A stretch of 64,000 nt of DNA from the NCBI RefSeq assembly GCF_000620865.1, contig NZ_KK211190.1, positions 2,832,914-2,896,913 on the forward strand. Direction: 5' to 3'. Made by a program: the position numbers and the translations under genes. This stretch comes from Exiguobacterium sibiricum 7-3. GTDB taxonomy: Bacteria; Bacillota; Bacilli; Exiguobacteriales; Exiguobacteriaceae. Shown piece after piece: positions 1 to 64,000 of this stretch (the stretch's first letter is position 1; every line of letters starts with the position of its first letter). The notes under the pieces are model-generated. The model was not told the DNA's origin, ran no database searches, and saw only the letters and a list, made by a program, of their open reading frames with translations.

Positions 1-2
1 CT

Positions 3-701
3 GAGTTGTCGGCAACGGCTTGGATCGCCGGATTCTTCTCCGGGGCTTTTTGGGCGCTTGGACAAATGAATCAGTTCGCGGCCTTTAAACAGATGGGGGT
101 CTCGAAGACGATGCCGATCTCAACCGGGATGCAGCTCGTCGGTACGTCATTGTTCGGTGTCCTCGCTTTTGGTGAATGGTCGAACCGGACTGCCTTGATC
201 CTCGGTATCAGTGCGCTCGTCTTGATCGTTGCCGGTGCTGCTTTCACTTCTTATAAAGAAGATAAAAGCAAACAGGATGAAAATATCGGAAAAGGTTTAC
301 TGTTGCTCCTGATTTCGACTGTCGGTTATGTCGGTTATGTCGTCATCGCCCGTTGGTTCAACATCAACGGTTGGGAAGCCGTCTTGCCGCAGGCAATCGG
401 TATGGTCATCAGCGCCCTCCTTCTGTCGTTACGTAAAGGCAACCTGTTCACGAAAAAAACAGCCGGCAACACAATTGGTGGTCTCATGTGGGCAGTCGGT
501 AACATCGCTCTATTGTTTGCTACCGCCAAAGTCGGCGTCGCAACAAGCTTCTCACTGTCGCAAACCGGTGTCGTCATCTCGACAATCGGCGGTGTCGTGT
601 TGTTAAAAGAAGCGAAAACAAAAAAAGAAATGACGTTTGTCATCATCGGCTGTATCCTAGTCGTCGCCGGTGGTATCATGATTGGATTTACGAAGCAATA
701 A
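3..701 (+). CDS. glcU: GlcU/RbsU-family sugar uptake permease (5' end outside window)
   Basis: Multi-pass membrane protein of the drug/metabolite transporter superfamily, glucose/ribose uptake (GlcU/RbsU) branch; it probably imports glucose by proton symport. The reading frame is open to the window edge, and the 232 visible residues are about 50 short of the usual 285 or so, so the first one or two helices are missing. Hydrophobic segments fill almost the whole protein, and the segment around [13 protein letters not shown] is typical of the family. A glucose dehydrogenase starts 18 bases downstream. The same glcU-gdh pairing is known from Bacillus, where it belongs to the sporulation programme, so the two genes are read here as one transcription unit handling glucose. 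The TTG at 6 should not be taken as the true start. Confidence 0.88.
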
Positions 702-704
702 TAA

Positions 705-1505
<801 letters not shown>

Positions 1506-1541
1506 TCCCCGCGTTTCTGCTATCTAAAGGGAGGAACCCTC

Positions 1542-2513
1542 ATGTCGAATTTCTTCACGCTGCTCAGGCGCGGAAATAAATCTGCTCTCGCTGCTGCCAT
1601 CGTCAATACCATTATCGCCATTATAAAATTCGTCGCTTACATCCTGACGGGAAATATCGCCATGTTTGCAGAAATGATGCATACCATCGGTGACGCAGCC
1701 AACCAGTTTTTTGTTTATGTCGGATCAGCATTAAGTAAAAAAGCACCTACCAAACGGTTCCCAAATGGATTCGGTCGACTCGTCAACCTTGTTTTACTTG
1801 CCGCCATTCTTGTCGTCGCCATTTTGGCCTACGAAACGATTCGTGAAGGTATCCTGCATATTCTTCATGCACCAGGTGAGAAGACAAGCGGTCTTTGGAT
1901 CATCCTGACCGTGCTTGGAATCGGTGTCGTGCTTGAAGTCGGTGTCTTTTACAAAGCAATGATCGAGATTGCCCATGAGACCGGATTAAAATCCCGCGGT
2001 CTGACGCTGGTCGGTCAAAGCTTTGCTAACTTGTCGCAGGCCAAGCCGGCGACACGACTCGTCTTCATGGAAGATTTGGTTGCGACACTCGGTGGCCTCA
2101 TTGCCATCATCGCCGTCTTGATTTCGCATTATACGTCGTTTTATCAGGCAGAAGGGATTGCTTCGATTTTGATCGGCTTGATGATGTTCTACGTCGTCTA
2201 TAATGTCTTCATCCAAAATGCTGCCGGTGCCCTTGGTGAGATTGATGAAGTCCTGACGGCAAAAATCGGAGAAATCCTGATGCGCGATCCAGACGTTCGT
2301 GACATCGAAAAACTCGAAGTCATCAAAGAAGGAGACCACTTCCACGTCGAAATTGAGATTGAAGTGGATCCGGGACTGACGATCGCTCAAGCAGATGATA
2401 TTAAAGACCGTCTTGAATTGCAGATTCGGATTCTAAAAGGGATCACGGATGTTACGATTTCCTTTGATGAAGATGATAAGATTCAACACTATCAACCACC
2501 GACACAACCCTAA
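1542..2513 (+). CDS. Cation diffusion facilitator family transporter
   Basis: Inner-membrane divalent metal/proton antiporter of the CDF family. About 230 N-terminal residues form the membrane domain. An H47-x3-D51 metal site is seen in the second helix (MMHTIGD). The expected matching site in helix five reads EDLVAT, so the usual second His is replaced by an acidic residue. The C-terminal 85 residues form the cytosolic dimerisation domain (HFHVEIEIEVDPG). The 323-residue length is normal. An AGGGAGG-type ribosome site lies ahead of the ATG. The metal cannot be fixed from sequence; zinc, manganese or iron are all possible. A strong terminator follows at once. Confidence 0.87.
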   Translation: MSNFFTLLRRGNKSALAAAIVNTIIAIIKFVAYILTGNIAMFAEMMHTIGDAANQFFVYVGSALSKKAPTKRFPNGFGRLVNLVLLAAILVVAILAYETIREGILHILHAPGEKTSGLWIILTVLGIGVVLEVGVFYKAMIEIAHETGLKSRGLTLVGQSFANLSQAKPATRLVFMEDLVATLGGLIAIIAVLISHYTSFYQAEGIASILIGLMMFYVVYNVFIQNAAGALGEIDEVLTAKIGEILMRDPDVRDIEKLEVIKEGDHFHVEIEIEVDPGLTIAQADDIKDRLELQIRILKGITDVTISFDEDDKIQHYQPPTQP

Positions 2514-2521
2514 CACATAAA

Positions 2522-2558
2522 AGCAGGAACGTCCTTTTGGGGATGTTCCTGCTTTTTT
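2522..2558 (+). terminator. Intrinsic terminator after the CDF gene
   Basis: A 13-base stem, AGCAGGAACGTCC with GGATGTTCCTGCT, has a 6-base loop and is followed by six T. It sits between convergent genes, so it may also help stop leftward transcription from the nuclease gene, although the T-run on that strand is weak. Confidence 0.88.
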
Positions 2559-2560
2559 AG

Positions 2561-3301
2561 TCAATTCGCCGCCCGGACGAATCCGGCTTCTCTCGCTTCC
2601 CGTTCACTGCAAAACATCTCTTCCGGGTTCACTTCATCATATGAACGTCCCCCTTGGATGTGATAGATTTTCTTTCCTTGGCGGTTGATATTGCCTTTGA
2701 TGTCGGCGCAGCCTGTTGCCTCTGCCGATGTTCCCTTCATGACCGAAGTATCGAATCCACGATCCGTCGCATATCCGTTTGTCTGCCAGATTCCTAACTG
2801 TTTCCCTTTTGCTTCGTCTTCGATTTCCTGAAATGTCTCGACGTACCGGGTGTCCGGCTCATAAATATAGGCGACCCGGGCCAAGCCTTTTCGCAACAGT
2901 TCCTGATTGATCATCTTGCCGTCTGACCAGACATAAGCGAGCAATCGCCCATAGCGGTCTGTCTTTGACTGATCCCGTTCAAGCAGGATGTCGCTCCCTG
3001 TCGGTAATGCCTCTTTCGTAAAACGGGAGGCTTCCGGACCATACGGTTGAACCGGCTTTTCCGGATTTACGGTTTCCGGTGTATCGACTAATAAAAAACG
3101 GACATCTTCCGTTTGACCGTTTTGCAGCCGGACTTTCACCGTATCCCCGTCAATGACACGCTCGACGGTGGCTTCCGTCACCTTTGCTTCATCCGGTTGT
3201 GTGATGCCTGTCTGTTGATCACCCGGTTCTGAATCCAGTGCGCATCCGCTCAAAAATAGGATAGTCATTACTAAAAACAGTTGAGATAACACCCGTCTCA
3301 T
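2561..3301 (-). CDS. Lipoprotein thermonuclease with C-terminal sunset-type domain
   Basis: Predicted surface-anchored staphylococcal-nuclease homologue that would cleave DNA or RNA outside the cell. The N-terminus MRRVLSQLFLVMTILFLSGC is a lipoprotein signal with the lipidated Cys at about residue 20. The nuclease domain runs from about 45 to 175 and carries VIDGDTV, RFLLVDTPE and KTDRYGRLLAYVW, matching the calcium and catalytic Arg/Glu region of SNase. The last 50 residues (CADIKGNIN...GKKIYHIQGGRSYD) resemble the small sunset domain found on secreted proteins. I chose the ATG at 3301 because GAGGGGAAA lies just ahead of it; the longer frame from 3328 would contain that ribosome site. Confidence 0.85.
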   Translation of the reverse strand: MRRVLSQLFLVMTILFLSGCALDSEPGDQQTGITQPDEAKVTEATVERVIDGDTVKVRLQNGQTEDVRFLLVDTPETVNPEKPVQPYGPEASRFTKEALPTGSDILLERDQSKTDRYGRLLAYVWSDGKMINQELLRKGLARVAYIYEPDTRYVETFQEIEDEAKGKQLGIWQTNGYATDRGFDTSVMKGTSAEATGCADIKGNINRQGKKIYHIQGGRSYDEVNPEEMFCSEREAREAGFVRAAN

Positions 3302-3402
3302 AGGTTTTTCCCCTCTCATTGGATTCAAAAAGGCGCCGACATCAGACGCGTCGACGCTTTCCAGTCTAAATCGTATCTCATGTTACTTGTGCTGATTCCC
3401 GG

Positions 3403-4053
3403 TTACTTCGCTTCGAGCACCTTTTCGACATCAGTGCGATTCGTATATAGCGTATAGAAGGCTTCAGCAACATTTTTCGGATCCAATGCCGTTCCGCGTT
3501 TGACTTCACCGGCAATCGTCACTGTCCCGACGTAGACATTGTCGTCTTTCAACGTATCATGCAACATATGCGTCAGTTGACGGACACCGGCTTTCCCGAT
3601 CGACAGACCCGGTAAAGATTTAATCGCATGGAGTGCTGCTCCGCCGCCTGTGATTAAGATGGCTCCGTCTTTCCGTGCCACCATATCCGGTGCGACGATT
3701 TGTGCGGCATGCAACGCTCCGAGAACATCAATTTCAAATTCTTTCGTGATTTGTTCAGCTGATACCTCAAGTACAGACGCTTGATGCAGGATTGAGGCAT
3801 TATAGACAAGGACATCAATTTGTCCGTATTGTTCTTTTGTCCATTCTACAAGTGATTCGAGATCTGCGCGGCGTGAGGCATCACATTCAACTCCAACGGC
3901 TTCAATGCCTTGCTCTTTCAGTTCTGTGATGACGGCTGCCAGTGTTTCCTGTGTCCGTGCGGCACAGACGACCTGGAATCCTTCTTTGCCGAACCGTTTG
4001 CTGATTTCGGCTCCGTTCCCCGGACCTGCTCCGATGACGATGACTGTTTTCAT
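3403..4053 (-). CDS. SDR-fold protein lacking the catalytic tyrosine
   Basis: Short-chain dehydrogenase/reductase fold protein of 216 residues, slightly short for the family (about 250). The nucleotide loop GAGPGNGAEISKRFG starts at residue 8, so NAD(P) binding is likely. The usual NNAG reads YNAS, and the YxxxK catalytic pair reads LSIGK (150-154): the Lys is kept but the Tyr position is Leu. Ordinary SDR oxidoreduction is therefore doubtful, and the protein may be a divergent enzyme or a cofactor-sensing protein. The downstream YwdI-like gene is on the same strand. Specific substrate unknown. Confidence 0.78.
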   Translation of the reverse strand: MKTVIVIGAGPGNGAEISKRFGKEGFQVVCAARTQETLAAVITELKEQGIEAVGVECDASRRADLESLVEWTKEQYGQIDVLVYNASILHQASVLEVSAEQITKEFEIDVLGALHAAQIVAPDMVARKDGAILITGGGAALHAIKSLPGLSIGKAGVRQLTHMLHDTLKDDNVYVGTVTIAGEVKRGTALDPKNVAEAFYTLYTNRTDVEKVLEAK

Positions 4054-4110
4054 GTTGTACTCCCCCTTATTTTTTCCTTTTACTCTATTCCCACAATTGA
4101 TTTGATTTAC

Positions 4111-4380
4111 TCAAAAATCGAGTAAGGAAGGTCCTTTTTCTTCTTTTTCCTGGGCGACTCCCATAAAACGTGCCAGCATCGGATCTACTTCCGGCGTTTT
4201 TTTCTCCGTTACCGGAGTTATAACCGAACGAGTCGTCGATTCTGTCATCGGTTGTTCGAGCAGCAACTCACAATAGGCTTTCATTGCGGCCACATATTCG
4301 ACCTGTACTGTACCGTTCGCCTGCTCGATTTTTGACATCATCTGACGCATTTTTTCAATGACTTGTTGTTCTGTAATCAT
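4111..4380 (-). CDS. Small YwdI/DUF5327-like cytosolic protein
   Basis: An 89-residue protein beginning MITEQQVIEKMRQMMSKIEQ. The first 45 residues are predicted helical and the middle is Thr/Pro-rich and probably flexible. It resembles the small Bacillus YwdI (DUF5327) proteins of unknown function. The start at 4380 is chosen because GAGGTGAGC lies just upstream; the open frame continues to 4500 but that part overlaps the divergent oxidoreductase gene and has no ribosome site. The head-to-head start codons at 4380 and 4436 leave only 55 bases for both promoters. Confidence 0.62.
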   Translation of the reverse strand: MITEQQVIEKMRQMMSKIEQANGTVQVEYVAAMKAYCELLLEQPMTESTTRSVITPVTEKKTPEVDPMLARFMGVAQEKEEKGPSLLDF

Positions 4381-4435
4381 CTTGCTCACCTCATATGATA
4401 GATTGAATGTATTAACTGAAAAGGAAGTGTCCTCC

Positions 4436-5404
4436 ATGATTCGTACTGCTTTAATTGGTTTTGGACTTGCCGGCGAACATCTGCATGCCCCGTATCTCAC
4501 AGCACCTGATTATCAACTTGTTGCGGTTCAATCCAGTCGTCCGGAAGCAGTCGCCAACCGTTATCCTGATGTGCCGGTTTATTCTTCGCTTGAAGCGTTA
4601 TTAGCTGCTGAAACGGTTGAACTGGTCGTGATCGCGACACCGAATGCCGAACATTATCCCCTCGCCAAGACCGCATTGCTCGCTGGCTGTCATGTCCTGG
4701 TCGAGAAACCGTTTACGGTCACGTTGACGGAAGCCGAACAGCTGACGAATCTTGCACGTCAGCAAAATCGATTACTGACAGTTTACCATAACCGCCGTTA
4801 TACAAAAGACTTCCGTACGCTGCTCGAACTGGTGCAAGCCGACGAACTGGGAGTTGTTCAAACGTTCGAAGCACACTATGACCGCTATCGTCCGACCGTC
4901 CGGGCGCGGTGGCGGGAACAGGATGTCCCGGGCGCTGGCCTGCTTTACGATTTAGGCTCCCATTTAATTGATCAGGCGTTGATGTTATTCGGTGAACGAC
5001 CGGACCGTGTTTTTTGTGATCAGACAATCCAGCGCCCGGATGGTCCGGTCGAAGACTATACGCATCTGATTCTCGCTTTCGGAACACGACGCGCCGTTCT
5101 GCATATCGGCTCACTTGTTCCGGCTCCCGGTCCTTCGCTTGCCGTCCACGGTACGAAAGCGAGTTATTTCGTCGACAGCGTCGATACGAAACGCTCGACC
5201 TATACATGGGGAAGACCCGAACAGCCGCTTGAGGAGCGTTCTTTCGTCGATTCCGGTTTTGCCGACTACTATCATGAGTTAGCGCAAGCCTTACGTCACG
5301 AGTCCCCTCTTGCCGTCACGACGGAACAAGCCCTGCTCGTCATGAAAATTATTGATTGTGCTCAAAAAAGTGTAAAAGAGGGTACATGGATAGAAGTAGA
5401 ATAA
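4436..5404 (+). CDS. Gfo/Idh/MocA family NAD(P)-dependent oxidoreductase
   Basis: Cytosolic two-domain oxidoreductase of 322 residues. The N-terminal Rossmann domain has the dinucleotide loop GFGLAGEHLHAP (residues 8-19) and the hallmark EKP at 90-92. The C-terminal alpha/beta domain carries YDLGSHLIDQAL (171-182) with the conserved Asp/His of the active site. The family acts on sugars, inositols and related polyols, and this member resembles the YdgJ/IolX type, but the substrate cannot be fixed. The ATG at 4436 is preceded by AAGGAAG; glpD follows 35 bases after the stop and could share a transcript. Confidence 0.88.
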   Translation: MIRTALIGFGLAGEHLHAPYLTAPDYQLVAVQSSRPEAVANRYPDVPVYSSLEALLAAETVELVVIATPNAEHYPLAKTALLAGCHVLVEKPFTVTLTEAEQLTNLARQQNRLLTVYHNRRYTKDFRTLLELVQADELGVVQTFEAHYDRYRPTVRARWREQDVPGAGLLYDLGSHLIDQALMLFGERPDRVFCDQTIQRPDGPVEDYTHLILAFGTRRAVLHIGSLVPAPGPSLAVHGTKASYFVDSVDTKRSTYTWGRPEQPLEERSFVDSGFADYYHELAQALRHESPLAVTTEQALLVMKIIDCAQKSVKEGTWIEVE

Positions 5405-5439
5405 AATAATCCACTTCAGACGAACAGGGGGAAAAATGC

Positions 5440-7098
5440 ATGTTTTCAAGTACGGAACGAACCGCATGGTTAGAAGAGATGGGACAAGAATTGCTCGATG
5501 TATTGGTCATTGGTGGTGGCATTACAGGTGCAGGGATTTTACTCGATGCTCAAAGCCGGGGTATGCGGACCGGGTTGATTGAGATGCAGGATTTCGCAGA
5601 AGGCACATCAAGCCGCTCGACGAAACTCGTTCACGGGGGCTTACGTTATTTGAAGCAATTTGAAATTAAGTTAGTCGCAGAAGTCGGGAAAGAACGGGCC
5701 ATCGTTTATGAAAATGCGCCTCACGTCACGACACCTGAATGGATGATGTTACCGCTTGTCGAAGGTGGGACATTCGGCAACTTTTCGACGTCGATTGGTC
5801 TGCGGGTTTACGATCAACTGGCAGGCGTCCGACGCCATGAACGACGGACGATGTTATCTAAAGAAGAAACGCTTCGTTATGAACCGCTTTTACGGTCAGA
5901 ACATCTGGTCGGAGGCGGCCGTTATGTCGAATACAAAACGGATGACGCCCGATTGACGGTCGAAGTCTTAAAAGCTGCAGTCGGATACGGTGGACGCGCC
6001 GTCAACTATACGAAGGCACAATCACTTGTCTATCACAACGGAAAAGTCGTCGGGGTTGAAGTTCAGGATGTCTTAACTGGAAAGACCTATACGATTCGCG
6101 CGAAAAAAATCATCAATGCGACCGGTCCTTGGGTCGATGAATTACGCGAAAAAGACGGCTCAAAATCAGGTAAGTCGCTTCATTTGACGAAGGGAATCCA
6201 TCTCGTCATCGACCAAGCCCACTTCCCACTGCAACAAGCTGTCTACTTTGATGTAGCGGATGGACGGATGATTTTTGCGATTCCACGCGAAGGAAAAACG
6301 TACGTCGGCACGACGGACACGAATTACCAAGGCGACATTCTAGAACCCGGTGTGACGGAAGAAGACCGGGACTATATCCTGGATGCGACGAATCAGATGT
6401 TCAACGTCGATTTGCACGCGGACCACGTCGAATCGACATGGTCCGGCTTACGTCCGTTGATTCATGAAGACGGCAAAGATCCGAGTGAATTATCGCGCAA
6501 AGATGAAATCTTTGTCTCGAAATCCGGATTGATGTCGATTGCCGGCGGAAAATTGACGGGCTACCGGAAGATGGCGGAACGAATCATCGATATGGTCGCC
6601 AATCAGTTCAAGGAGGAGGAGAACCGGATTTATCTCGCTTCCCGGACACACGACATTTTACTGGGCGGTGGTCATCCTGACGGCAGTAAAGGATTTGTCC
6701 GTTACTTGAAAGAACAGCAACCTAAAGGTGAAGCACTTGGACTGTCTCCAAAGGAAGCAACCTGGCTGATTCAACGTTATGGCACGGATGTCGAACGTGT
6801 CTTTGAATTGATTCGCTCGCGTGGCAGTGAAGCAGAGCGTTATCAACTTCCCCTCCACTGGTTCGGAGGACTGTTATACGGACTCGAAGCAGAACTCGTC
6901 ATGCAACCGGGTGATTTCTTGAATCGACGTGCCTCTGCCGTCTTCTTTGATTATCCTAATGCTGAAAAACATGCCGACGGCGTCCTCGCCTTGATGCGAA
7001 GCGAACTCGGTTGGTCGGCAGAAGAAGAAGCTAAAGCCAATGCCAGCATCCAACGTGAGTTTGATGCGGTTCGAATCAAAACCTCTTTACCGTCTTAA
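5440..7098 (+). CDS. glpD: Aerobic glycerol-3-phosphate dehydrogenase
   Basis: FAD-dependent, membrane-associated enzyme that oxidises sn-glycerol 3-phosphate to dihydroxyacetone phosphate and passes electrons to the quinone pool. The FAD loop GGGITGAG is at residues 25-32, followed by the family motif SSRSTKLVHGGLRYL. The 552-residue length matches Bacillus GlpD, including the C-terminal DAO-C domain. CAGGGGGAAAA precedes the ATG. No glpF or glpK is adjacent and I see no GlpP-type antiterminator leader in the 35-base gap upstream, so regulation may come through the upstream oxidoreductase transcript. A strong terminator follows. Confidence 0.95.
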   Translation: MFSSTERTAWLEEMGQELLDVLVIGGGITGAGILLDAQSRGMRTGLIEMQDFAEGTSSRSTKLVHGGLRYLKQFEIKLVAEVGKERAIVYENAPHVTTPEWMMLPLVEGGTFGNFSTSIGLRVYDQLAGVRRHERRTMLSKEETLRYEPLLRSEHLVGGGRYVEYKTDDARLTVEVLKAAVGYGGRAVNYTKAQSLVYHNGKVVGVEVQDVLTGKTYTIRAKKIINATGPWVDELREKDGSKSGKSLHLTKGIHLVIDQAHFPLQQAVYFDVADGRMIFAIPREGKTYVGTTDTNYQGDILEPGVTEEDRDYILDATNQMFNVDLHADHVESTWSGLRPLIHEDGKDPSELSRKDEIFVSKSGLMSIAGGKLTGYRKMAERIIDMVANQFKEEENRIYLASRTHDILLGGGHPDGSKGFVRYLKEQQPKGEALGLSPKEATWLIQRYGTDVERVFELIRSRGSEAERYQLPLHWFGGLLYGLEAELVMQPGDFLNRRASAVFFDYPNAEKHADGVLALMRSELGWSAEEEAKANASIQREFDAVRIKTSLPS

Positions 7099-7126
7099 CC
7101 TAGTATCAGTTATCTCCTGTCACTAC

Positions 7127-7163
7127 AAAAAAATGCGACCCCTTAACGGGATCGCATTTTTTT
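7127..7163. terminator. Bidirectional terminator between glpD and the APC permease
   Basis: ATGCGACCC pairs with GGGATCGCAT (one bulged base) across a short loop, with A7 on the left and T7 on the right, so it can stop transcription from both convergent genes. Confidence 0.85.
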
Positions 7164-8595
7164 ATTTTTCGTCTGAAGCTGCGATTTCAGTAGCCGGCAT
7201 ATTTCCCGGTTCCAGATTTGAGTTCTTCCGGGCAAAGGCGAAGTAAAGGACAAGTCCAATCGCCAGCCAGATGAAGAAAGCAATCCATGTTTCGAGTTTC
7301 AAGTTGAACATCAAGAAGAGACAAGAAGCGATCGCTGCAATCGGCACGTACGGCATTCCCGGACATTTAAATGCACGTGGAAGATCCGGTTGTGTTTTAC
7401 GAAGGATCAAGACAGCAACAGAGATTAAAACGAATGCTGCGAGTGTCCCCATGTTGACGAGGTTTGCGATGACATCGAGTGGAACGAGTCCTGCGACTGT
7501 CGCACTACCAAGACCAATCATCCATGTTGCTTTGAACGGCGTTTTGTATTTCGGATGTACTTCTGAAAATACTTTCGGGAACATTCCGTCACGTGAGATG
7601 GCGAACGCTAAACGTACCATTCCGTATGTCATGACGAGGATGACTGTTGTGATTCCGAGAATCGCACCTAAATCGATGAAACCTGCGACCCAGTTTTGTC
7701 CTGCCATTTGAATGGCGAGTGAGACCGGGTGATCGACGCCCGCAAATTTTTGGTACGGGACGATTCCTGTCATGATGGCTGCCACGATAACGTAAAGGAC
7801 TGTACAGACAGCAAGAGAACCGATGATACCACGTGGTAAGTTCTTTTGTGGCTCACGTACTTCTTCTGCTGCCGATGTGACGGCATCAAAACCGATGTAA
7901 GCAAAGAAGACGATGGCTGCTCCAGAGAAGACGCCGCCCCATCCGAATGGTGTAAATGGTGCCCAGTTCGTTGGTTCAACATAGCCGACACCGACGACGA
8001 TGAACAAGACAACGACTGCTAACTTAATGATAACCATGATGTTGTTGACACGTTTTGTTTCCTTGATTCCCATCGATAACAAGCCTGTGATTGCAAGTAA
8101 AATCAGGAAGGCCGGTAAGTTGAAGAATGTTTTTGCACCTTCTACCGCACCTGGAGCTGCTGAGATTGCTGTCGGAAGATGGATCCCAAATCCGCCGAGT
8201 AAGGACTGGAAGTAACCGGACCACCCTGCCGCAACGGCACTGGAGGCGAGTCCATATTCCAAAATTAAGTTCCATCCGATGATCCAGGCAAAGATTTCTC
8301 CCATCGTGGCATACGTGTACGTGTAGACGGAACCACTGACTGGAATCGTCGAAGCGAATTCCGCATAAGCGAGTGCCGCTAACCCACAGGCAATGGCAGA
8401 TAAAATGAATGAGACGATAAGACCAGGTCCTGCTGTCAATGCTCCTGTTCCGGTTAGGACGAAAATCCCCGTACCAATGATGGCGCCAATTCCTAAAAAC
8501 GTTAAATCCATCGCGCCAAGATTTCGAGCAAGTCCGTTATTACGCTGACTCGCAGCAATCATAGCGGAAACATCTTTTTTCCGCGTCAAACTCAT
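7162..8595 (-). CDS. APC-family amino acid permease (YfnA/CAT-like)
   Basis: Integral membrane amino acid transporter of 477 residues with about twelve helices. The first helix carries the family signature GIGAIIGTGIFVLTG, and FAYIGFDAVTSAAEEV in the middle is typical of the cationic amino acid transporter/YfnA branch. GGGGGAGTA lies ahead of the ATG. It stands alone with terminators on its downstream side, and the 230 bases upstream show no riboswitch or T-box I recognise. Substrate uncertain; broad neutral or cationic amino acids are likely. Confidence 0.88.
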   Translation of the reverse strand: MSLTRKKDVSAMIAASQRNNGLARNLGAMDLTFLGIGAIIGTGIFVLTGTGALTAGPGLIVSFILSAIACGLAALAYAEFASTIPVSGSVYTYTYATMGEIFAWIIGWNLILEYGLASSAVAAGWSGYFQSLLGGFGIHLPTAISAAPGAVEGAKTFFNLPAFLILLAITGLLSMGIKETKRVNNIMVIIKLAVVVLFIVVGVGYVEPTNWAPFTPFGWGGVFSGAAIVFFAYIGFDAVTSAAEEVREPQKNLPRGIIGSLAVCTVLYVIVAAIMTGIVPYQKFAGVDHPVSLAIQMAGQNWVAGFIDLGAILGITTVILVMTYGMVRLAFAISRDGMFPKVFSEVHPKYKTPFKATWMIGLGSATVAGLVPLDVIANLVNMGTLAAFVLISVAVLILRKTQPDLPRAFKCPGMPYVPIAAIASCLFLMFNLKLETWIAFFIWLAIGLVLYFAFARKNSNLEPGNMPATEIAASDEK

Positions 8596-8747
8596 GATGA
8601 TACTCCCCCTGTTGTGTGTTTAGTTCGAATTACAAAAAATGTTTTGCAATTACTTAATCCAAAATTTACGAAGTTTTCAGATAAATTGATATAGGTCATT
8701 AGACCCATTTGTGAATTGCGTTCCGCTTACATGATTTTCAAACCATC

Positions 8748-8792
8748 AAAAAATCCCTTCTTAAACCAGTATGAACTGGTATTCAGAAGGAA
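8748..8792 (-). terminator. Terminator of the DUF2252 gene
   Basis: Two-part hairpin: AGAAGG/CCTTCT outer stem and ACCAGT-ATGA-ACTGGT inner stem. On the minus strand it is followed by T6, fitting the end of the gene that stops at 8827. The rest of 8596-8826 must hold the permease promoter, which I could not place convincingly. Confidence 0.78.
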
Positions 8793-8826
8793 TCTTTGTC
8801 TAAAAAAAGGTCTTCGAAAATAGTGT

Positions 8827-10116
8827 TTAACGCGTAGCTAACCAACTTAAAAACACTTGGAAATCAAGCGTTGTCCGTGCTGCATAGGCACTCGACCACC
8901 GATGAATTTGACGGGTGAATTCTGCATCCGATACCCCAATCGATTCGATGATGACGACGTCCGCATGATGGTTTAAAACTTCCATATCAATTCCTGCATC
9001 CATATCGGCCCGTGCATGGATTTTGGCGGTAATTTGACCTTGAATCGAAAGGACGTTTTCGAGGTCATACTGGCTTTTAATGTGTTTTGCTTTCAACTTT
9101 TTTTTGTATGGAGAACGTTCCCGTACATAATATTCTTTCCCCTGCATCGTTACGTAACCGAGATACGGATCTTCATGTGCCTGCATCGCCTTTTGTGAAG
9201 TGATGATACGACGACCTTGGTGAACCGTCTCCACCTCCTGCAAATAAACCGGTACAAACAAAGACGGCACAGAAGACTGGGCTTGCTTCATCTCAAGAAT
9301 CAAGTCTTCATGCTCTCCGCCTTTTCCTTCGACCAAAATATAATACCGCTCAAGGCCGATCGAAGCTGTCCCGCTGTCGAGTTTATAGACGATATCCTTA
9401 ATGTCGTAGAATCCGTCCTCTTGCCGATCTTCAGGATCAATCGATGCGATGTACTCCGGCCAAACGGCTTCAATGGCTGCGTAAGTCGAGGTATCGAGCC
9501 GCTTCATATCCGGTAAATCGGTGAACTGGCGTTGCCCATCGACGACCGTCGTCCGTTCTCCGAGTAATTCAGCCTTCTTTTTCTCCGCTTTTTTGATCAG
9601 CTTACGGATTGGTCCTTTCGTGTTGTCGATCGTAAAACAGACCTTGCTTGGATTTTTACCTTTGGCATATTGGCGTAAGTCATCTAAGTAATGTTGAATA
9701 TAGGCGGCAATCGCCGGCTCTGCATCATACCCTGCTTCTTCCGCGAATAATTGAACGGAGACCGCCATCCGGATCAAATCGTATAAATAAGACCCGAGAT
9801 AACCTTCATCAAAGTCATTGACATCATAAATGATTTCGCCCTTGGCATTGCCATGAACCCCGAAGTTTTCGAAGTGGAGATCCCCTTGAATCCAGGTTGG
9901 TGTCTCAACCGGCGTATCAAATCCGAGCGGAATGCGTGTCAAATCATAATAAAACAAATGGGAACTGCCGCGGAAAAAGAGAAACGGACTTGCACTCATC
10001 TTTTGATACTTCGTTTGCCGTGCGGCTTCATCCAGTCCACGGACTTCATGATCGTAAAAATCCAATACTTTCGCAATTGTCAGCTGCCGAATTTCTTCAT
10101 AGACTTGTGTGAACAT
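8827..10116 (-). CDS. DUF2252 domain protein
   Basis: A 429-residue cytosolic protein of the DUF2252 family, function unknown. The segment GDLHFENFG (78-86) followed by YDVNDFDE (97-104) looks like the catalytic His/Asn and metal-binding Asp motifs of aminoglycoside-phosphotransferase-type kinases; this relation is my inference from pattern. FRGSSHLFYYD near the N-terminus and LDSGTASIGLERYY in the middle are family-typical. Start at 10116 is chosen because AAGGAGGG lies 6 bases upstream; the longer frame to 10227 would run through the msrAB terminator and 3' end. Confidence 0.82.
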   Translation of the reverse strand: MFTQVYEEIRQLTIAKVLDFYDHEVRGLDEAARQTKYQKMSASPFLFFRGSSHLFYYDLTRIPLGFDTPVETPTWIQGDLHFENFGVHGNAKGEIIYDVNDFDEGYLGSYLYDLIRMAVSVQLFAEEAGYDAEPAIAAYIQHYLDDLRQYAKGKNPSKVCFTIDNTKGPIRKLIKKAEKKKAELLGERTTVVDGQRQFTDLPDMKRLDTSTYAAIEAVWPEYIASIDPEDRQEDGFYDIKDIVYKLDSGTASIGLERYYILVEGKGGEHEDLILEMKQAQSSVPSLFVPVYLQEVETVHQGRRIITSQKAMQAHEDPYLGYVTMQGKEYYVRERSPYKKKLKAKHIKSQYDLENVLSIQGQITAKIHARADMDAGIDMEVLNHHADVVIIESIGVSDAEFTRQIHRWSSAYAARTTLDFQVFLSWLATR

Positions 10117-10137
10117 GCAAAACCCTCCTTTTTCTAG

Positions 10138-10171
10138 AAAAAAGACAGCAAAACGAATCCGCTTTGCTGTC
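10138..10171 (-). terminator. Terminator of msrAB
   Basis: GACAGCAAA pairs with TTTGCTGTC and is followed on the minus strand by T6. It lies immediately after the msrAB stop and ahead of the DUF2252 ribosome site. Confidence 0.88.
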
Positions 10172-10183
10172 TGACTGTTACCT

Positions 10184-11131
10184 TCATTCGAAGTGTTTTT
10201 TATATTCCCCATATCCTGCCGAATCAAGCTCTTCTACCGGAATAAACCGGAGTGCTGCTGAATTGATACAGTAGCGGAGACCGCCAAGTTCGGTCGGACC
10301 GTCATCAAAGATGTGACCAAGATGACTGTCCGCATTAGCGGAACGGACTTCTGTCCGTGTCATACCGTGTGTCGTATCGAGTTCAACTTCCATCTTGTCC
10401 TCTGAAATCGGTTTGGCGAAACTCGGCCATCCGCAATTCGAGTTAAACTTATCTTTTGACGTAAAAAGTGGAGTTCCGTCGACGATATCAACATAAAGAC
10501 CCGGTCGTTCCTCATCCCAATATTCATTGCGGAAAGCCGGCTCAGTTCCGTTTTCCTGTGTGACTTTGTACTGGATCGGTGTCAGACGTTGTTTTAGTTC
10601 CTGTTCCTTGCCTTGATCCTTCCAGGCTTCCTTGACGAATTTAGCACGTCCCGATCCGACACTGTACATCTGATAACGGAACGGATTTTTTTTGTAATAA
10701 TCCTGATGGTAGTCTTCCGCCGGCCAAAACGGTTTTGCCGGACGGATGTCGACGGCTACCGGACGTGAGAAACGCCCGGAGGCATCAAGCGCCGCTTTCG
10801 AACGTTCTGCCGCTTGTTTTTGTTCTTCATCGATATAAAAGATTGCCGGTTCGTACGATTGACCGCGGTCGTTGAACTGCCCGCCGCCATCCGTCGGATC
10901 GATTTGCCGCCAAAAAATTTCAAGTAACTCATCGTATGTGATGACAGACGGATTATACGTGACTTCGACCGCTTCTAAATGTCCTGTTGTTTCAGAACAG
11001 ACCTCTTTGTAAGTCGGGTTTTCTGTATGACCACCTGTATAACCGGAAATGACTTGTTCGACGCCATCATATTTATGAAATGGCTTAACCATGCACCAAA
11101 AACAGCCACCTGCGAATATTGCTTTTGCCAT
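10184..11131 (-). CDS. msrAB: Bifunctional peptide-methionine sulfoxide reductase MsrA/MsrB
   Basis: Repairs oxidised methionine: the N-terminal MsrA domain (about 1-160) reduces the S-sulfoxide and the C-terminal MsrB domain (about 175-305) the R-sulfoxide. The MsrA catalytic Cys is in GGCFWCM (Cys10). The MsrB catalytic Cys is in RYCINSAAL near residue 288, and CGWPSF and [10 protein letters not shown] are the other MsrB signatures. The two CxxC zinc pairs of zinc-type MsrB are absent. No signal peptide, so cytosolic. A GAGGGGAAG ribosome site precedes the ATG. Single-gene unit with its own terminator. Confidence 0.95.
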
Positions 11132-11200
11132 CTAGCTTCCCCTCCTCTGTATATGCCTATTTTAACGCGTTCCGTGCCGCTACCCTACTATCTTGCTCAG

Positions 11201-11383
11201 TCAATCTTCGGGATTCGTTTTTAAGCGGCGCATGACAAAATAAATCGCCGCAAACACTAAAATCAATCCACCAAGCGAATACCACATGTTATTCATGCGG
11301 TACAGCATCTGATAGATCGCTAACGTTACAAGCAAAATCGCAATCGGGATGAATGCCCGTTTAAAGTGATACCAATAGTTCAC
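11201..11383 (-). CDS. Small two-helix membrane protein
   Basis: A 60-residue protein with hydrophobic segments around AFIPIAILLVTLAIYQML and WYSLGGLILVFAAIYFVM, ending in a basic/acidic cytosolic tail (RRLKTNPED). No family recognised. A GTG at 11383 is preferred over the in-frame ATG at 11398, because GGAGG sits inside that extension 8 bases ahead of the GTG. It lies between msrAB and lysP on the same strand, about 70 bases from the msrAB start. Confidence 0.6.
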   Translation of the reverse strand: MNYWYHFKRAFIPIAILLVTLAIYQMLYRMNNMWYSLGGLILVFAAIYFVMRRLKTNPED

Positions 11384-11470
11384 TGAGGTCGCCTCCATTT
11401 TTCTTTTATCTTAAACGATTTTTTACTACTTGATACGTTTTAAGAATTATTTCTTTTTTTAACATGCATC

Positions 11471-11506
11471 AAAAAAGTCGACTCCGTTTGAAACGGAATC
11501 GACTTT
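11471..11506 (-). terminator. Terminator of the lysine permease gene
   Basis: AAGTCGATTCCG/CGGAGTCGACTT stem followed by T-rich sequence on the minus strand, a few bases after the stop codon. Confidence 0.88.
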
Positions 11507-11510
11507 TAAC

Positions 11511-12989
11511 TTACGGACGCGGATGTTTCGGGAATTCCATTTCTGAATAAGGAACGACTGATGTCCGATTTTTAAATTTATGACCTAACCAGAAAGCAAG
11601 GAATAACGGAATACCAACATATGTCGCGGCGATTCCAACCCAATCAATTTGATCTGCGAGGAACGCGGCATAGTTTTGACCGACGATGACAAGGAAACAA
11701 AGTCCGAAGGCAAAGAGCGGTCCAAACGGGAAAGCAGGTGCAACGTATGGCAGGTCGCTTAACGAATGACCTTGCGCGAGGAACCCTTTACGGAAACGGT
11801 AATGGCTGATGGCGATTCCGAGCCACGCGATGAAGCCGGTCATACCGGAAGCATTCAACAACCACAGGTAGACTTGACCGCCAAACATCGAAGTCAGGAA
11901 GCAAAGTGCGCCGATTGCGCCTGTTGCGAGCAAGGCATTACGGGGTACACCGTTTTTCGAGACTTGTGCGAATAATTTCGGGGCATCACCTTGGCGTGCC
12001 AATGTATACAGCATCCGTGTCGATGCGTACATCCCAGAGTTTCCTGCTGATAAAACAGACGTCAAGATGACGGCGTTCATCAAGGCTGCCGAGAAAGCGA
12101 GACCGGCTTTTTCAAAGACGAGTGTAAACGGGCTGACTGCTACATCGGTAATATCGTTTGAAACCAGGTTCGGACTTGTATACGGAATCAACATTCCGAT
12201 GACAAAAATCGCAAACACATAAAAGAGAAGAATCCGCCAAAAGACTTGTTTAACAGCTTTCGGGACATTTTTTTCCGGATCTTCTGATTCACCTGCCGCG
12301 ATTCCGACAAGTTCTGTTCCCTGGAAACTGAAACCGGCAACTAAGATGATACCGATGACGGCTGGAATGCCTCCGACGAACGGTGCGTCACCTAGTGCAA
12401 AGTTTTTAAAGCCGACCGGTGCTTCTGATGTGAAGACACCAAAGATCATGGCGACTCCGACAATCAAGAAGATAATGACTGTGACAACTTTAATCATGGC
12501 GAACCAGTATTCTGCTTCACCAAATCCTTTAACGGAGAAGTAGTTCAAACCAATCATCAGTAACAAGAAGATGGCGCTGAAATAAAAACCTGGAACATCA
12601 GGGAACCAGTATGTCATGACGATTTGTGCTGCAACGAGTTCAACGGCAATCGTCACTGCCCAGTTGTACCAGTAGTTCCAACCTAACGCAAAACCAAACG
12701 ACGGATCAACGAATTTTGCACCGTATGTGGAAAATGAACCGGCGACCGGCATATAAGCTGCCATCTCACCAAGACTTGTCATTAAAAAGTACACCATTAA
12801 TCCGACGACGGCATACGACAACAAGGCACCGCCCGGACCGGCAGCGGCAACAGATGCACCGGATGCGATGAAGAGTCCGGTTCCGATAGCACCGCCAATC
12901 GCAATCATCGACATGTGACGGGCTTGCAGGCCACGTTTTAATCCTTCTTCGGTTGAATCGAGTTTTCTTTGGGGTTGTAAAGTATTCAT
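11511..12989 (-). CDS. lysP: Lysine permease (AAT/APC family)
   Basis: Twelve-helix amino acid:proton symporter of 492 residues. GLQARHMSMIAIGGAIGTGLF at the start of helix one and FQGTELVGIAAGESEDPEKN in the middle place it in the amino acid transporter branch that contains LysP. Lysine as substrate is supported by context: its leader carries a lysine riboswitch and terminator (13041-13300). When lysine is plentiful the riboswitch should favour termination and shut off import. Long leader of about 350 bases between promoter and start. Confidence 0.88.
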   Translation of the reverse strand: MNTLQPQRKLDSTEEGLKRGLQARHMSMIAIGGAIGTGLFIASGASVAAAGPGGALLSYAVVGLMVYFLMTSLGEMAAYMPVAGSFSTYGAKFVDPSFGFALGWNYWYNWAVTIAVELVAAQIVMTYWFPDVPGFYFSAIFLLLMIGLNYFSVKGFGEAEYWFAMIKVVTVIIFLIVGVAMIFGVFTSEAPVGFKNFALGDAPFVGGIPAVIGIILVAGFSFQGTELVGIAAGESEDPEKNVPKAVKQVFWRILLFYVFAIFVIGMLIPYTSPNLVSNDITDVAVSPFTLVFEKAGLAFSAALMNAVILTSVLSAGNSGMYASTRMLYTLARQGDAPKLFAQVSKNGVPRNALLATGAIGALCFLTSMFGGQVYLWLLNASGMTGFIAWLGIAISHYRFRKGFLAQGHSLSDLPYVAPAFPFGPLFAFGLCFLVIVGQNYAAFLADQIDWVGIAATYVGIPLFLAFWLGHKFKNRTSVVPYSEMEFPKHPRP

Positions 12990-13040
12990 CTTATTCGCTT
13001 CTCTCTTTTTTAAATTTTTGAGAGGACACTTTTTGAATCA

Positions 13041-13087
13041 AAAAAAACAAAAAGCGCCCTCACCTTCCAGAAGGAAGATGAGAACGC
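13041..13087 (-). terminator. Riboswitch-controlled terminator ahead of lysP
   Basis: A 15-base stem, GCGTTCTCATCTTCC with GGAAGGTGAGGGCGC (two G-U pairs), short TTCT loop, then a long T-rich run on the minus strand. It lies between the lysine aptamer and the lysP ribosome site, as expected for transcription attenuation. Confidence 0.88.
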
Positions 13088-13109
13088 AACATAGTAAAAG
13101 GATGCGCCC

Positions 13110-13300
13110 CATTCTACCGTCGTGAAAGATAGCTCCCCACAAGTCATATCTGACCTGTGACAGTATTAGACCTGTTCGATCTAATCCCAATCGATCATCT
13201 TCAAAGCGATGATTGATTTCGGCAATTCTTCCTTTTCAATCACCTCATCTGCCGCTTGACGACATCCGTGACTGTACTTATAAGAACTGCAACCTCCATC
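13110..13300 (-). ncRNA. Lysine riboswitch (L-box)
   Basis: Leader RNA element on the minus strand. The conserved L-box blocks appear in order: GGATGGAGGTTGC at the 5' side, AGTAC-like segment, GAAGAATTGCCGAA, ACTGTCACAGG, and GGGGAGCTATC at the 3' side. GATGG and CTATC can close the basal P1 helix. A terminator follows 30 bases downstream. This gap of about 480 bases between lysP and the marR-like gene is thus filled by the lysP leader and the two divergent promoters. Confidence 0.92.
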
Positions 13301-13355
13301 CCACTGGTTGAGTGAGAACTAATTAAGTTAATTATAATTTCGTTACTACATCGTC

Positions 13356-13385
13356 ATATTACACAAAACGTCTTTAAATTGTCAA
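13356..13385 (-). promoter_or_regulatory. Candidate promoter of the lysP leader
   Basis: On the minus strand TTGACA (13385-13380) is followed after 18 bases by TAATAT, or after 16 bases by TGTAAT. Transcription would begin about 40 bases ahead of the lysine aptamer. Confidence 0.65.
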
Positions 13386-13393
13386 TTCTTTTT

Positions 13394-13444
13394 TTGAAAC
13401 ACCCTCTATTCATGGTAAAATTTCGTAATTTTTAGTACACTAAA
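13394..13444 (+). promoter_or_regulatory. Candidate marR promoter with overlapping inverted repeat
   Basis: TTGAAA (13394-13399), 16-base spacer, TAAAAT (13416-13421). Ten bases later TTTAGT-AC-ACTAAA (13431-13444) is a perfect 6-base inverted repeat at the predicted transcription start, a likely autoregulatory operator for the downstream MarR protein. Confidence 0.6.
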
Positions 13445-13480
13445 CTATAGAAGTTAACCGAGAGAAAGGATGTTGCTTGA

Positions 13481-13930
13481 ATGCCACAAGAACGTGATCA
13501 ACTGACCTATCGATTAGAGGAACAAATGCGGGTCATTCTCCGGACATTACGCCGTGAACTCAACCGACTATTTGAAGGAACCGCGACGCGGAGTGAATTT
13601 TTCATTTTGCGCAGTCTGTCCGAAAATGGTCCCCAACGTCCGACTCTACTCGCAGAACAGTTTGAGCTTGCGACAAGTCAGGTAACGGCTTTAACCGATC
13701 GCCTGTATAAAGCAGGCTTCGTCACTCGGACCCGTTCAACAGATGACCGGAGATCGATTGTCCTTGCTTTGACGGATGAAGGAGAAACGGCGTTTCGTGA
13801 ACTCGAAGTTGTCCGCCGGAAATACCTGCAGGAACGGTTCGGCACATTGACGGAAGAGGAACTGAATGTCATGGTTCGTGTCTTCGATAAGATTCTTTTG
13901 ACGATGGATGAAGAAGCCGTTTCTTCCTAA
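13481..13930 (+). CDS. MarR family transcriptional regulator
   Basis: Winged-helix repressor of 149 residues, normal for the family. The recognition helix region is LATSQVTALTDRLYKAGFV (about 64-82) and the wing carries DDRRSIVLALTDEG with the conserved Asp-Arg. It is not adjacent to an obvious target; the neighbours are a divergent lysine permease and a downstream diguanylate cyclase that has its own leader. The inverted repeat at 13431-13444 suggests autoregulation. The inducer is unknown. Confidence 0.88.
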   Translation: MPQERDQLTYRLEEQMRVILRTLRRELNRLFEGTATRSEFFILRSLSENGPQRPTLLAEQFELATSQVTALTDRLYKAGFVTRTRSTDDRRSIVLALTDEGETAFRELEVVRRKYLQERFGTLTEEELNVMVRVFDKILLTMDEEAVSS

Positions 13931-13964
13931 AAATTGTGTGTAAAAAATATTCAACTTATTTTTC

Positions 13965-14001
13965 AGACAAAGTTCACTTGACTGTGTACTTTGTCTTTTT
14001 T
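13965..14001 (+). terminator. Terminator of the marR gene
   Basis: AGACAAAGT and ACTTTGTCT form the stem around a 14-base loop, followed by T5-6. Confidence 0.8.
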
Positions 14002-14110
14002 GTCGACTTTTCCTGTTTCACTTCACATTTTTCCATTTCTTGCCGTTAGTAAAATGAGTATACTGGAAATATGTTACGGAAATGCGTTTACGAGGAGCTG
14101 GGAGGATTTG

Positions 14111-15211
14111 TTGTCCATCATGAATAATTTCATCATCAATTTTTGTCTACTGTTCACAACGATCACTCTTTTGTTTCTACCCTTTCGAAACCAACCGAGG
14201 ATCACCCCTAAAACACATGTAAAAACGCGACTTTTCTTAGGAGGAGCAGCCGGTCTCATCGCTGTTCTCTTGATGTTCAACAGCATTCAGATCGATGTAG
14301 CGCGGGTTGACTTACGGATTATCCCGGTCGCCATCGCTATGATGTTCGGTGGATTACCGAGCGCCATCGTAACCGGTCTGATGATTATCGGAACTCGTTT
14401 TGCGATCACACCGCTCGACCAAATCGATGCGGCGATTCTTTCGGCGATCGTCATCAGCCTGTTCATCCTCACGATTAGTGTCGTCAGACGCTACGTCCAC
14501 ATGACATTTTGGAATTTTGAGTTGATGATTGGCATCGGAATCTTGTGTTCTTTACCCGCCATCTATCTGTTGACCCATAGTTGGTCGACATTCTTTAAAG
14601 TATCGGTGGCATATATCTTCTTTAATTTGATTGCTGGTTTTGTAACCTATCATTTATTGACAGAACTCCGTCGCCACTTTGAGAACATTCAGTATCAACA
14701 AAAACTCGCGATGACGGATGCCTTGACCGGTCTCGCCAACCGGCGCCGGCTGGATGACTCCTTATCCCTTGTCGGATCTGCGGAAGACGGCTATTCCCTC
14801 GTCTTGATTGATATCGACTTCTTTAAACATGTCAACGATACATATGGTCACGATGCAGGCGATGATGTCTTGCGCCAACTCGGTACGACTCTTGCTTCTC
14901 TCGCCCGTCCGGACGATTTAGTCGGTCGGTATGGCGGTGAAGAGTTTTTAATCATCTTGCCGGATACGTCCGTTGATGAAGCGAAAAAAATCTCCGAGCT
15001 CGCCCGGATGACTGTCGCCCGGAATCTTTTCCCGACGACAGCGGTTCCTGATTTACAAATTACGATTTCCCTTGGTATCGCACATTCGAGCAGCTCCCAC
15101 TCATCTCTTGAAGCCTTACAGCAGGCAGATAAGGCGTTATACCATTCGAAAGGCAGCGGACGAAACCGGAGTACGATTTACACCAAACAACTGGAACTCG
15201 AACAAGCCTGA
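14111..15211 (+). CDS. Membrane-bound GGDEF diguanylate cyclase
   Basis: Makes cyclic di-GMP. The first 185 residues contain about six hydrophobic helices of the 5TMR-LYT sensor type, followed by a GGDEF domain from about 200 to 360. The active loop reads GGEEF (275-279), which is catalytically competent. An RPDD inhibitory site lies five residues before it, so product feedback inhibition is expected. The start is taken as TTG at 14111, because GGGAGG ends 5 bases before it; an ATG at 14120 is too far from the ribosome site and longer frames lack one. No phosphodiesterase is nearby. A strong terminator follows. Confidence 0.88.
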   Translation: MSIMNNFIINFCLLFTTITLLFLPFRNQPRITPKTHVKTRLFLGGAAGLIAVLLMFNSIQIDVARVDLRIIPVAIAMMFGGLPSAIVTGLMIIGTRFAITPLDQIDAAILSAIVISLFILTISVVRRYVHMTFWNFELMIGIGILCSLPAIYLLTHSWSTFFKVSVAYIFFNLIAGFVTYHLLTELRRHFENIQYQQKLAMTDALTGLANRRRLDDSLSLVGSAEDGYSLVLIDIDFFKHVNDTYGHDAGDDVLRQLGTTLASLARPDDLVGRYGGEEFLIILPDTSVDEAKKISELARMTVARNLFPTTAVPDLQITISLGIAHSSSSHSSLEALQQADKALYHSKGSGRNRSTIYTKQLELEQA

Positions 15212-15216
15212 TCCCC

Positions 15217-15252
15217 GCCCTTTCGCGTCGTTCGGCGAAAGGGCGTCTTTTT
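15217..15252 (+). terminator. Terminator of the diguanylate cyclase gene
   Basis: Perfect 10-base stem GCCCTTTCGC/GCGAAAGGGC with an 8-base loop and a T6 tail. Confidence 0.9.
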
Positions 15253-15272
15253 TAGAGATTCTTTTGCGCTTT

Positions 15273-15881
15273 TCAAGTCGATTGTTCCGGAAAACCGATA
15301 CTCTTGACCGTTCCCAAAACAATCATCCGGCTGAGTTGATCCGCCATATATACCGCTGAATAAGGACGGCCGTTTCGTAACCAGGAAATCAATAATCCGA
15401 GCTGTCCGCCGATCACGTAATTCAATAGTAAATCACGATCGACCAGTTGGGTTTCATTCACCGCATGTGCTTCAAACACACGTTGATAATTTTCTTTTAA
15501 TGTATCCAAAAAGCGCGAAATGAACGTTTTTACCGGACCATTCAACAACATCGTCCGGTAAAATTGTTCATGTTGTTCAATATGGATAAAAAGGCGTTCG
15601 AAATAACGGCTGACCCGATCGAGCGATGGATAATCCGATGATCCGGTCCCCTGAATCCGGATTGCTTCCACAAGAAGCCGCATATGATCGTCTACAATCT
15701 GATTCATCAAATCATATTTATCTGTAAAGTGCGCATAGAAGGTCGATCGATTGACTGCCGCCCCATCCGTCAACATCTTGACTGTGATCGTCGAAAAAGG
15801 ATGATGGTCAAGCAAACGAAACAATTCTTTTGTAATACGGTCACGTGACCGTTTTGGTCGTGGATCTTGTCCTGGATTCAT
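15273..15881 (-). CDS. TetR/AcrR family regulator of the efflux operon
   Basis: 202-residue regulator. The N-terminal helix-turn-helix spans about residues 20-55 (FSTITVKMLTDGAAVNRSTFY, AHFTDKYDLM). The C-terminal ligand domain resembles the DhaS/YfiR-type. It is divergent from the HlyD-EmrB pair starting at 16077, the usual arrangement for a local drug-responsive repressor. The start at 15881 has GGTGG-like sequence upstream only, so translation may be weak. Confidence 0.87.
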   Translation of the reverse strand: MNPGQDPRPKRSRDRITKELFRLLDHHPFSTITVKMLTDGAAVNRSTFYAHFTDKYDLMNQIVDDHMRLLVEAIRIQGTGSSDYPSLDRVSRYFERLFIHIEQHEQFYRTMLLNGPVKTFISRFLDTLKENYQRVFEAHAVNETQLVDRDLLLNYVIGGQLGLLISWLRNGRPYSAVYMADQLSRMIVLGTVKSIGFPEQST

Positions 15882-15950
15882 CTACTAGAACCACCTTTTT
15901 TTGATATTGTATCCGCTCTCATCGACTTTTCCAACACTTTGTCGGAAATT

Positions 15951-15983
15951 GTCGGTTGTATGTTGATTCCTTCTCCATATAAT
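15951..15983 (+). promoter_or_regulatory. Candidate promoter of the HlyD-EmrB operon
   Basis: TATAAT at 15978-15983 with TTGTAT 16 bases upstream. Two direct copies of TTGTCGG (from about 15940) lie at the -35 side and may be part of the TetR-regulator binding region, though no clean palindrome is visible. Confidence 0.5.
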
Positions 15984-15996
15984 TAACTATATTAAC

Positions 15997-16025
15997 TACT
16001 CCTCCCCCAGAGGAGTATTTTTTAT
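15997..16025 (+). terminator. Terminator-like hairpin in the 5' leader of the efflux operon
   Basis: TACTCCTC pairs perfectly with GAGGAGTA around a 5-base loop and is followed by T6-A-T4. It lies downstream of the candidate -10 box and upstream of the first start codon, so it would be one of the first structures in the transcript. It may be an attenuator or a 5' stabilising hairpin. Confidence 0.6.
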
Positions 16026-16076
16026 TTTATGACTAGGGAACTCAGAGTATACGGAAGAAAGGATGCATTTCATATC

Positions 16077-16733
16077 ATGAACATGAAAAAAGTATTACTG
16101 ATTAACATTTTGACACTGGTTGTTTTAATCGGCGGAGGCGCGATCGGCTATTACTATTACGATCAAGCGACAAGCTATGTGAAAACAGACAACGCAAAGA
16201 TTGACGGAAAAATGATTACGATTGCCAGCCCCGGTGCCGGTAAACTGACAGACTGGACAGCAAAAACAGGTCAAACGCTCGACAGTGACGCGACACTTGG
16301 TCACGTCATGATGGCGCAAGCCGGTCAAAAACCGGTCAGTACAGCGGTCTCTATGCCAACAAAAGCAACAGTCGTTCAGTCGATGGCGACAGAAAACGGC
16401 GTCGTTGGAGCAGGAACACCGCTCGCTTACGGTTTTAACTTAAATGAGCTTTGGGTAACAGCAAACGTCGAAGAAACTGATATCGATGAAGTCAAAGTCG
16501 GACAGACTGTTGATGTTTATGTGGACAGCTATCCGGACACGACGTTATCCGGTGAAGTCGAACAAATCGGTATGACGACGGCTGGAACATTTTCGATGAT
16601 GCCGTCTTCAAACGGAACTGCCAACTATACGAAAGTTGCGCAAGTCATTCCCGTCAAAGTCTCACTGTCACAAGAAAAATCACTCGACATTCGACCTGGT
16701 ATGAATGTGACCGTCCGCATTCATAAGGATTAA
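16077..16733 (+). CDS. HlyD/EmrA-type membrane fusion protein (short form)
   Basis: Periplasmic-side-adaptor homologue anchored by one N-terminal helix (VLLINILTLVVLIGGGAIGYY). Two lipoyl half-motifs follow directly (ASPGAGKLTDW, and MPTKATVVQSMATENGVV) with no long coiled-coil hairpin between, then a beta-barrel segment (WVTANVEETDIDEVKVGQ). At 218 residues it is much shorter than EmrA (about 390), which fits a Gram-positive where no outer membrane has to be bridged. Start at 16077 (or ATG 16083); GAAAGGATG is 11 or more bases upstream. Only 12 bases separate it from the EmrB-like transporter gene. Confidence 0.85.
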   Translation: MNMKKVLLINILTLVVLIGGGAIGYYYYDQATSYVKTDNAKIDGKMITIASPGAGKLTDWTAKTGQTLDSDATLGHVMMAQAGQKPVSTAVSMPTKATVVQSMATENGVVGAGTPLAYGFNLNELWVTANVEETDIDEVKVGQTVDVYVDSYPDTTLSGEVEQIGMTTAGTFSMMPSSNGTANYTKVAQVIPVKVSLSQEKSLDIRPGMNVTVRIHKD

Positions 16734-16745
16734 GGAGGGACGTCT

Positions 16746-18431
16746 ATGTCTACGACCTTCCTTTTTGGATACATCGCCTTTATGGTTGTCACGATCATCG
16801 GTGTCAACCTGATTGTCCGGCGTGCACGTCCAGCCGTGGCTGGTGATGTTCCTCTTGACGAGATGCAGCTCGACCATCTCGATAGCGTTCCTGTACCGCC
16901 TGCACCGCAAGTGCAAGAACGGACGCCGCTCGCGACGGCAGATATCAGTATTCCAAAAGTCTTGACGGTTCTCTTGATTGGGATGTTTATCGCGATTTTG
17001 AATCAAACGCTGATCAATGTCGCTTTACCTGTCTTAATCAACGATTTTAACGTCTCGACCTCGACAGCACAATGGTTGACGACCGGTTTCATGCTCGTCA
17101 ATGGTATCTTGATTCCGATCAGTGCCTTTTTAATGCGGAGTTATACGTTCCGCCAATTGTTCCTCGTTTCCATGACGTTGTTCTTCTTCGGCTCCATCAT
17201 TTGTTCGATGGCGATGAACTTTCCCGTCATGATGATCGGACGAGTCGTGCAAGCAGCCGGTGCCGGTATTTTGATGCCACTCGGTTCGAATGTCTTCATG
17301 ACTCTGTTCCCGCCGCATAAACGCGGCGCGGCGATGGGGATGCTCGGAATCGCGATGATTCTTGCTCCCGCAATCGGTCCGACGATTACCGGCTATGTTA
17401 TTCAGAATTACGATTGGCATGTCATGTTTTACGGAATGGCCTTTTTCGGTCTTTTGACACTGTTACTTGGTGTCGCCTGGTTCAAACTCGTGCAGCCTTT
17501 ATCGAAACCGAAATTCGATGCGCTCGGTGTTGTCTTCAGTACGATCGGTTTCGGAAGCCTGTTGTACGGATTCAGTGAAGCCGGCAATGACGGTTGGGAT
17601 AGCCCGCTCGTCATCAGCACGATTTTGATCGGTATCTTAGGGATTGCAGCGTTTGCCCTTCGCGAACTTTCAATGGATGATCCGATGTTGAATATCCGTG
17701 TGTTGAAAGTGCCGGAGTTTTCGTTCACTTTATTCATCAATATCATCGTCACGATGGCGTTGTTTGGCGGGATGCTCCTGCTTCCGATTTACTTGCAGAG
17801 TATCCGTGGTTTCTCACCGATTGATTCTGGTCTCTTGTTGTTACCCGGATCATTGATCATGGGGATCACGGGACCGATTGCCGGTCGACTGTTTGACCGA
17901 TTCGGTATCCGACCGCTCGCGATTTTCGGATTGACGTTAATGACCTACGGAACATGGGAATTGACACAACTCGATATGAATACCTCTTACAATTCAATCA
18001 TGGGCATTTATATGCTTCGGTCGTTCGGAATGGCTTTCATCATGATGCCAATCATGACAGCCGGTATGAACGCCTTACCGATGAAGATGATTCCACACGG
18101 TAATGCGACACAAAATACGTTGCGTCAGGTCGCAGGTTCGATTGGGACAGCGATTCTCGTCACGGTCATGACACGACAAACAACGGCTCACCTCGCCGAT
18201 GACGCCAATCAATTTACAACACTTGATCCAACACTTTCACAGCATTTGAATGAGCTTGGACAACAGTTGGGCAGTCCGCAAGCCGCATCCGTCAGTTGGA
18301 TGACGCAGTTGACGAAACAAGCCACGATCAGCGGAATCACAGATGCCTTTTGGGTTGCGACGGTCTTATCCGCACTCGCTTTGATCTTGTCGCTTTTCAT
18401 GCATGGAAAAAAAGAACCAAATCTCGATTAA
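16746..18431 (+). CDS. DHA2-type MFS multidrug efflux transporter (EmrB/QacA-like)
   Basis: Proton-driven drug exporter with 14 family-typical helices from about residue 72 to 555. NQTLINVALPVL at the first core helix, RVVQAAGAGILMPLG and the motif-C-like GPTITGY region are DHA2 hallmarks. Oddly it has an extra N-terminal hydrophobic segment (about residues 4-24) and a Pro/acidic linker (28-68) before the transporter core, so it may have 15 helices. AAGGAGGG precedes the ATG. Probably acts with the upstream HlyD-type partner and is repressed by the divergent TetR protein. Confidence 0.9.
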   Translation: MSTTFLFGYIAFMVVTIIGVNLIVRRARPAVAGDVPLDEMQLDHLDSVPVPPAPQVQERTPLATADISIPKVLTVLLIGMFIAILNQTLINVALPVLINDFNVSTSTAQWLTTGFMLVNGILIPISAFLMRSYTFRQLFLVSMTLFFFGSIICSMAMNFPVMMIGRVVQAAGAGILMPLGSNVFMTLFPPHKRGAAMGMLGIAMILAPAIGPTITGYVIQNYDWHVMFYGMAFFGLLTLLLGVAWFKLVQPLSKPKFDALGVVFSTIGFGSLLYGFSEAGNDGWDSPLVISTILIGILGIAAFALRELSMDDPMLNIRVLKVPEFSFTLFINIIVTMALFGGMLLLPIYLQSIRGFSPIDSGLLLLPGSLIMGITGPIAGRLFDRFGIRPLAIFGLTLMTYGTWELTQLDMNTSYNSIMGIYMLRSFGMAFIMMPIMTAGMNALPMKMIPHGNATQNTLRQVAGSIGTAILVTVMTRQTTAHLADDANQFTTLDPTLSQHLNELGQQLGSPQAASVSWMTQLTKQATISGITDAFWVATVLSALALILSLFMHGKKEPNLD

Positions 18432-18443
18432 GACTTTTCTTGG

Positions 18444-18475
18444 ACCCGTTGGCGGCACATCGTCAACGGGTTTTT
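18444..18475 (+). terminator. Terminator of the efflux operon
   Basis: ACCCGTTG/CAACGGGT stem with a 12-base loop and T5 tail. Confidence 0.85.
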
Positions 18476-18553
18476 AGTTGTTTGCCTTTGCACTTCCTTC
18501 ATAAAATCGCTACACTAGGGTCATTGAGTTTCATATCTAAAAGGAGTTGCTTT

Positions 18554-19090
18554 ATGGTTGCCTTTCTGCAGTTCTATGCTTTCATTTTCGCCTGTTGTTT
18601 CGCCTGGCAAGTAGGACGACCTTCATCCTGGTCTCAAAAGGTCACACGTGCCTTTCTAATCAGTATCAACAGTCTGTTCATCTTTTTTCGAGCGTCCGTG
18701 TCCATCTTTCTGTTGATCGGACCGTTACTGCTCGTTTCTTACGTCTTATTTCCGAACTTATTATACTTCGCAGGACCTTTGTCCATCATCATCAGCATAC
18801 TTGTCATCGGCCTGCTCGACCGGCTCGTCAGCTTCGTCATCCTGCCGATTGTCCGTTCGTTCTTCCTCAAAAAAAATCGGATGATGCCGCAGATACTTGA
18901 AGCTGCACTTTATACCTTCTCGATGGGTGTTCTCCTTTATGTGAATTTGACGGTCGTACCCGGCGTGCAGATTAACGTGATGATGGCGGTTTTCTTTGGC
19001 TTCACCCTCTATTTTGCACACTACTTGTTTGCCTTGTTTCGGATTCGCCAACTTAAGAAAAAAATAGCTTCCACACCTGAAAAACGCTGA
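18554..19090 (+). CDS. Membrane protein of unknown function (about five helices)
   Basis: 178-residue integral membrane protein, family not recognised. Hydrophobic stretches lie at about 2-18, 34-65, 72-105, 120-136 and 142-165, with basic loops (FFLKKNR, RQLKKK) suggesting a cytosolic C-terminus. AAGGAG at 18541-18546 is spaced 7 bases from the ATG, which decides the start; the open frame reaches further upstream only through the efflux gene and its terminator. The stop codon overlaps the terminator stem. Confidence 0.7.
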   Translation: MVAFLQFYAFIFACCFAWQVGRPSSWSQKVTRAFLISINSLFIFFRASVSIFLLIGPLLLVSYVLFPNLLYFAGPLSIIISILVIGLLDRLVSFVILPIVRSFFLKKNRMMPQILEAALYTFSMGVLLYVNLTVVPGVQINVMMAVFFGFTLYFAHYLFALFRIRQLKKKIASTPEKR

Positions 19091-19109
19091 TTTGAACCAG
19101 CGTTTTTTT
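19081..19109 (+). terminator. Terminator overlapping the end of the membrane protein gene
   Basis: AAAACGCTG/CAGCGTTTT stem with 8-base loop and a T7 run; the TGA stop lies in the loop side of the left arm. Confidence 0.85.
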
Positions 19110-19118
19110 AATTAATCA

Positions 19119-19148
19119 TTGACAATGATAATCGTTATCAATTATATT
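19119..19148 (+). promoter_or_regulatory. Fur box overlapping the nitroreductase promoter
   Basis: GACAATGATAATCGTTATC (19121-19139) matches the classic 19-base Fur consensus GATAATGATAATCATTATC at 17 positions. It overlaps a promoter made of TTGACA (19119-19124), an 18-base spacer and TATATT (19143-19148). Iron-loaded Fur bound here would block RNA polymerase. Confidence 0.88.
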
Positions 19149-19179
19149 CTAAGAGTACTTACGTCAGGAGATGATTACT

Positions 19180-19737
19180 ATGAACGCCCGACAACTGATT
19201 TTAGAACGACGGTCTGTGCGTGCTTATACGGATCAACCGATTCCAAACGAGATGATTGAAGAAATTCTCGAAGCCGCTATTTATGCACCGACTCATAAAT
19301 TGCGTGAACCTTGGCGATTCGTCCTGGCAAACGAAGAAAGCCAAGTCCGGTATGTCGATCAATTGATGACGTTGCTTGCTGAGCGTGGTCAACTGGATCA
19401 AAAAACAGACGAACAACGTCAGATGATGCGTCAAAAATTTGCTGATGTTCCTGTTTACTTGACTGTTTTATATGAAGTAAAAGGAACAGAAGATCAGCAG
19501 ATGGAAGATTTACTCGCGACCGCTGCCATGATTCAAAATATTCAACTCCTCGCGACTGAACTGGGTTTAGGCTGTTGTTGGAAAAGTGGAAAACATTGGT
19601 TCACGGATGAATATGCTGACATGATCGGTGCTTCAGAAAATGAACGTGTCGCAGGAGTCATTCAATTCGGATGGCCTGCCTTGATTCCCCCGCTGAAAAA
19701 ACGAACGGCTGCACGTGACAAGTTAACGCACTTCTAA
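19180..19737 (+). CDS. Nitroreductase family flavoprotein under Fur control
   Basis: FMN-dependent NAD(P)H oxidoreductase of 185 residues, normal length. The N-terminal RRSVRAYTDQPIP binds the FMN phosphate, and LGLGCCWKSGKHW is the conserved second half. The start is put at ATG 19180, because AGGAG ends 9 bases before it; the ATG at 19171 touches the ribosome site. The overlying Fur box suggests induction under iron shortage, so a role as a flavin or ferric-chelate reductase is possible, but the substrate is not shown. Confidence 0.86.
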   Translation: MNARQLILERRSVRAYTDQPIPNEMIEEILEAAIYAPTHKLREPWRFVLANEESQVRYVDQLMTLLAERGQLDQKTDEQRQMMRQKFADVPVYLTVLYEVKGTEDQQMEDLLATAAMIQNIQLLATELGLGCCWKSGKHWFTDEYADMIGASENERVAGVIQFGWPALIPPLKKRTAARDKLTHF

Positions 19738-19799
19738 ACCGGTGCGCATTCTGCGGGCTACCCCTGCTCGCGCCAATCAAGCCCCATAAAATCAGTTAA

Positions 19800-19856
19800 A
19801 GCGCCCATCTTCTCATTCCCTCCCCAAACGGAATCGTGAAAGATGGACGCTTTTTT
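19800..19856 (+). terminator. Terminator of the nitroreductase gene
   Basis: Long imperfect stem starting AGCGCCCATCTT and ending AAGATGGACGCT, with T6 tail. A second hairpin at about 19879-19914 (CAGAGGT...ACCTCTG) may end the leftward teichoic acid genes, though it lacks a strong T-run. Confidence 0.8.
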
Positions 19857-19937
19857 GATGTCTGATTCTGAACGACAAACAGAGGTGGCGGATTTAATAT
19901 CCACTACCTCTGTTCTGTTTCATCCGCTTCGATTAAA

Positions 19938-21146
19938 TCAAACGGTCTTCAGTTCTTCCGGACGCATCGGCGCATCAGGAAGCGCTCCCGTCAAAATATG
20001 ATCGACAATTCGTTTCGTCGCCTGTCCATCTTGATACGTAAAGAACCGGCCCGCAAACTCTTCAATCTGTTCCGGTTCGAACTGGTTCGCCTTGATCCAG
20101 GAAATGACGTCATTGAATGACGAGACAATCGGTCCCGGTACAAACGATTCGTAAGGGAAGTAAAAATCACGTTCTTCCTTATACGAGTTCAAATCGTTAA
20201 CGAGGAAGATGATCGGTTTCTTCAGCAAAGCAAATTCAAAAATAACAGAAGAATAATCCGTCACTAAAATATCCGCCACCTGCATCAAGTCATTGATGTC
20301 CGGATAATCCGTCATATCGATGATTTGATTCGAAAACTCTGCCGGCACGACCGGTCGGTTCAAGACAAACGGGTGCATCCGTAACAACAGAATATGATCC
20401 GGTCCCAGTTGTTCACGGAACTGCCGGAAATCCAGCTCCTGATCGTAATGGGCGGTTGTTTGCCCATTCCCACGGAACGTCGGTGCCAGTAGAATCAGCT
20501 TTTTCGACCGCCATTCTGGATACTGATCATACAGTTTATGCTCAATTTGAACTTGCCGCTCCCGATTTAACAACTGATCCGTCCGCGGAACACCAAATGG
20601 ATGAATCCGGGTTGAATCCATGCCAAAAGCTTCTGCAAACGGCGCGATGCAAGCTTCTCCCGAAACATAGACTTTCGAATAGTTGCGGTGGATAGCTACC
20701 ATCTTCAAATAATCGTCATCCGGTGAATAAGACTTATCGAGGACACTGTAACCAAACTTCTTGAATGCCCCACAGGCGTGCCACAGCTGGATGACTTCTG
20801 TTCCTTTACGTAACGTCGAGACATAAACGGGATAATAATAGTCATCAATGATAAAGTACCGGGCCGTCGCCAGCTCGTATGTCGCACGCATCATATGGAA
20901 GACGTATTTGATTTGTCCCATTAAATTTTGCGGGAACCGTTTCAATAAAAACACATACTGAAATCCGAGTTCCCGGCTTTCAAGTTCATCATAAACAGCG
21001 CGGAAGTTATCGACGAGCTTATCGGAACGATACGTCGCGAAGACGACTTTTTTTGTCTGTACCGGAAAAAACTTCGAGATCCAATACGTCACCACAAGCA
21101 AATAATGGACCGTTCGTCGCTGAATCAAACGTAATTTCTGTTTCAT
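19938..21146 (-). CDS. CDP-glycerol glycerophosphotransferase family protein (teichoic acid synthesis)
   Basis: Peripheral membrane polyol-phosphate transferase of the TagB/TagF/TarK family, 402 residues. The C-terminal catalytic domain has VIQLWHACGAFKKFGYS, LAPTFRGNG, LRMHPF and TDYSSVIFEFA, which bind CDP-polyol and the growing chain. At this length it fits a priming or short-chain enzyme (TagB or TarF/TarK) rather than a long polymerase. It is last in the leftward operon after tarI and tarJ, 31 bases behind tarJ. Whether it transfers glycerol- or ribitol-phosphate cannot be told from sequence; tarIJ next door favours ribitol. Confidence 0.87.
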   Translation of the reverse strand: MKQKLRLIQRRTVHYLLVVTYWISKFFPVQTKKVVFATYRSDKLVDNFRAVYDELESRELGFQYVFLLKRFPQNLMGQIKYVFHMMRATYELATARYFIIDDYYYPVYVSTLRKGTEVIQLWHACGAFKKFGYSVLDKSYSPDDDYLKMVAIHRNYSKVYVSGEACIAPFAEAFGMDSTRIHPFGVPRTDQLLNRERQVQIEHKLYDQYPEWRSKKLILLAPTFRGNGQTTAHYDQELDFRQFREQLGPDHILLLRMHPFVLNRPVVPAEFSNQIIDMTDYPDINDLMQVADILVTDYSSVIFEFALLKKPIIFLVNDLNSYKEERDFYFPYESFVPGPIVSSFNDVISWIKANQFEPEQIEEFAGRFFTYQDGQATKRIVDHILTGALPDAPMRPEELKTV

Positions 21147-21177
21147 AACGTGATCCCTTCTCTTCCCACTTTCATTG

Positions 21178-22203
21178 TTACATGCACCATTCCATGACGG
21201 TTTTACCGAAACGATTCGTCAAATCACTTTCAAACGCTTGATGAATATCTTCGATTTGGCGAATCTGGAATACACCGGACACGAGGTTCGACAAATAGGC
21301 CGGAATATCTGGATACAGCTGATACAATTCCATCGTCCGTGCGAAATCAGCCGGGGTACTCCGACTTGATCCATAGACACGTAAACCTTTTTCAAGAATC
21401 ATCCGTGTGTTGACAGCGACCGGTTCTTCCGAAACACCAAGCAATGCCATCGTCCCTTCAGGAATGATGTAATCAATCATCTGATTGATCGCATATTGAC
21501 TGCCGATTCCACCGACACATTCAAATCCATGATTAAACGAGACATCGTCTGGAATTTGATCGATATGATACGTCTCATCCGCAAACGAGAAGTAATCCAG
21601 CTTAGATTGCGTTTTTCCGAAAACAAGCAATTTCGCTTCCGGATATAATTTACGTAACATCAACGCGGTGATGAACCCGAGGTTGCCGTCTCCCCAGACG
21701 CCGAATGTTTCACGACGGCTGTGGGCGATCTGATCGAAACGTGTCATGGCATGAACGGACACACTGACAAGCTCCGTGAATGCTGCGACTTCCGGATCCA
21801 GATCAGCAGGTACTTCGACGAGACGATCAGGCTTGATGAACACATAATCCTGCATATAACCGTCATAACCACTCGAGCGGAAACGGCTTGTCCGCAAGTA
21901 GTTTTCCCCGATGATGTCATCCGTTTCCGCTGGTGTGTTCGGAACCATCGCCACCAATGTACCGATTTTAAACGTTCCGGACGGATCATGGACTACCTTA
22001 CCAATGCCTTCATGAATCATCGCCATTGGTAACTTCTTCGCTAACACTTCCGCACTGCGGCTTCCCGTAAAGTAGCGTTGATCCGCATGACAAATCGATA
22101 AGAACGTCGGGCGAACGACGACCCGGTCTGAATTGAGTGACCGTTCGTCATACGTCACCTCGATTTGGCGTGGCGCCACGAGTTGGTAGACTTGGTTTAT
22201 CAT
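21178..22203 (-). CDS. tarJ: Ribulose-5-phosphate reductase (ribitol-5-phosphate forming)
   Basis: Zinc-type medium-chain alcohol dehydrogenase of 341 residues that reduces D-ribulose 5-phosphate to D-ribitol 5-phosphate with NADPH, feeding CDP-ribitol synthesis. The N-terminal [16 protein letters not shown] contains the catalytic zinc Cys, and the HEGIG segment the zinc His/Glu. GNLGFI marks the Rossmann domain. The start codon overlaps the tarI stop as ATGA, so the two are translationally coupled, as their products form a known TarI/TarJ complex in Gram-positives. Confidence 0.92.
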
Positions 22204-22913
22204 TGGTGAATCCGCTCCTTCAAAATAGCATTGGCGATGCGGAGATCGTACGGCGTCGTTACTTTGATGTTGAACAATTCACCTGTGACGAGCGCGACCG
22301 CTTCACCTTTGAGCAAAAGAATCTTACATGCGTCTGTCAGAATCGCCCGCTCATCGGTTGATAATGCTTCGTAATGATTTTTCAGCTTTGTGATTTGGAA
22401 ACTTTGCGGCGTCTGTCCTTGATACATTTGATCACGGACTGGAATATCGGAAATCGTTTTTCCGTCTGTCGAGGCGACAATCGTATCGATGGCTGAGATG
22501 ACCGTATCGCATGCTCCGTATTCGAGTGCTGTCGAAATGTTTTCTTTGATGATCCGGTGCGTCAAGAACGGACGGACCGCATCATGTGTGACGATGACAT
22601 CCTCGTCTGATAAACCATTTTTATTTTCAATCCAGTTGATGGCTGCCATGATGGATTCGTTGCGGTCACTGCCGCCTGCCGTGATGACAATCCGCTCATC
22701 GGTTCCAATATATTTCTCCAAGATATCACGTGTATAGTTGATCCAGGCCGTTGGAGTCACAATGATGATTTGATCAAAATCTTCGTGTAACAGAAACTTT
22801 TCAACGGTATGCACGAGAATCGGACGTTCTCCGATTGAAAGGAATTGTTTAGGACGATCGACATTCCCCATTCTTGTTCCTTTTCCGCCAGCTAAGATTG
22901 CTGCATAAATCAT
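22200..22913 (-). CDS. tarI: Ribitol-5-phosphate cytidylyltransferase
   Basis: Makes CDP-ribitol from CTP and ribitol 5-phosphate; cytosolic, IspD-like fold, 237 residues. The nucleotide loop [10 protein letters not shown] and RPKQFL lie at the N-terminus, and VTHDAVRPF and [10 protein letters not shown] are family signatures. [10 protein letters not shown] fixes the start at 22913. There is no Shine-Dalgarno directly ahead of it; instead its ATG overlaps the stop of a 17-codon reading frame that has a strong ribosome site (22910-22963), suggesting coupled translation. Confidence 0.93.
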
Positions 22914-22963
22914 CTTGTATCGCAAAGTTCCCATCCATAGACAATGGCGCTGCCATGGGTCAC
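22910..22963 (-). CDS. Candidate 17-residue leader peptide coupled to tarI
   Basis: GTG-started frame encoding [17 protein letters not shown] (first residue Met when translated). GGGAGGG lies 7 bases before the GTG, an ideal spacing, whereas tarI itself has no ribosome site. The TGA stop overlaps the tarI ATG as ATGA. I infer a small leader whose translation delivers ribosomes to tarI. It could also be chance; no homologue is known to me. Confidence 0.42.
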
Positions 22964-23218
22964 TTCGCTTCCCTCCCTTATATAAAAAGTTTTTTTGTTT
23001 CCACTTACCAGCGATGTGGGTATGTCTCACAATATGGTCTTTTTTTGACGATTCTATCCACCAAACCAAAAAAAATAGACAAAGTTCTATTTTTTTTGCA
23101 CCATCACGATATAATGATGGGTGATTTCTAATATCACTATACTATGTTCGTGATGATTTTAAAAATCTGTCATTGTTGTGTAAATGCATTGTAATCATTT
23201 AAGCGAGGAGAGATTGTT
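22964..23218. promoter_or_regulatory. Divergent promoter region between the two teichoic acid units
   Basis: About 255 bases with no gene, rich in A and T runs. A TATAAT is present at 23110-23115 on the plus strand, but without a well-spaced -35 box. GGGAGGG at 22971-22977 (minus strand) is the leader ribosome site. I see no clear operator. Confidence 0.4.
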
Positions 23219-24985
23219 TTGACAGAAGAAACACAGATACCGACATTACAGGCACACGTTAACTATCTAGAACTAGCGGGAACGAAATTCCGATTCGAGG
23301 CACGTCTTTTCGGATTAACTGATTTCCTTCAGGCCGAGCAGCTACTTTTTGAGAATCCTGCCGTTCCTGAAGACACAGAAGAAATACAACCGGAAGATGG
23401 ATACATCCAGTCCGAAGCACCGGTCGAACCGATTCCTTTAGAACGGGCCGTCATTTTCCGTAACAAACGAAATAAACGGACATTCATACTTCGCTTCCCG
23501 TTTGAAGGGGACTGGACGGAAGAAACGTTCAGCGGCGAGCTTGATCTCAACCATCTGACTCCGACCGGACGACCTTTGCCAATGGGTTACTTCGATGCTT
23601 TCTTCGGAATCGTCCAAGGAAAATCAATTTTACATGAAGCTCCATTTGGTGATACACGGTCCTTGATTCCGGTCATTTATCGTGTTGAAACGAAACATAG
23701 CAATGTCTTGCTCAAACTCGAATATGAACTGGTCGTCCAGTATTCAGAATACAGCAATACCCTAAGTTTCCATTCCCTTAAGCAAGGAGAGACGAAACGT
23801 TTTATCCGCTTGATCGAAAAATTCAACAAATCGAAAAAGAATTGGCGGAAACGCGCGTTTAAATTCCGTCGTTTTACATTCAAGAGTATTTACAATGTCG
23901 CAAAATGGACGCAACCAATCCAAGACAACAAAGTTGTGTTTGCTTCGGATTCCCGAAGTGATGTCAGCGGGAATTTCGCCTATATCTTAAACGAAATCGA
24001 ACGCCGGGATCTCAACCTGGATGTTAAAACGTTCTTCAAACCCAATTTGCAGTCCCGCCGCGATTGGCGTGATAAATTTACGTTGCCGTATCACCTCGCG
24101 ACAGCCAAAACGATTTTAGTCGATGATTTTTATCCGATGATTTATCCGCTCAGCATCCGGAAAGGAAGCGATCTTGTTCAAGTCTGGCACGCAGTCGGAG
24201 CCTTCAAGACATTCGGATACAGCCGTCTCGGTAAGCCGGGTGGCCCAAGTGCCAACTCGCTCAGCCACCGAAACTATACGAAAGCCATCGTCAGCTCGCA
24301 TAACGTCGCTCGTCACTATGCGGAAGGATTCGGATTACGGGAAGATCAAGTCATCGCAACCGGAATTCCCCGGACAGATATGTTCTTTGACCAAACCTAC
24401 ATCTCCGATGCCAAGGAACGGATTTACGAAGAATATCCTGTCTTCAAAACAAAAAAAGTCATCATGTTTGCTCCGACTTTCCGTGGAAACGGCGCGAAAA
24501 GTGCCCATTATGATTTCAGTCAACTCGATTTGGATGCTTTGTATGAAGCTTTCCATGAAGACTACGTCTTCGTCTTGAAGATGCATCCGTTCGTCCGCCG
24601 CCGGATGGAGATTCCGGAAGTGTATGCTGACTTCTTCCTCGACTTGACGGACCACCGGGAGATCAACGAATTACTGTTCGTCTCTGATATTTTGATTACC
24701 GATTATTCATCGACTTGTTTTGAATTTTCACTGCTTGATCGCCCGATGCTCTTCTTCGCTTACGATTTAGAAGATTACATCTCAAAACGTGACTTCTATT
24801 ATGACTTTGAAGAATTTGTTCCCGGACCAATCGTCCGTACCTCGGAAGAGTTGATTGAACGGATTAAGAACGAAGATTTCGAGATGCAAAACGTCAAAGC
24901 TTTTGCTGAATACTTCTTCGAGCATCAGGATGGGAAGTCGAGTCAACGTTTCGTCGATCAAATCATTCTTGGAGAAAACGAATGA
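23219..24985 (+). CDS. TarL/TagF-like polyol-phosphate polymerase (teichoic acid synthesis)
   Basis: 588-residue member of the CDP-glycerol/CDP-ribitol polymerase family. The first 230 residues are a beta-rich N-terminal region ending in basic helices (FNKSKKNWRKRAFKFRR) that likely touch the membrane. The catalytic domain carries VQVWHAVGAFKTFGYSR, FAPTFRGNG, KMHPFVRRR and TDYSSTCFEFS. Size and the nearby tarIJ favour a poly(ribitol phosphate) polymerase (TarL), but TagF cannot be excluded. Start is TTG at 23219 with GAGGAG 8 bases upstream. It overlaps the next gene as ATGA. Confidence 0.87.
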   Translation: MTEETQIPTLQAHVNYLELAGTKFRFEARLFGLTDFLQAEQLLFENPAVPEDTEEIQPEDGYIQSEAPVEPIPLERAVIFRNKRNKRTFILRFPFEGDWTEETFSGELDLNHLTPTGRPLPMGYFDAFFGIVQGKSILHEAPFGDTRSLIPVIYRVETKHSNVLLKLEYELVVQYSEYSNTLSFHSLKQGETKRFIRLIEKFNKSKKNWRKRAFKFRRFTFKSIYNVAKWTQPIQDNKVVFASDSRSDVSGNFAYILNEIERRDLNLDVKTFFKPNLQSRRDWRDKFTLPYHLATAKTILVDDFYPMIYPLSIRKGSDLVQVWHAVGAFKTFGYSRLGKPGGPSANSLSHRNYTKAIVSSHNVARHYAEGFGLREDQVIATGIPRTDMFFDQTYISDAKERIYEEYPVFKTKKVIMFAPTFRGNGAKSAHYDFSQLDLDALYEAFHEDYVFVLKMHPFVRRRMEIPEVYADFFLDLTDHREINELLFVSDILITDYSSTCFEFSLLDRPMLFFAYDLEDYISKRDFYYDFEEFVPGPIVRTSEELIERIKNEDFEMQNVKAFAEYFFEHQDGKSSQRFVDQIILGENE

Positions 24986-26040
24986 ATCAAACACCAAAAC
25001 CAATGACCTTTTCCTATGATCATTGGCTCGGGAACTACAAAGTACTGCTGATTTTCATGGTGGTGTTCGGACATCTAATTGAGACGTTCCGTAATCTGGA
25101 TGGGAATGATCCGGTCCAAATCGTCTACAACATCATTTATTTGCTGCATATGCCGGCTTTCATCTTCATGAGCGGATATTTTTTCAAGGAAGTCAGACCG
25201 AAACGAATCATTTCGTTTGTCGTCCTCTATTTCATCTGGCAATCGATTCATGAAGTCTATCTTGCTTACGTCAATGAGAAGACGGCCGATGGATTGATGG
25301 ACGGTCTCCTTCATCCGCTCGTTCCGAGTTGGACGCTCTGGTACCTGCTCGGAATCATTATTTGGCAGATCGTGACGCCGGGATTTCTGACCTTGCGTTA
25401 TCCGTTGTTGATCAGTATCGCGTTTGCGCTGCTGATTAACGCCAATCCGGGTTCGATTACGAACTTCCTGTCTTTGCAAAAGGTCATCAGTTTTTATCCG
25501 TTCTTTTTGATGGGCTATCTCATCAAAGAGCGGGGATGGCTCGCGGACGGGCGGATTCGTGACCGGATGACGTCACCCCTCGGCCGTTTGACCGGATTGA
25601 TCATTTCTGTTTCCATCGCCATTGCCATGGCGGTCTGGACAAAAAATGGATTCGATACGGTCTGGTTGTTCTACCGGGACACCTATGGCGAGTTTGACGT
25701 TCCGATACTCAAAGGCGCATTGATTCAACTCTTTTTATATGCAGTCAGTACCGTGATGATTTTCTCCATATTGATGATGGTTCCACATCGTTCGTTCGGT
25801 GAACGGTTTGATCAGATCGGAATTCAGACGTTGGCGATCTATCTGTTACATTCGTTCATCGTCCGTCTGTTTCGTGACTCTGTTCCACCATGGATTGCCG
25901 AATCGCCGGCGTTGCTGATTGGTTCCTCCTTCTTGCTCGCCCTGTTCTTCGTTTGGATGTTATCCAGTCGTCCAATCGTTCGATTGTTCCGACCGTTGTT
26001 ATCTCCAAACGTTAACTGGCTGTTCAAGAAAACGCTGTAA
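24982..26040 (+). CDS. Acyltransferase-3 family membrane protein
   Basis: Polytopic membrane O-acyltransferase of 352 residues with about ten helices, related to OafA and fucose-4-O-acetylases. WLGNYKVLLIFMVVFGHLIE in the first helix contains the conserved His of the family. The ATG overlaps the stop of the polymerase gene, so the pair is translated together; I infer that it acylates the teichoic acid or another wall glycopolymer. Donor and acceptor are unknown. A terminator follows. Confidence 0.84.
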   Translation: MNQTPKPMTFSYDHWLGNYKVLLIFMVVFGHLIETFRNLDGNDPVQIVYNIIYLLHMPAFIFMSGYFFKEVRPKRIISFVVLYFIWQSIHEVYLAYVNEKTADGLMDGLLHPLVPSWTLWYLLGIIIWQIVTPGFLTLRYPLLISIAFALLINANPGSITNFLSLQKVISFYPFFLMGYLIKERGWLADGRIRDRMTSPLGRLTGLIISVSIAIAMAVWTKNGFDTVWLFYRDTYGEFDVPILKGALIQLFLYAVSTVMIFSILMMVPHRSFGERFDQIGIQTLAIYLLHSFIVRLFRDSVPPWIAESPALLIGSSFLLALFFVWMLSSRPIVRLFRPLLSPNVNWLFKKTL

Positions 26041-26066
26041 ATGTCAATTCAACAAACAGTTGATAC

Positions 26067-26103
26067 AGGACCAGAGCTCATTTCTTGAGATCTGGTCCTT
26101 TTT
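26067..26103 (+). terminator. Terminator of the polymerase-acyltransferase unit
   Basis: AGGACCAGA/TCTGGTCCT stem extended by CTCA/TGAG, then T5. Confidence 0.87.
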
Positions 26104-26120
26104 GTAACGGGGCGATAAAA

Positions 26121-26150
26121 TTGACAGGTTCTTTCTCTTGAAACTAAGAT
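26121..26150 (+). promoter_or_regulatory. Candidate sigma-A promoter of the MFS gene
   Basis: TTGACA (26121-26126), 18-base spacer, TAAGAT (26145-26150), 56 bases ahead of the start codon. Confidence 0.6.
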
Positions 26151-26205
26151 AGTAAAGGTAGATCAAATAAACGCTTACACCAGCGTGCAGAAAGAAGGGA
26201 TCCCC

Positions 26206-27402
26206 TTGCAAGCGGATCAACGTAAAAAATTAACGGTCCTGATGATTAACATGTTCATCGCCGTCGGGAGCTTCGGGATCATCATTCCGATTCTGCCCGC
26301 TTACTTAGCTTCAATCGGTCAAGGCGGTACTGCTGCCGGTTTGATGATCGCGATTTTTGCCGGCGCACAGCTTGTCATGTCACCGGTCGCCGGTAAATGG
26401 GCCGATCAGTACGGTCGCCGAAAGATGATCATCTACGGTTTGATCGGACTGACGTTATCGATGTTCGTCTTTTATTTCTCGAACTCGGTTACAATTCTCT
26501 ACATCTCGCGGGCAATCGGCGGTGTCGGTGCCGCGCTGTTGATCCCTGCGATTTTTGCCTACGTCGCAGATATCACGACGATGGACCAGCGCGCAAAAGG
26601 TAACAGCTTCGTCTCCGCCGCGATGTCACTCGGAATCGTCATTGGTCCCGGGATCGGCGGTTTCCTCGCCGAGTTTGATTTAAAATTACCGTTGCTCGTC
26701 TCAGCACTCGTTTCACTCCTTGCTGTAGTTTTCAGCGTTCTGTTGCTTCAAGAAAGTGACGTTCATGATGCAACCGCGATGGCACCGGACGAAGGATCGA
26801 TGTGGAGCAAGCTCGGCGCATCGTTCCATAAACCGTACTTCGTCCCGCTCGTCATCACACTGGTCATGAGTTTTGGTTTGATGGCGTACGAGTCCGTGCT
26901 TGGCCTGTTCGTCGACAACCAGTTTGGTGCGTCACCAAAAGACATCGCCATCATGGTGACGTCGACTGGAATCATCAGTGTCATCGCCCAGATTTTCGTC
27001 GTCGATAAACTGTCCCGCAGTCTCGGCGAAGGCAAAGTCTTGAACATCTTCCTTTTAATCGCGACGCTTGGCTTCTTGTTGTCACTTCTGACAGCAAGTT
27101 ACGGCGGCTTCTTCGCCGTCACACTCGTCATCTTCCTTGCGACGTCAATCCTGCGTCCTGTTTTGAACACGATGATTTCAAAACTGGCCGGAAACGAACA
27201 AGGATTTGCTATGGGGATGAACAACGCCTACATGAGCATCGGGAACGTGCTCGGTCCGACACTGGCCGGATTGTTATATGATGTCAACATTCTTTATCCG
27301 TTCATGCTCGGACTTGTTTTCCTTGCCGTGACACTGATCGGATCTGTCATTTGGCAACGTCGTCAGTCCCGTTTGATTAAAAAGATTGAACAGACATCTT
27401 GA
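26206..27402 (+). CDS. MFS multidrug efflux transporter (Bmr/NorA-like, DHA1)
   Basis: Twelve-helix drug:proton antiporter of 398 residues. Motif A GKWADQYGRRK follows helix two, motif C GPGIGGFLAE lies in helix five, and IPILPAYL in helix one fits the DHA1 group. The start is taken as TTG 26206, 5 bases after AAGAAGGGA; a GTG at 26185 would place that ribosome site inside the gene. It has its own promoter and terminator and no local regulator. Drug range unknown. Confidence 0.87.
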   Translation: MQADQRKKLTVLMINMFIAVGSFGIIIPILPAYLASIGQGGTAAGLMIAIFAGAQLVMSPVAGKWADQYGRRKMIIYGLIGLTLSMFVFYFSNSVTILYISRAIGGVGAALLIPAIFAYVADITTMDQRAKGNSFVSAAMSLGIVIGPGIGGFLAEFDLKLPLLVSALVSLLAVVFSVLLLQESDVHDATAMAPDEGSMWSKLGASFHKPYFVPLVITLVMSFGLMAYESVLGLFVDNQFGASPKDIAIMVTSTGIISVIAQIFVVDKLSRSLGEGKVLNIFLLIATLGFLLSLLTASYGGFFAVTLVIFLATSILRPVLNTMISKLAGNEQGFAMGMNNAYMSIGNVLGPTLAGLLYDVNILYPFMLGLVFLAVTLIGSVIWQRRQSRLIKKIEQTS

Positions 27403-27420
27403 TTCAGATGTCATAACAAA

Positions 27421-27467
27421 AGCAGGAGGTCGTCCGATTGGATTATCGGAGAACCTCCTGCTTTTTT
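27421..27467. terminator. Terminator between the MFS gene and the small membrane protein gene
   Basis: AGCAGGAGGT/ACCTCCTGCT stem with inner TCCGA/TCGGA and a T6 tail; the A-rich left flank may also serve the leftward gene. Confidence 0.87.
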
Positions 27468-27484
27468 CATATGGTATGGAAATA

Positions 27485-27817
27485 TCAGCCATGCAACGTC
27501 GTCCGGTCCCACCAAAGCGCCTGCAGGAAGCGGAGGGTTTTGACAAACGTTTCGACGACGAGCAAGACGAGTAAAAATGCTGTGAATCGTAAATCCAGGG
27601 CATGGTTCAGGACCAGTCCTAACAGAAGCGTCGTCACAAAGACACGTCGTGTCAGCTCAATTGAAGACACTTCGAACGTCGTGACGATACTGAGTCCGAT
27701 ACTGTATACCAACAGGCCGACCAAGATGCTGACAGGAACGGTTTCTACTGTATAGTCCACCAACAGATACATACTTATAATCAATCCGATCAAAGCTATC
27801 CAGTACGTGTATCGCAT
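27485..27817 (-). CDS. Small membrane protein, unknown function
   Basis: 110-residue protein with three or four hydrophobic segments (about 5-21, 28-46, 60-72 and 77-90) and no recognised domain. GGGAGGAAC stands 7 or so bases ahead of the ATG, which supports it as a real gene. Placed alone between an MFS pump and a DUF4385 gene. Confidence 0.65.
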   Translation of the reverse strand: MRYTYWIALIGLIISMYLLVDYTVETVPVSILVGLLVYSIGLSIVTTFEVSSIELTRRVFVTTLLLGLVLNHALDLRFTAFLLVLLVVETFVKTLRFLQALWWDRTTLHG

Positions 27818-27909
27818 ATCTGTTCCTCCCTTTTGATCTCATCATAGCAAATTCTGATTCCTTCATTTTCAGTGCCACGAAACAGGCAAATGGGAAACTA
27901 AAAATCCGT

Positions 27910-28362
27910 TCATCCGTACTGTTTTTGATGAGCTTTCTTTAGCTTCAAGTACTCTTCATCCGCCCGGATCAAATCCCATTTTTCCTGAAAGATTTCTGCC
28001 GATTTTGCTTTTTCCGGATCAATTTCCCGTTCGTTTAACTCACCTGTCTCTTTATTCTTGTACTTACGTCCGCCTTTATAATTCGTATACCGGCGTGCCC
28101 GCGTATGTCCCATTTGGATGAACTTCCGCGCCATGTCCATTCCGACGAAGTCTTCGGCCTCTTTATAGTCGAGGTACATCTGATAGATTTTTTCGGAAGA
28201 TTCTTTGGCAATTTCCGGCGTCTTGAACCGCCAATGCGGCAAGATTTCTCCTTTATACGGTTCGACGAGCAACACACCCTGTTCGCCCCGTCCGACCCGG
28301 TATTTTTCCGGTTCCTTCCGAAAATCCGTTGTCTTAAAATCAAGATCGTAATCAAATGCCAT
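27910..28362 (-). CDS. DUF4385 family protein
   Basis: 150-residue soluble protein very typical of DUF4385: DFKTTDFRKEPEKYRVGRGEQG at the N-terminus, LPHWRFKTPEIAKESSEKI, and GHTRARRYTNYKGGRKY in the middle. Rich in charged residues, predicted helical. Function unknown. GGGAGCGC precedes the ATG. It lies downstream of, and on the same strand as, the kyn-region TetR gene with 45 bases between. Confidence 0.85.
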   Translation of the reverse strand: MAFDYDLDFKTTDFRKEPEKYRVGRGEQGVLLVEPYKGEILPHWRFKTPEIAKESSEKIYQMYLDYKEAEDFVGMDMARKFIQMGHTRARRYTNYKGGRKYKNKETGELNEREIDPEKAKSAEIFQEKWDLIRADEEYLKLKKAHQKQYG

Positions 28363-28407
28363 GTGCAGCGCTCCCTTCTTCTAAAGGATTCCCAGGAACG
28401 TTCTTCT

Positions 28408-29031
28408 TTAATCGTGTTGATACAATCCGGTCGTATACACAGCCGTCAAGGTTTTAGCGATTTCTTCAATCGATGCTGTCGTCTCTTCCCGGACGACTTC
28501 GAACAGATACATTTCGTTGGCAAAAAACCAGCCGCGGCCAACGAGTGTCGGATTCAAGTCCGGACGTGCAAGTCCCGCTGCTTGCGCATAATGAATATCG
28601 TGACTGATTCGTTCGATGAACCGTTCGCGGATCTGTTTCCATTTCGCCCGGATGACATAGGATACGCCGATTGCCTGCTCGACGACCCGGAGCATCTCCC
28701 GCTCCTGCTCAGCCAGCTGTAAAAAAGCCGTCGCCTGTTGCTCGATTTGTTTTTTCGCCTCTTCAGCCGTTCCAGGCTCAAACGGCTGTTCCGCCACTTG
28801 ATGGAAACGATCCATCACGTCTTCCATCAGGACGATCAACAGTTCATCTTTTCCTTCAAAATGGACATATGCCGTTCCGTAGCCGACACCCGCCCGTTTG
28901 ATGATTTGCGAAATCGTCGTCGTCTGAAAGTCATTTTCAAGAAATACTTCCCGTGCTGCGACTAATAACTTTTCCCGCGTCCGGACTGTCCGCAAATGCC
29001 GTTTGTCCATTTTTGATTCATCTGCTTTCAT
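28408..29031 (-). CDS. TetR/AcrR family regulator, likely of the kynurenine operon
   Basis: 207-residue repressor with the helix-turn-helix at about residues 38-57 (TTISQIIKRAGVGYGTAYVHF) and a helical ligand domain. It is divergent from kynU, and a 17-base palindrome lies in the 110-base gap, so it most likely controls the tryptophan degradation operon; kynurenine or tryptophan would be the natural ligand (inference). The ATG at 29031 is chosen because AGGTGG ends 9 bases upstream; a TTG at 29040 abuts that site. Confidence 0.85.
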   Translation of the reverse strand: MKADESKMDKRHLRTVRTREKLLVAAREVFLENDFQTTTISQIIKRAGVGYGTAYVHFEGKDELLIVLMEDVMDRFHQVAEQPFEPGTAEEAKKQIEQQATAFLQLAEQEREMLRVVEQAIGVSYVIRAKWKQIRERFIERISHDIHYAQAAGLARPDLNPTLVGRGWFFANEMYLFEVVREETTASIEEIAKTLTAVYTTGLYQHD

Positions 29032-29069
29032 CGTGATCAACCACCTCTCCTGATTCTCTATCCGATAAT

Positions 29070-29086
29070 ATTGACACAGTGTCAAT
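29070..29086. promoter_or_regulatory. 17-bp perfect palindrome, likely TetR operator of the kyn operon
   Basis: ATTGACAC-A-GTGTCAAT, a perfect inverted repeat around one base. It contains TTGACA on both strands. Rightward, TTGACA (29071-29076) is spaced 18 bases from TACGCT (29095-29100), a plausible kynU promoter; leftward the -10 is less clear. Repressor binding would cover the -35 boxes of both genes. Confidence 0.8.
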
Positions 29087-29142
29087 TTGTTTGCTACGCT
29101 TTTCTCAAAATTGATTACTGATTCATTTGAGGAGGAACGGAC

Positions 29143-30420
29143 ATGACATTGAACGCATCACGCAAGCATGCCATCGAACAGGATCAACAGGATATACTCG
29201 CTCCATACCGGAACGAATTTTATCTGCAGGAAGGTTCGATTTACATGGACGGCAATTCGCTTGGTCTGTTGTCGAAACGGGCGGAAGCAACGTTACTCGA
29301 ATCACTCGCCGATTGGCGGGAACTCGGAATTGACGGCTGGATGAAAGGACGCCATCCGTGGTTTGAACTGTCGGACAAACTGTCTGCCTTGAACGCTCCG
29401 CTCATCGGCGGAAGTGCGGATGAAGTCATGGTGACCGGTTCGACGACGGTCAATCTGCACCAACTGGTGGCAACATTCTTTGCCCCGTCCGGACAACGGA
29501 CAAAGATTTTAGCAGACAGCTTAACATTCCCGTCTGATATTTATGCGCTCCAAAGCCAACTTAGGTTGCGTGGACTCGATCCGGCAGAACATCTCGTTCA
29601 GGTCGAGAGTCGCGACGGACGATTCCTCGACGAAGCAGACATCATCGCCGCGATGACGGAGGAGATTGCGTTGATCGTCTTACCGACCGTCCTTTACCGG
29701 AGTGGTCAGATTTTAGATATGGAGCGTCTGACACGGGAAGCCCATGCCCGCGGTATCTTGATTGGCTTTGACGGCTGTCATTCCGTCGGTGCGATTCCAC
29801 ACGCCTTTCATGACTGGGGCGTCGACTTTGCCTACTGGTGCAACTACAAACATTTAAACGGCGGTCCAGGAACAGTCGGCGGACTGTTTGTCCACGAACG
29901 GCATTTCGGTACATTGCCGGGTCTGACCGGCTGGTTCGGCTCCCGTAAAGATAAACAGTTTGATATGGATCATACGATGACTCCCGCCGAAAATGCCGCT
30001 GCCTTCCAAATCGGAACGCCACACGTCTTGAGCCTTGCCCCGCAAATCGGTGCACTCGAGCTGTTTGCCGAAGTCGGGATCGACGCAGTCCGGACAAAGT
30101 CATTGGCATTGACGGACTACATGATGACGCTCGTCGATCAGGAATTGACGCCGTACGGCTTTATGATCGGGAACCCGCGTGACGACAAACGACGTGGTGC
30201 TCACTTGAGTCTCGAACATCCGGAAGCAGCACGGATCTGTAAAGCGTTGAAGGCGCATCACGTTATTCCTGATTTCCGGGCACCGAATATTGTCCGCCTG
30301 GCCCCTGTTGCCTTGTATAATAGCTTTGAAGATGTCTATGAGGTCGTTTCGATTTTGAAAACGATCATGGACGAAAAACAATATGAACAATTCAAGAACG
30401 AACGCGAAGTCGTCGCGTAA
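29143..30420 (+). CDS. kynU: Kynureninase
   Basis: Pyridoxal-phosphate enzyme that cleaves L-kynurenine to anthranilate and alanine. The PLP Lys is in [12 protein letters not shown] (Lys236), with the PLP-pyridine Asp in [10 protein letters not shown] (Asp210). The N-terminal [18 protein letters not shown] and LTGWFGSRK are typical. 425 residues, normal. GAGGAGG is spaced 7 bases from the ATG. First gene of a four-gene unit; a permease starts 9 bases after its stop. Confidence 0.95.
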
Positions 30421-30429
30421 GGAGGAATT

Positions 30430-31812
30430 ATGAAAGAACACCCTACTGAACTACGGCGTGACTTAAAAACACGTCAACTGACAATGATTGCGATGGGCTG
30501 TGCAATCGGAACGGGACTCTTTCTCGGGAGCGGTCTCGCCATCAGTCTCGCCGGACCAAGCGTCCTCGTCAGTTACGCGATCGGTGCCTTCATCGTCCTG
30601 CTGTTGATGGGTTGCCTCGCGGAAATGACCGTCGCCCATCCGACCTCCGGCTCATTCGGAACGATTGCTGAAATGTACATCAGTCCCTATGCCGGTTTCC
30701 TCGTGCGTTATTCTTATTGGGTCGCGAATGTCTTGGCGATCGGCGTCGAAGTCAGCGCCATCGCCATCTACATGAAATACTGGTTCCCCGACGTACCCGG
30801 TTACATCTGGATTTTCGTCTTTGCAGCGGCGTTGATTTATATCAATGCCACGACCGTCAATACGTTTGCGACATTCGAATACTGGTTTTCTGTCATTAAA
30901 ATCAGTGCCATCCTGATGTTCATGATTCTCGGGGCTTACCTGGTCTTCGGGAGCAGTTCACCGGAAATCGGTCCGCAAAACTTCACGAATGACGGTGGCT
31001 TCATGCCGTTCGGATTCTCCGGTCTCTGGATTGCCGTCTTCATCTCGCTGTTTAGTTTCCTCGGGACCGAATTAATCGCCGTTACGGCCGGTGAAGCAAA
31101 GGATCCGGACGTCGCTGTGCCGAAAGCATTGAAAGCAACGGTCTTCCGGCTGTCGACGTTTTATGTCATCACGATTGCTTTGATGCTGATGATCGTACCG
31201 TGGCAGCAGGCCGGCGGTGTCGATGAAAGTCCGTTCGTTAAAGTGATGGAAATGTTGTCGATTCCCGGTGCGGCCGGTATCATGAACTTCATCATCCTGA
31301 CGGCTGCTTTGTCCGCGATGAACAGTCAGTTGTATGCCTCGACACGGATGATGTATTCATTATCGAAAGCTACCTATGCCCCACGAATCTTCAGCCGCCT
31401 GAATGCGAAAGGCGTACCGCTCTTCGCACTCGCTGTGTCGACACTCGGCATATTCCTCGCTGCCGTCATCAGCAGCCAATCGAGTGTCTCCTATCCGTTC
31501 ATGATGGGGATTTCGATGTTCGGGGCGATCTTCACCTGGTTCATGATTTTCATCTCTCATCTCTACTTCCGGAAAGCTTGGGAACGGGACGGCGGACGAA
31601 AACTGCCCGTCCGGATGATGGGCTATCCGTATTTGACGGCACTCGGCGCCCTTCTGTTATTTGCGCTTGTCATCACGACCTGGTTTACGGATTTCCAGAT
31701 TGTCTTGAAGTTCGGTATTCCCTGGTTAATCTTCCTGACAATTGCCTATGTTTTTTGGAAACGTAATAATCCGCCGCAAGCGGATCAGACGAAACGTTCA
31801 CAATCACTTTGA
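30430..31812 (+). CDS. Amino acid permease of the kyn operon (AAT/APC family)
   Basis: Twelve-helix symporter of 460 residues. The first helix has MIAMGCAIGTGLFLGSG, and FLGTELIAVTAGEAKDPDVAV is the family mid-motif. It is embedded between kynU and kynA with 9- and 20-base gaps, so a tryptophan or kynurenine uptake role is inferred from context; sequence alone would only say GABA/aromatic/proline-type permease. AAGGAGG precedes the ATG. Confidence 0.88.
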   Translation: MKEHPTELRRDLKTRQLTMIAMGCAIGTGLFLGSGLAISLAGPSVLVSYAIGAFIVLLLMGCLAEMTVAHPTSGSFGTIAEMYISPYAGFLVRYSYWVANVLAIGVEVSAIAIYMKYWFPDVPGYIWIFVFAAALIYINATTVNTFATFEYWFSVIKISAILMFMILGAYLVFGSSSPEIGPQNFTNDGGFMPFGFSGLWIAVFISLFSFLGTELIAVTAGEAKDPDVAVPKALKATVFRLSTFYVITIALMLMIVPWQQAGGVDESPFVKVMEMLSIPGAAGIMNFIILTAALSAMNSQLYASTRMMYSLSKATYAPRIFSRLNAKGVPLFALAVSTLGIFLAAVISSQSSVSYPFMMGISMFGAIFTWFMIFISHLYFRKAWERDGGRKLPVRMMGYPYLTALGALLLFALVITTWFTDFQIVLKFGIPWLIFLTIAYVFWKRNNPPQADQTKRSQSL

Positions 31813-31832
31813 TGTAAAGGGGATCGAGTGGA

Positions 31833-32672
31833 ATGAAACAGACAGATGCGACAAAAATTGAGGAAACGATTCAAACCGACTTCAAAAAAGACATGTCTTA
31901 CGGGGATTATTTACAGCTCGATTCGCTTTTGACAAGCCAGCAACGGTTGTCGGATCATCATGACGAGATGCTGTTTATTGTCATTCATCAGACAAGTGAG
32001 TTATGGATGAAACTGATTTTGCATGAGATGACGGCTGCCATTCAGGCGATTGCCGACGATCAACTCGAACGGTCGTTTAAGATGCTGGCCCGCATTTCAA
32101 AAATTCAACAACAGTTGATCCAGTCGTGGAGTGTCCTCTCGACGCTGACACCGGCTGAATACCTCGAATTCCGGGATTCGCTCGGACATTCGTCCGGATT
32201 CCAGTCGTACCAAAACCGGCAGATTGAGTTTGCGCTAGGCTTTAAGAATGCCCAAATGTTACGCGTCTATGAGCATGAAACGGCGTTGTTCGCTCAATTG
32301 AACGATGACTTAAAGACACCGAGCATCTATGACGAAACCGTCCGGGCGATGCACCGGCGCGGCTTACCGATTGACGAGACGATTCTCAAGCGGGATGTCA
32401 CGGAAGACTGGGAAGCTGATCCGAGTGTCGAAGCTGCCTGGGCCATCGTCTATCAAGACGTCGAACAGTACTGGGATTTGTATGAACTCGGCGAAAAGTT
32501 GCTCGACATCGGCAGCCAGCAACAAATGTGGCGCTTTAACCACATGAGCACCGTCGAACGGATTATCGGTCAAAAGCCGGGAACGGGTGGTTCGTCCGGC
32601 GTCAGTTATCTGCGCCGTGTGCTCGATCATCGGTTCTTCCCGGAACTGTGGTCGGTCCGGACAAAACTTTGA
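31833..32672 (+). CDS. kynA: Tryptophan 2,3-dioxygenase
   Basis: Haem enzyme that opens the indole ring of L-tryptophan to N-formylkynurenine. 279 residues. Signatures: [20 protein letters not shown] (41-60), with substrate-binding His; [15 protein letters not shown]; and [22 protein letters not shown] with the proximal haem His and the loop over the active site. AAGGGGAT precedes the start. The order kynU-permease-kynA-kynB means the second, third and fourth products act before the first in the pathway. Confidence 0.95.
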
Positions 32673-32685
32673 GGGGGAATCTTGC

Positions 32686-33309
32686 ATGAACCGTTGGATA
32701 GATGTCTCACAACCTTTAACATCGTCGATTACGACGTGGCCGGGTGATACGAAATTTGACTACACCATCAATTGGAGTAAAGCCGATACCGGCTCCGTCA
32801 ACGTCGGACAGGTCACGATGAGTCTGCATACCGGCACTCATATCGATGCACCGTTCCATTTTGATGATGCCGGTCAAAAAGTCATCGATTTGGATCCGGA
32901 TCTTTATATCGGTCATGTCCGTGTCATTTACTTGCCCGGTCGGACGGAACTCGTGGCAAGTGATCTCGAGGCATTTGATTTAACCGATGTCCGCCGGTTG
33001 ATTATTAAAACAGACGGCTGGGTCGATAAATCGATTTTCCCGGAAACGATCCCGGTGCTGACACCAAGTCTCGCCGAACGTCTTGGAGCACTCGGCGTCG
33101 AATTGATTGGTCTTGATTTACCGTCCGTCGATGCGATTGACAGTAAAGAGATGAGTGCCCACCATGCGCTCGCCGCACATGGAGTTCATATACTCGAAGG
33201 GTTGGTTCTTGATGCGATCACACCGGGTGATTATCATCTCAATGCCGTCCCGCTTCCGCTCGTCGACGGTGACGGCAGTCCTGTCCGTGCGTTGTTGCGA
33301 CCGTATTAA
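32686..33309 (+). CDS. kynB: Kynurenine formamidase (arylformamidase)
   Basis: Metal-dependent cyclase-type hydrolase that converts N-formylkynurenine to kynurenine and formate. 207 residues, normal. The metal and catalytic motif HTGTHIDAPFHF holds His48, His52, Asp54 and His58. GAGGGGG lies 9 bases before the ATG at 32686; only 13 bases separate it from kynA. A strong terminator closes the operon. With kynA and kynU the route tryptophan to anthranilate is complete; no enzymes for onward degradation or nicotinate synthesis are adjacent. Confidence 0.95.
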   Translation: MNRWIDVSQPLTSSITTWPGDTKFDYTINWSKADTGSVNVGQVTMSLHTGTHIDAPFHFDDAGQKVIDLDPDLYIGHVRVIYLPGRTELVASDLEAFDLTDVRRLIIKTDGWVDKSIFPETIPVLTPSLAERLGALGVELIGLDLPSVDAIDSKEMSAHHALAAHGVHILEGLVLDAITPGDYHLNAVPLPLVDGDGSPVRALLRPY

Positions 33310-33353
33310 AAAAACCGACAGAACGCTCTTCCGAGAGTTTTCTGTCGGTTTTT
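33308..33353. terminator. Bidirectional terminator after kynB
   Basis: CCGACAGAA/TTCTGTCGG stem with A-run left and T-run right, between convergent genes. Confidence 0.88.
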
Positions 33354-34006
33354 CAGTTTTCCTTGACCGTTACGGGGAACAATACGTCTTCCGTCCGTTG
33401 CATGATCTGTCCGAGTACTTGAAGAGACGGATCGACTTCAAAATCAATGTCGAGCGAATGGTTGGCTCCTTTTATTTGTTCCAGCATTAGGTTCGAGCTG
33501 CCGCACCGTTCCAACGCTTCCGGACTGAACTGACGATCGTGGTCACCGATGACGAGTAAACCGTGATGCCGGCTGTTCGCAATCGCCTCGACGATTGCCG
33601 GATCTTTTAAGAGAGGCGTCAAGAGAACAACACGCGCTTCCGGAAACAATCCGCGGTGCATCATCGTAACCAGCGGTACCGTTCCGAGCGATTTGGCAAT
33701 GAAGTGAATCGTTTGATATGTACGTGAACGTAACACCTCATCGATGACCGCTTCAATCCGCCGACTCATCTCCGCATCTCCCTGTTCGTCCGGCAAGCTG
33801 AACAAATCATCCGAGACATACTGAATCTCAATCACGTTCACGCCCCGCTTCAATAACATCATTCGACTGAAGTAAAAGTATGGATGATCATACGCATAAC
33901 CTGCGCCGGACAACATAAAGCAGACCTCATCCGACTCGGAATAATAGTGATTATAGGCAATCGTTTGATCCCCCAGTCGTGTCTCGCAACGCCGAATTTC
34001 CATCAT
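33353..34006 (-). CDS. Alpha/beta hydrolase-fold protein
   Basis: 217-residue soluble protein. Likely triad: Ser in FIAKSLGTVPL (the elbow reads AKSLG rather than GxSxG), Asp in VIGDHDRQF and His in GANHSLDI. These fit a small alpha/beta hydrolase; the oxyanion segment LSGAGYAYDHP near residue 33 agrees. Substrate unknown. Family members of this type occur as uncharacterised Bacillus proteins. Convergent with kynB. Confidence 0.78.
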   Translation of the reverse strand: MMEIRRCETRLGDQTIAYNHYYSESDEVCFMLSGAGYAYDHPYFYFSRMMLLKRGVNVIEIQYVSDDLFSLPDEQGDAEMSRRIEAVIDEVLRSRTYQTIHFIAKSLGTVPLVTMMHRGLFPEARVVLLTPLLKDPAIVEAIANSRHHGLLVIGDHDRQFSPEALERCGSSNLMLEQIKGANHSLDIDFEVDPSLQVLGQIMQRTEDVLFPVTVKEN

Positions 34007-34078
34007 GGCTCCCCCTTTATTTTTTCCTTACTTTACCATTCCCATTATCAATCGTCTATTTAAATCCTCTACATACTA

Positions 34079-34124
34079 AACAGCCCCCTCCAACGCTTTA
34101 GTAGCGACAGAGAAGGCTGTTGGT
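34079..34124 (-). terminator. Possible terminator of cydC
   Basis: AACAGCC/GGCTGTT stem with a long loop just after the cydC stop; the T-run on the minus strand is short, so strength is uncertain. Confidence 0.5.
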
Positions 34125-35843
34125 TTAACGGACCAGTTGATCTGGTGTAAAGACTGACTGTTCAACTTGTTTTAAGGCATAAAAAGCACCTTGTCGTGCC
34201 ATTAAATCTTCATACGTCCCGACTTCGATGACTTGCCCCTGGTCCATGACGACGATTTGGTCCATCGTCTCTAGTCCTGCGAGACGGTGACTGACAAGCA
34301 ACAGCGTTGCATCCGTTGCACGTACGAACAAGTGCTCTAAAATCGTCTGTTCCGTCAAAGCATCAACCGACGAGGTCGGCTCATCCAACAGATACAGTGG
34401 TGTCTGACGCAAGAAAATTCGGGCAATCGCTAGCCGTTGTTTTTCACCGCCGGACAGGTTTTCCCCTTTTTCAAGTACCCGGTCGTCGAGTTCAAGCAAC
34501 GAAAGACCGACCTGTTCGAGTGCCCCGATCATCTGCTCATCCGTTGCCTCGCTACTGGCGAGCTTCAGATTGTCGCGAATCGTTCCGTAAAAGAAATGGT
34601 TCTGTTGCAAGACGACATTCGAATGTTGCCATAACGCTTCCGGATTAATCTCTTGACCCGGAGTTCCTTCAATCCGTATCCCGTCGGCCGGGTACATCCG
34701 CAACAACAGTTGCAACAGCGTCGATTTTCCGGAACCGCTCGCTCCGACAATCGCCGTTTTACTGCCTGCAGGGAACGTCACGTTGACATTTCGTAAGACC
34801 GGACGATCCTGCCCGGGAAACGTGAAGCTGACGTGTTCCGCACGGAGTTCCGGAGCCCGCGTCAATGCAAACGGGCGATATTCCGGTTCCGCTGTCGCTT
34901 CGACGACGTCATCGAGCCGACGTGCCGCATGACGGCTGTCTTCGAAGAAGCCCGGTAAGATCGCCATCGGTGCGGCATTTTCAAACACCGTCAACGAGGT
35001 CATGACGAGTAAGGCCAGGAAGACACCGTCGAGCTGCCCGTCAGCAACCAGATAAGCACCGAGTCCGAGGACAATCCAGGAAATAATCAATGTCGCCAGT
35101 GTATTCAACGCAAGGTTCGAGACGGCGTGTAGCCCGTTGCGTTTTTCTTCTGCCACGTAACGTGCTGCGACGGCATTCAGTTCCGCTTCCTTGTTCCCGA
35201 GTTGTTGATAAATCTTTAAGTCCCGGTAGCCTTGGAACAGTTCCGTCACTTCTGTCGACAGTTCCCCGCGCCGTGCCCGAACGGACCGGGCAAACCGTTG
35301 TTCCCGGTAGGCAAACCAGCCAGGAATGATGAATCCCGTCAAAATCAGACCGAACACGAGGACAAGCGCAACACTGAGTGAAAAGAAACTGACGAAAAAG
35401 ATCGTACACAGGAAAACGAGCACCAAAATGATCGGTGGATACACGACGCGCAAAAATGTATTTTGCAGACTTTCGACGTCCCCGACAATCCGGGCGAGCA
35501 AATCACCACTCCGGTACTTCGCAAAGATGCCCGGTGCGAGCGTTTCAAGACGTTTATAAAACGTCGTCCGTAAGTCGCTGAGAATCGTAAACGTCGCCCG
35601 GTGCGAGTAATAACGTTCTGCATACCGGCTGACAGCCCGTGTCAGGCTCGAGATTTTCTGCAGGGCAATCAAAACAGCAAGTGTCTGGATCGGTGGCAAT
35701 AAGGCGGCTTTTGAGATCAAAAAGCCGCTTGCGGCAAACAAGCCGACCGCCGTGATGCCGGCCAAAACACCAAAGAAAATCGAGAGCACGATGTCCCGTT
35801 TCTGGTGCAACATCAAGCGAAAAATTCCCATCAACTCTTTCAT
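34125..35843 (-). CDS. cydC: CydC subunit of the thiol/haem ABC exporter
   Basis: Half-transporter of 572 residues: six helices in about 1-300, then an ATPase domain with Walker A GASGSGKST, signature LSGGEKQRL and Walker B LYLLDEPTSS. CydDC exports glutathione/cysteine (or handles haem) and is needed to assemble cytochrome bd oxidase. Its ATG overlaps the cydD stop by four bases. cydAB is not in this window. Confidence 0.9.
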   Translation of the reverse strand: MKELMGIFRLMLHQKRDIVLSIFFGVLAGITAVGLFAASGFLISKAALLPPIQTLAVLIALQKISSLTRAVSRYAERYYSHRATFTILSDLRTTFYKRLETLAPGIFAKYRSGDLLARIVGDVESLQNTFLRVVYPPIILVLVFLCTIFFVSFFSLSVALVLVFGLILTGFIIPGWFAYREQRFARSVRARRGELSTEVTELFQGYRDLKIYQQLGNKEAELNAVAARYVAEEKRNGLHAVSNLALNTLATLIISWIVLGLGAYLVADGQLDGVFLALLVMTSLTVFENAAPMAILPGFFEDSRHAARRLDDVVEATAEPEYRPFALTRAPELRAEHVSFTFPGQDRPVLRNVNVTFPAGSKTAIVGASGSGKSTLLQLLLRMYPADGIRIEGTPGQEINPEALWQHSNVVLQQNHFFYGTIRDNLKLASSEATDEQMIGALEQVGLSLLELDDRVLEKGENLSGGEKQRLAIARIFLRQTPLYLLDEPTSSVDALTEQTILEHLFVRATDATLLLVSHRLAGLETMDQIVVMDQGQVIEVGTYEDLMARQGAFYALKQVEQSVFTPDQLVR

Positions 35844-37570
35844 CGTGTTTCCTCCCCTCGTTGAACGGCACGCATCATCGCATACTCCGATTCGCGTCCG
35901 AGTAATTCTTCGTGTGTCCCACGGTCGACGATCTGTCCCGCTTCCAGCACGACGATTTGATCCGATTGTTCGATCGTATGCAGACGGTGGGCGACCGTGA
36001 TGACAGTCGCTTCACGTCCTAAGACGGTCATTGCTTCCTGTAATATCCGTTCCGTCTTGACGTCAAGACCGGTCGTCGGTTCATCAAACAAGATGACGTT
36101 CGGTCGTTTCAGGAAAGCACGTGCTAACGCAACACGCTGTTTTTCGCCGCCGGATAAGCCGCGTCCGCCTTCCCCGATTACCGTGTCGAGTCCGTTCGGC
36201 AGTTGTCCGATCAATTCAGTCAGACCGGCATCAGATGCCGCCTGCTCAATCGCCGGTCTCGATGCTTCGCGCAATTCACCGATTGCGATGTTATCCGCAA
36301 GTGTCCCGGCATACAGGTACGGATGCTGGGAGATATAACTCAGTTGACGGAACCAGCTTGCTTCCGTAATTGTCTGACGATCTTGACCGTCCAACAACAG
36401 CTGTCCGTCCTGCGGATCGGCAAGACCTGCCAGTAATTGAAGAACGGTCGATTTTCCGGCACCGCTGCGGCCAATCAAGGCAACCTTCTGATACGGTTCG
36501 ATGACAAGATTCAGTTCAGTCATCGCAAACCGGGCATCGCGGTACGTAAAGGCGACATCTTTCAGCTCAATCCGCGGCGGATGGCCTGCTGATAATTCAG
36601 TTTGTCCGAAGACGACACTCCGGTCATCTTCCGTCAGTTCAGCCGCAATCTGTTTTGCGGCGGCGACACTACCGCGCCCCGTATGGAAGGCAGCGCCCAT
36701 CTCTTTTAAAGCTAAATAGTATTCCGGTGCCAGAACCAACATCAGAAAGGCCGGCACGAAGGTGATGCTTTGGAACAAAATCAACCGTAAACTGACTTCA
36801 AGCGCAATCATCCCCATGCTGAGCATCGAGATGAATTCGAGCATCAGCGATGACAGGAAGGCCAGTTTTAAGACAGTCAGCGTAGCGTCCCGAAAGTCGA
36901 GACTGCTCCGTTCGATGACGTCCTGCTGGGCTTTCGCCCGACCAAATAACTTCAACGTCGTCAGTCCCTGTAACGTATCGAGGAACGTTCCGGAGAAGGC
37001 ATTCATCTTCTCGAGCTGCGTATCGGCCCGCTTTTGCGTCATGATCCCGATGACGATGTAAAACAGCGGAATGAACGGCGCCGTAATCATCATGACCAGT
37101 CCCGTCACCCAGTCATAGCTGAAGGCGGCAATCAGCACCATCAGCGGAACGATCGACGTCTGGATAACTTTCGGCAGGTACTGGCTATAATAGCTGTCCA
37201 TCTCATCGACGGAATCGAGCAGGACACTGACCTTTTTTCCGGATTGTCCTTCGAGCATCGATTCAACAGAGTTTTTCGTATATTTCGCGACAAGTGCCTG
37301 GCGTAAGTCTTGTTTGACCCGTGCCGCAAGATTCGTCCCGAGACGTCCGTTCCAGTACGTGACGCCGACGCGCAGGACAAGCATCCCCAACAGGACACCA
37401 AGCAATGGAATGACTGCCGCGAACGGATCCCCTTGCAGGAAAATCCGGTCGACAATGATGACAATCAGATAGGATTGACCGATGACGGCGACGCCCATCA
37501 GGACGGCTGCAAGCATCAGTTGTATAAAAATCGTACGCGGAATCGTGATGATTCCTTTGAGTGGATTCAT
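35840..37570 (-). CDS. cydD: CydD subunit of the thiol/haem ABC exporter
   Basis: Half-transporter of 576 residues, partner of CydC. Six helices in about 1-310, Walker A GRSGAGKST, signature LSGGEKQRV, Walker B VILFDEPTTG. The start is placed at ATG 37570 after AAAGGACG; the frame stays open to 37723 but that part contains the Rex-like operator and promoter. A Rex-type site 37 bases upstream suggests control by the NADH/NAD ratio, as for cyd genes in other Bacillota. Confidence 0.9.
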   Translation of the reverse strand: MNPLKGIITIPRTIFIQLMLAAVLMGVAVIGQSYLIVIIVDRIFLQGDPFAAVIPLLGVLLGMLVLRVGVTYWNGRLGTNLAARVKQDLRQALVAKYTKNSVESMLEGQSGKKVSVLLDSVDEMDSYYSQYLPKVIQTSIVPLMVLIAAFSYDWVTGLVMMITAPFIPLFYIVIGIMTQKRADTQLEKMNAFSGTFLDTLQGLTTLKLFGRAKAQQDVIERSSLDFRDATLTVLKLAFLSSLMLEFISMLSMGMIALEVSLRLILFQSITFVPAFLMLVLAPEYYLALKEMGAAFHTGRGSVAAAKQIAAELTEDDRSVVFGQTELSAGHPPRIELKDVAFTYRDARFAMTELNLVIEPYQKVALIGRSGAGKSTVLQLLAGLADPQDGQLLLDGQDRQTITEASWFRQLSYISQHPYLYAGTLADNIAIGELREASRPAIEQAASDAGLTELIGQLPNGLDTVIGEGGRGLSGGEKQRVALARAFLKRPNVILFDEPTTGLDVKTERILQEAMTVLGREATVITVAHRLHTIEQSDQIVVLEAGQIVDRGTHEELLGRESEYAMMRAVQRGEETR

Positions 37571-37606
37571 AAGAAAACGTCCTTTCACTAAGTGTGAACG
37601 ACTTTT

Positions 37607-37622
37607 AGTGAATATTTTCACA
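37607..37622 (-). promoter_or_regulatory. Rex-like operator ahead of cydDC
   Basis: On the minus strand TGTGAA-AATA-TTCACT, close to the Rex consensus TTGTGAANNNNTTCACAA, just downstream of a TATACT -10-like box (37640-37635). Nearby TTCACTAAGTGTGAA (37584-37598) is a second inverted repeat in the opposite arm order. Confidence 0.68.
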
Positions 37623-37781
37623 TATCGTACATTCAGTATACCGAATCCATTCTGTTGATGCCACGGGTATGCTGTCGAAAAGGTGTGACGGTTTTGTGAG
37701 GGACCTTTTGTTGGACAATTCATCTATCCGGATGTATTGTAGATAATAGTTATCCACGTTATATAGAAAGGAGAATGTTTC

Positions 37782-38264
37782 ATGCAAATGAAAACAGGCG
37801 TCGAACAATCGGTGTACGCGATGCTCTTATTGACGTTTTTACCGGAGAAGGGTGTGTTGCCTGGAGAATTCATCAGTCAGCAACTCGGCGCTTCCCCGAC
37901 CTATTTTCAAAAACTGCTTCGGAAGCTCGTGAGTGCGGATCTGCTGATTTCTGTTCCCGGTGCCAAAGGCGGCTTCCGTCTGAAAGCGTCACCGGAAACA
38001 ATTCGTGTGTTTGATATTTATGAAGCCATCGAGGGCAAACAGTCATTATATGCTTCAAGCGGTGTCTTCGAAGACTTGATGGGCATCCAAAACCAAAACA
38101 TCTGCCTGTTATCCGACCTGATGGCGGAAGCGGAACAATCCTGGCAGTCGACGCTTAAACGCGAGACGATCGATTCGATCCGCCGTGAAATTTATTTGAA
38201 CTGTCCGCCCGACCATCTGACAAAACTGCAAAGCTTAATCGAAGAAAAAATGATTCGCAACTAA
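37782..38264 (+). CDS. Rrf2 family transcriptional regulator
   Basis: 160-residue winged-helix regulator. The recognition region is LGASPTYFQKLLRKLVSADLL (about 36-56), then PGAKGGFRL in the wing. Only two Cys are seen (in QNICLLS and LNCPPD), so the three-Cys iron-sulfur site of IscR/NsrR is not complete; it may sense redox by disulfide or another ligand. AAAGGAGAA precedes the ATG. It is divergent from cydDC and 12 bases ahead of an NTF2-like gene, which it probably regulates. Confidence 0.87.
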   Translation: MQMKTGVEQSVYAMLLLTFLPEKGVLPGEFISQQLGASPTYFQKLLRKLVSADLLISVPGAKGGFRLKASPETIRVFDIYEAIEGKQSLYASSGVFEDLMGIQNQNICLLSDLMAEAEQSWQSTLKRETIDSIRREIYLNCPPDHLTKLQSLIEEKMIRN

Positions 38265-38276
38265 AAGGAGATTATT

Positions 38277-38669
38277 ATGATGAACACTACTACACTTGAC
38301 CGTTATTTTGATTTATTTGACGCTTCCCGGACCGATGAACAAGCCTTCACCGATCTTGTTTCCCTGTTCTCGGACGATATCACGTTCGTCTTAAACGGAC
38401 AGGAACAGCATGGAATCGAAGCCTGGAAACAGTTTGTCCGGATGGTGTTCACCGCTAATCAGGATATTAAGCACATGTATGCAGGATGGCTGCCTTCAGA
38501 AACAGGCGATACGCTTGAAACACGATGGGCCGTTTGTGGTAAGCGTGCCGACGGATCGGTCTTCACGCAAGACGGAACGGATATCGCCCGACTGGATGCG
38601 GACGGAAAAATCGTCTATCTCGCCAACGTCCCCGATGATACTGCGATGTTCAATCAATACAATTCTTAA
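38277..38669 (+). CDS. SnoaL/NTF2-like protein
   Basis: 130-residue protein with the cone-shaped NTF2/SnoaL fold inferred from length and pattern: N-terminal helices (YFDLFDASRTDEQAFTDLVSLF), DDITFVLNG, the GIEAWKQFVRM helix, then alternating strands. Such proteins are small enzymes or ligand binders. Substrate unknown. AAAGGAG lies before two adjacent ATG codons (38277, 38280). It shares a transcript with the Rrf2 regulator, so it may be the regulated stress function. Confidence 0.8.
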   Translation: MMNTTTLDRYFDLFDASRTDEQAFTDLVSLFSDDITFVLNGQEQHGIEAWKQFVRMVFTANQDIKHMYAGWLPSETGDTLETRWAVCGKRADGSVFTQDGTDIARLDADGKIVYLANVPDDTAMFNQYNS

Positions 38670-38684
38670 TCACAGATGAAAGAC

Positions 38685-38718
38685 AAAAGGTCTCACTTCA
38701 TGCGAAGTGAGACCTTTT
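38685..38718. terminator. Strong bidirectional terminator
   Basis: A 15-base perfect stem AAAAGGTCTCACTTC/GAAGTGAGACCTTTT with a 4-base loop between convergent genes. Confidence 0.9.
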
Positions 38719-38727
38719 AATGCTGCT

Positions 38728-39573
38728 TTATAAATTTTTCGCCTTGAAGGTGTCGCCACCTTCAATCGTTCCATTATCAAATCCTTTTTGGAACCAACGT
38801 TCTCTTTGCGCCGACGTACCGTGTGTAAAGCTTTCCGGTACGACATAGCCTTGCCCTTTTTTCTGCAATGTATCATCTCCGACGGCATTCGCCGCACCAA
38901 GTGCTTCGTCGAGATCGCCTTCTTCAAGCAGATTTTGCCCTTGTGCGTGATGTGCCCAGACACCGGCATAATAATCCGCCTGCAATTCAAAACGGACAAG
39001 ATACTTATTGAACTTCTCTTCGCTCATCTTTTGGCGGAGCGGCATGATTTCGTCTGATTTCCCAAGCAACGTTTGGACATGGTGCCCGACTTCATGGGCA
39101 ATGACATACGCCATTGCGAAGTCTCCCGGTGCCCCGTATTTATTTTGTAACTCATCATAAAAACTAAGATCGATGTATAATTTCTGATCACCCGGACAAT
39201 AAAACGGTCCGACCGACTTTCCGGCTTGCCCACACGCTGAACTGACCTGATCGGTATATAAAACGAGCGTCGGTTCTTTATAGGTCATACCGTCCTGTTT
39301 AAATTCCTTCGTCCATACTTTTTCCGTATCCGCCAACACAACGGATACAAAATCAGCCGCTTCTTTTTCTTTGGCAGTTTCCTGGTACTCGCCTTGACTG
39401 TCACCTTGCGAATCGGACAGCCCCCCGAGGATATCCGCCGGATTGCCACCCATCAACGTGACGACGATTAAAATGATGATTCCGAGTCCGCCACCAATCC
39501 CGGCGACTCCTTTACCGCCCATCCCCCGGCGATCCTCGACGTTCGAACTTCTTTCCCTACCCTTCCATTTCAT
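38728..39573 (-). CDS. YpfJ-type neutral zinc metallopeptidase
   Basis: 281-residue membrane-anchored peptidase of the YpfJ/KPN_02809 family. One helix at about 22-42 (GVAGIGGGLGIIILIVVTLMG) follows a basic N-terminus, then an acidic linker. The zinc motif is HEVGH (160-164), with CPGDQKLYIDLSFYDEL ahead of it and YAGVWAHHAQ after it, all family-typical. Catalytic domain probably faces outward. Physiological substrate unknown. A single-gene unit with a strong shared terminator. Confidence 0.87.
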   Translation of the reverse strand: MKWKGRERSSNVEDRRGMGGKGVAGIGGGLGIIILIVVTLMGGNPADILGGLSDSQGDSQGEYQETAKEKEAADFVSVVLADTEKVWTKEFKQDGMTYKEPTLVLYTDQVSSACGQAGKSVGPFYCPGDQKLYIDLSFYDELQNKYGAPGDFAMAYVIAHEVGHHVQTLLGKSDEIMPLRQKMSEEKFNKYLVRFELQADYYAGVWAHHAQGQNLLEEGDLDEALGAANAVGDDTLQKKGQGYVVPESFTHGTSAQRERWFQKGFDNGTIEGGDTFKAKNL

Positions 39574-39680
39574 ACACAGTTCCTCCTACAAGTCTCAATG
39601 CATTTCTATACCCTAGATCGTGTCTGTTTAGCCGTGATTTCCTATTTTAAAATTTAATTTTATTTTAAGTATCTTGAAGC

Positions 39681-39708
39681 TAAACAATCTTATTTTCCCG
39701 ACCGATAG
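39681..39708 (+). promoter_or_regulatory. Sigma-D-like (flagellar) promoter ahead of the chemoreceptor
   Basis: TAAA (39681-39684), 16-base spacer, ACCGATAG (39701-39708), against the Bacillus sigma-D consensus TAAA-N15-GCCGATAT: full match at -35 and six of eight at -10. It lies 71 bases ahead of the start of a chemotaxis gene, which strengthens the call. Confidence 0.65.
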
Positions 39709-39778
39709 TGGTATACGTTTAACATGTTTACTCGTGATTTGTTTCACTTTTTAATAGAAAATGGGGGAATTTTATTTT

Positions 39779-41305
39779 ATGAAACGTCAAAATCAGCTTA
39801 TGCTTTGGATCAGTTTCTTTGTCGTCATCTTGTCACTGATTGTTCATGGTTTACACCGCTTCACAGATTTTGCTGACGGATATCAAATCATTCGTGGAAA
39901 CGTCAGTGCTGCCCCACCGACCGCTCTGATTTGGATTGCTTTGTTACCGGTCATTTGTTTGCTTGCTGCTGCTGTCCTGTACCGGATGCAATCACGAAGT
40001 GCGACCGTTCCGCTTCTGTTGACGCTGACATTGACATTTTCCAGCATGTCAATCGTCGCTGGCGGAAACGGACTCGTCGAATACCATTTCTCGATTTTTA
40101 TGGTCTTGGCATTGATTGCCTACTTCCGTCGGATTGATTTGATTCTTGTCAGTACCGTTCTGTTTGCCGTTCAACATTTTGCAGGCTTCTTTTTTGCACC
40201 GGCGCTGATTTGCGGTACGACCGGTTATCCGTTCAGCATTCTGATGATTCATGCCGTTTTCCTGATTTTAACCAGTGCTGCGCTTATCATTCAAATTGCC
40301 GTTCAAAATAAAGAGCGTCAAGCGGCATCACGCCGTGAAGCGGACGCAACGACGCTGATTACGAATGTCAGTCAGCAGATTGAATCTCTGGTCGGCAGTT
40401 TAAAAACGAATACGAAACACTTACAGCAAGCGGCTGTCCAGTCCGTCGAAGCAACGAACCAAATCGCGACGGCGATCGCACCAATCGTCCATTCTGCCGA
40501 CGGCCAACACCAATCGATGCAACAAGGAACAGATCAGTTGCACCAGGTTAACACGTCCATCGCCTCGATCCAATCGAAAATGGCACAGACCGTCACGACG
40601 ACGGAACATATGACGAAACGCGCGTTGACCGGAAACGAGGAGATGAATCTGATGGACCGCCGCGTCGAAGAGATGGTTGAATCGACGAATGGTCTGCATA
40701 CTTCTGTCACGGCAATGGCCAGCCGGTCGGATAAGATTCAAAAAATCCTCGCCAGCCTGGAAGCCATTGCCGGTCAGACCAATCTATTGGCATTAAATGC
40801 TGCCATCGAAGCGGCACGTGCCGGGGATGCCGGACGGGGATTTGCCGTCGTCGCAACGGAAGTCGGGCATCTCGCTGTTCAGTCCCGTAGCTATGCAAAC
40901 GAAGTAACGGAAGTCTTGCAGGCCCTGATTGCCGATACCGATCAAATCAAAACGACTGCCGCCGGTTATACGAAAACACTGGCTGAAAATCAAGAAATGA
41001 CGAGCCGTGTCCGTCAGACTTTTTCTGATATCACGCAACTCGTTCAAGAAGTTGAACAAAGTATCAACTCGATTCAAACAGCCCGTCACGGAGTTGGTGT
41101 TCAGATGCTCGACATTGAACAACGAATGGAAACGACCCGAACCGCTTCACTCGAAGTCCGGCATGGCATTGAATCGACTGCCGTCTCACTCGAACAACAA
41201 ACGACTGTCCAACACGAATTTGAAACGATGACCCAGTCACTCGGTCAGATGACAAGTTCCTTGGAACAATTGGTTGATGAATTGACCAATCACATCGAAA
41301 GGTAA
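39779..41305 (+). CDS. Methyl-accepting chemotaxis protein with multi-helix membrane sensor
   Basis: 508-residue chemoreceptor. The first 185 residues hold about six hydrophobic helices and no large extracellular ligand domain, so it likely senses a membrane or energy-related cue. The cytosolic signalling tip [21 protein letters not shown] with [11 protein letters not shown] is at about 330-370 and binds CheA/CheW. Long flanking helices form the coiled coil; there is no clear HAMP domain. The start at 39779 follows GGGGGAAT by about 10 bases; the ATG at 39761 is inside that site. Candidate sigma-D promoter upstream. Confidence 0.9.
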
Positions 41306-41315
41306 TTTAAACCAG

Positions 41316-41356
41316 GCAGGCTCCTCCTTCAGACGGAGGAGCCTGCTGTCATTTTT
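41316..41356 (+). terminator. Terminator of the chemoreceptor gene
   Basis: GCAGGCTCCTCC/GGAGGAGCCTGC stem, 7-base loop, T5 tail after a short gap. Confidence 0.85.
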
Positions 41357-41445
41357 GTTAAAATTAAGTGAAGCTGTTCTAGGAATCATCCCAGTACATC
41401 CCGAATAGTAAGAGAATTGACCTTTTTTGAGAGAGGAGTTCCTTG

Positions 41446-44400
41446 ATGCAGACCTCACTACAATCACTACTCGATGCTGCCCGCAGATTTGGTCGAACCT
41501 ATCGCAAAGATGCTCTCGTGTTAACCGGCGTTCTCATTTTGATTGTTCTGTACGGCGCCCCCCTGCTGAAACCGGGAATGGTCGTCTTCAGTGATATGTC
41601 ATTTGGTCTCTCGTCCAACCGGTATCTCGAGGAAATTTTTGGCGCCTGGAACAACCGCTGGAGTACGACGACCTTGTTGAACGTCGCCCGTCTGATTTAC
41701 ATCTTTCCTTTTTACCTGCTCAGTCTACTGTTTGGTGCGTCCGGTCCGATCTTGATCAAGTCGTTTATTTTTGGCTTGTTGATCGTCTCCGCTGTTTCGA
41801 TGTTTGCTTTGACGAAACGGTTGCATTCGGTCTACGTCTCACCTCACTTTTCTTTTTTATCACTCGTCGCCTTTGGTCTCGCCGCTTTGTTTTATGCCTT
41901 GAATCCATGGGTCATCACGCGGATTCAGCACATTTATCTCTTATGTGGCTACTCCGTCTTTCCACTCGCCTTGTTGTTGTTTTTTAATATATTTGATCCC
42001 AAATTCCGTGAACAGCTGAATCCGAACTTTTCATTATCCGAACGGCTATCTCGACGGACATGGATCGACATTACCGGACTGTCCGTCGTCTTTGCTTTCA
42101 TGGCGGCCGGCATCCATTACTTTTTCTTCTCCTTGATCTACATGGGGATCATGGTCGCCCTGATTTTTGCGAAGACCTTCTGGACACACCGCAAGGAAAA
42201 GATCATTAAACCGTTGATCGGTTTTTATGTCCGCTCCACGATTGCCTTTTCTCTTGTTTTCCTTTTGTTTAATTCGTACTGGTTTTTCATGTATGTCGGT
42301 TCCATCTTGACCGGATCACAAGCTTCGCAACATAACATCAATGTCTCCGATACGTTGATGTTATTCAGCCGTCATTCTTCGTGGACAAATGTGTTTTATA
42401 TAACGAGCTACTGGTGGCCGATGTTCGATCTGACGACGTTACCGCTTAGTTTCTGGTTAGGCGGCGGTGTCATTCTGTTGTTGATTTCGCTTGGTGCGTT
42501 CGTCTCCTATCGTCAGCCGATCCTGTTATTCTTCACCGGACTGAGCATCCCGTTGATTGTGTTTGCGACAGGGACTCACGAGCAGGTCGCCGACCTCTTT
42601 GTCTTATTCGTCACGAAGACACCGCTGATTGGTGCCATGTTTCGTGACCCCAACAAGTTAGTCGGATTGCTGATGGTGAGCTATAGTTTGTTGCTCGCTT
42701 CAAGCCTCGCGACCGTGTTTAACCGCCCTTCCAAAACGTTGCCGCTTCCGGTTTACCGCCTGCTTGCGATTGGAACGACAGTCATCGCCCTCGGGTTGTT
42801 TTTCTGGCCGTATCGCGCCGTTTACATGGAAGGTTTTTATCATCCGGTGAAGATGCCGAAAGAATATACCGCCGTTCAAGAACTGATTGACGGGAAATGG
42901 CTCCAGTTTCCGATTGCGGATGAAATGACACAACCGAGTACGGGGGTCGCGACACCGACCTGGAATAAAAATCCGCTTCCGGACGGCGAAACCAAAGCGA
43001 CCGGGGACGTCCAAGTCTACGGTTCGCAGGCAAACACGGTTTTTCATCACGAAGGTACCACCCAGACGGTCCGCTACATGATGACGTTCATGCAATATTT
43101 ACTCGATACCGGCCGCTCCGATCAAGCCGGGCAAATTGCACAGGCGTTTGGTCTGCAACAGTTTGCGTACCGGACGGAATATACGGGCATGCAGGAGCGG
43201 CAAGCCTTCAATAAAAAGATTCTCGCCACCCAACACGATCTGCTCGCGACAAAACAAGTGGGGCTGTTTACGTTATTCGATTTAATCGAGCCACTTGACA
43301 GTCGGACTGTTCCACAGTTGATTCTGACCCCATACGGTCTCGAACGGTCAGTCACTTTCTCGACTTTGGATGATTATAAACTTGGTCCCCAATCCATTTT
43401 GTATGCGACCCAAGCCCATCAAGACGGCTTATCGTGGTTAAAGAAAGACGACATCATCGAGATGACGGAAGAAAACGATGTGTTACTGAGTCAGGTACCG
43501 GAACAATACTTCTGGAAACCTTTCGACGCAATCGATTCAGCTAACTCTTTTTTAAACTGGGGAAAAACGTTTTTGGCAAACAGTGATTGGCGCTGGTATT
43601 TACGGACACAAGGAATCAGCAATCCATCGTTTGATCTCGACTTCGGTGATGGCGTCGGCTTATCCTTTGCTTCCGCACGAATCGATGCTCCCGTTTATAA
43701 ACTTGATCAATTAAAGACAAAACAAGTTGCTTCCTTCAATTCAATGCTTGAGGACGAGACATTTTTCAAAGCGGATAATCCGGACATCGTCGACTTATCC
43801 CCCAATCCTTTGTCAAAGGAAAATAACCTGCCTGTCCTGCGGGCGGAAGTCGCAGAGGGTGATCCGAAATACATTTGGCAGGTCGCGAAATCCGGCAAGC
43901 TGGACGCTTTACCGAACAATGCGTACCGGTTTGACATCACAGCGTCCGGTCGTGGTGTTGACCGGTTGCACGTCAAAGTCCGGTTTTACGATGCACAGGA
44001 TCGTGAACTGAATCAGACGTATGTCGTCGCTCCCCGCGACTCCGGTGATCTTGACGCAATCCATCTTCAAGGCGAGTACGTCACCCCGAAAGACGCCAAG
44101 ACGATGCGGATTGATTTGCTGAGTTTTCAGCGTCCGGAACGGAAGACGTATTGGTGGGTCCACGATATCAAGATTTTCAGTTTCGAGGACTATATGGTAC
44201 CGAACACGATTGAGATGACAAAAGAGACTACCCGAGGTCGTTATGCCGGTTACGCACGTGTCTTATTGAACCAAAACGGCGGCCAGCTTGACTTTGAATT
44301 CAACGACCAAACATTCTCTGTCAAGACGAAGCAAGCGGCAGGCGCAAAACTCGTTTGGGTGCCTCTCGGAAACTTCGTCGCAGACAACACAAGTTCGACA

Positions 44401-45903
44401 CTCCGCATCACGAATACGTCCGGCTTTAATGCCGTTCAAAACATCGTCTTGATTCCGAAAACAGAATGGACGAAAGTTCAGGAACGACTGGAAGAGAAAC
44501 TTCCAATCACCAAAACGTTGATGGTGCTCGAAGCAGAAACCGCCTTTGATTACGAGGGACACCTTCAATCCGAACGTAACTATCCCGGATTCAGTTTCGG
44601 AAAAGGTGTAGCTGCTCAAAAAGGAACGTTACGCCGGACGATTGATGTTGCTGAGGATGGAACCTATGACATCCAGCTGAAAGCGACACGACCGACGAAC
44701 ACGAATGGCCGGTTGACCGTCTTGCTGCGCGATGGGAAAAAAATCATCTACCGGCGTGTCTTGACAGCGCAGGATTTCAAGACGCCGGACATCCGAAAAC
44801 AAGCGATTGGTCAAGAAACCGTGACCTTCGATCCGTTGCACCGGGATTTTCCGTATCAACTCGAATCTTTGCCGGATGTCTACTCGGCACTTCATCAGAT
44901 TACGCTGAAAGACATTCCGTTGATGGGTGGTCGTTATGAGATTGAACTGGTTTATGCGAGTGCCGTTCCGTCACTCGTTACGATGGACGATCTGCATCAG
45001 TTTGACCCGAGTGAAATCGTCACCGACAAGCCACTTACGGAACCGGAAGCAGCCGCCAATTGTGCGACATGTGTCTCGATCACGGACGATATGTTTAGCG
45101 GGAGCGAAAAAGACGGTACGTATCGAATGGAATATGAAGCAACTTGTTCGTGTGACTGGTATATCTTCGCCTCCCAAAAAATCAAGGCACGCCCGAATCA
45201 TGAATACTTGTTGCAGTTTGATGCGGTCAGTAAAAATGTCCGGCAACGCCACTTGAAAGTCTTTTATTTGGATGAAAAAGACCGTGTCATCGGGACTGAT
45301 TTCATCAATGAAGTCGAGGAAGACAAAAAGAGCCGCTGGAATCATTACGAACAGATGATCATTCCTCCGAAAAAAACGGTGCGGATGCAACTGCATATCT
45401 GGACACGCGGTAATGAAAAAAAGGCGGGCAGCTTACAGCTTAAAAATTTGGAGTTTCTCCCTTACGATCAACTGATTCTCGTCGATCAGTTCGTGATGGC
45501 GGAACAGACCGGAAAACCACTGTTTTCTAAAACACCAGCCGAGAAATTGGGTGTCACTCCGTCATTGATGAATCGACACATCACAAGTGATGCGCCTCTT
45601 GGTCGTTTTACAGTCAACGATTCGCCGACATCGCTCTTTGAGTTACGGGACGGCATCGAACCGATGCGGGGAAACATCGCACTGAACGGCGTCAGCCAAC
45701 TGTACCGCTCGACTCAATCAACCGCCGATGTCACCGTCGTCTTACGTCCCGTCTATTACGTCGGACTGACCGTCCTGCTGCTTGCGTTCCCCTTGAGCGG
45801 GCTGCTGATCTGGTGGATGACGGGTCACCGCTTCATGACGGTTCGTCAGCGGCTCCGCACGAAACTGTTGTCAGCGATTCGTCGCCTTAAAAAATCGAAG
45901 ACA
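41446..45903 (+). CDS. Very large membrane protein, GT-C-like with big extracellular region
   Basis: 1486 residues. Residues 1-460 contain about eleven hydrophobic helices; an early SDMSFG acidic loop and the later NPWVITRIQHIYLLCGYS segment recall GT-C lipid-linked sugar transferases (AftD/YfhO-like), which is my inference. About 975 residues (460-1435) are soluble and probably outside the cell, with several beta-rich segments resembling carbohydrate-binding modules (for example around 815-920 and 1205-1330; the latter has a four-Cys cluster CATC...CSC). One closing helix lies at about 1436-1458, with a basic cytosolic tail. AGGAG is 7 bases before the ATG. First gene of the polysaccharide cluster; it likely acts on or attaches the polymer. 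The last codon before the stop ends at 45903; the stop is 45904-45906. Confidence 0.72.
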
Positions 45904-45910
45904 TGACAAA

Positions 45911-45955
45911 TACCCTGTACCGACCCGTTGCATATCGAGTCGGTACAGGGTATTT
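45911..45955. terminator. Terminator between the giant membrane protein and the GT2 gene
   Basis: Perfect 14-base stem TACCCTGTACCGAC/GTCGGTACAGGGTA with a 14-base loop, followed by TTTAA. It lies between convergent genes. Confidence 0.8.
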
Positions 45956-47108
45956 AACGATGCCGTCGATACAAGGCAACCATCGTCTTTAAAAAAGCAA
46001 TCGAGTCCTTGACCAGATTGACGTGTGACCCTTCCCGCTCGATACAGGTCACGGGCTGTTGGAACACACGCAACCGTTCTTTTTTCGCGGCATACATCAA
46101 TTCCAAATCGATCGCAAGACCGCTCTCGACGTTTAAATACGGCAGGATCCGCGGGACGACACGACGATTGATGATTTTTAGACCGGTTTGTGAATCCGTC
46201 ACCCCTTTTGGTAAAAAGGTCCGTGTCAGATTCCGTTTGGCAAAACTAAGCAGACGCCGGACAAGACCGCGGTCTTCGATCGTTAAGTCCTTCGTTCCGA
46301 TGACGATATCATAGTAATCATTTTGGGCAATCGTCAGCAGACGGGCGATGTCTTCTGTCTTAAACGAATTGTCGGCATCGACGAACACGTAATAATCACT
46401 CGAGATATTTTTCATCCCTTCGATGAAAAGTCCCGCTTTCCGAGTATTCCGTTCCACCTGATGGACTTCCAGATATCCGACTGTAAACAGTGTATCCGTC
46501 GCTTCCATGACGATGGACCGATAGTCATGTAACAGCGCCTTTGAACGGTCGGAAGAAGCATCATCAAAGAAGTTGATCGAGGCATGGATGTAATCTTCAC
46601 TGATCAGCTCTGCCAAGGCCTCTAAAAATTGTTTTACATGCATAAAACGTTTCTCTTCGTTAAATATTGGTAATATAAAGGCTATAGTGTCTTTTAAAAT
46701 GGGATATTCAGGATGGATGATATGTTGGATTTCAGCAAATAGTTCATTTGGATAACCTGCTCGATAGGAAAATGTGTGGAGAATGCCGTCCCCCTTAACC
46801 GCTTCATAGGGGAAATCCCCTTTCATCTGTACGACATCTTTGATCAACAGAATTTTAGCTCGCGAACGGATACTTCGGATTTGATTCAAAATCTTTAACT
46901 CGTCTTCACGCGTCTGATAATCGACGATATACAACTTGATATCGTGTTCACTTTCTGCCTCCTGCACTTCTGTAATGGCAATTTGTTCAAAAGAAGCAGG
47001 ACATTTACCAGGCTGCGTGTAAAAGAGTACAGGATAATAAGAAATCAGGCTCTCGTACGGAATATGCCGTCCGTGGTCCGTAAAGACTGCGATATGACCT
47101 TGATTCAT
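45954..47108 (-). CDS. Family-2 glycosyltransferase with N-terminal receiver-like domain
   Basis: 384-residue two-part protein. Residues 146-350 are a DPM1-type GT2 domain: LPIFNEEKRF, FFDDASSDRS, and VFVDADNS with the metal-binding DxD (244-246); TDSQTGLKI is the acceptor-side motif. It would transfer a sugar to a polyprenyl phosphate or glycan. Residues 1-132 look like a degenerate response-regulator fold (LYIVDYQ with Asp63, then KILLIKD) but lack the acidic pocket and the Lys, so phosphorylation is unlikely. The fusion is unusual for GT2 enzymes. It is divergent from the flippase gene; its 5' half is notably AT-rich compared with neighbours. Confidence 0.8.
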   Translation of the reverse strand: MNQGHIAVFTDHGRHIPYESLISYYPVLFYTQPGKCPASFEQIAITEVQEAESEHDIKLYIVDYQTREDELKILNQIRSIRSRAKILLIKDVVQMKGDFPYEAVKGDGILHTFSYRAGYPNELFAEIQHIIHPEYPILKDTIAFILPIFNEEKRFMHVKQFLEALAELISEDYIHASINFFDDASSDRSKALLHDYRSIVMEATDTLFTVGYLEVHQVERNTRKAGLFIEGMKNISSDYYVFVDADNSFKTEDIARLLTIAQNDYYDIVIGTKDLTIEDRGLVRRLLSFAKRNLTRTFLPKGVTDSQTGLKIINRRVVPRILPYLNVESGLAIDLELMYAAKKERLRVFQQPVTCIEREGSHVNLVKDSIAFLKTMVALYRRHR

Positions 47109-47159
47109 GCTGATTCATCCTTTCCGTATCATTCAAACTGATTGATGGGAGGTGTTCCG

Positions 47160-48347
47160 ATGACTGGTTTTCTGAACCGTCATGCGGTAATTTTGATTTT
47201 TCCGGTTCTCGATATTTTATTGAACATTGTCAACTATGCCTATCACTTGTTGTTAGCCCGTCAATTATCGAGTGTCGACTATGGATTTTTAAACGGTTAT
47301 CTCGCTTTACTTGGTCTGCTCCTTATCATCGGAAGTGCTTTGCAGTGGACGGTCACACGCGATCTCAGTCAGCATTTAACGAATCATTATCGTGTTTTAC
47401 GAAACCGGTTGCTGGCTGTCGTTGGAGCCATTTTACTTATCTTACTGTATGTCTTACCTATCCTTCTACCTTTTACCAGAATAAACCTTCTTCTTGTTGT
47501 GCTTACAGTCTTCTTCCATATATTATTATCTTTCAGGCGTGGTGTCATTCAAGCGCAAGAACGTTTTTACGCCCTGAACCTTTCTTATTATGTTGAATCA
47601 TTAACAAAAGTAATCGCCACCTGGCTCTTGCTTCAGTATACGAACGTGACACTTGCCTTAGCCTTTATCTTGATCGGGATGCTAATGGCTTATCTTGTCA
47701 GCCTGCTTCAGACACCGTTCCCAGAGAGTACCGGTCCAACCCGATGGCACGGTCTGACGCATATGATTCATACCCAGGTCGTCATGACCCTCTTCTTTAC
47801 ACTCGACAGCCTGCTCGTGACACGGTTTTTCCCGACCTTTGCCGGCGACTATTCCGTCGCCTTGCGGTTCGGTCAGTTATTGTTGTTTGTCGCCCTCTCC
47901 TTATCGCAGCTTCTTTTGCCGCGTCTCAGCAGCCTTAATCACCAACAGTCCTTTCACATCTGGGAACGTAAGTTGTACGTGTTTCTATTGAGTGGTCTTG
48001 CCTGTGCCATCATCTTTTACGTCACGGTTGTCCCGTACCTTATTCCCTTATTATTCGGAGCCGGTTATGACTTAGCCGGACAATATGTCAAATACATGGT
48101 GCTCGTCTACGCCGGGATCACGCTGATCCAGTACGAAGCACTTGTCCAATTTTCGCTACACCGGACAAGCTATCTGAAGTGGTTTTGGGGGATTCTCGTC
48201 TTGTTGGTCCTCTCTCTCTTGTTCGTCCGCCAAACGGTTGAAATTTGGTTGACCGGACAAGCGGTCGTCTTGTTAGGAAGTGCCTTTGTCCTGAGATTCA
48301 TTTTGCCGAAACAGCGATTGATTGCGAAAAAGGAGGAACGATTATGA
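47160..48347 (+). CDS. Polysaccharide flippase (Wzx/MOP-like)
   Basis: 395-residue membrane protein with 11-12 hydrophobic helices, of the oligosaccharide-flippase type. NYAYHLLLARQLSSVDYGFLNGYLALLGLL at the N-terminus is a classic Wzx opening. It would move lipid-linked repeat units across the membrane. The ATG at 47160 follows GGGAGG by 7 bases; the earlier TTG/ATG codons at 47142-47145 lie before that site. Its stop overlaps the next start as ATGA. Confidence 0.85.
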   Translation: MTGFLNRHAVILIFPVLDILLNIVNYAYHLLLARQLSSVDYGFLNGYLALLGLLLIIGSALQWTVTRDLSQHLTNHYRVLRNRLLAVVGAILLILLYVLPILLPFTRINLLLVVLTVFFHILLSFRRGVIQAQERFYALNLSYYVESLTKVIATWLLLQYTNVTLALAFILIGMLMAYLVSLLQTPFPESTGPTRWHGLTHMIHTQVVMTLFFTLDSLLVTRFFPTFAGDYSVALRFGQLLLFVALSLSQLLLPRLSSLNHQQSFHIWERKLYVFLLSGLACAIIFYVTVVPYLIPLLFGAGYDLAGQYVKYMVLVYAGITLIQYEALVQFSLHRTSYLKWFWGILVLLVLSLLFVRQTVEIWLTGQAVVLLGSAFVLRFILPKQRLIAKKEERL

Positions 48348-49483
48348 AACCCCATCTCTTATTTTTATCGTGGCGTGACATCAAACACCCGAAGGCCGGT
48401 GGTGCCGAGGTCTTTACACACGAAATGCTTCGCCGTGTCACGGATGACTATACAATCACGCACATTTCCCCCGCCTTTGAGGGGGGGCATGACGTCGAGT
48501 TTTTGGACGGCGTCACGTATGTCCGCCACGGTACACTCGCAACCGTCATTCCCTATGCGGCTTCTTACTATTACAAACACGCTTCATCGATCGATCTCGT
48601 CGTCGATCAGGTCAACACCCATCAGTTCTTCACGCCGTTTTACGTCCCGCGCGCCAAGCGTGCTTTGTTCATTCATCAGTTCACGCGTGAAATCTGGCAG
48701 ATCAATGTCAAGCGCCCTTACGCCTGGCTCGGCGAACAGACCGAGACGCCCCGGCTTCAGCTGTACCGCAATGGCCGCGCCTTGACGGTCAGTCAGTCGA
48801 CGGCGGACGACTTGCGCTCCATCGGCTTTTCCAAACAACAGATCACGATTCTTCCCGAAGGACTCGATTTTGTTCCTTGGAAAGAAGACGTCTGGCAGCC
48901 CAAAGAGCCGGTCCCGACCTTTTTATACGTCGGACGGATGTCTGCTTATAAAGGAATCGACGATGCCATTCAGGCTTTCGTCATCCTAAAACAAGAATTT
49001 CCGACAGCGAAGTTTTGGGTCATCGGCAAAAAAGATGAGCGCTATATCCAACAGCAGCTGGACCCGCTTGTCCCGGAAGAGATTCGGGGAGATATTACGT
49101 ACTTCGGCTTTGTCAGCGCAGAAGAAAAACTCGAACGGATGAGTCGGGCGACCGCCCTCCTCTTCCCTTCCAAACGCGAAGGCTGGGGATTGACGGTCAG
49201 CGAAGCGGCGGCTGTCGGCACACCGACGATTGTCTATGACGCCCCCGGTTTACGAGATGCCGTCCAGTACGGGATGGCGGGTTATATGACCGTCGCCCAG
49301 TCGCCCGGTGCGCTCGCTTCCGAAATGCGTTCCTGCATTCAAGACACCGAACAATACGACACGATTCGTTATGCCGCCTATCGTTTCGCTCAGACACTGC
49401 ACTGGGATAACACCGGTCAACACTTTCGAAACTGGCTTCAGAACGAACTTCCACTACCTGATGTGAAGGAGGAGTATGTATGA
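48344..49483 (+). CDS. Family-4 (GT-B) glycosyltransferase
   Basis: 379-residue cytosolic retaining glycosyltransferase. The acceptor domain begins SWRDIKHPKAGGAEVFTHEM; the donor domain has FLYVGRMSAYKGIDDAIQAF and the E-x7-E motif in FPSKREGWGLTVSEAAAVGTP. Resembles mannosyl- or glucosyl-transferases of capsule loci; with manC and manA in the cluster a GDP-mannose donor is a fair guess. AGGAGG precedes the ATG. It is coupled by ATGA overlaps to both neighbours. Confidence 0.88.
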   Translation: MKPHLLFLSWRDIKHPKAGGAEVFTHEMLRRVTDDYTITHISPAFEGGHDVEFLDGVTYVRHGTLATVIPYAASYYYKHASSIDLVVDQVNTHQFFTPFYVPRAKRALFIHQFTREIWQINVKRPYAWLGEQTETPRLQLYRNGRALTVSQSTADDLRSIGFSKQQITILPEGLDFVPWKEDVWQPKEPVPTFLYVGRMSAYKGIDDAIQAFVILKQEFPTAKFWVIGKKDERYIQQQLDPLVPEEIRGDITYFGFVSAEEKLERMSRATALLFPSKREGWGLTVSEAAAVGTPTIVYDAPGLRDAVQYGMAGYMTVAQSPGALASEMRSCIQDTEQYDTIRYAAYRFAQTLHWDNTGQHFRNWLQNELPLPDVKEEYV

Positions 49484-50346
49484 TTGGAATCGCGATGTCG
49501 ACGTATCAAAATGAAGCCATTATCGGGGAAACGATTCGTTCTCTCCAAGCCCAAGCTTCACCTTTTCGTTGTATCATTGCCGACGACGGCTCGACTGATC
49601 AGACGGTCCAAATGATTCAGCAGTTGACACAACACGATGAACGCTTTGAGGTCATTGCTCTGCCGCATGGTGAACGTGGGATTGCAAGAAAGACAGCCAT
49701 CGATCGTCTAAAAGCACTCGACGTCGAGTATCTGTACATCATCGATTCGGATATGGTGCTTTCGGATGATCTGCTGAAGAGTTGCCTGTTGTACCTCGAA
49801 GCCCACCCGGATATTGGAGCACTTGTCATCCCGGAACAGGCATACAGCGACCATTCGAATTTTTTTAGTCAAGTCAAAGTGTTCGAACGGAACTTGTTTA
49901 ATATTCCGACCGATCAGCTTGATGCCAATTCGATTGAAGCCGCTCGTTTTTGGCGGCTCGACGCCTATGTAACTTCAGGTGAAATTGATCCGACGCAAAT
50001 CAGTTTCGAGGAAACCCAACCAACCATCCGTTACCTGGAGCAAGGAGGACAAATCCGGCGGGCGACCTTCACCTTTGTCCGGCATAATGAAAAACAGGTC
50101 GAGCTTAGCGACCTGCTTCAAAAAAAACGCTATTATTTTGAAGTCATGCCGACAACGCTTCAAAACGAAGAAAGCGGACTGGCAAAGGCATTGCAACGAT
50201 GGTACTTTTTCCGGCCTGTTTTATATCACAAAACGAATCTCAAAAAATACGTTCGCCATCCGCTTCTTGCAGCTGGTGTCATCTACATGTATATCCGCCT
50301 CAGCTTCATCGGGGTCGAATCGCTTGTCTTCAAACGTGTTTCATGA
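49480..50346 (+). CDS. Family-2 glycosyltransferase
   Basis: 288-residue inverting GT-A enzyme: AMSTYQNEAIIGETIRSL at the N-terminus, IIADDGSTDQT, and IIDSDMVLSDD with the metal DxD. A hydrophobic segment near the C-terminus (HPLLAAGVIYMYIRLSFIGVE) may fix it to the membrane. Start overlaps the preceding stop as ATGA. Its 3' end overlaps the convergent receiver-like gene by 17 bases with no terminator between. Confidence 0.87.
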   Translation: MIGIAMSTYQNEAIIGETIRSLQAQASPFRCIIADDGSTDQTVQMIQQLTQHDERFEVIALPHGERGIARKTAIDRLKALDVEYLYIIDSDMVLSDDLLKSCLLYLEAHPDIGALVIPEQAYSDHSNFFSQVKVFERNLFNIPTDQLDANSIEAARFWRLDAYVTSGEIDPTQISFEETQPTIRYLEQGGQIRRATFTFVRHNEKQVELSDLLQKKRYYFEVMPTTLQNEESGLAKALQRWYFFRPVLYHKTNLKKYVRHPLLAAGVIYMYIRLSFIGVESLVFKRVS

Positions 50347-50941
50347 CCGTTCCATTCATGGCTTGATACAAGATATAGGTTCCGAATTGCGTCGGAAATT
50401 CAAAGCGGTGTAAACCGTTCATTTCATCATCCGGCGCTTCTTGATTCGGAATCTCCAGTGCACGGCGACCCACAATCGTCCCATCTTCAAAAAATAAGCA
50501 ATACGGCCGATTGGCATTGGTTAAAATCCCGTTAAACATGACACCAATATTTTTCTTCCGGTGTTTCGTCTCAACGACTTCTGCTCCGATTTTCTCCATG
50601 ATGCGGAGAATCGTTTCATCAATTTTTAATGGTTTTGTCATCAAACGACTGATGTTTCCGGAATTGACGGCGGCAAGTAACGTATGCAATTGCATATAAT
50701 CCGTCAGTACAATCTGTTTCGTTAACGGGTACAGTCGCGTGACCTTTTTCAGCAGTTCGACACCGTCGAGTTGTGGCAACCGCAATTCTGTCACGATGAC
50801 ATCAACATCCTGTACTTCGAGCAAGGACAAGGCCTCTTCTGCCGATCCCGCTTCTAGCACCTCCTGCTCTCGTTCGAGTAACTTCCGTTGCAAAATCTTT
50901 CTTGTCGGCTCATGTGCATCAACTAATAAGTATAGTGCCAT
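50330..50941 (-). CDS. Receiver-domain protein with Glu at the phosphorylation site
   Basis: 203 residues. Residues 1-118 are a response-regulator receiver: LLVDAHEPTRKILQRKL, VIVTELRLPQLDG, IVLTDY and LMTKPLKI. The conserved phosphate-accepting Asp is Glu52 (TELRLP), while Thr80 and Lys103 are kept, and only one acidic residue (Asp8) remains in the pocket. A Glu here can mimic the phosphorylated state. Residues 125-203 form a small domain (IGVMFNGILTNANRPYCLFF...) not recognised and not a known DNA-binding domain. GGAGG precedes the ATG at 50941. It sits inside the polysaccharide cluster, 32 bases divergent from manC, and may control the cluster by protein contact. Confidence 0.78.
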   Translation of the reverse strand: MALYLLVDAHEPTRKILQRKLLEREQEVLEAGSAEEALSLLEVQDVDVIVTELRLPQLDGVELLKKVTRLYPLTKQIVLTDYMQLHTLLAAVNSGNISRLMTKPLKIDETILRIMEKIGAEVVETKHRKKNIGVMFNGILTNANRPYCLFFEDGTIVGRRALEIPNQEAPDDEMNGLHRFEFPTQFGTYILYQAMNGTVMKHV

Positions 50942-50973
50942 CTTTAAAACCTCCAGTTCAGAAAGGGTGTTGG

Positions 50974-52308
50974 ATGATGTATATTCTCTTATTATCAGGT
51001 GGATCCGGAAAACGACTTTGGCCGCTATCAAATGATTTGAACTCCAAACAGTTCCTGCGCATTCTTGAAGATGCGGATGGACACAAACAATCAATGATGG
51101 AACGGGTGTTTCAACAGTTAGAAGCGAGCGGTTTGGCGGACCGGACCGTCATCACGACGACGGAAGCCCAACTCGATGCGATTGAACATCAACTCGGCAC
51201 CAAGGTGTCCGTCATCCATGAACCGTCTCGGCGGGATACGTTCCCGGCCATCATGCTCGCAACGAGTTATCTGGCAGAACGGATTGATCCAACGGAAACG
51301 ATCATCGTCATGCCGGTTGATCCTTACGTCGACGCTTCTTTTTTCCAACGGTTTTCCGCGCTCGACGAGGCCGTCCAGGCTCACCCTGACGCGCTTCATT
51401 TAATGGGAGTCGAACCGCTTCATCCAACTTCTAAATACGGCTATATCATTCCTGAATCGACAAGCACGATGTCTCCGGTTCAACAATTTCGTGAAAAACC
51501 CTCCCTGGAGACTGCAGTCGAGTTGATTGATCAAGGGGCGTTGTGGAATTGCGGTGTCTTCGCCTGCCGGCTCGACTTCTTGACGGAACGCCTGAACGAG
51601 CAACAGGTGCCTGTGACGTATCAGGCATTGCGAACGGCGTATGATTCGCTTGAGAAAACATCGTTTGATTATGCCGTCGTCGAGAAAACAACCCACCTGT
51701 TCGTTCATCGGTATGATGGATACTGGAAAGATCTCGGGACGTGGAATACCCTGACGGAAGAAATGCCAAGTTCCATTCATGGAAATGCGCGGTTGATCCA
51801 TTCCACCAATACGCATATCGTCAATGAATTACAAGTCCCTGTCCTCGGAATCGGCTTGACCGATTTAATCGTTTCGGTCAGTCCCGATGGTGTGCTCGTT
51901 TCGTCAAAAGAGGAAACACCTCACCTTAAAGAATATCTTGTCGATCAAGAGCTTCCCCCGCAATTTGAATGGAAACGCTGGGGATATGCGACGATTCTTC
52001 ATCAACAACAATTGGAAGACGGACGGTATGCCGTGACACGCCGGCTGCATATCCAAGCTGACCATCAGATCAGTCATCACTACCATGCTCAGACAGACTC
52101 GACGTGGAGCATTCTCCAGGGACAAGCCGAAGCGATCATCGACGGGAAACATCAATTGCTTGGTCCCACTTCCGTCGTCCACATTCCACGCGAGATACCG
52201 CATACATTAAAGACATTGAGTGACTTGATTATGATTGAAATCAAATACTCCATCGACTGGACGGAGGAAGACAACTACCCGTTTCCGATTTCACTCGGTT
52301 CGAATTAA
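50974..52308 (+). CDS. manC: Mannose-1-phosphate guanylyltransferase with C-terminal cupin
   Basis: Makes GDP-mannose from mannose 1-phosphate and GTP; 444 residues. The nucleotidyltransferase domain opens LLSGGSGKRLWPLSN and carries VEKTTHLFVHRYDGYWKDLGTW. The C-terminal 110 residues are a cupin of the type-II mannose-6-phosphate isomerase type (RRLHIQADHQISHHYH, VVHIPREIPHTL). Bifunctional ManC/AlgA enzymes are usually about 470 residues, so this is slightly short, and a separate manA follows. GAAAGGG precedes two adjacent ATG codons (50974, 50977). Confidence 0.9.
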   Translation: MMYILLLSGGSGKRLWPLSNDLNSKQFLRILEDADGHKQSMMERVFQQLEASGLADRTVITTTEAQLDAIEHQLGTKVSVIHEPSRRDTFPAIMLATSYLAERIDPTETIIVMPVDPYVDASFFQRFSALDEAVQAHPDALHLMGVEPLHPTSKYGYIIPESTSTMSPVQQFREKPSLETAVELIDQGALWNCGVFACRLDFLTERLNEQQVPVTYQALRTAYDSLEKTSFDYAVVEKTTHLFVHRYDGYWKDLGTWNTLTEEMPSSIHGNARLIHSTNTHIVNELQVPVLGIGLTDLIVSVSPDGVLVSSKEETPHLKEYLVDQELPPQFEWKRWGYATILHQQQLEDGRYAVTRRLHIQADHQISHHYHAQTDSTWSILQGQAEAIIDGKHQLLGPTSVVHIPREIPHTLKTLSDLIMIEIKYSIDWTEEDNYPFPISLGSN

Positions 52309-52312
52309 TGGC

Positions 52313-52344
52313 GGCACGTATCGCAAAGGCGATACGTGCCTTTA
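52313..52344. terminator. Terminator between manC and manA
   Basis: Perfect 12-base stem GGCACGTATCGC/GCGATACGTGCC with a 4-base loop; short T-run on the plus side. Convergent genes share it. Confidence 0.8.
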
Positions 52345-53301
52345 ACTTGGAAAGACTTCACTCGTCACGCACTCCAGCCGCCCGGAGATCCGGTATTCCC
52401 CTGCCGAACAGGGAATGAAGTACTGATCCCCTTTTTGTAACAGGCGTTGTTCGGAACCATCAGCTGCATGCACTTCACCTTGACCTGATACGACGGTCAG
52501 CAGTCGAAACGTCGGACTGTCGGATAAGCAGTACTCCGCCCCGTTGATATCGTGATGGACGACCGTGAAGAAGGGGACTTCCAGTAACGTCGTTTTCGTC
52601 CCGGAAGTCGTCATCTCCCGAATCGGTCGGATTGTCAACGGTTCATCCGGAATCGTCGTAACGGCGATTGCTTTTTCGAGATGCAGCTCACGGCGGTTTC
52701 CATCAGCGTCGAGACGGTCATAATCATACAGTCGATACGTCCGGTCACTCATTTGTTGAATTTCAAGCAACACGATTCCCGGACCAAGAGCATGAATCGT
52801 TCCACTCGGAATGTAAATGAAATCCCCTTTTTGGACAGATTGATGACGAAGGCAGACATCCCACTCTTTCCGCTCCGCACACGTCACGAGTTCTTCGCGA
52901 CAAGACAGATGGTGACCAACAATGACCTCCGCCCCTTCCTCCGCCTCAAGGATATACCAACATTCATTTTTCCCATACGGTTCGCCTTCCAACCGTTTTG
53001 CATCTTCATCATTCGGATGGACTTGGACGGACAAATACGAGGAGGAATCGAGTAGCTTAACGTGTAAAGGAAAAGCCTCCAGTGCGTATGGACCAAATAA
53101 ACTTGTCCGATGAGTCTGCCACAATTGATCTAGTGTCTGTCCTTGATAAGGACCGTCCGCTAAAGGAGTTTGTCCGCTCGGATGTGCCGAAACCGTCCAG
53201 CATTCTCCGATTGATCCTGCCGGTAAATCGAAATGAAACAACTCTTCAAGACGACGACCACCCCAAATCCGTTCTTTGAATACTGGCTCGATTTTATACA
53301 T
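52342..53301 (-). CDS. manA: Mannose-6-phosphate isomerase, class I
   Basis: Zinc enzyme interconverting fructose 6-phosphate and mannose 6-phosphate, supplying the manC pathway. 319 residues, Bacillus-type length. FKERIWGGRRLEELF opens the protein; zinc ligands lie in VQVHPNDEDA and ILEAEEGAEVIVGH, and YIPSGTIHALG is the catalytic loop. The start may be ATG 53301 or GTG 53307; AAGGAG is 6 bases before the GTG and 12 before the ATG. A good promoter lies upstream. Confidence 0.92.
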   Translation of the reverse strand: MYKIEPVFKERIWGGRRLEELFHFDLPAGSIGECWTVSAHPSGQTPLADGPYQGQTLDQLWQTHRTSLFGPYALEAFPLHVKLLDSSSYLSVQVHPNDEDAKRLEGEPYGKNECWYILEAEEGAEVIVGHHLSCREELVTCAERKEWDVCLRHQSVQKGDFIYIPSGTIHALGPGIVLLEIQQMSDRTYRLYDYDRLDADGNRRELHLEKAIAVTTIPDEPLTIRPIREMTTSGTKTTLLEVPFFTVVHHDINGAEYCLSDSPTFRLLTVVSGQGEVHAADGSEQRLLQKGDQYFIPCSAGEYRISGRLECVTSEVFPS

Positions 53302-53368
53302 AGACACAGCGAACTCCTTGATTGAAAAAGGAGCAACGCCCACCTCCATTTCTTCAATTCGTTACCTT

Positions 53369-53396
53369 TATATACCCATTTATATACATTTATCAA
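53369..53396 (-). promoter_or_regulatory. Candidate promoter of manA
   Basis: On the minus strand TTGATA (53396-53391), 16-base spacer, TATATA (53374-53369), about 65 bases ahead of the manA start. Confidence 0.6.
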
Positions 53397-53418
53397 CAAA
53401 AGAATGGCACACCACGAC

Positions 53419-53451
53419 AAAAAAATCCCGCCTCGATGAAAGACGGGATTT
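53419..53451 (-). terminator. Terminator of the peroxiredoxin-like gene
   Basis: AAATCCCG/CGGGATTT stem followed by T7 on the minus strand, shortly after the stop at 53473. Confidence 0.85.
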
Positions 53452-53472
53452 CATTCTTGGTTCATGCGATTT

Positions 53473-54108
53473 TTACAACGCTTCGATGATCGTCAGCGGA
53501 TCTGTCCGTTTTGTATAATCAGCCGGGACGTCAGCAAATGAAACTTTTCCGGACGGCTGAATGATGAACGTTGCCGGTTTTGGCAACTGCCAGTCCTCAT
53601 TGCCGTTATGACCGGCAACGTCAAGACCGGACGCCTTGTACACGTCGATTAAATAGTCAGGCATACCGAACACAAGGTCGAATTGACGGGCGACGACGTT
53701 ATCGACATCACTCAACACTTGAAATGCCAGGTCATTTTTTTCCTGCGTCGAGAGCGAGTGATCCGGTGTTTCCGGACTGATCGCTACTATCGTCGCTCCT
53801 TTTGCTTCAATTTTTTCTACTTCCCGTTGGTAGGCCCGAAGCTCCAGATTACAATACGGGCACCAGCCGCCACGATAAAACGTTACGATGACCGGACCAT
53901 CTTGCAGCAGTTCCTCTAACGACACCGACTGACCGGATGCACTCGGCAACGTGAAGCGGGGTGCCTCATCTCCGACGCTCAATCCTTTGGCGCCGTCTGA
54001 TGCGGCTAACTCGTTTGTCGCTTGTGCCATCAATCGTTGTTTTTCCTGCGGCGCCTTTTGACGAAATTGTTCTTGATACGCTTGGATTTCTTCGAGCAAT
54101 GTAGACAT
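53473..54108 (-). CDS. Peroxiredoxin-like (AhpC/TSA family) protein
   Basis: 211-residue thioredoxin-fold protein. After a 45-residue helical N-terminus comes VGDEAPRFTLPSASG and VTFYRGGWCPYCNLELRAYQRE, where WCPYC gives a CxxC redox pair in place of the usual single peroxidatic Cys. IVAISPETPDHS and the late LPKPATFIIQPSG are family-typical. Probably a thiol peroxidase or disulfide reductase in the cytosol. GGGGGACA precedes the ATG. Confidence 0.86.
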   Translation of the reverse strand: MSTLLEEIQAYQEQFRQKAPQEKQRLMAQATNELAASDGAKGLSVGDEAPRFTLPSASGQSVSLEELLQDGPVIVTFYRGGWCPYCNLELRAYQREVEKIEAKGATIVAISPETPDHSLSTQEKNDLAFQVLSDVDNVVARQFDLVFGMPDYLIDVYKASGLDVAGHNGNEDWQLPKPATFIIQPSGKVSFADVPADYTKRTDPLTIIEAL

Positions 54109-54166
54109 GACGTGTCCCCCTTTATGTTTGTCTTACAGCATAGCAGGGACTTCCGCAATCTGTCCG

Positions 54167-55219
54167 TTATTTTGCTCCGTCTGATTTCTTGCGGAACTTT
54201 TTGATCAAGCCCATCAAACTTTCCGGTGTCAGTTCCAGTTTGTTCTCATAAGCGTATTTCGTCCCGTACCCGAGGGCGAGTGTCGCTGTCGAGGCAACCC
54301 CTGCACCGATGACAGCCCCGTATCCCGGGACCATCTTCGCCAGTTGCCGGAATGCCGTTTTGCCGGAATTGCCGACAATCGTCACGACCAACAGTTCTTT
54401 CGCACTTTCCTTCGAAAGATTCCGCTCATACAAGTTCGACAGCTTCAGCATCAGTCCGATTTGAATCGATGTTAACGGAATGATGTCGGCTCCCGGAAAC
54501 GGTACCGCTCCAATTGCTCCCGCTGCGGTCCCTGCTCCGACGATCCAATTGTTCGCGATTTTCCCCCGCAACGCCGGATCGATCTCGCGAACAAACAGAT
54601 TATCCTTGTTGAACTTTTTTAGGATATCGAGCACCTCACGCCGCAGACGGTCAATGTTCGTCCCGTCCATCGCGGAGACCGGTACGACTTTGGGTCCCGG
54701 CAATTTTGACTCAATATGCGACAGAATCGTCGTGAGGTCATTCGTCGCATCAATCTTCGTGACGACGATGACGATGTTTTTGTTGTGGGCATAAATCTTC
54801 TTGAAGTTTTTGGTCTCCGTTTCCGATAAGACGGTTCCGGCGGCGTTCAAGAAGTAGAGGATGACGTCCGCGCTCTGGTAAAACTTCCACGTCGTATCCG
54901 AGTTTAAGCTGTTTGCATCGTTCAATCCCGGTGTATCGACGAAAACGACCTTATCTTCCGGATGTTGCCGGATTTGATCGATCCGTGTCGTCTCCCCCGG
55001 CTTTGCACCAACGGTCGCGACTTCCCGACCAAGAATCGCATTCAGCGTCGAGGATTTACCCGCATTGACGTCCCCGATTAAGGCAACGGTCACTTCCTGT
55101 TCGAGTGACTGGTTAAAGTCGCGGCGTTCCGACTCAAACGATTGGTCAAACACTTCTTCGAGTTTTCGTTTTCGTTTCTGCTCATTGGTCTCAAGACCTT
55201 CTCCAAAAAAATCATCCAT
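54167..55219 (-). CDS. Era-like GTPase with C-terminal DUF697 membrane domain
   Basis: 350 residues. The GTPase domain has G1 GDVNAGKSS (49-57), G3 DTPG (95-98), G4 TKID and a G5 SAM; the G2 Thr is in GETTRID. The last 130 residues are hydrophobic, Gly/Ala-rich and match DUF697 (GAGTAAGAIGAVPFPGADIIPLTSIQIGLM), seen in YcjF- and FeoB-like GTPases. It probably sits at the membrane. A charged helix (KRKRKLEEVFDQSFESERR) precedes the G domain. Role unknown; stress or envelope functions are reported for relatives. GGAGGG precedes the ATG. Confidence 0.83.
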   Translation of the reverse strand: MDDFFGEGLETNEQKRKRKLEEVFDQSFESERRDFNQSLEQEVTVALIGDVNAGKSSTLNAILGREVATVGAKPGETTRIDQIRQHPEDKVVFVDTPGLNDANSLNSDTTWKFYQSADVILYFLNAAGTVLSETETKNFKKIYAHNKNIVIVVTKIDATNDLTTILSHIESKLPGPKVVPVSAMDGTNIDRLRREVLDILKKFNKDNLFVREIDPALRGKIANNWIVGAGTAAGAIGAVPFPGADIIPLTSIQIGLMLKLSNLYERNLSKESAKELLVVTIVGNSGKTAFRQLAKMVPGYGAVIGAGVASTATLALGYGTKYAYENKLELTPESLMGLIKKFRKKSDGAK

Positions 55220-55267
55220 CTTTATCCCTCCTGAAAATACCTGCTGTCGGTCTTTTCCCGTTCTCCA

Positions 55268-55316
55268 TTGAAATCATCCCCAAAAAGCAATACGATTAAT
55301 TATGGGTAATATTACC
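55268..55316 (+). promoter_or_regulatory. Candidate promoter and 12-bp palindrome ahead of the first lipoprotein
   Basis: TTGAAA (55268-55273), 17-base spacer, TACGAT (55291-55296). GGTAATATTACC (55305-55316) is a perfect palindrome at the expected transcription start, a good operator position, but I cannot name the regulator. Confidence 0.55.
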
Positions 55317-55339
55317 AAAAATGAAATGAGGCGTTTTTC

Positions 55340-55942
55340 ATGAAGAAATGGCTTTACATACCACTTGCGGCACTTGTCTTGACCGGCTGTAATCAAGAAC
55401 AGGCACAAGAATCCGTTCCAAAAAAAGCAGCATCGGCTGACTACACATCGAGTCTGACGATTTCTCCCGTCTCCATCACCGAAGGCGAAGAAAAATTTGC
55501 GGCGCTTGGCAATCAACAGATCGGCAGCGTCCAGTTAAAAGGAAAGCTGACGAAGACACACTGGCTCAAAGGGGTCGAATACCTGCCGAATAAAAAAGAG
55601 CGATCTCTCTTTACACTTGAGCTTGAACCCAAAAGCTATGACACACAAGTCCGCTTTGCCCAGTCTTTCTCCGACGATAAGATCCACCTTGGCATCGACG
55701 TTGATGACACGACAGTCCAAGGGGACCATACCTTTAAACAGCTTGATGATTACATGGTGCGTGGTGCTGATTTCCGCTCCGGTCCTTCTGCCGCTACCCC
55801 GTATAATCTGTTGATGGTTTATCACATGACAAAAAAGAACGGAATTCGCGGCTTTAATTTAAACGATGTCACCCGACCGGCTGACGTCCCGCTTAAAAAG
55901 GGTGAACGGATTTTCGGGATTGTCTTATCGAATCACAAGTAA
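55340..55942 (+). CDS. Lipoprotein of unknown function, paralogue A
   Basis: 200-residue predicted lipoprotein: MKKWLYIPLAALVLTGC gives a signal with the lipidated Cys at 17. The mature part holds EGEEKFAALGNQQIGSVQLKGKL and HWLKGVEYLPNKKERSLFTLEL, and ends LKKGERIFGIVL. The same blocks recur in the next gene, so the two are tandem paralogues. Fold looks mostly beta. No known family recognised. ATGAGGCG-type ribosome site upstream. Its own terminator separates it from its paralogue. Confidence 0.75.
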   Translation: MKKWLYIPLAALVLTGCNQEQAQESVPKKAASADYTSSLTISPVSITEGEEKFAALGNQQIGSVQLKGKLTKTHWLKGVEYLPNKKERSLFTLELEPKSYDTQVRFAQSFSDDKIHLGIDVDDTTVQGDHTFKQLDDYMVRGADFRSGPSAATPYNLLMVYHMTKKNGIRGFNLNDVTRPADVPLKKGERIFGIVLSNHK

Positions 55943-55951
55943 TGACATCCG

Positions 55952-55982
55952 CGTCTTGTCTTTCTCGACAAGACGTTTTTTG
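55952..55982 (+). terminator. Terminator between the paired lipoprotein genes
   Basis: CGTCTTGTC/GACAAGACG stem, 6-base loop, T6 tail. Confidence 0.88.
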
Positions 55983-56020
55983 TTTGTTACCTTAATCCTT
56001 TAAGAAAGGATGTTTTTTCC

Positions 56021-56578
56021 ATGAGAAATTTTTGGATGATCTGCCTGTTGGCTACTTTTTCACTCAGCGGTTGCCTCGCAACTCAAAAAGAGACAGTGAC
56101 GGTGACACCGCTCAAGTTAAAAGCCGGTGAACAAGCCTTTGCGCAAATCAACGATCAGGACATCGCTGCATTTCATTTAAAAGGCAAACTCAAGAAACCG
56201 TATCTCCTGAAAGGTGTCGAATACTTACCAAATCATAAAGAGCGGACACTCTTTTCAATGGAAATCCCCGCTAAAACATATGACTCGACGTTGCGGATCG
56301 TACAATCTTCTTCGGCCAAATATACTCGGTTTGGTGCTAATTTGAATGGTGTAAGCCTGCGTTCACACGAAGCTTTAAAAATAAAACCGGATGCCGTCAA
56401 CACACAAAATCCGTCAAGTGAGTTCACGCTGGAAGATTACAATGTCCTGTTCCTCCGTCAGTTGTCCGCAAGCGGAAACCTCTCGTCGAATCCATTTAAC
56501 GATATTCATGGTCCTGAGAACATCACGATGAAAAAAGGTGAACAGATTTTTGCCTTTGTTCTGACCAAACAGAACTGA
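56021..56578 (+). CDS. Lipoprotein of unknown function, paralogue B
   Basis: 185-residue predicted lipoprotein with signal MRNFWMICLLATFSLSGC (Cys18). Shares with paralogue A the blocks GEQAFAQINDQDIAAFHLKGKL, LLKGVEYLPNHKERTLFSME and MKKGEQIFAFVL in the same order and spacing, but the linker after the lipid Cys is shorter and the middle differs. AGAAAGGATG precedes the ATG. Function unknown. Confidence 0.75.
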   Translation: MRNFWMICLLATFSLSGCLATQKETVTVTPLKLKAGEQAFAQINDQDIAAFHLKGKLKKPYLLKGVEYLPNHKERTLFSMEIPAKTYDSTLRIVQSSSAKYTRFGANLNGVSLRSHEALKIKPDAVNTQNPSSEFTLEDYNVLFLRQLSASGNLSSNPFNDIHGPENITMKKGEQIFAFVLTKQN

Positions 56579-56606
56579 TGATGTTAAAACAGCCATCACC
56601 ACACAA

Positions 56607-56643
56607 AAAGGGAAGACGGATGTGACATCCGTCTTCCCTTTTT
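56607..56643. terminator. Strong bidirectional terminator
   Basis: AAAGGGAAGACGGATG/CATCCGTCTTCCCTTT stem with a 3-base loop and flanking A and T runs, between convergent genes. Confidence 0.9.
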
Positions 56644-56657
56644 CCTCTCATCTGCTT

Positions 56658-57137
56658 TTACATCTGACTTCTCCGCTCCAGTAAAATCGTATCCCGCCAG
56701 ACGCCGGCCAATTGTCCGATCCGTTCCCGCCGACCGACTTCCCGGAAACCAAACCGTTGGTGCAGCTTTAAACTCGCAGTGTTTTCCGGGAAGATTTGTG
56801 AGTGCAACGTCCAGATGCCCGCCGCTTCACTCGCTTCAATGACAGCATGCATCAATGCGGTACCGATTCCTTTACCACGTGCGTCTTCGTCAATATAAAG
56901 ACTGACTTCCGCCACCCCCTGATAGGCGGGAATCGACGAAAATGGACTGATGGCGACCCATCCGAGCACCTTCCCGTCTTCTTCCGCTACAATCCGGCTG
57001 TGTATGTGATGATGGGCATCCCAGTAGTCAAACGGCGGTACTTCCGTTCGAAACGTCGCATTCTGCGTCTGTATCCCCTGTTTGTAAATCCGGCCGACTT
57101 CCGGATAATCTGCTGCGGTCATTGCCCGTATCTTCAT
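56658..57137 (-). CDS. GNAT acetyltransferase (phosphinothricin/methionine-sulfoximine type)
   Basis: 159-residue acetyl-CoA-dependent N-acetyltransferase. MKIRAMTAADYPEVGRIYKQGI opens the fold; the acetyl-CoA loop is EDARGKGIGTALM (about 92-104), and FPENTASLKLHQRFGFREVGRRERIGQ is characteristic of the Pat/MddA branch. Such enzymes detoxify amino acid analogues; the native substrate is not known. Start at 57137 with AAGGAG 9 bases upstream; a TTG at 57158 lies before that site. Confidence 0.85.
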   Translation of the reverse strand: MKIRAMTAADYPEVGRIYKQGIQTQNATFRTEVPPFDYWDAHHHIHSRIVAEEDGKVLGWVAISPFSSIPAYQGVAEVSLYIDEDARGKGIGTALMHAVIEASEAAGIWTLHSQIFPENTASLKLHQRFGFREVGRRERIGQLAGVWRDTILLERRSQM

Positions 57138-57200
57138 ACTCTCCCACTCCTTATTCAATCGTCATCCGTTTGGAGTTCGACGTCCGGTCAGGTTTTCCTG

Positions 57201-58562
57201 TTAGTTGACCGTAAACGGAATCGGGCGAAGGGAAATTGGCGTATTGAGTACGGTATTACCGTATCCAGTCTCAAGATAATACTCTTCCTTCGGGTGTTCA
57301 GACGATTCTGGCAGATTGAACGTCGCTTTAAACGTTTGTTTGTTGGCATTCAGGACCGCTAATTTCGGTTTAATTTCCCGACCGTCCGGTGGTTCTGTTC
57401 CTTTCAGTAAATACATGGAATTACGGATATCAAGCTTTATATCCGATTGTGACGAACGGGAATTCGTCGAAAATTCAACCACGACTTGATTGGAAGTCGT
57501 CTCGATAGATGTAATGGTCATTTTAAGAGGATGCCTAGCGGACTTTTGATGATAAGGTAGCGATTGTGTAAGTGGCACCTTTTTCGTTCGCGGGCTTATT
57601 TGCAACATTGGATGCAATGTATAAGTTCCCGGTTTAATCACATAGTTCCCGACGACTAATCGTGACTTTTCAATTTCCTTTATTTTTGTTTTTGTTCGTT
57701 TAATGGACTGAGTCGACCATGTCCAATTATGGATTACTGGTTTACCCGACTGATCAAATAATGACATCTCGACATAAGTCCGTTCTCCTTTTGGTGAACG
57801 TGTCGTATATTCGAATGAAGTGCTCCCTTTCCCCTGAATTAATTTATCTAGCGTAATACTCGTTTCATAATCCGGATTGTCTGCGACTGTCTCATAAATA
57901 TGTTCAGAAGTTTCTAGTCGTTTAATCGGAATTTCAAACGTCCAATTTCCTTTGACACCAAACATTTCTGTCAGCACGATTGGAACACGAATCTTATCTC
58001 TCAGTTTATTTTCACCAAGCATATATTCGATCCGCCCTTGCCAAACACCGTTCACCTTTTTGAAATAAACCAGTTCCATGGTCTCCGTCCCGGCAAAACG
58101 TTTATCCCCTTTGAACAGTTCATATAATCCTGACCGAATTTCTGGCTTCACATCCGGGACGCCGGTTGCTATAAGGTTCATCCCAATCGTTGCTCCGTCG
58201 TAATACGCATCGATGACCTGGATATCAATCCCCTGATCACTTGCGACTTGATTGATTTTGGTTGCGAGCTGTTTTTGACCAATTGCGGTACCGGTGTTTT
58301 CCTGTTCAGCAAACGGTCGATAGATTTGTCCGAGTAACGGAACTTTTGCCATCGCCGTCGCAAAGGACGGGATGACGAACGTTGATGTGATCAACAGTGA
58401 CGCCGCAAGTCCCGTCGAGACAACTAGGCGTCGCAGGCGTTTCGGCCGTTTGATTTGTTGCTCCTGCTTTCCCTGCTCCATTCCCTGACGAATCCGTTCC
58501 TGTAAGGCGGCCTGCGGCACAGGAATCTGTTTATACTCATTTTGAAGACTGCGCTTTGACAT
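57201..58562 (-). CDS. DUF4179 membrane protein, probable partner of the ECF sigma factor
   Basis: 453 residues: a cytosolic N-terminus of about 45 residues (NEYKQIPVPQAALQERIRQGM...), one helix at about 47-68 (VVSTGLAASLLITSTFVIPSF), then a large outside region containing DUF4179 (LLGQIYRPFA...YYDGATIGMNLIATG) and a beta-rich C-terminal part. Position right behind the sigma gene with a 26-base overlap fits an anti-sigma or signal-sensing protein, but no zinc anti-sigma motif is visible. AGGAGGAA lies 7 bases before the ATG. Confidence 0.82.
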   Translation of the reverse strand: MSKRSLQNEYKQIPVPQAALQERIRQGMEQGKQEQQIKRPKRLRRLVVSTGLAASLLITSTFVIPSFATAMAKVPLLGQIYRPFAEQENTGTAIGQKQLATKINQVASDQGIDIQVIDAYYDGATIGMNLIATGVPDVKPEIRSGLYELFKGDKRFAGTETMELVYFKKVNGVWQGRIEYMLGENKLRDKIRVPIVLTEMFGVKGNWTFEIPIKRLETSEHIYETVADNPDYETSITLDKLIQGKGSTSFEYTTRSPKGERTYVEMSLFDQSGKPVIHNWTWSTQSIKRTKTKIKEIEKSRLVVGNYVIKPGTYTLHPMLQISPRTKKVPLTQSLPYHQKSARHPLKMTITSIETTSNQVVVEFSTNSRSSQSDIKLDIRNSMYLLKGTEPPDGREIKPKLAVLNANKQTFKATFNLPESSEHPKEEYYLETGYGNTVLNTPISLRPIPFTVN

Positions 58563-59082
58563 AGTCGATTCCTCCTAACTGTACCTTTAATTCTTCCCGT
58601 CCCCGTTTGAGATACGTCTTGACCGTATTCAAGGTGATGCCGATAAAAGAGGCAATCTCCTTCATTGGGACATCGTGAAAATAAAAGAGCACTAAAACAT
58701 CCCGGTATTCTTTTCGCAGATGCGACAAGGCGTCAATCAGATCCAAATGTTCTTCCCGTGAAGATTCCTTCACCGGAATCTGTTCAATCAGATCCACTAC
58801 CGCTGTCTGTTGATTCAGAACACGGTAACAGTTCCGGATCAGGATTTTCGTCAGCCAAGTCACGAAGTATTTCGGCTCTTTGACTTGTCCAATGGAAATG
58901 AATGCTTTATAGACCGTTTCCTGGACGACGTCGAGCGCATCCTGTTCGTTTTTGACATAGACGTAGGCCGTCCGGTAGAGCTGTTCACTATGTAGGAGAA
59001 TCAATTGTTCAAATGCTGCCTCGTCTTGCTTGATGGCACGCCGGACAAGCTCCGTGTGCTCCGTTCGTAAGTCCAATTCCAT
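58537..59082 (-). CDS. ECF-type sigma-70 factor
   Basis: 181-residue RNA polymerase sigma factor with region 2 at about 22-90 (YRTAYVYVKNEQDALDVVQETVYKAF, FVTWLTKILIRNCYRV) and region 4 at about 120-170 (YRDVLVLFYFHDVPMKEIASFIGITLNTVKTYLKRGRE). Resembles SigV/SigW-type factors answering envelope stress. Co-transcribed with the DUF4179 protein gene. GGAGGGGA lies ahead of the ATG. Upstream TGAAAC could be an ECF -35 box (autoregulation). Confidence 0.9.
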   Translation of the reverse strand: MELDLRTEHTELVRRAIKQDEAAFEQLILLHSEQLYRTAYVYVKNEQDALDVVQETVYKAFISIGQVKEPKYFVTWLTKILIRNCYRVLNQQTAVVDLIEQIPVKESSREEHLDLIDALSHLRKEYRDVLVLFYFHDVPMKEIASFIGITLNTVKTYLKRGREELKVQLGGIDYVKAQSSK

Positions 59083-59103
59083 CCCCTCCTTTTACTCATT
59101 AGA

Positions 59104-59128
59104 GCACTCGGTAGTTCAAAAAGTTTCA
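59104..59128 (-). promoter_or_regulatory. Possible autoregulated ECF promoter
   Basis: On the minus strand TGAAAC (59128-59123) matches ECF -35 boxes; the sequence 16 bases on reads TGCTCT, a poor match to the expected CGTC. Suggestive only. Confidence 0.3.
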
Positions 59129-59145
59129 AAAAATATCCATCCCAG

Positions 59146-59176
59146 AAAAAAAGACCTTAGCAGGGCTAAGATCTTT
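59146..59176 (-). terminator. Terminator of the GNAT gene and upstream operon
   Basis: GATCTTAGC/GCTAAGGTC stem with a 3-base loop and T7-8 on the minus strand. Confidence 0.88.
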
Positions 59177-59180
59177 TGGT

Positions 59181-59621
59181 TTAGAACGTATACCGGACCG
59201 CCATCTCTTTGCCGAACCGGTCCCCGTGATCGATAAAGCCGAGTCGTGCATACAGACGGTGTGCTGCTTGATTGTCCGGATGGTAACCGACGACGATACA
59301 CGCCGCTTCCGGAAGCTGTTGCATTTCTGCAAGCAATAACCGCACCGCTTCACGACCGATGCCTGCTCCTTGGTGGCGTTGGTCGATCATCAACCGGTAA
59401 ATCCAGTAGCCGTCCAGTTCTTCCCGTTCCGAATTGTACATCAAAAATCCGACCAACTCATCCGCTGCATAAATCGCCCGCATGACGAGCGTCGGCTCAA
59501 AGCTAGCCTGAGCAATCGAGTAGACGTTCGGTTCTAAAAATCCCTGTTGTTCCGTCGTTAATTCAAGCGCACAACAGGCTTCCCAGTTCTCGTTCGTGAC
59601 TGGGCGTAATTCAATCTGCAT
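59181..59621 (-). CDS. GNAT acetyltransferase (polyamine-type, BltD-like)
   Basis: 146-residue N-acetyltransferase. RLMIDQRHQGAGIGREAVRLLL is the acetyl-CoA loop, and VVGYHPDNQAAHRLYARLGF the second conserved half. The opening QIELRPVTNENWEACCALEL and EPNVYSIAQA resemble spermine/spermidine acetyltransferases such as BltD. The ATG at 59621 follows GGGGGA by about 7 bases; ATG 59627 overlaps that site. Substrate not proven. Confidence 0.82.
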   Translation of the reverse strand: MQIELRPVTNENWEACCALELTTEQQGFLEPNVYSIAQASFEPTLVMRAIYAADELVGFLMYNSEREELDGYWIYRLMIDQRHQGAGIGREAVRLLLAEMQQLPEAACIVVGYHPDNQAAHRLYARLGFIDHGDRFGKEMAVRYTF

Positions 59622-59652
59622 ATCCATTCCCCCGTTTTTTTAGAAAAGCGGG

Positions 59653-59700
59653 TTACACGTCGTGCCCCGTTTCCTGTTTTGTCTGCGTCATGTTCACCAT
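59653..59700 (-). CDS. Candidate 15-residue small protein
   Basis: MVNMTQTKQETGHDV with GGGGGCG 4 bases before the ATG. It lies alone in the gap between the Gfo/Idh and GNAT genes. Length is so short that chance is a serious alternative. Confidence 0.25.
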   Translation of the reverse strand: MVNMTQTKQETGHDV

Positions 59701-59729
59701 GATCGCCCCCTTTCGTGATCTTTTACCTA

Positions 59730-60701
59730 TTATCGGACGGTATCGAGAATATCTTGAATCAACTGCATCGTTTTGACGTTGTCCCGAAAATCGGAGTGGG
59801 ATACGACATCGCCTTGAACCGCCGCTTGAAAATGTTTCATCTCGCCGACGAATCCGCGCAAATACAAATCTTTCATCCCACCGGACATCGTCGACATCGG
59901 GGACCGGTAATACATCTGCCGTTCTTCGAGCTCCTGCCAGGATGTCGGTGCTTGTTTTTCCTCGATGATCAAATGCTCCATTTCCGCGGCTTGGCACACA
60001 GCCCGTTCAAAGCGCAGCGTCAGCTCCTCGACTTCTCTTGTATAGAGCGGAGAGTTAATCAAGGTCACCTGTCCGACTGCCCCGCTTGTCATCCGAAGTG
60101 ACAGCTGAAGGTGCAGTTCACCGTCCGCTTCGAGCGACATGCCGGTGATTTGCTCGACCTCACCCGCCAAGAAGCGGATCAAATCGAGTTGATGAATCGC
60201 GGCGAGTGATAAAAAGTCGGCTCGGTCGTTACAGAAGCCGGACGCATCACATGCAAACCGTAATTCGAACGAACGAAGATCGCCGTATGTGTTTTGGACC
60301 AGTACTTGCTTCAATTTCGTATAAACCGGTGCATACCGTTTCATGAAGCCGACACTTGTCACCTGATCCGTGACGAGTTCGGCCAGCTCTTTCGCCTGTC
60401 CAACCGATAAGCCGAGCGGTTTTTCGACGTAGACGGCACAACCCACTGCCAGACACGACCGGACGACCTCGACCTGATCCGCCGGTTGAAGACAAATGAG
60501 GACTGCATCCATCTGTTCCTCTGCAAGCATCTGCGTGTAGTCTATATAGGCACGGCCGGTACTGCCGATGTCACGTAACGCCCGTTCCGCACTTTCAAGA
60601 CGGCGTGTCGTCACCGCAACCATCTCAAAATCGGCTTCCTTCATTGCCGGAAATAAGTTCGTCCGGGCATGGAACCCGGCACCGATCAATGCCACTCTCA
60701 T
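59730..60701 (-). CDS. Gfo/Idh/MocA family oxidoreductase
   Basis: 323-residue NAD(P)-dependent oxidoreductase. Rossmann loop LIGAGFHARTNLFPA begins at residue 5, VYVEKPLGLS is the hallmark EKP, and LAAIHQLDLIRFLAGE holds the active-site His/Asp region. It has only modest resemblance to the member at 4436-5404. The start overlaps the HAD gene stop by four bases (coupled translation). It is the distal enzyme of a five-gene unit with two DUF606 transporters and a Crp-type regulator; substrate probably a sugar or its derivative. Confidence 0.86.
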   Translation of the reverse strand: MRVALIGAGFHARTNLFPAMKEADFEMVAVTTRRLESAERALRDIGSTGRAYIDYTQMLAEEQMDAVLICLQPADQVEVVRSCLAVGCAVYVEKPLGLSVGQAKELAELVTDQVTSVGFMKRYAPVYTKLKQVLVQNTYGDLRSFELRFACDASGFCNDRADFLSLAAIHQLDLIRFLAGEVEQITGMSLEADGELHLQLSLRMTSGAVGQVTLINSPLYTREVEELTLRFERAVCQAAEMEHLIIEEKQAPTSWQELEERQMYYRSPMSTMSGGMKDLYLRGFVGEMKHFQAAVQGDVVSHSDFRDNVKTMQLIQDILDTVR

Positions 60702-61399
60702 CGGACTTCCTCCTTTGTTTCAAGTACGGTCACAAGCTGGTCGAGTCGCTCGATCGTATAGGTCGGCGTCAGTGTTGCCGAAGCCGTGGCATGACCGGGA
60801 TTAAACCAACATGTCGCAATTCCTGCCGAGATGCCTCCCTGGATGTCTGCCGTCAACGAGTCGCCGATGATCAACGTCTGATCGCGCGTCGCGTCCGGAA
60901 TCCGGTCAAACACGTAATCAAAAAAGGCTGGCATCGGTTTTTGATAGCCGGTTTCTTCCGAGACAAAAATCCCGTCAAAATAAGGCGCCAGACCAGATCC
61001 TTTGAGTCGTGCATGTTGCGTCGCGGCGACACCGTTCGTCACGACATACAGCTGATACTTCCCTTTGAGCGCGTCGAGCAACTCAATCGCTCCTGCAATC
61101 AATTCCGTCCCTTGACTCAAGTAAGCACGGTAACGCGTATCCATTCGACTGCCGTCGACCGTCCGGCCCTGCTCGGCAAAAAACGCCACAAAACGTGACG
61201 TAATCACTTCCTGCCGTGTTACCTCTCCCCGTTCAAGTGCCTGCCATAAGGAGCGGTTGATCGTCCGGTATCGGGCTTCCCGCTCGTCCGTCCATTCGAG
61301 CTGTTCCTCTTCAAACAGTTGCCGTAACGCCGCACGTTCCGTCGCATCAAAATCAAGCAAGGTATGATCGATATCAAATAATAGTGTCTTGTAATTCAT
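60698..61399 (-). CDS. HAD-family hydrolase, YjjG-type 5'-nucleotidase
   Basis: 233-residue phosphatase: LLFDIDHTLLDFD gives nucleophile Asp9 and acid Asp11; VVTNGVAATQHARLKGSGL, ETGYQKPMPAFFDYV and LIIGDSLTADIQGG are HAD motifs II-IV. This pattern fits YjjG/YfnB pyrimidine nucleotidases, which clear non-standard nucleotides. It starts 3 bases after the preceding gene. Substrate assignment is by similarity of pattern only. Confidence 0.86.
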   Translation of the reverse strand: MNYKTLLFDIDHTLLDFDATERAALRQLFEEEQLEWTDEREARYRTINRSLWQALERGEVTRQEVITSRFVAFFAEQGRTVDGSRMDTRYRAYLSQGTELIAGAIELLDALKGKYQLYVVTNGVAATQHARLKGSGLAPYFDGIFVSEETGYQKPMPAFFDYVFDRIPDATRDQTLIIGDSLTADIQGGISAGIATCWFNPGHATASATLTPTYTIERLDQLVTVLETKEEVR

Positions 61400-61402
61400 C
61401 TG

Positions 61403-61873
61403 TCAGGCTCCTTTTCGTAACATCCGTCGTTCAGTCAATTTGCCGCCGAGTTGGAATAATAAAACACCGCCGCCAATCAGGACAACGCCGACGGCTTTCG
61501 TCCACGTAAATGCCACTTGATCGAGACCAAACCAACCGAGCGTATCCCACAACAAGGCAAACAGAATTTGTGAAACCATGACGATTGAGATCGCATAACT
61601 CGGTCCGAGCTGTTGCACCCCTTGCGTCACACACAGGACGACGCCGACGCCAAGGATGCCGCTGAACCAAAACCACGGTTGCATCCCGCTCATGGAAAAG
61701 AGATCGCTGCCTTCAACAATCAATCCGATGGTCAAGGATGCCAGGAATCCGAGTCCGAGAACAAGCGTCGTTGTCGCCCATGCGCCGACTCGTTCCTTGA
61801 CCTTGGCATTAAACGTATTTTGAATACAGACCATCATCCCGCCGAATAGGGCGAGGACAATTCCAAGTGTCAT
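61403..61873 (-). CDS. DUF606 (YdcZ-type) small membrane transporter
   Basis: 156-residue protein with five hydrophobic helices, beginning LGIVLALFGGMMVCIQNTFNAKVKERVG, the typical DUF606 opening. This family belongs to the drug/metabolite transporter superfamily and often works as a pair of half-length proteins. A second member lies two genes upstream (62567-62992), with the Crp-type regulator between, so the two may form a heterodimer. Substrate unknown. Confidence 0.83.
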   Translation of the reverse strand: MTLGIVLALFGGMMVCIQNTFNAKVKERVGAWATTTLVLGLGFLASLTIGLIVEGSDLFSMSGMQPWFWFSGILGVGVVLCVTQGVQQLGPSYAISIVMVSQILFALLWDTLGWFGLDQVAFTWTKAVGVVLIGGGVLLFQLGGKLTERRMLRKGA

Positions 61874-61885
61874 CTTCTCTCCTCC

Positions 61886-62554
61886 TCACTCATAAATACT
61901 TTCGCCGACCCGTTCCGTCAAACCCTCCCGGTCCACGATCGTAATCGTCCGGTTCGTCCGCTCGATCAAGCCGTCCTGACTGAACTGCCGCAGGACACGG
62001 TTCAGGTGACGGTAACTCGTACCGATTAAATCCGCCGCATCGACGAGATCACTGACCGGTAACGTCGGTGTTTCCGGTGTCATCGACAAGAGGTAACTGG
62101 CGAGTCGGACTTCGACCGGATACAGCAGGTTAAAGCTCATCGAATGCGACTTCAGCTCAAACTTCATCGTAATTGTCTCGAGTAAAAAGCAGAGCAGTGC
62201 CGGATTATCGGCTCCGTTTTGTTCCAGTGCAGTATAGGAAATGCTGACCGCTTTGACCGGTGTGACTGCTTCGACCGTATTCATCAACGGGGTCCGACGG
62301 ACGTATTCGATATCGCCGACCAGATCAAACGGATGTTTAAACGATAAGACGAGCCGTTTTCCGGTCGCTGACATATGGGTAATCTTCAGCTTCCCCTCGA
62401 GCAACAAGTACATCCGGTCCGCCGCGTCGCCTTGACGACACAGCCAGTCCCCGGCTTGAAAAGCGACCGGTTGTAAATGCTCCCGCAACCCGCCGGCAAA
62501 CACTTCCGTCAATTGAAACCGCGCCAAGTACTCATCCAGTTGTGCTTGTTCCAC
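61886..62554 (-). CDS. Crp/Fnr family transcriptional regulator
   Basis: 222-residue regulator: cyclic-nucleotide-binding fold at about 15-130 (FQAGDWLCRQGDAADRMYLLLEGKLKI) and a winged helix at about 150-215 (LVDAADLIGTSYRHLNRVLRQFSQDGLIERT). There is no N-terminal Cys cluster for an iron-sulfur centre, and the cyclic-AMP phosphate-binding Arg is not evident, so the signal is unknown. It is encoded between two DUF606 transporters with 12-base gaps on each side. The inverted repeat at 63055-63068 is a candidate binding site. Confidence 0.87.
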   Translation of the reverse strand: MEQAQLDEYLARFQLTEVFAGGLREHLQPVAFQAGDWLCRQGDAADRMYLLLEGKLKITHMSATGKRLVLSFKHPFDLVGDIEYVRRTPLMNTVEAVTPVKAVSISYTALEQNGADNPALLCFLLETITMKFELKSHSMSFNLLYPVEVRLASYLLSMTPETPTLPVSDLVDAADLIGTSYRHLNRVLRQFSQDGLIERTNRTITIVDREGLTERVGESIYE

Positions 62555-62566
62555 GTTCTTTCCCCC

Positions 62567-62992
62567 TTACCATTTTAAGATCAGCACGCCGCCGATCATC
62601 ATTAAAATGCCGATCACTTGCGGCAACTGCAACCGCCGTTTGATCATTCCGAACCATCCGTTCCAATCAATCACCAGTGCCAAGCCGAGCTGGGCAATCA
62701 GGAATAAAGAAATCGTCAACGTCACACCCATCAAATGAACAGCTGTCATGTTACTGAACAGGACGGCAGCGGCCAATGCTCCTCCGGATAAATAGAGCAG
62801 CTTAACCTCTTTCATCTGCCGGAACGTCCGGTCACGCAGGATCAACGTAATCAATAAGGCGACGACAAAACCGGTCATCTGAGTCAAGGTCGCTGCTTGC
62901 CACGTCCCGATGCTGTTGCTGATTCTGGCATTGGCGACACTTTGGAGTGTCAGAAAAAAACCTCCGCTGATTGCAAAAAGAATTCCACGCAT
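62567..62992 (-). CDS. DUF606 (YdcZ-type) small membrane transporter
   Basis: 141-residue, five-helix membrane protein opening GILFAISGGFFLTLQSVANARISNSIG, a DUF606 signature, and closing with LPQVIGILMMIGGVLIL. It is the first gene of the five-gene unit and a likely partner of the protein at 61403-61873. GGAAGGGAGGAAC precedes the ATG. Substrate unknown. Confidence 0.83.
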   Translation of the reverse strand: MRGILFAISGGFFLTLQSVANARISNSIGTWQAATLTQMTGFVVALLITLILRDRTFRQMKEVKLLYLSGGALAAAVLFSNMTAVHLMGVTLTISLFLIAQLGLALVIDWNGWFGMIKRRLQLPQVIGILMMIGGVLILKW

Positions 62993-63054
62993 ACTAGTTC
63001 CTCCCTTCCTGATTTTTCATACTTTCATTTAAACGAAGCCTCCCTGAATGATAA

Positions 63055-63068
63055 AGGACATTTGTCCT
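63055..63068. promoter_or_regulatory. Inverted repeat ahead of the DUF606-Crp operon
   Basis: AGGACA-TT-TGTCCT, a perfect 6-base inverted repeat 63 bases upstream of the first start codon. The distance suits activation by the operon's own Crp/Fnr-type regulator. Confidence 0.5.
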
Positions 63069-63095
63069 GAAAGGAAACTTATATCTTTTCCCATG

Positions 63096-63125
63096 AAAAA
63101 ACCGCCTCGTCGTCAGACAGGCGGT
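63096..63125 (-). terminator. Terminator of the zinc-ribbon gene
   Basis: ACCGCCT/AGGCGGT stem followed by T6 on the minus strand, just after the stop at 63132. Confidence 0.85.
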
Positions 63126-63131
63126 GAAAGT

Positions 63132-63470
63132 TTAAATTTTCTTCACAAACTCCGACTTCAACTTCATCGCACCGAGTCCATCAATTTTGCAATCGATGTC
63201 ATGATCACCGTCGACGAGACGGATTCCTTTGACGCGTGTCCCTTGTTTGACGACAAGCGACGTTCCCTTCACTTTTAAGTCCTTGATGACTGTGATTGTA
63301 TCACCGTCGCTCAGTACATTGCCGTTCGCATCTCGGATGACGTTGGCTTCTTCTGCCGCTGCTGCATCGGCTGCCGTCCATTCATTGGCACATTCCGGGC
63401 ACACCAATACGTTGCCGTCTTCGTATGTATACGCTGAGCCGCAGTTCGGACAGTTCGGGTATTCATTCAT
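63132..63470 (-). CDS. PhnA/YjdM-type zinc-ribbon protein
   Basis: 112-residue cytosolic protein. An N-terminal zinc ribbon ([21 protein letters not shown], two CxxC pairs) is followed by a small beta domain with [23 protein letters not shown], the PhnA/YjdM signature. Despite the name, a link to phosphonate use is doubtful in this family. The start at 63470 has GGAGGAA 7 bases upstream; the longer frame to 63554 lacks one. Confidence 0.88.
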
Positions 63471-63555
63471 GCTGATTCCTCCAGTACTTGATCGATTCTT
63501 CCCTTTGATTATAACAGCGATCCTGCAAAAGAAAGCCGTTTTTCCGCACAACAAA

Positions 63556-63581
63556 GGAGACAGATGTTAAAGTCTGTCTCC
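63556..63581 (-). terminator. Hairpin after the PPK2-type gene
   Basis: Perfect GGAGACAGA/TCTGTCTCC stem with an 8-base loop; short T-run (TTTG) on the minus strand, so moderate strength. Confidence 0.6.
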
Positions 63582-63622
63582 CGTTGTCATCTGAAAACTG
63601 ACTGCTGCGTCAGTTCGCACAC

Positions 63623-64000
63623 TTATTCATTTTCTAATTTTTTAATCGCTTCATCGAGTTTTTCCTGATCCTCGTCCGTCAGCTTCGGATACTGCGGATC
63701 GATTTCACGCAGGACGTCATTCATGACCTCTGTCACGATGTAACGGGTAAACCATTCGTCATCGGCCGGCAGGACATGCCACGGCGCGTGTTCCGTTGAT
63801 GTGTGCGAGACGAGCTCGGCAAAGATGTCCTGATACTCATCCCAATGCTCCCGTTCTTCGACATCACTGAACGAAAACTCAAAGTTTTTCTTCGGATCTT
63901 TGATCCGTTCAAGCAATCGTTTTTTCTGCTCGTCTTTTGAGACGTTAAACAAAAACTTGACGACGCGGAAACCGTTCTCGACGAGATAACGTTCAAAGTC
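63623..64000 (-). CDS. PPK2-family polyphosphate kinase, C-terminal part (runs off the window)
   Basis: 126 visible residues, frame open to the right edge. NGFRVVKFLFNVSKDEQKKRLLERIKDPKKNFEFSFSD and APWHVLPADDEWFTRYIV match the C-terminal half of PPK2 enzymes, which move phosphate between polyphosphate and nucleotides. The Walker-type catalytic part lies outside the window, so nucleotide preference (AMP, ADP or both) cannot be judged. The full family length is about 230-300 residues. Confidence 0.85.
   Translation of the reverse strand, partial: DFERYLVENGFRVVKFLFNVSKDEQKKRLLERIKDPKKNFEFSFSDVEEREHWDEYQDIFAELVSHTSTEHAPWHVLPADDEWFTRYIVTEVMNDVLREIDPQYPKLTDEDQEKLDEAIKKLENE

What the first reader, a model, noticed from the sequence alone, without database searches (positions are those of the whole stretch)
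41446..53301. Uncharacterised polysaccharide cluster with a giant membrane protein and two receiver-like proteins
Seen: a 1486-residue membrane protein, two GT2 and one GT4 enzymes, a flippase, manC and manA, plus two proteins with degenerate receiver domains, all within 12 kb. There is no wzy, no tyrosine kinase/chain-length pair and no priming transferase that I recognise. Inference: a mannose-containing surface polymer assembled by a non-standard route, with the giant protein acting as transferase or anchor and the receiver-like proteins as internal controls.
Basis: partly seen in the sequence, partly recalled or inferred. Interest (0 to 1): 0.8.

Follow-up and report, generated by a model that had tools for sequence, protein, structure and literature searches.

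The report
Signal-wired mannose glycan assembly block
An eight-gene block in the bacterium Exiguobacterium appears to build a surface sugar coat with a giant membrane enzyme outside the usual assembly routes, and its relatives in two bacterial phyla carry the same core together with signalling proteins, which suggests that cells may control this coat at the enzymes themselves.

Summary
In detail: all eight genes are there and form a unit, in the same order in 11 of 11 intact genomes of the genus. A five-gene core (giant, GT2, flippase, GT4, second GT2) occurs in 36 of 37 loci examined, from Exiguobacterium, Paenibacillus, Brevibacillus, clostridia, Fusobacteriota and one unnamed genus (g137). 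The giant's predicted fold is a GT-C glycosyltransferase with carbohydrate-binding-like domains, closest to mycobacterial AftD; the first GT2 is closest to dolichyl-phosphate-mannose synthase. Best reading: three-component extracytoplasmic glycosylation plus two cytoplasmic transferases and a GDP-mannose supply. The receivers belong to it. The GT2 carries a receiver-like N-terminal domain in 20 of 20 sequences aligned from outside g137. The stand-alone receiver keeps the phospho-acceptor Asp in 20 of 20 relatives outside Exiguobacterium, where a sensor gene usually lies just upstream of the giant. In Exiguobacterium no sensor is found and the Asp is Glu in 17 of 17. That suggests two-component control that became phosphorylation-independent here. 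Activities, glycan structure and control are inferred, not shown. New variant of a known kind.

The parts
41446..45906 (+). giant membrane protein, 1486 aa; predicted AftD-like GT-C glycosyltransferase: hydrophobic region about residues 20-457, then beta-sandwich (carbohydrate-binding-like) domains, hydrophobic C-terminal segment about 1427-1461; invariant Ser49-Asp50
45954..47108 (-). GT2R: receiver-like (beta-alpha)5 N-terminal domain (about residues 1-131) fused to a GT2 domain (about 137-384) closest in predicted fold to dolichyl-phosphate-mannose synthase
47154..48347 (+). flippase of the polysaccharide-exporter type (its counterpart is fused to the GT4 in Brevibacillus, locus L094)
48344..49483 (+). 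GT4 glycosyltransferase; overlaps the flippase gene by 4 bases
49480..50346 (+). second GT2 glycosyltransferase (GT2b); overlaps the GT4 gene by 4 bases
50330..50941 (-). stand-alone receiver protein, 203 aa: receiver domain with Glu at the phospho-acceptor site plus a small C-terminal part without Pfam match; overlaps GT2b by 17 bases, divergent from manC with a 35-base gap
50977..52308 (+). manC: mannose-1-phosphate guanylyltransferase-like with C-terminal cupin
52342..53301 (-). manA: mannose-6-phosphate isomerase class I

Best explanation
The block is a self-contained machine for a mannose-containing surface glycan that works like the three-component extracytoplasmic glycosylation systems. 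ManA and ManC supply GDP-mannose. GT2R loads mannose onto undecaprenyl phosphate. GT4 and GT2b build or extend an acceptor glycan on the inner face. The flippase moves the lipid-linked sugar or glycan outside. The giant AftD-like GT-C enzyme, holding the acceptor with its carbohydrate-binding-like domains, transfers mannose from the lipid donor and so stands in for Wzy. Ancestrally this machinery is under two-component control: a membrane sensor encoded just upstream of the giant, with kinases nearby, acts through a stand-alone receiver in which no DNA-binding domain was found, and the donor-making GT2 carries its own receiver-like domain, so control is probably exerted on the enzymes rather than on transcription. 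In Exiguobacterium the sensor was lost and the receiver's Asp became Glu, giving a phosphorylation-independent and perhaps constitutively active form. Shown: gene content, co-conservation, predicted folds, the Asp-to-Glu pattern, absence of the sensor. Inferred: all activities, the sugar, the order of steps, the direction of change, and the control.
For: Core five in 36 of 37 loci, the exception being cut by a contig end. Flippase fused to GT4 in Brevibacillus. GT2R: PDB sequence profile best hit dolichyl-phosphate-mannose synthase 5mlz, 2.1e-7; fold 5mm1 Z 24.4, 2.1 A over 218 residues, above ArnC and GtrB at about 22. Giant: best AftD 6w98, Z 24.1, 4.2 A over 537 residues; rows 2-30 are oligosaccharyltransferase, Pmt4, AftA, DPY19 and ArnT chains and further AftD entries; carbohydrate-binding modules match within residues 654-1007. 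Ser49-Asp50 invariant in 24 of 24 aligned giants. The MmpA paper says MmpA aligns with AftD's membrane part (data not shown there), and MmpA is the only NCBIfam match of the giants scanned. Receiver: Asp in 20 of 20 family members outside Exiguobacterium, Glu in 17 of 17 inside. Sensor gene just upstream of the giant in 18 of 22 named loci outside Exiguobacterium; sensor and receiver agree in 21 of 22; no sensor in 19 genomes of the genus, while the same search rang in 3 of 3 known carriers. Anatomy of three-component systems with a MATE-family flippase and GT-C plus carbohydrate-binding module.
Against: No enzyme activity or glycan is known to me for any member. The giant has no credible solved relative by sequence profile and no Pfam family in the three giants scanned; the GT-C assignment rests on a model of mean pLDDT 75.7 covering residues 1-1060 only, and Foldseek's own top rows were insecticidal toxins and a glycan-binding protein, with PglB seventh and no AftD among the 50 shown. 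The window's flippase is under its Pfam cut-off. The four g137 loci have the core without manC, manA, any receiver or the GT2 N-terminal domain, so neither mannose nor receiver control is essential to the core. L080, L092 and L093 lack the stand-alone receiver and the sensor yet keep the GT2 N-terminal domain, so that domain does not depend on them. manC was not found in 5 of the 22 other named loci within the stretch held, and manA in none of those 22. One sister-genus genome of one tested gave a weak sensor match (3e-4) in a different 791-codon frame.
Confidence: 0.6

Rival explanations
1. The giant is not a transferase but an anchor or transport protein for a glycolipid (MmpA-like), and GT4, GT2b and the flippase make the glycan by themselves.
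For: The only NCBIfam model that touches the giant is MmpA, 'trehalose lipid delivery', in 4 of 4 giants scanned, though far under its cut-off; the paper describes MmpA as a transport-related membrane protein.
Against: Best fold match is the transferase AftD over 537 residues, and the next rows are GT-C transferases; Ser49-Asp50 invariant in 24 of 24; a polyprenyl-phosphate sugar synthase beside it needs an outside user of its product.
Confidence: 0.2
2. The giant is a protein or S-layer glycosyltransferase (oligosaccharyltransferase-like) and the block glycosylates a surface protein rather than building a polymer.
For: STT3, PglB, AglB, Pmt4 and DPY19 are close behind AftD in fold; Paenibacillus and Brevibacillus are known for S-layers, some glycosylated (recalled).
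Against: The carbohydrate-binding-like domains suit a glycan acceptor; AftD ranks first with an aligned range reaching residue 1054; I saw no conserved candidate substrate protein in the gene maps, which is no proof.
Confidence: 0.25
3. The receiver proteins are neighbours that do not act on the enzymes: they serve another pathway, or transcription through a partner.
For: Receiver and sensor are missing from some loci with a complete core (L080, L092, L093 and the four g137 loci). Several Paenibacillus loci also hold an OmpR-type regulator that could act on transcription.
Against: A receiver of the family lies beside the core in 30 of 33 named loci; no DNA-binding domain matched in the three such proteins scanned; a receiver-like domain is fused to the synthase itself.
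Confidence: 0.25
4. The donor sugar is not mannose (for example glucose or an amino sugar); manC and manA serve something else or supply GT4 or GT2b only.
For: No manC or manA in the four g137 loci; polyprenyl-phosphate synthases for several sugars share the fold.
Against: Nearest by fold and by sequence profile is the mannose enzyme; in the genus manC is in 12 of 12 genomes with the block or its remnant, and in 1 of 7 without (a 47% relative elsewhere, G016; G018 has such a second copy too).
Confidence: 0.25

Closest known systems
Three-component extracytoplasmic glycosylation (Gtr systems; C. youngae O1 pentofuranose system with MATE-family flippase and GT136; Gram-positive multi-component transmembrane glycosylation)
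   Same: Polyprenyl-phosphate sugar synthase, flippase and a GT-C enzyme, with a carbohydrate-binding module on the GT-C in some; anatomy as described in PMC11127046 (abstract and passages) and PMC8035078 (passages).
   Different: A different and large GT-C family; two further cytoplasmic transferases in the core; receiver and sensor genes in most of the loci and a receiver-like domain on the synthase. The words 'receiver' and 'response regulator' do not occur in the main text of PMC11127046.
Mycobacterial AftD (and MmpA)
   Same: GT-C membrane part plus beta-sandwich carbohydrate-binding domains; best fold match, Z 24.1 over 537 residues.
   Different: 15% identity over the fold alignment; no sequence-profile match to solved chains; no AftD-type Pfam hit; by hydropathy one C-terminal hydrophobic segment here against five C-terminal helices of sixteen in AftD (as told in PMC8698533); expected donor Und-P-mannose, not decaprenyl-phosphoarabinose (recalled).
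Dolichyl-phosphate-mannose synthase / ArnC / GtrB (GT2)
   Same: Catalytic domain fold and profile.
   Different: Carries a receiver-like N-terminal domain, and no C-terminal membrane helices like those of ArnC and GtrB (recalled for those).
Wzx/Wzy-dependent exopolysaccharide loci
   Same: Flippase, GT2 and GT4 enzymes, nucleotide-sugar supply.
   Different: No priming transferase, Wzy or chain-length pair matched in the block; priming transferase and Wzy genes lie elsewhere in the same genome (chain-length genes were not searched).

Membership tests
Three-component extracytoplasmic glycosylation system | GT2 polyprenyl-phosphate sugar synthase | tested here: met
   Predicted fold and sequence profile closest to dolichyl-phosphate-mannose synthase; activity not tested.
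Three-component extracytoplasmic glycosylation system | Flippase encoded with it | tested here: inconclusive
   Polysacc_synt 0.0021, under cut-off, in the window; Paenibacillus counterpart over the cut-off of Polysacc_synt_3; found in 36 of 37 loci.
Three-component extracytoplasmic glycosylation system | GT-C glycosyltransferase | tested here: met
   Predicted fold: AftD, STT3, PglB, ArnT at Z 24 to 14; model pLDDT 75.7. No experimental structure.
Three-component extracytoplasmic glycosylation system | Sugar transferred outside from a lipid-phosphate donor | not testable with these tools
   needs biochemistry
AftD arabinofuranosyltransferase family | Sequence membership (family model or solved-chain profile match) | tested here: not met
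   No AftD-type Pfam model at E up to 1 in three giants; no solved AftD chain matched by the 24-sequence profile at E up to 1.
AftD arabinofuranosyltransferase family | GT-C membrane domain followed by carbohydrate-binding modules | tested here: met
   (residues 1-1060 only; 1061-1486 not modelled)
MmpA family (NF053599) | Score over the curated cut-off of 210 bits | tested here: not met
   23.4 bits, residues 339-492; 19.3, 18.7 and 22.9 bits in three other giants.
Phosphorylatable response regulator | Phospho-acceptor Asp and acidic pocket | tested here: not met
   Window receiver: Glu at the site, second pocket acid lost. Asp present in 20 of 20 family members outside Exiguobacterium.
Phosphorylatable response regulator | Receiver domain with conserved Thr/Ser and Lys | tested here: met
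   Response_reg 3.1e-15; Thr80 and Lys103 invariant; 122 solved sequences matched at 1e-5, the 60 shown being nearly all receivers. The fold was not modelled for this protein.
Receiver domain (N-terminal part of GT2R) | (beta-alpha)5 fold with Asp at the end of strand 3 | tested here: inconclusive
   Predicted order of strands and helices fits; Asp63 invariant in 20 of 20 aligned; hhalign probability 36.0 to 69.6 depending on the receiver set; Pfam silent in two proteins; the domain was not folded or searched alone.
Wzx/Wzy pathway | Wzy polymerase and priming transferase in the locus | tested here: not met
   None among the matches of the eight proteins; copies elsewhere in the genome.

The most novel reading that the evidence does not exclude
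A conserved two-component pathway acts directly on a lipid-linked sugar machine: an outside sensor beside the giant GT-C, a receiver without DNA-binding domain, and a receiver-like domain on the polyprenyl-phosphate-mannose synthase together gate donor supply according to the state of the surface glycan. Exiguobacterium is a natural locked-on version, with Asp replaced by Glu and the sensor lost.
Probability: 0.33. Interest if true: 0.82.

Novelty: new variant of a known kind. Interest (0 to 1): 0.64.

Why it matters
Bacteria usually control surface polysaccharides through transcription, tyrosine phosphorylation or c-di-GMP (general knowledge). A receiver built into the enzyme that loads the lipid carrier, conserved in two phyla mostly with a sensor beside the giant transferase, would be a direct route from an outside signal to glycan output. 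It also adds an AftD-like GT-C family, without a Pfam model, outside the mycobacteria and in bacteria that can be worked on in an ordinary laboratory. The Asp-to-Glu change with loss of the sensor gives a natural experiment on how a phosphorylation switch becomes permanent.

Tried and rejected
Rejected: standard Wzx/Wzy locus (no Wzy or priming transferase matched here; they lie elsewhere). Rejected: chance neighbours (order kept in 17 genomes of two genera; core in 36 of 37 loci). Rejected: the upstream methyl-accepting protein 39761-41305 as part of the block; it is present in three genomes that lack the block (L026-L028) and not found beside the block in L020-L024. Rejected: degenerate receivers as a feature of the whole system.

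Led nowhere or weak: PDB sequence profile of the giant (nothing credible). Foldseek on the giant put toxin and other beta-sandwich chains on top; the VIA second look ranked AftD first. Foldseek and VIA on GT2R say nothing of the N-terminal domain, since the GT2 domain fills the rows shown. The window's GT4 matches only tetrahydrobiopterin glucosyltransferase chains at 1e-8, which does not tell its acceptor. The sensor search in the genus was empty, so a control was run: 3 of 3 carriers rang; 0 of 4 genomes whose locus has no sensor; of two Exiguobacterium genomes one gave nothing, the other a weak 3e-4 match to a different 791-codon frame. In the hhalign test the score against all 16 receivers is 29.4 (probability 54.2), against the canonical ones 32.0 (69.6), and with the untrimmed alignment the probability is only 36.0; the 30 shuffles were made from the 16-receiver profile. 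Paper searches showed no paper on this block in their listings, several of which were cut at 12 to 15 rows; PMC13233415 and PMC10837837 (passages only, for words such as glycosyltransferase, polysaccharide, mannose) do not describe it there. Most subscription papers are not held, so this shows no more than that.

Limits: the structure cap (2 jobs) left the giant's residues 1061-1486, the stand-alone receiver and the GT2R N-terminal domain alone unmodelled. The named scan used two short peptide patterns, so the true spread may be wider. The 6 of 398 in the phylum sample is no measure of frequency: it is one draw, and the named scan found carriers in genera that gave none in it. The unnamed genus g137 was not identified, and four of its five loci were fetched as wide stretches. 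Only part of the sequences at hand went into some alignments: 24 giants in A7, 22 GT2 proteins in A9, 20 GT2R N-terminal domains in A10, 16 receivers in A11. Receivers under 100 bits (OmpR-type and others) were left out of the Asp count; those of them shown carry Asp as well. Another cut-off for the receiver family would change the counts.


Full report
What is there. The window lies in a 3.08 Mb genome. The nearest named records found are Exiguobacterium antarcticum DSM 14480 and E. undae DSM 14481, at 98% and 96% identity in the giant (the window's own record may be left out of that list). Between 41446 and 53301 are eight genes: giant (+), GT2R (-), flippase (+), GT4 (+), GT2b (+), receiver protein (-), manC (+), manA (-), packed with gaps of 33 to 47 bases or overlaps of 4 to 17. 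Family scans support each label, with two soft spots: the flippase is under its Pfam cut-off, and the giant has no Pfam family.

Is it a unit? In the genus (19 genomes) the giant is found in 12, 11 of them full length, and GT2R in the same 11. All eight genes keep order and strand in 11 of 11 intact cases, beside the same flanking genes as far as the stretches reach (the window and ten fetched loci). In the twelfth genome, G002, most of the giant, all of GT2R and the start of the flippase are missing, and its receiver gene holds an in-frame stop. The seven genomes without the block were read at the same site: six have only a divergent GT4 there, one has nothing. A tree places the six solo GT4 genes inside the Exiguobacterium cluster GT4 genes (94/90, under the tool's own mark, with long branches flagged), with strongly altered motifs in three, as if the block was lost and the GT4 left behind. 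In the sister genus, 6 of 19 genomes have the giant, and in 6 of 6 the other genes follow in the same order at a place with different immediate neighbours; manA is not found there in two.

How far does it reach? A phylum sample of 398 genomes gave the window's own and five of one unnamed genus, g137. A scan of named genomes with an alignment of 14 giants found 33 loci: 11 Exiguobacterium, 16 Paenibacillus, Brevibacillus dissolubilis, Peptoclostridium litorale, two further clostridial MAGs, and two Fusobacteriota (Propionigenium maris and a Fusobacteriaceae MAG). Profile searches in these 33 and in four g137 loci find the core five (giant, GT2, flippase, GT4, GT2b) in 36 of 37; the exception, L078, is cut by its contig end. 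manC is found in 28 of 33 and in none of the four g137 loci; manA only in Exiguobacterium (10 of its 11 named loci). In Brevibacillus the flippase and the GT4 are one 821-residue protein. In both Fusobacteriota loci, the only ones here with an outer membrane (recalled), a 440-residue protein that by eye looks like an outer-membrane barrel lies in the block; the two are 66% identical and no relative was found in the other 35 loci (no Pfam family). That fits an exported product.

What are the two key proteins? GT2R: its catalytic half matches dolichyl-phosphate-mannose synthase best in sequence profile (5mlz, 2.1e-7) and in predicted fold (model pLDDT 82.4; 5mm1 Z 24.4, 2.1 A, 218 residues, 22% identity; ArnC and GtrB near 22). 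Its first 131 residues are predicted as alternating strands and helices in receiver order, are absent from four of four g137 proteins, and hold Arg14, Asp63, Gly106 and Gly108 in 20 of 20 aligned sequences. hhalign pairs Asp63 with the receiver phosphosite Asp (probability 36.0 with the untrimmed receiver alignment). With the trimmed one the probability is 54.2 (score 29.4), and against canonical receivers 69.6 (score 32.0), while 30 column-shuffled controls reach at most 16.5, GT4 21.0, GT2b 20.1 and the GT2 catalytic half 17.4. That is good but not final support for a receiver-like domain. Giant: hydrophobic segments from about 20 to 457 and near the C-terminus. The model of residues 1-1060 (pLDDT 75.7) matches AftD first (6w98, Z 24.1, 4.2 A over 537 residues, 15% identity), then oligosaccharyltransferase chains, Pmt4, AftA, DPY19 and ArnT; stretches within 654-1007 match carbohydrate-binding modules, CBM22 and CBM6 among them. 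Plain Foldseek did not put AftD in its 50 rows. Ser49-Asp50, in what should be the first outer loop, where GT-C enzymes keep a catalytic Asp (recalled), is invariant in 24 of 24. The same superfamily is hinted at by the weak NCBIfam MmpA match in 4 of 4 giants scanned, because the MmpA paper says that MmpA aligns with the membrane part of AftD (PMC8698533, passages).

The signalling parts. A stand-alone receiver protein of the window's family (100 bits or more) lies with the core in 30 of 33 named loci. Outside Exiguobacterium it is canonical: Asp at the phosphosite in 20 of 20 proteins from 19 loci. In Exiguobacterium the site is Glu in 17 of 17 genomes (11 of the window's genus, 6 of the sister genus), and the second pocket acid is lost; the sister genus has lost the first as well. 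Outside Exiguobacterium a membrane sensor gene ends just upstream of the giant in 18 of 22 named loci (L090 is a weak, short match). In the two Paenibacillus sensors scanned it has a HATPase_c domain; the shorter form was scanned in one locus (L075) and has none. Hybrid histidine kinases lie in four Fusobacteriota and clostridial loci examined (L075, L077, L085, L090). Sensor and receiver are both present in 18 of 22, both absent in 3 (L080, L092, L093), and in 1 (L094) there is a receiver without sensor. No sensor is found in the Exiguobacterium loci held nor in any of 19 genomes of the genus (control). The simplest account is a sensor-kinase-receiver pathway tied to the glycan machine, lost at the input in Exiguobacterium and fixed in a Glu form, which in some receivers imitates phosphorylation (recalled; it does not always).

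Mechanism and its limits. The anatomy fits three-component extracytoplasmic glycosylation: PMC11127046 (abstract and passages) describes a polyprenyl-phosphate synthase, a MATE-family flippase and a GT-C enzyme with a carbohydrate-binding module; PMC8035078 (passages) describes Gram-positive versions, mentions Wzx-type flippases and the outer carbohydrate-binding domains of AftD. Here GT4 and GT2b belong to the core, so the block may make the acceptor as well. I infer mannose from the synthase match and from manC and manA; g137 without manC argues for caution. I cannot say whether the flippase carries the lipid-phosphate sugar or a longer glycan; its fusion to GT4 in one genome favours a product of GT4. 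I cannot show that the receivers act on the enzymes; the absence of a DNA-binding match in the three receivers scanned and the fusion to GT2R favour it, and the loci that keep the GT2R domain without receiver and sensor (L080, L092, L093) show that the two can be separated.

Verdict. It is not a categorically new pathway: it looks like a known kind of glycosylation system with a new giant GT-C family. What would surprise a specialist is the signalling hardware conserved with it in two phyla and the natural Asp-to-Glu form in Exiguobacterium.

Noticed in passing
L026-L031, site between the zinc-metalloprotease-like and peroxiredoxin-like genes: Six genomes without the block keep one fast-evolving GT4 gene at the same place, with strongly altered glycine-loop and E-x7-E motifs in three (L026-L028) and a milder change in three; possible leftover or new function.
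   Followed up: partly
L025 about 12300-14000: Natural partial deletion in genome G002: most of the giant, all of GT2R and the start of the flippase are gone, the other genes remain; the receiver gene there has an in-frame stop.
   Followed up: partly
L075 7392-8714 and L085 7421-8740: In both Fusobacteriota loci a protein that by eye looks like an outer-membrane barrel, without Pfam family, lies in the block, 66% identical between the two.
   Followed up: partly
L088 14445-21527: Peptostreptococcaceae MAG with two GT2R genes, each followed by its own canonical receiver gene, in one locus.
   Followed up: no
L073 7693-8226: 178-residue protein between receiver and sensor in Paenibacillus (ORFs of similar size and place in L074, L076, L082, L087, L089), no Pfam match over a cut-off; looks receiver-like by eye.
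   Followed up: no
window 29143-33309: Kynurenine-pathway-like genes (kynureninase, amino-acid permease, tryptophan dioxygenase, formamidase, by eye); in the sister genus such genes lie near or right beside the block.
   Followed up: no
window 19938-24985: Two CDP-glycerol glycerophosphotransferase-like proteins with a cytidylyltransferase-like and an alcohol-dehydrogenase-like gene, by eye a teichoic acid locus.
   Followed up: no
window 55340-56578: Tandem pair of related small lipoprotein-like genes; two copies in L026 but one in L027 and L028.
   Followed up: no
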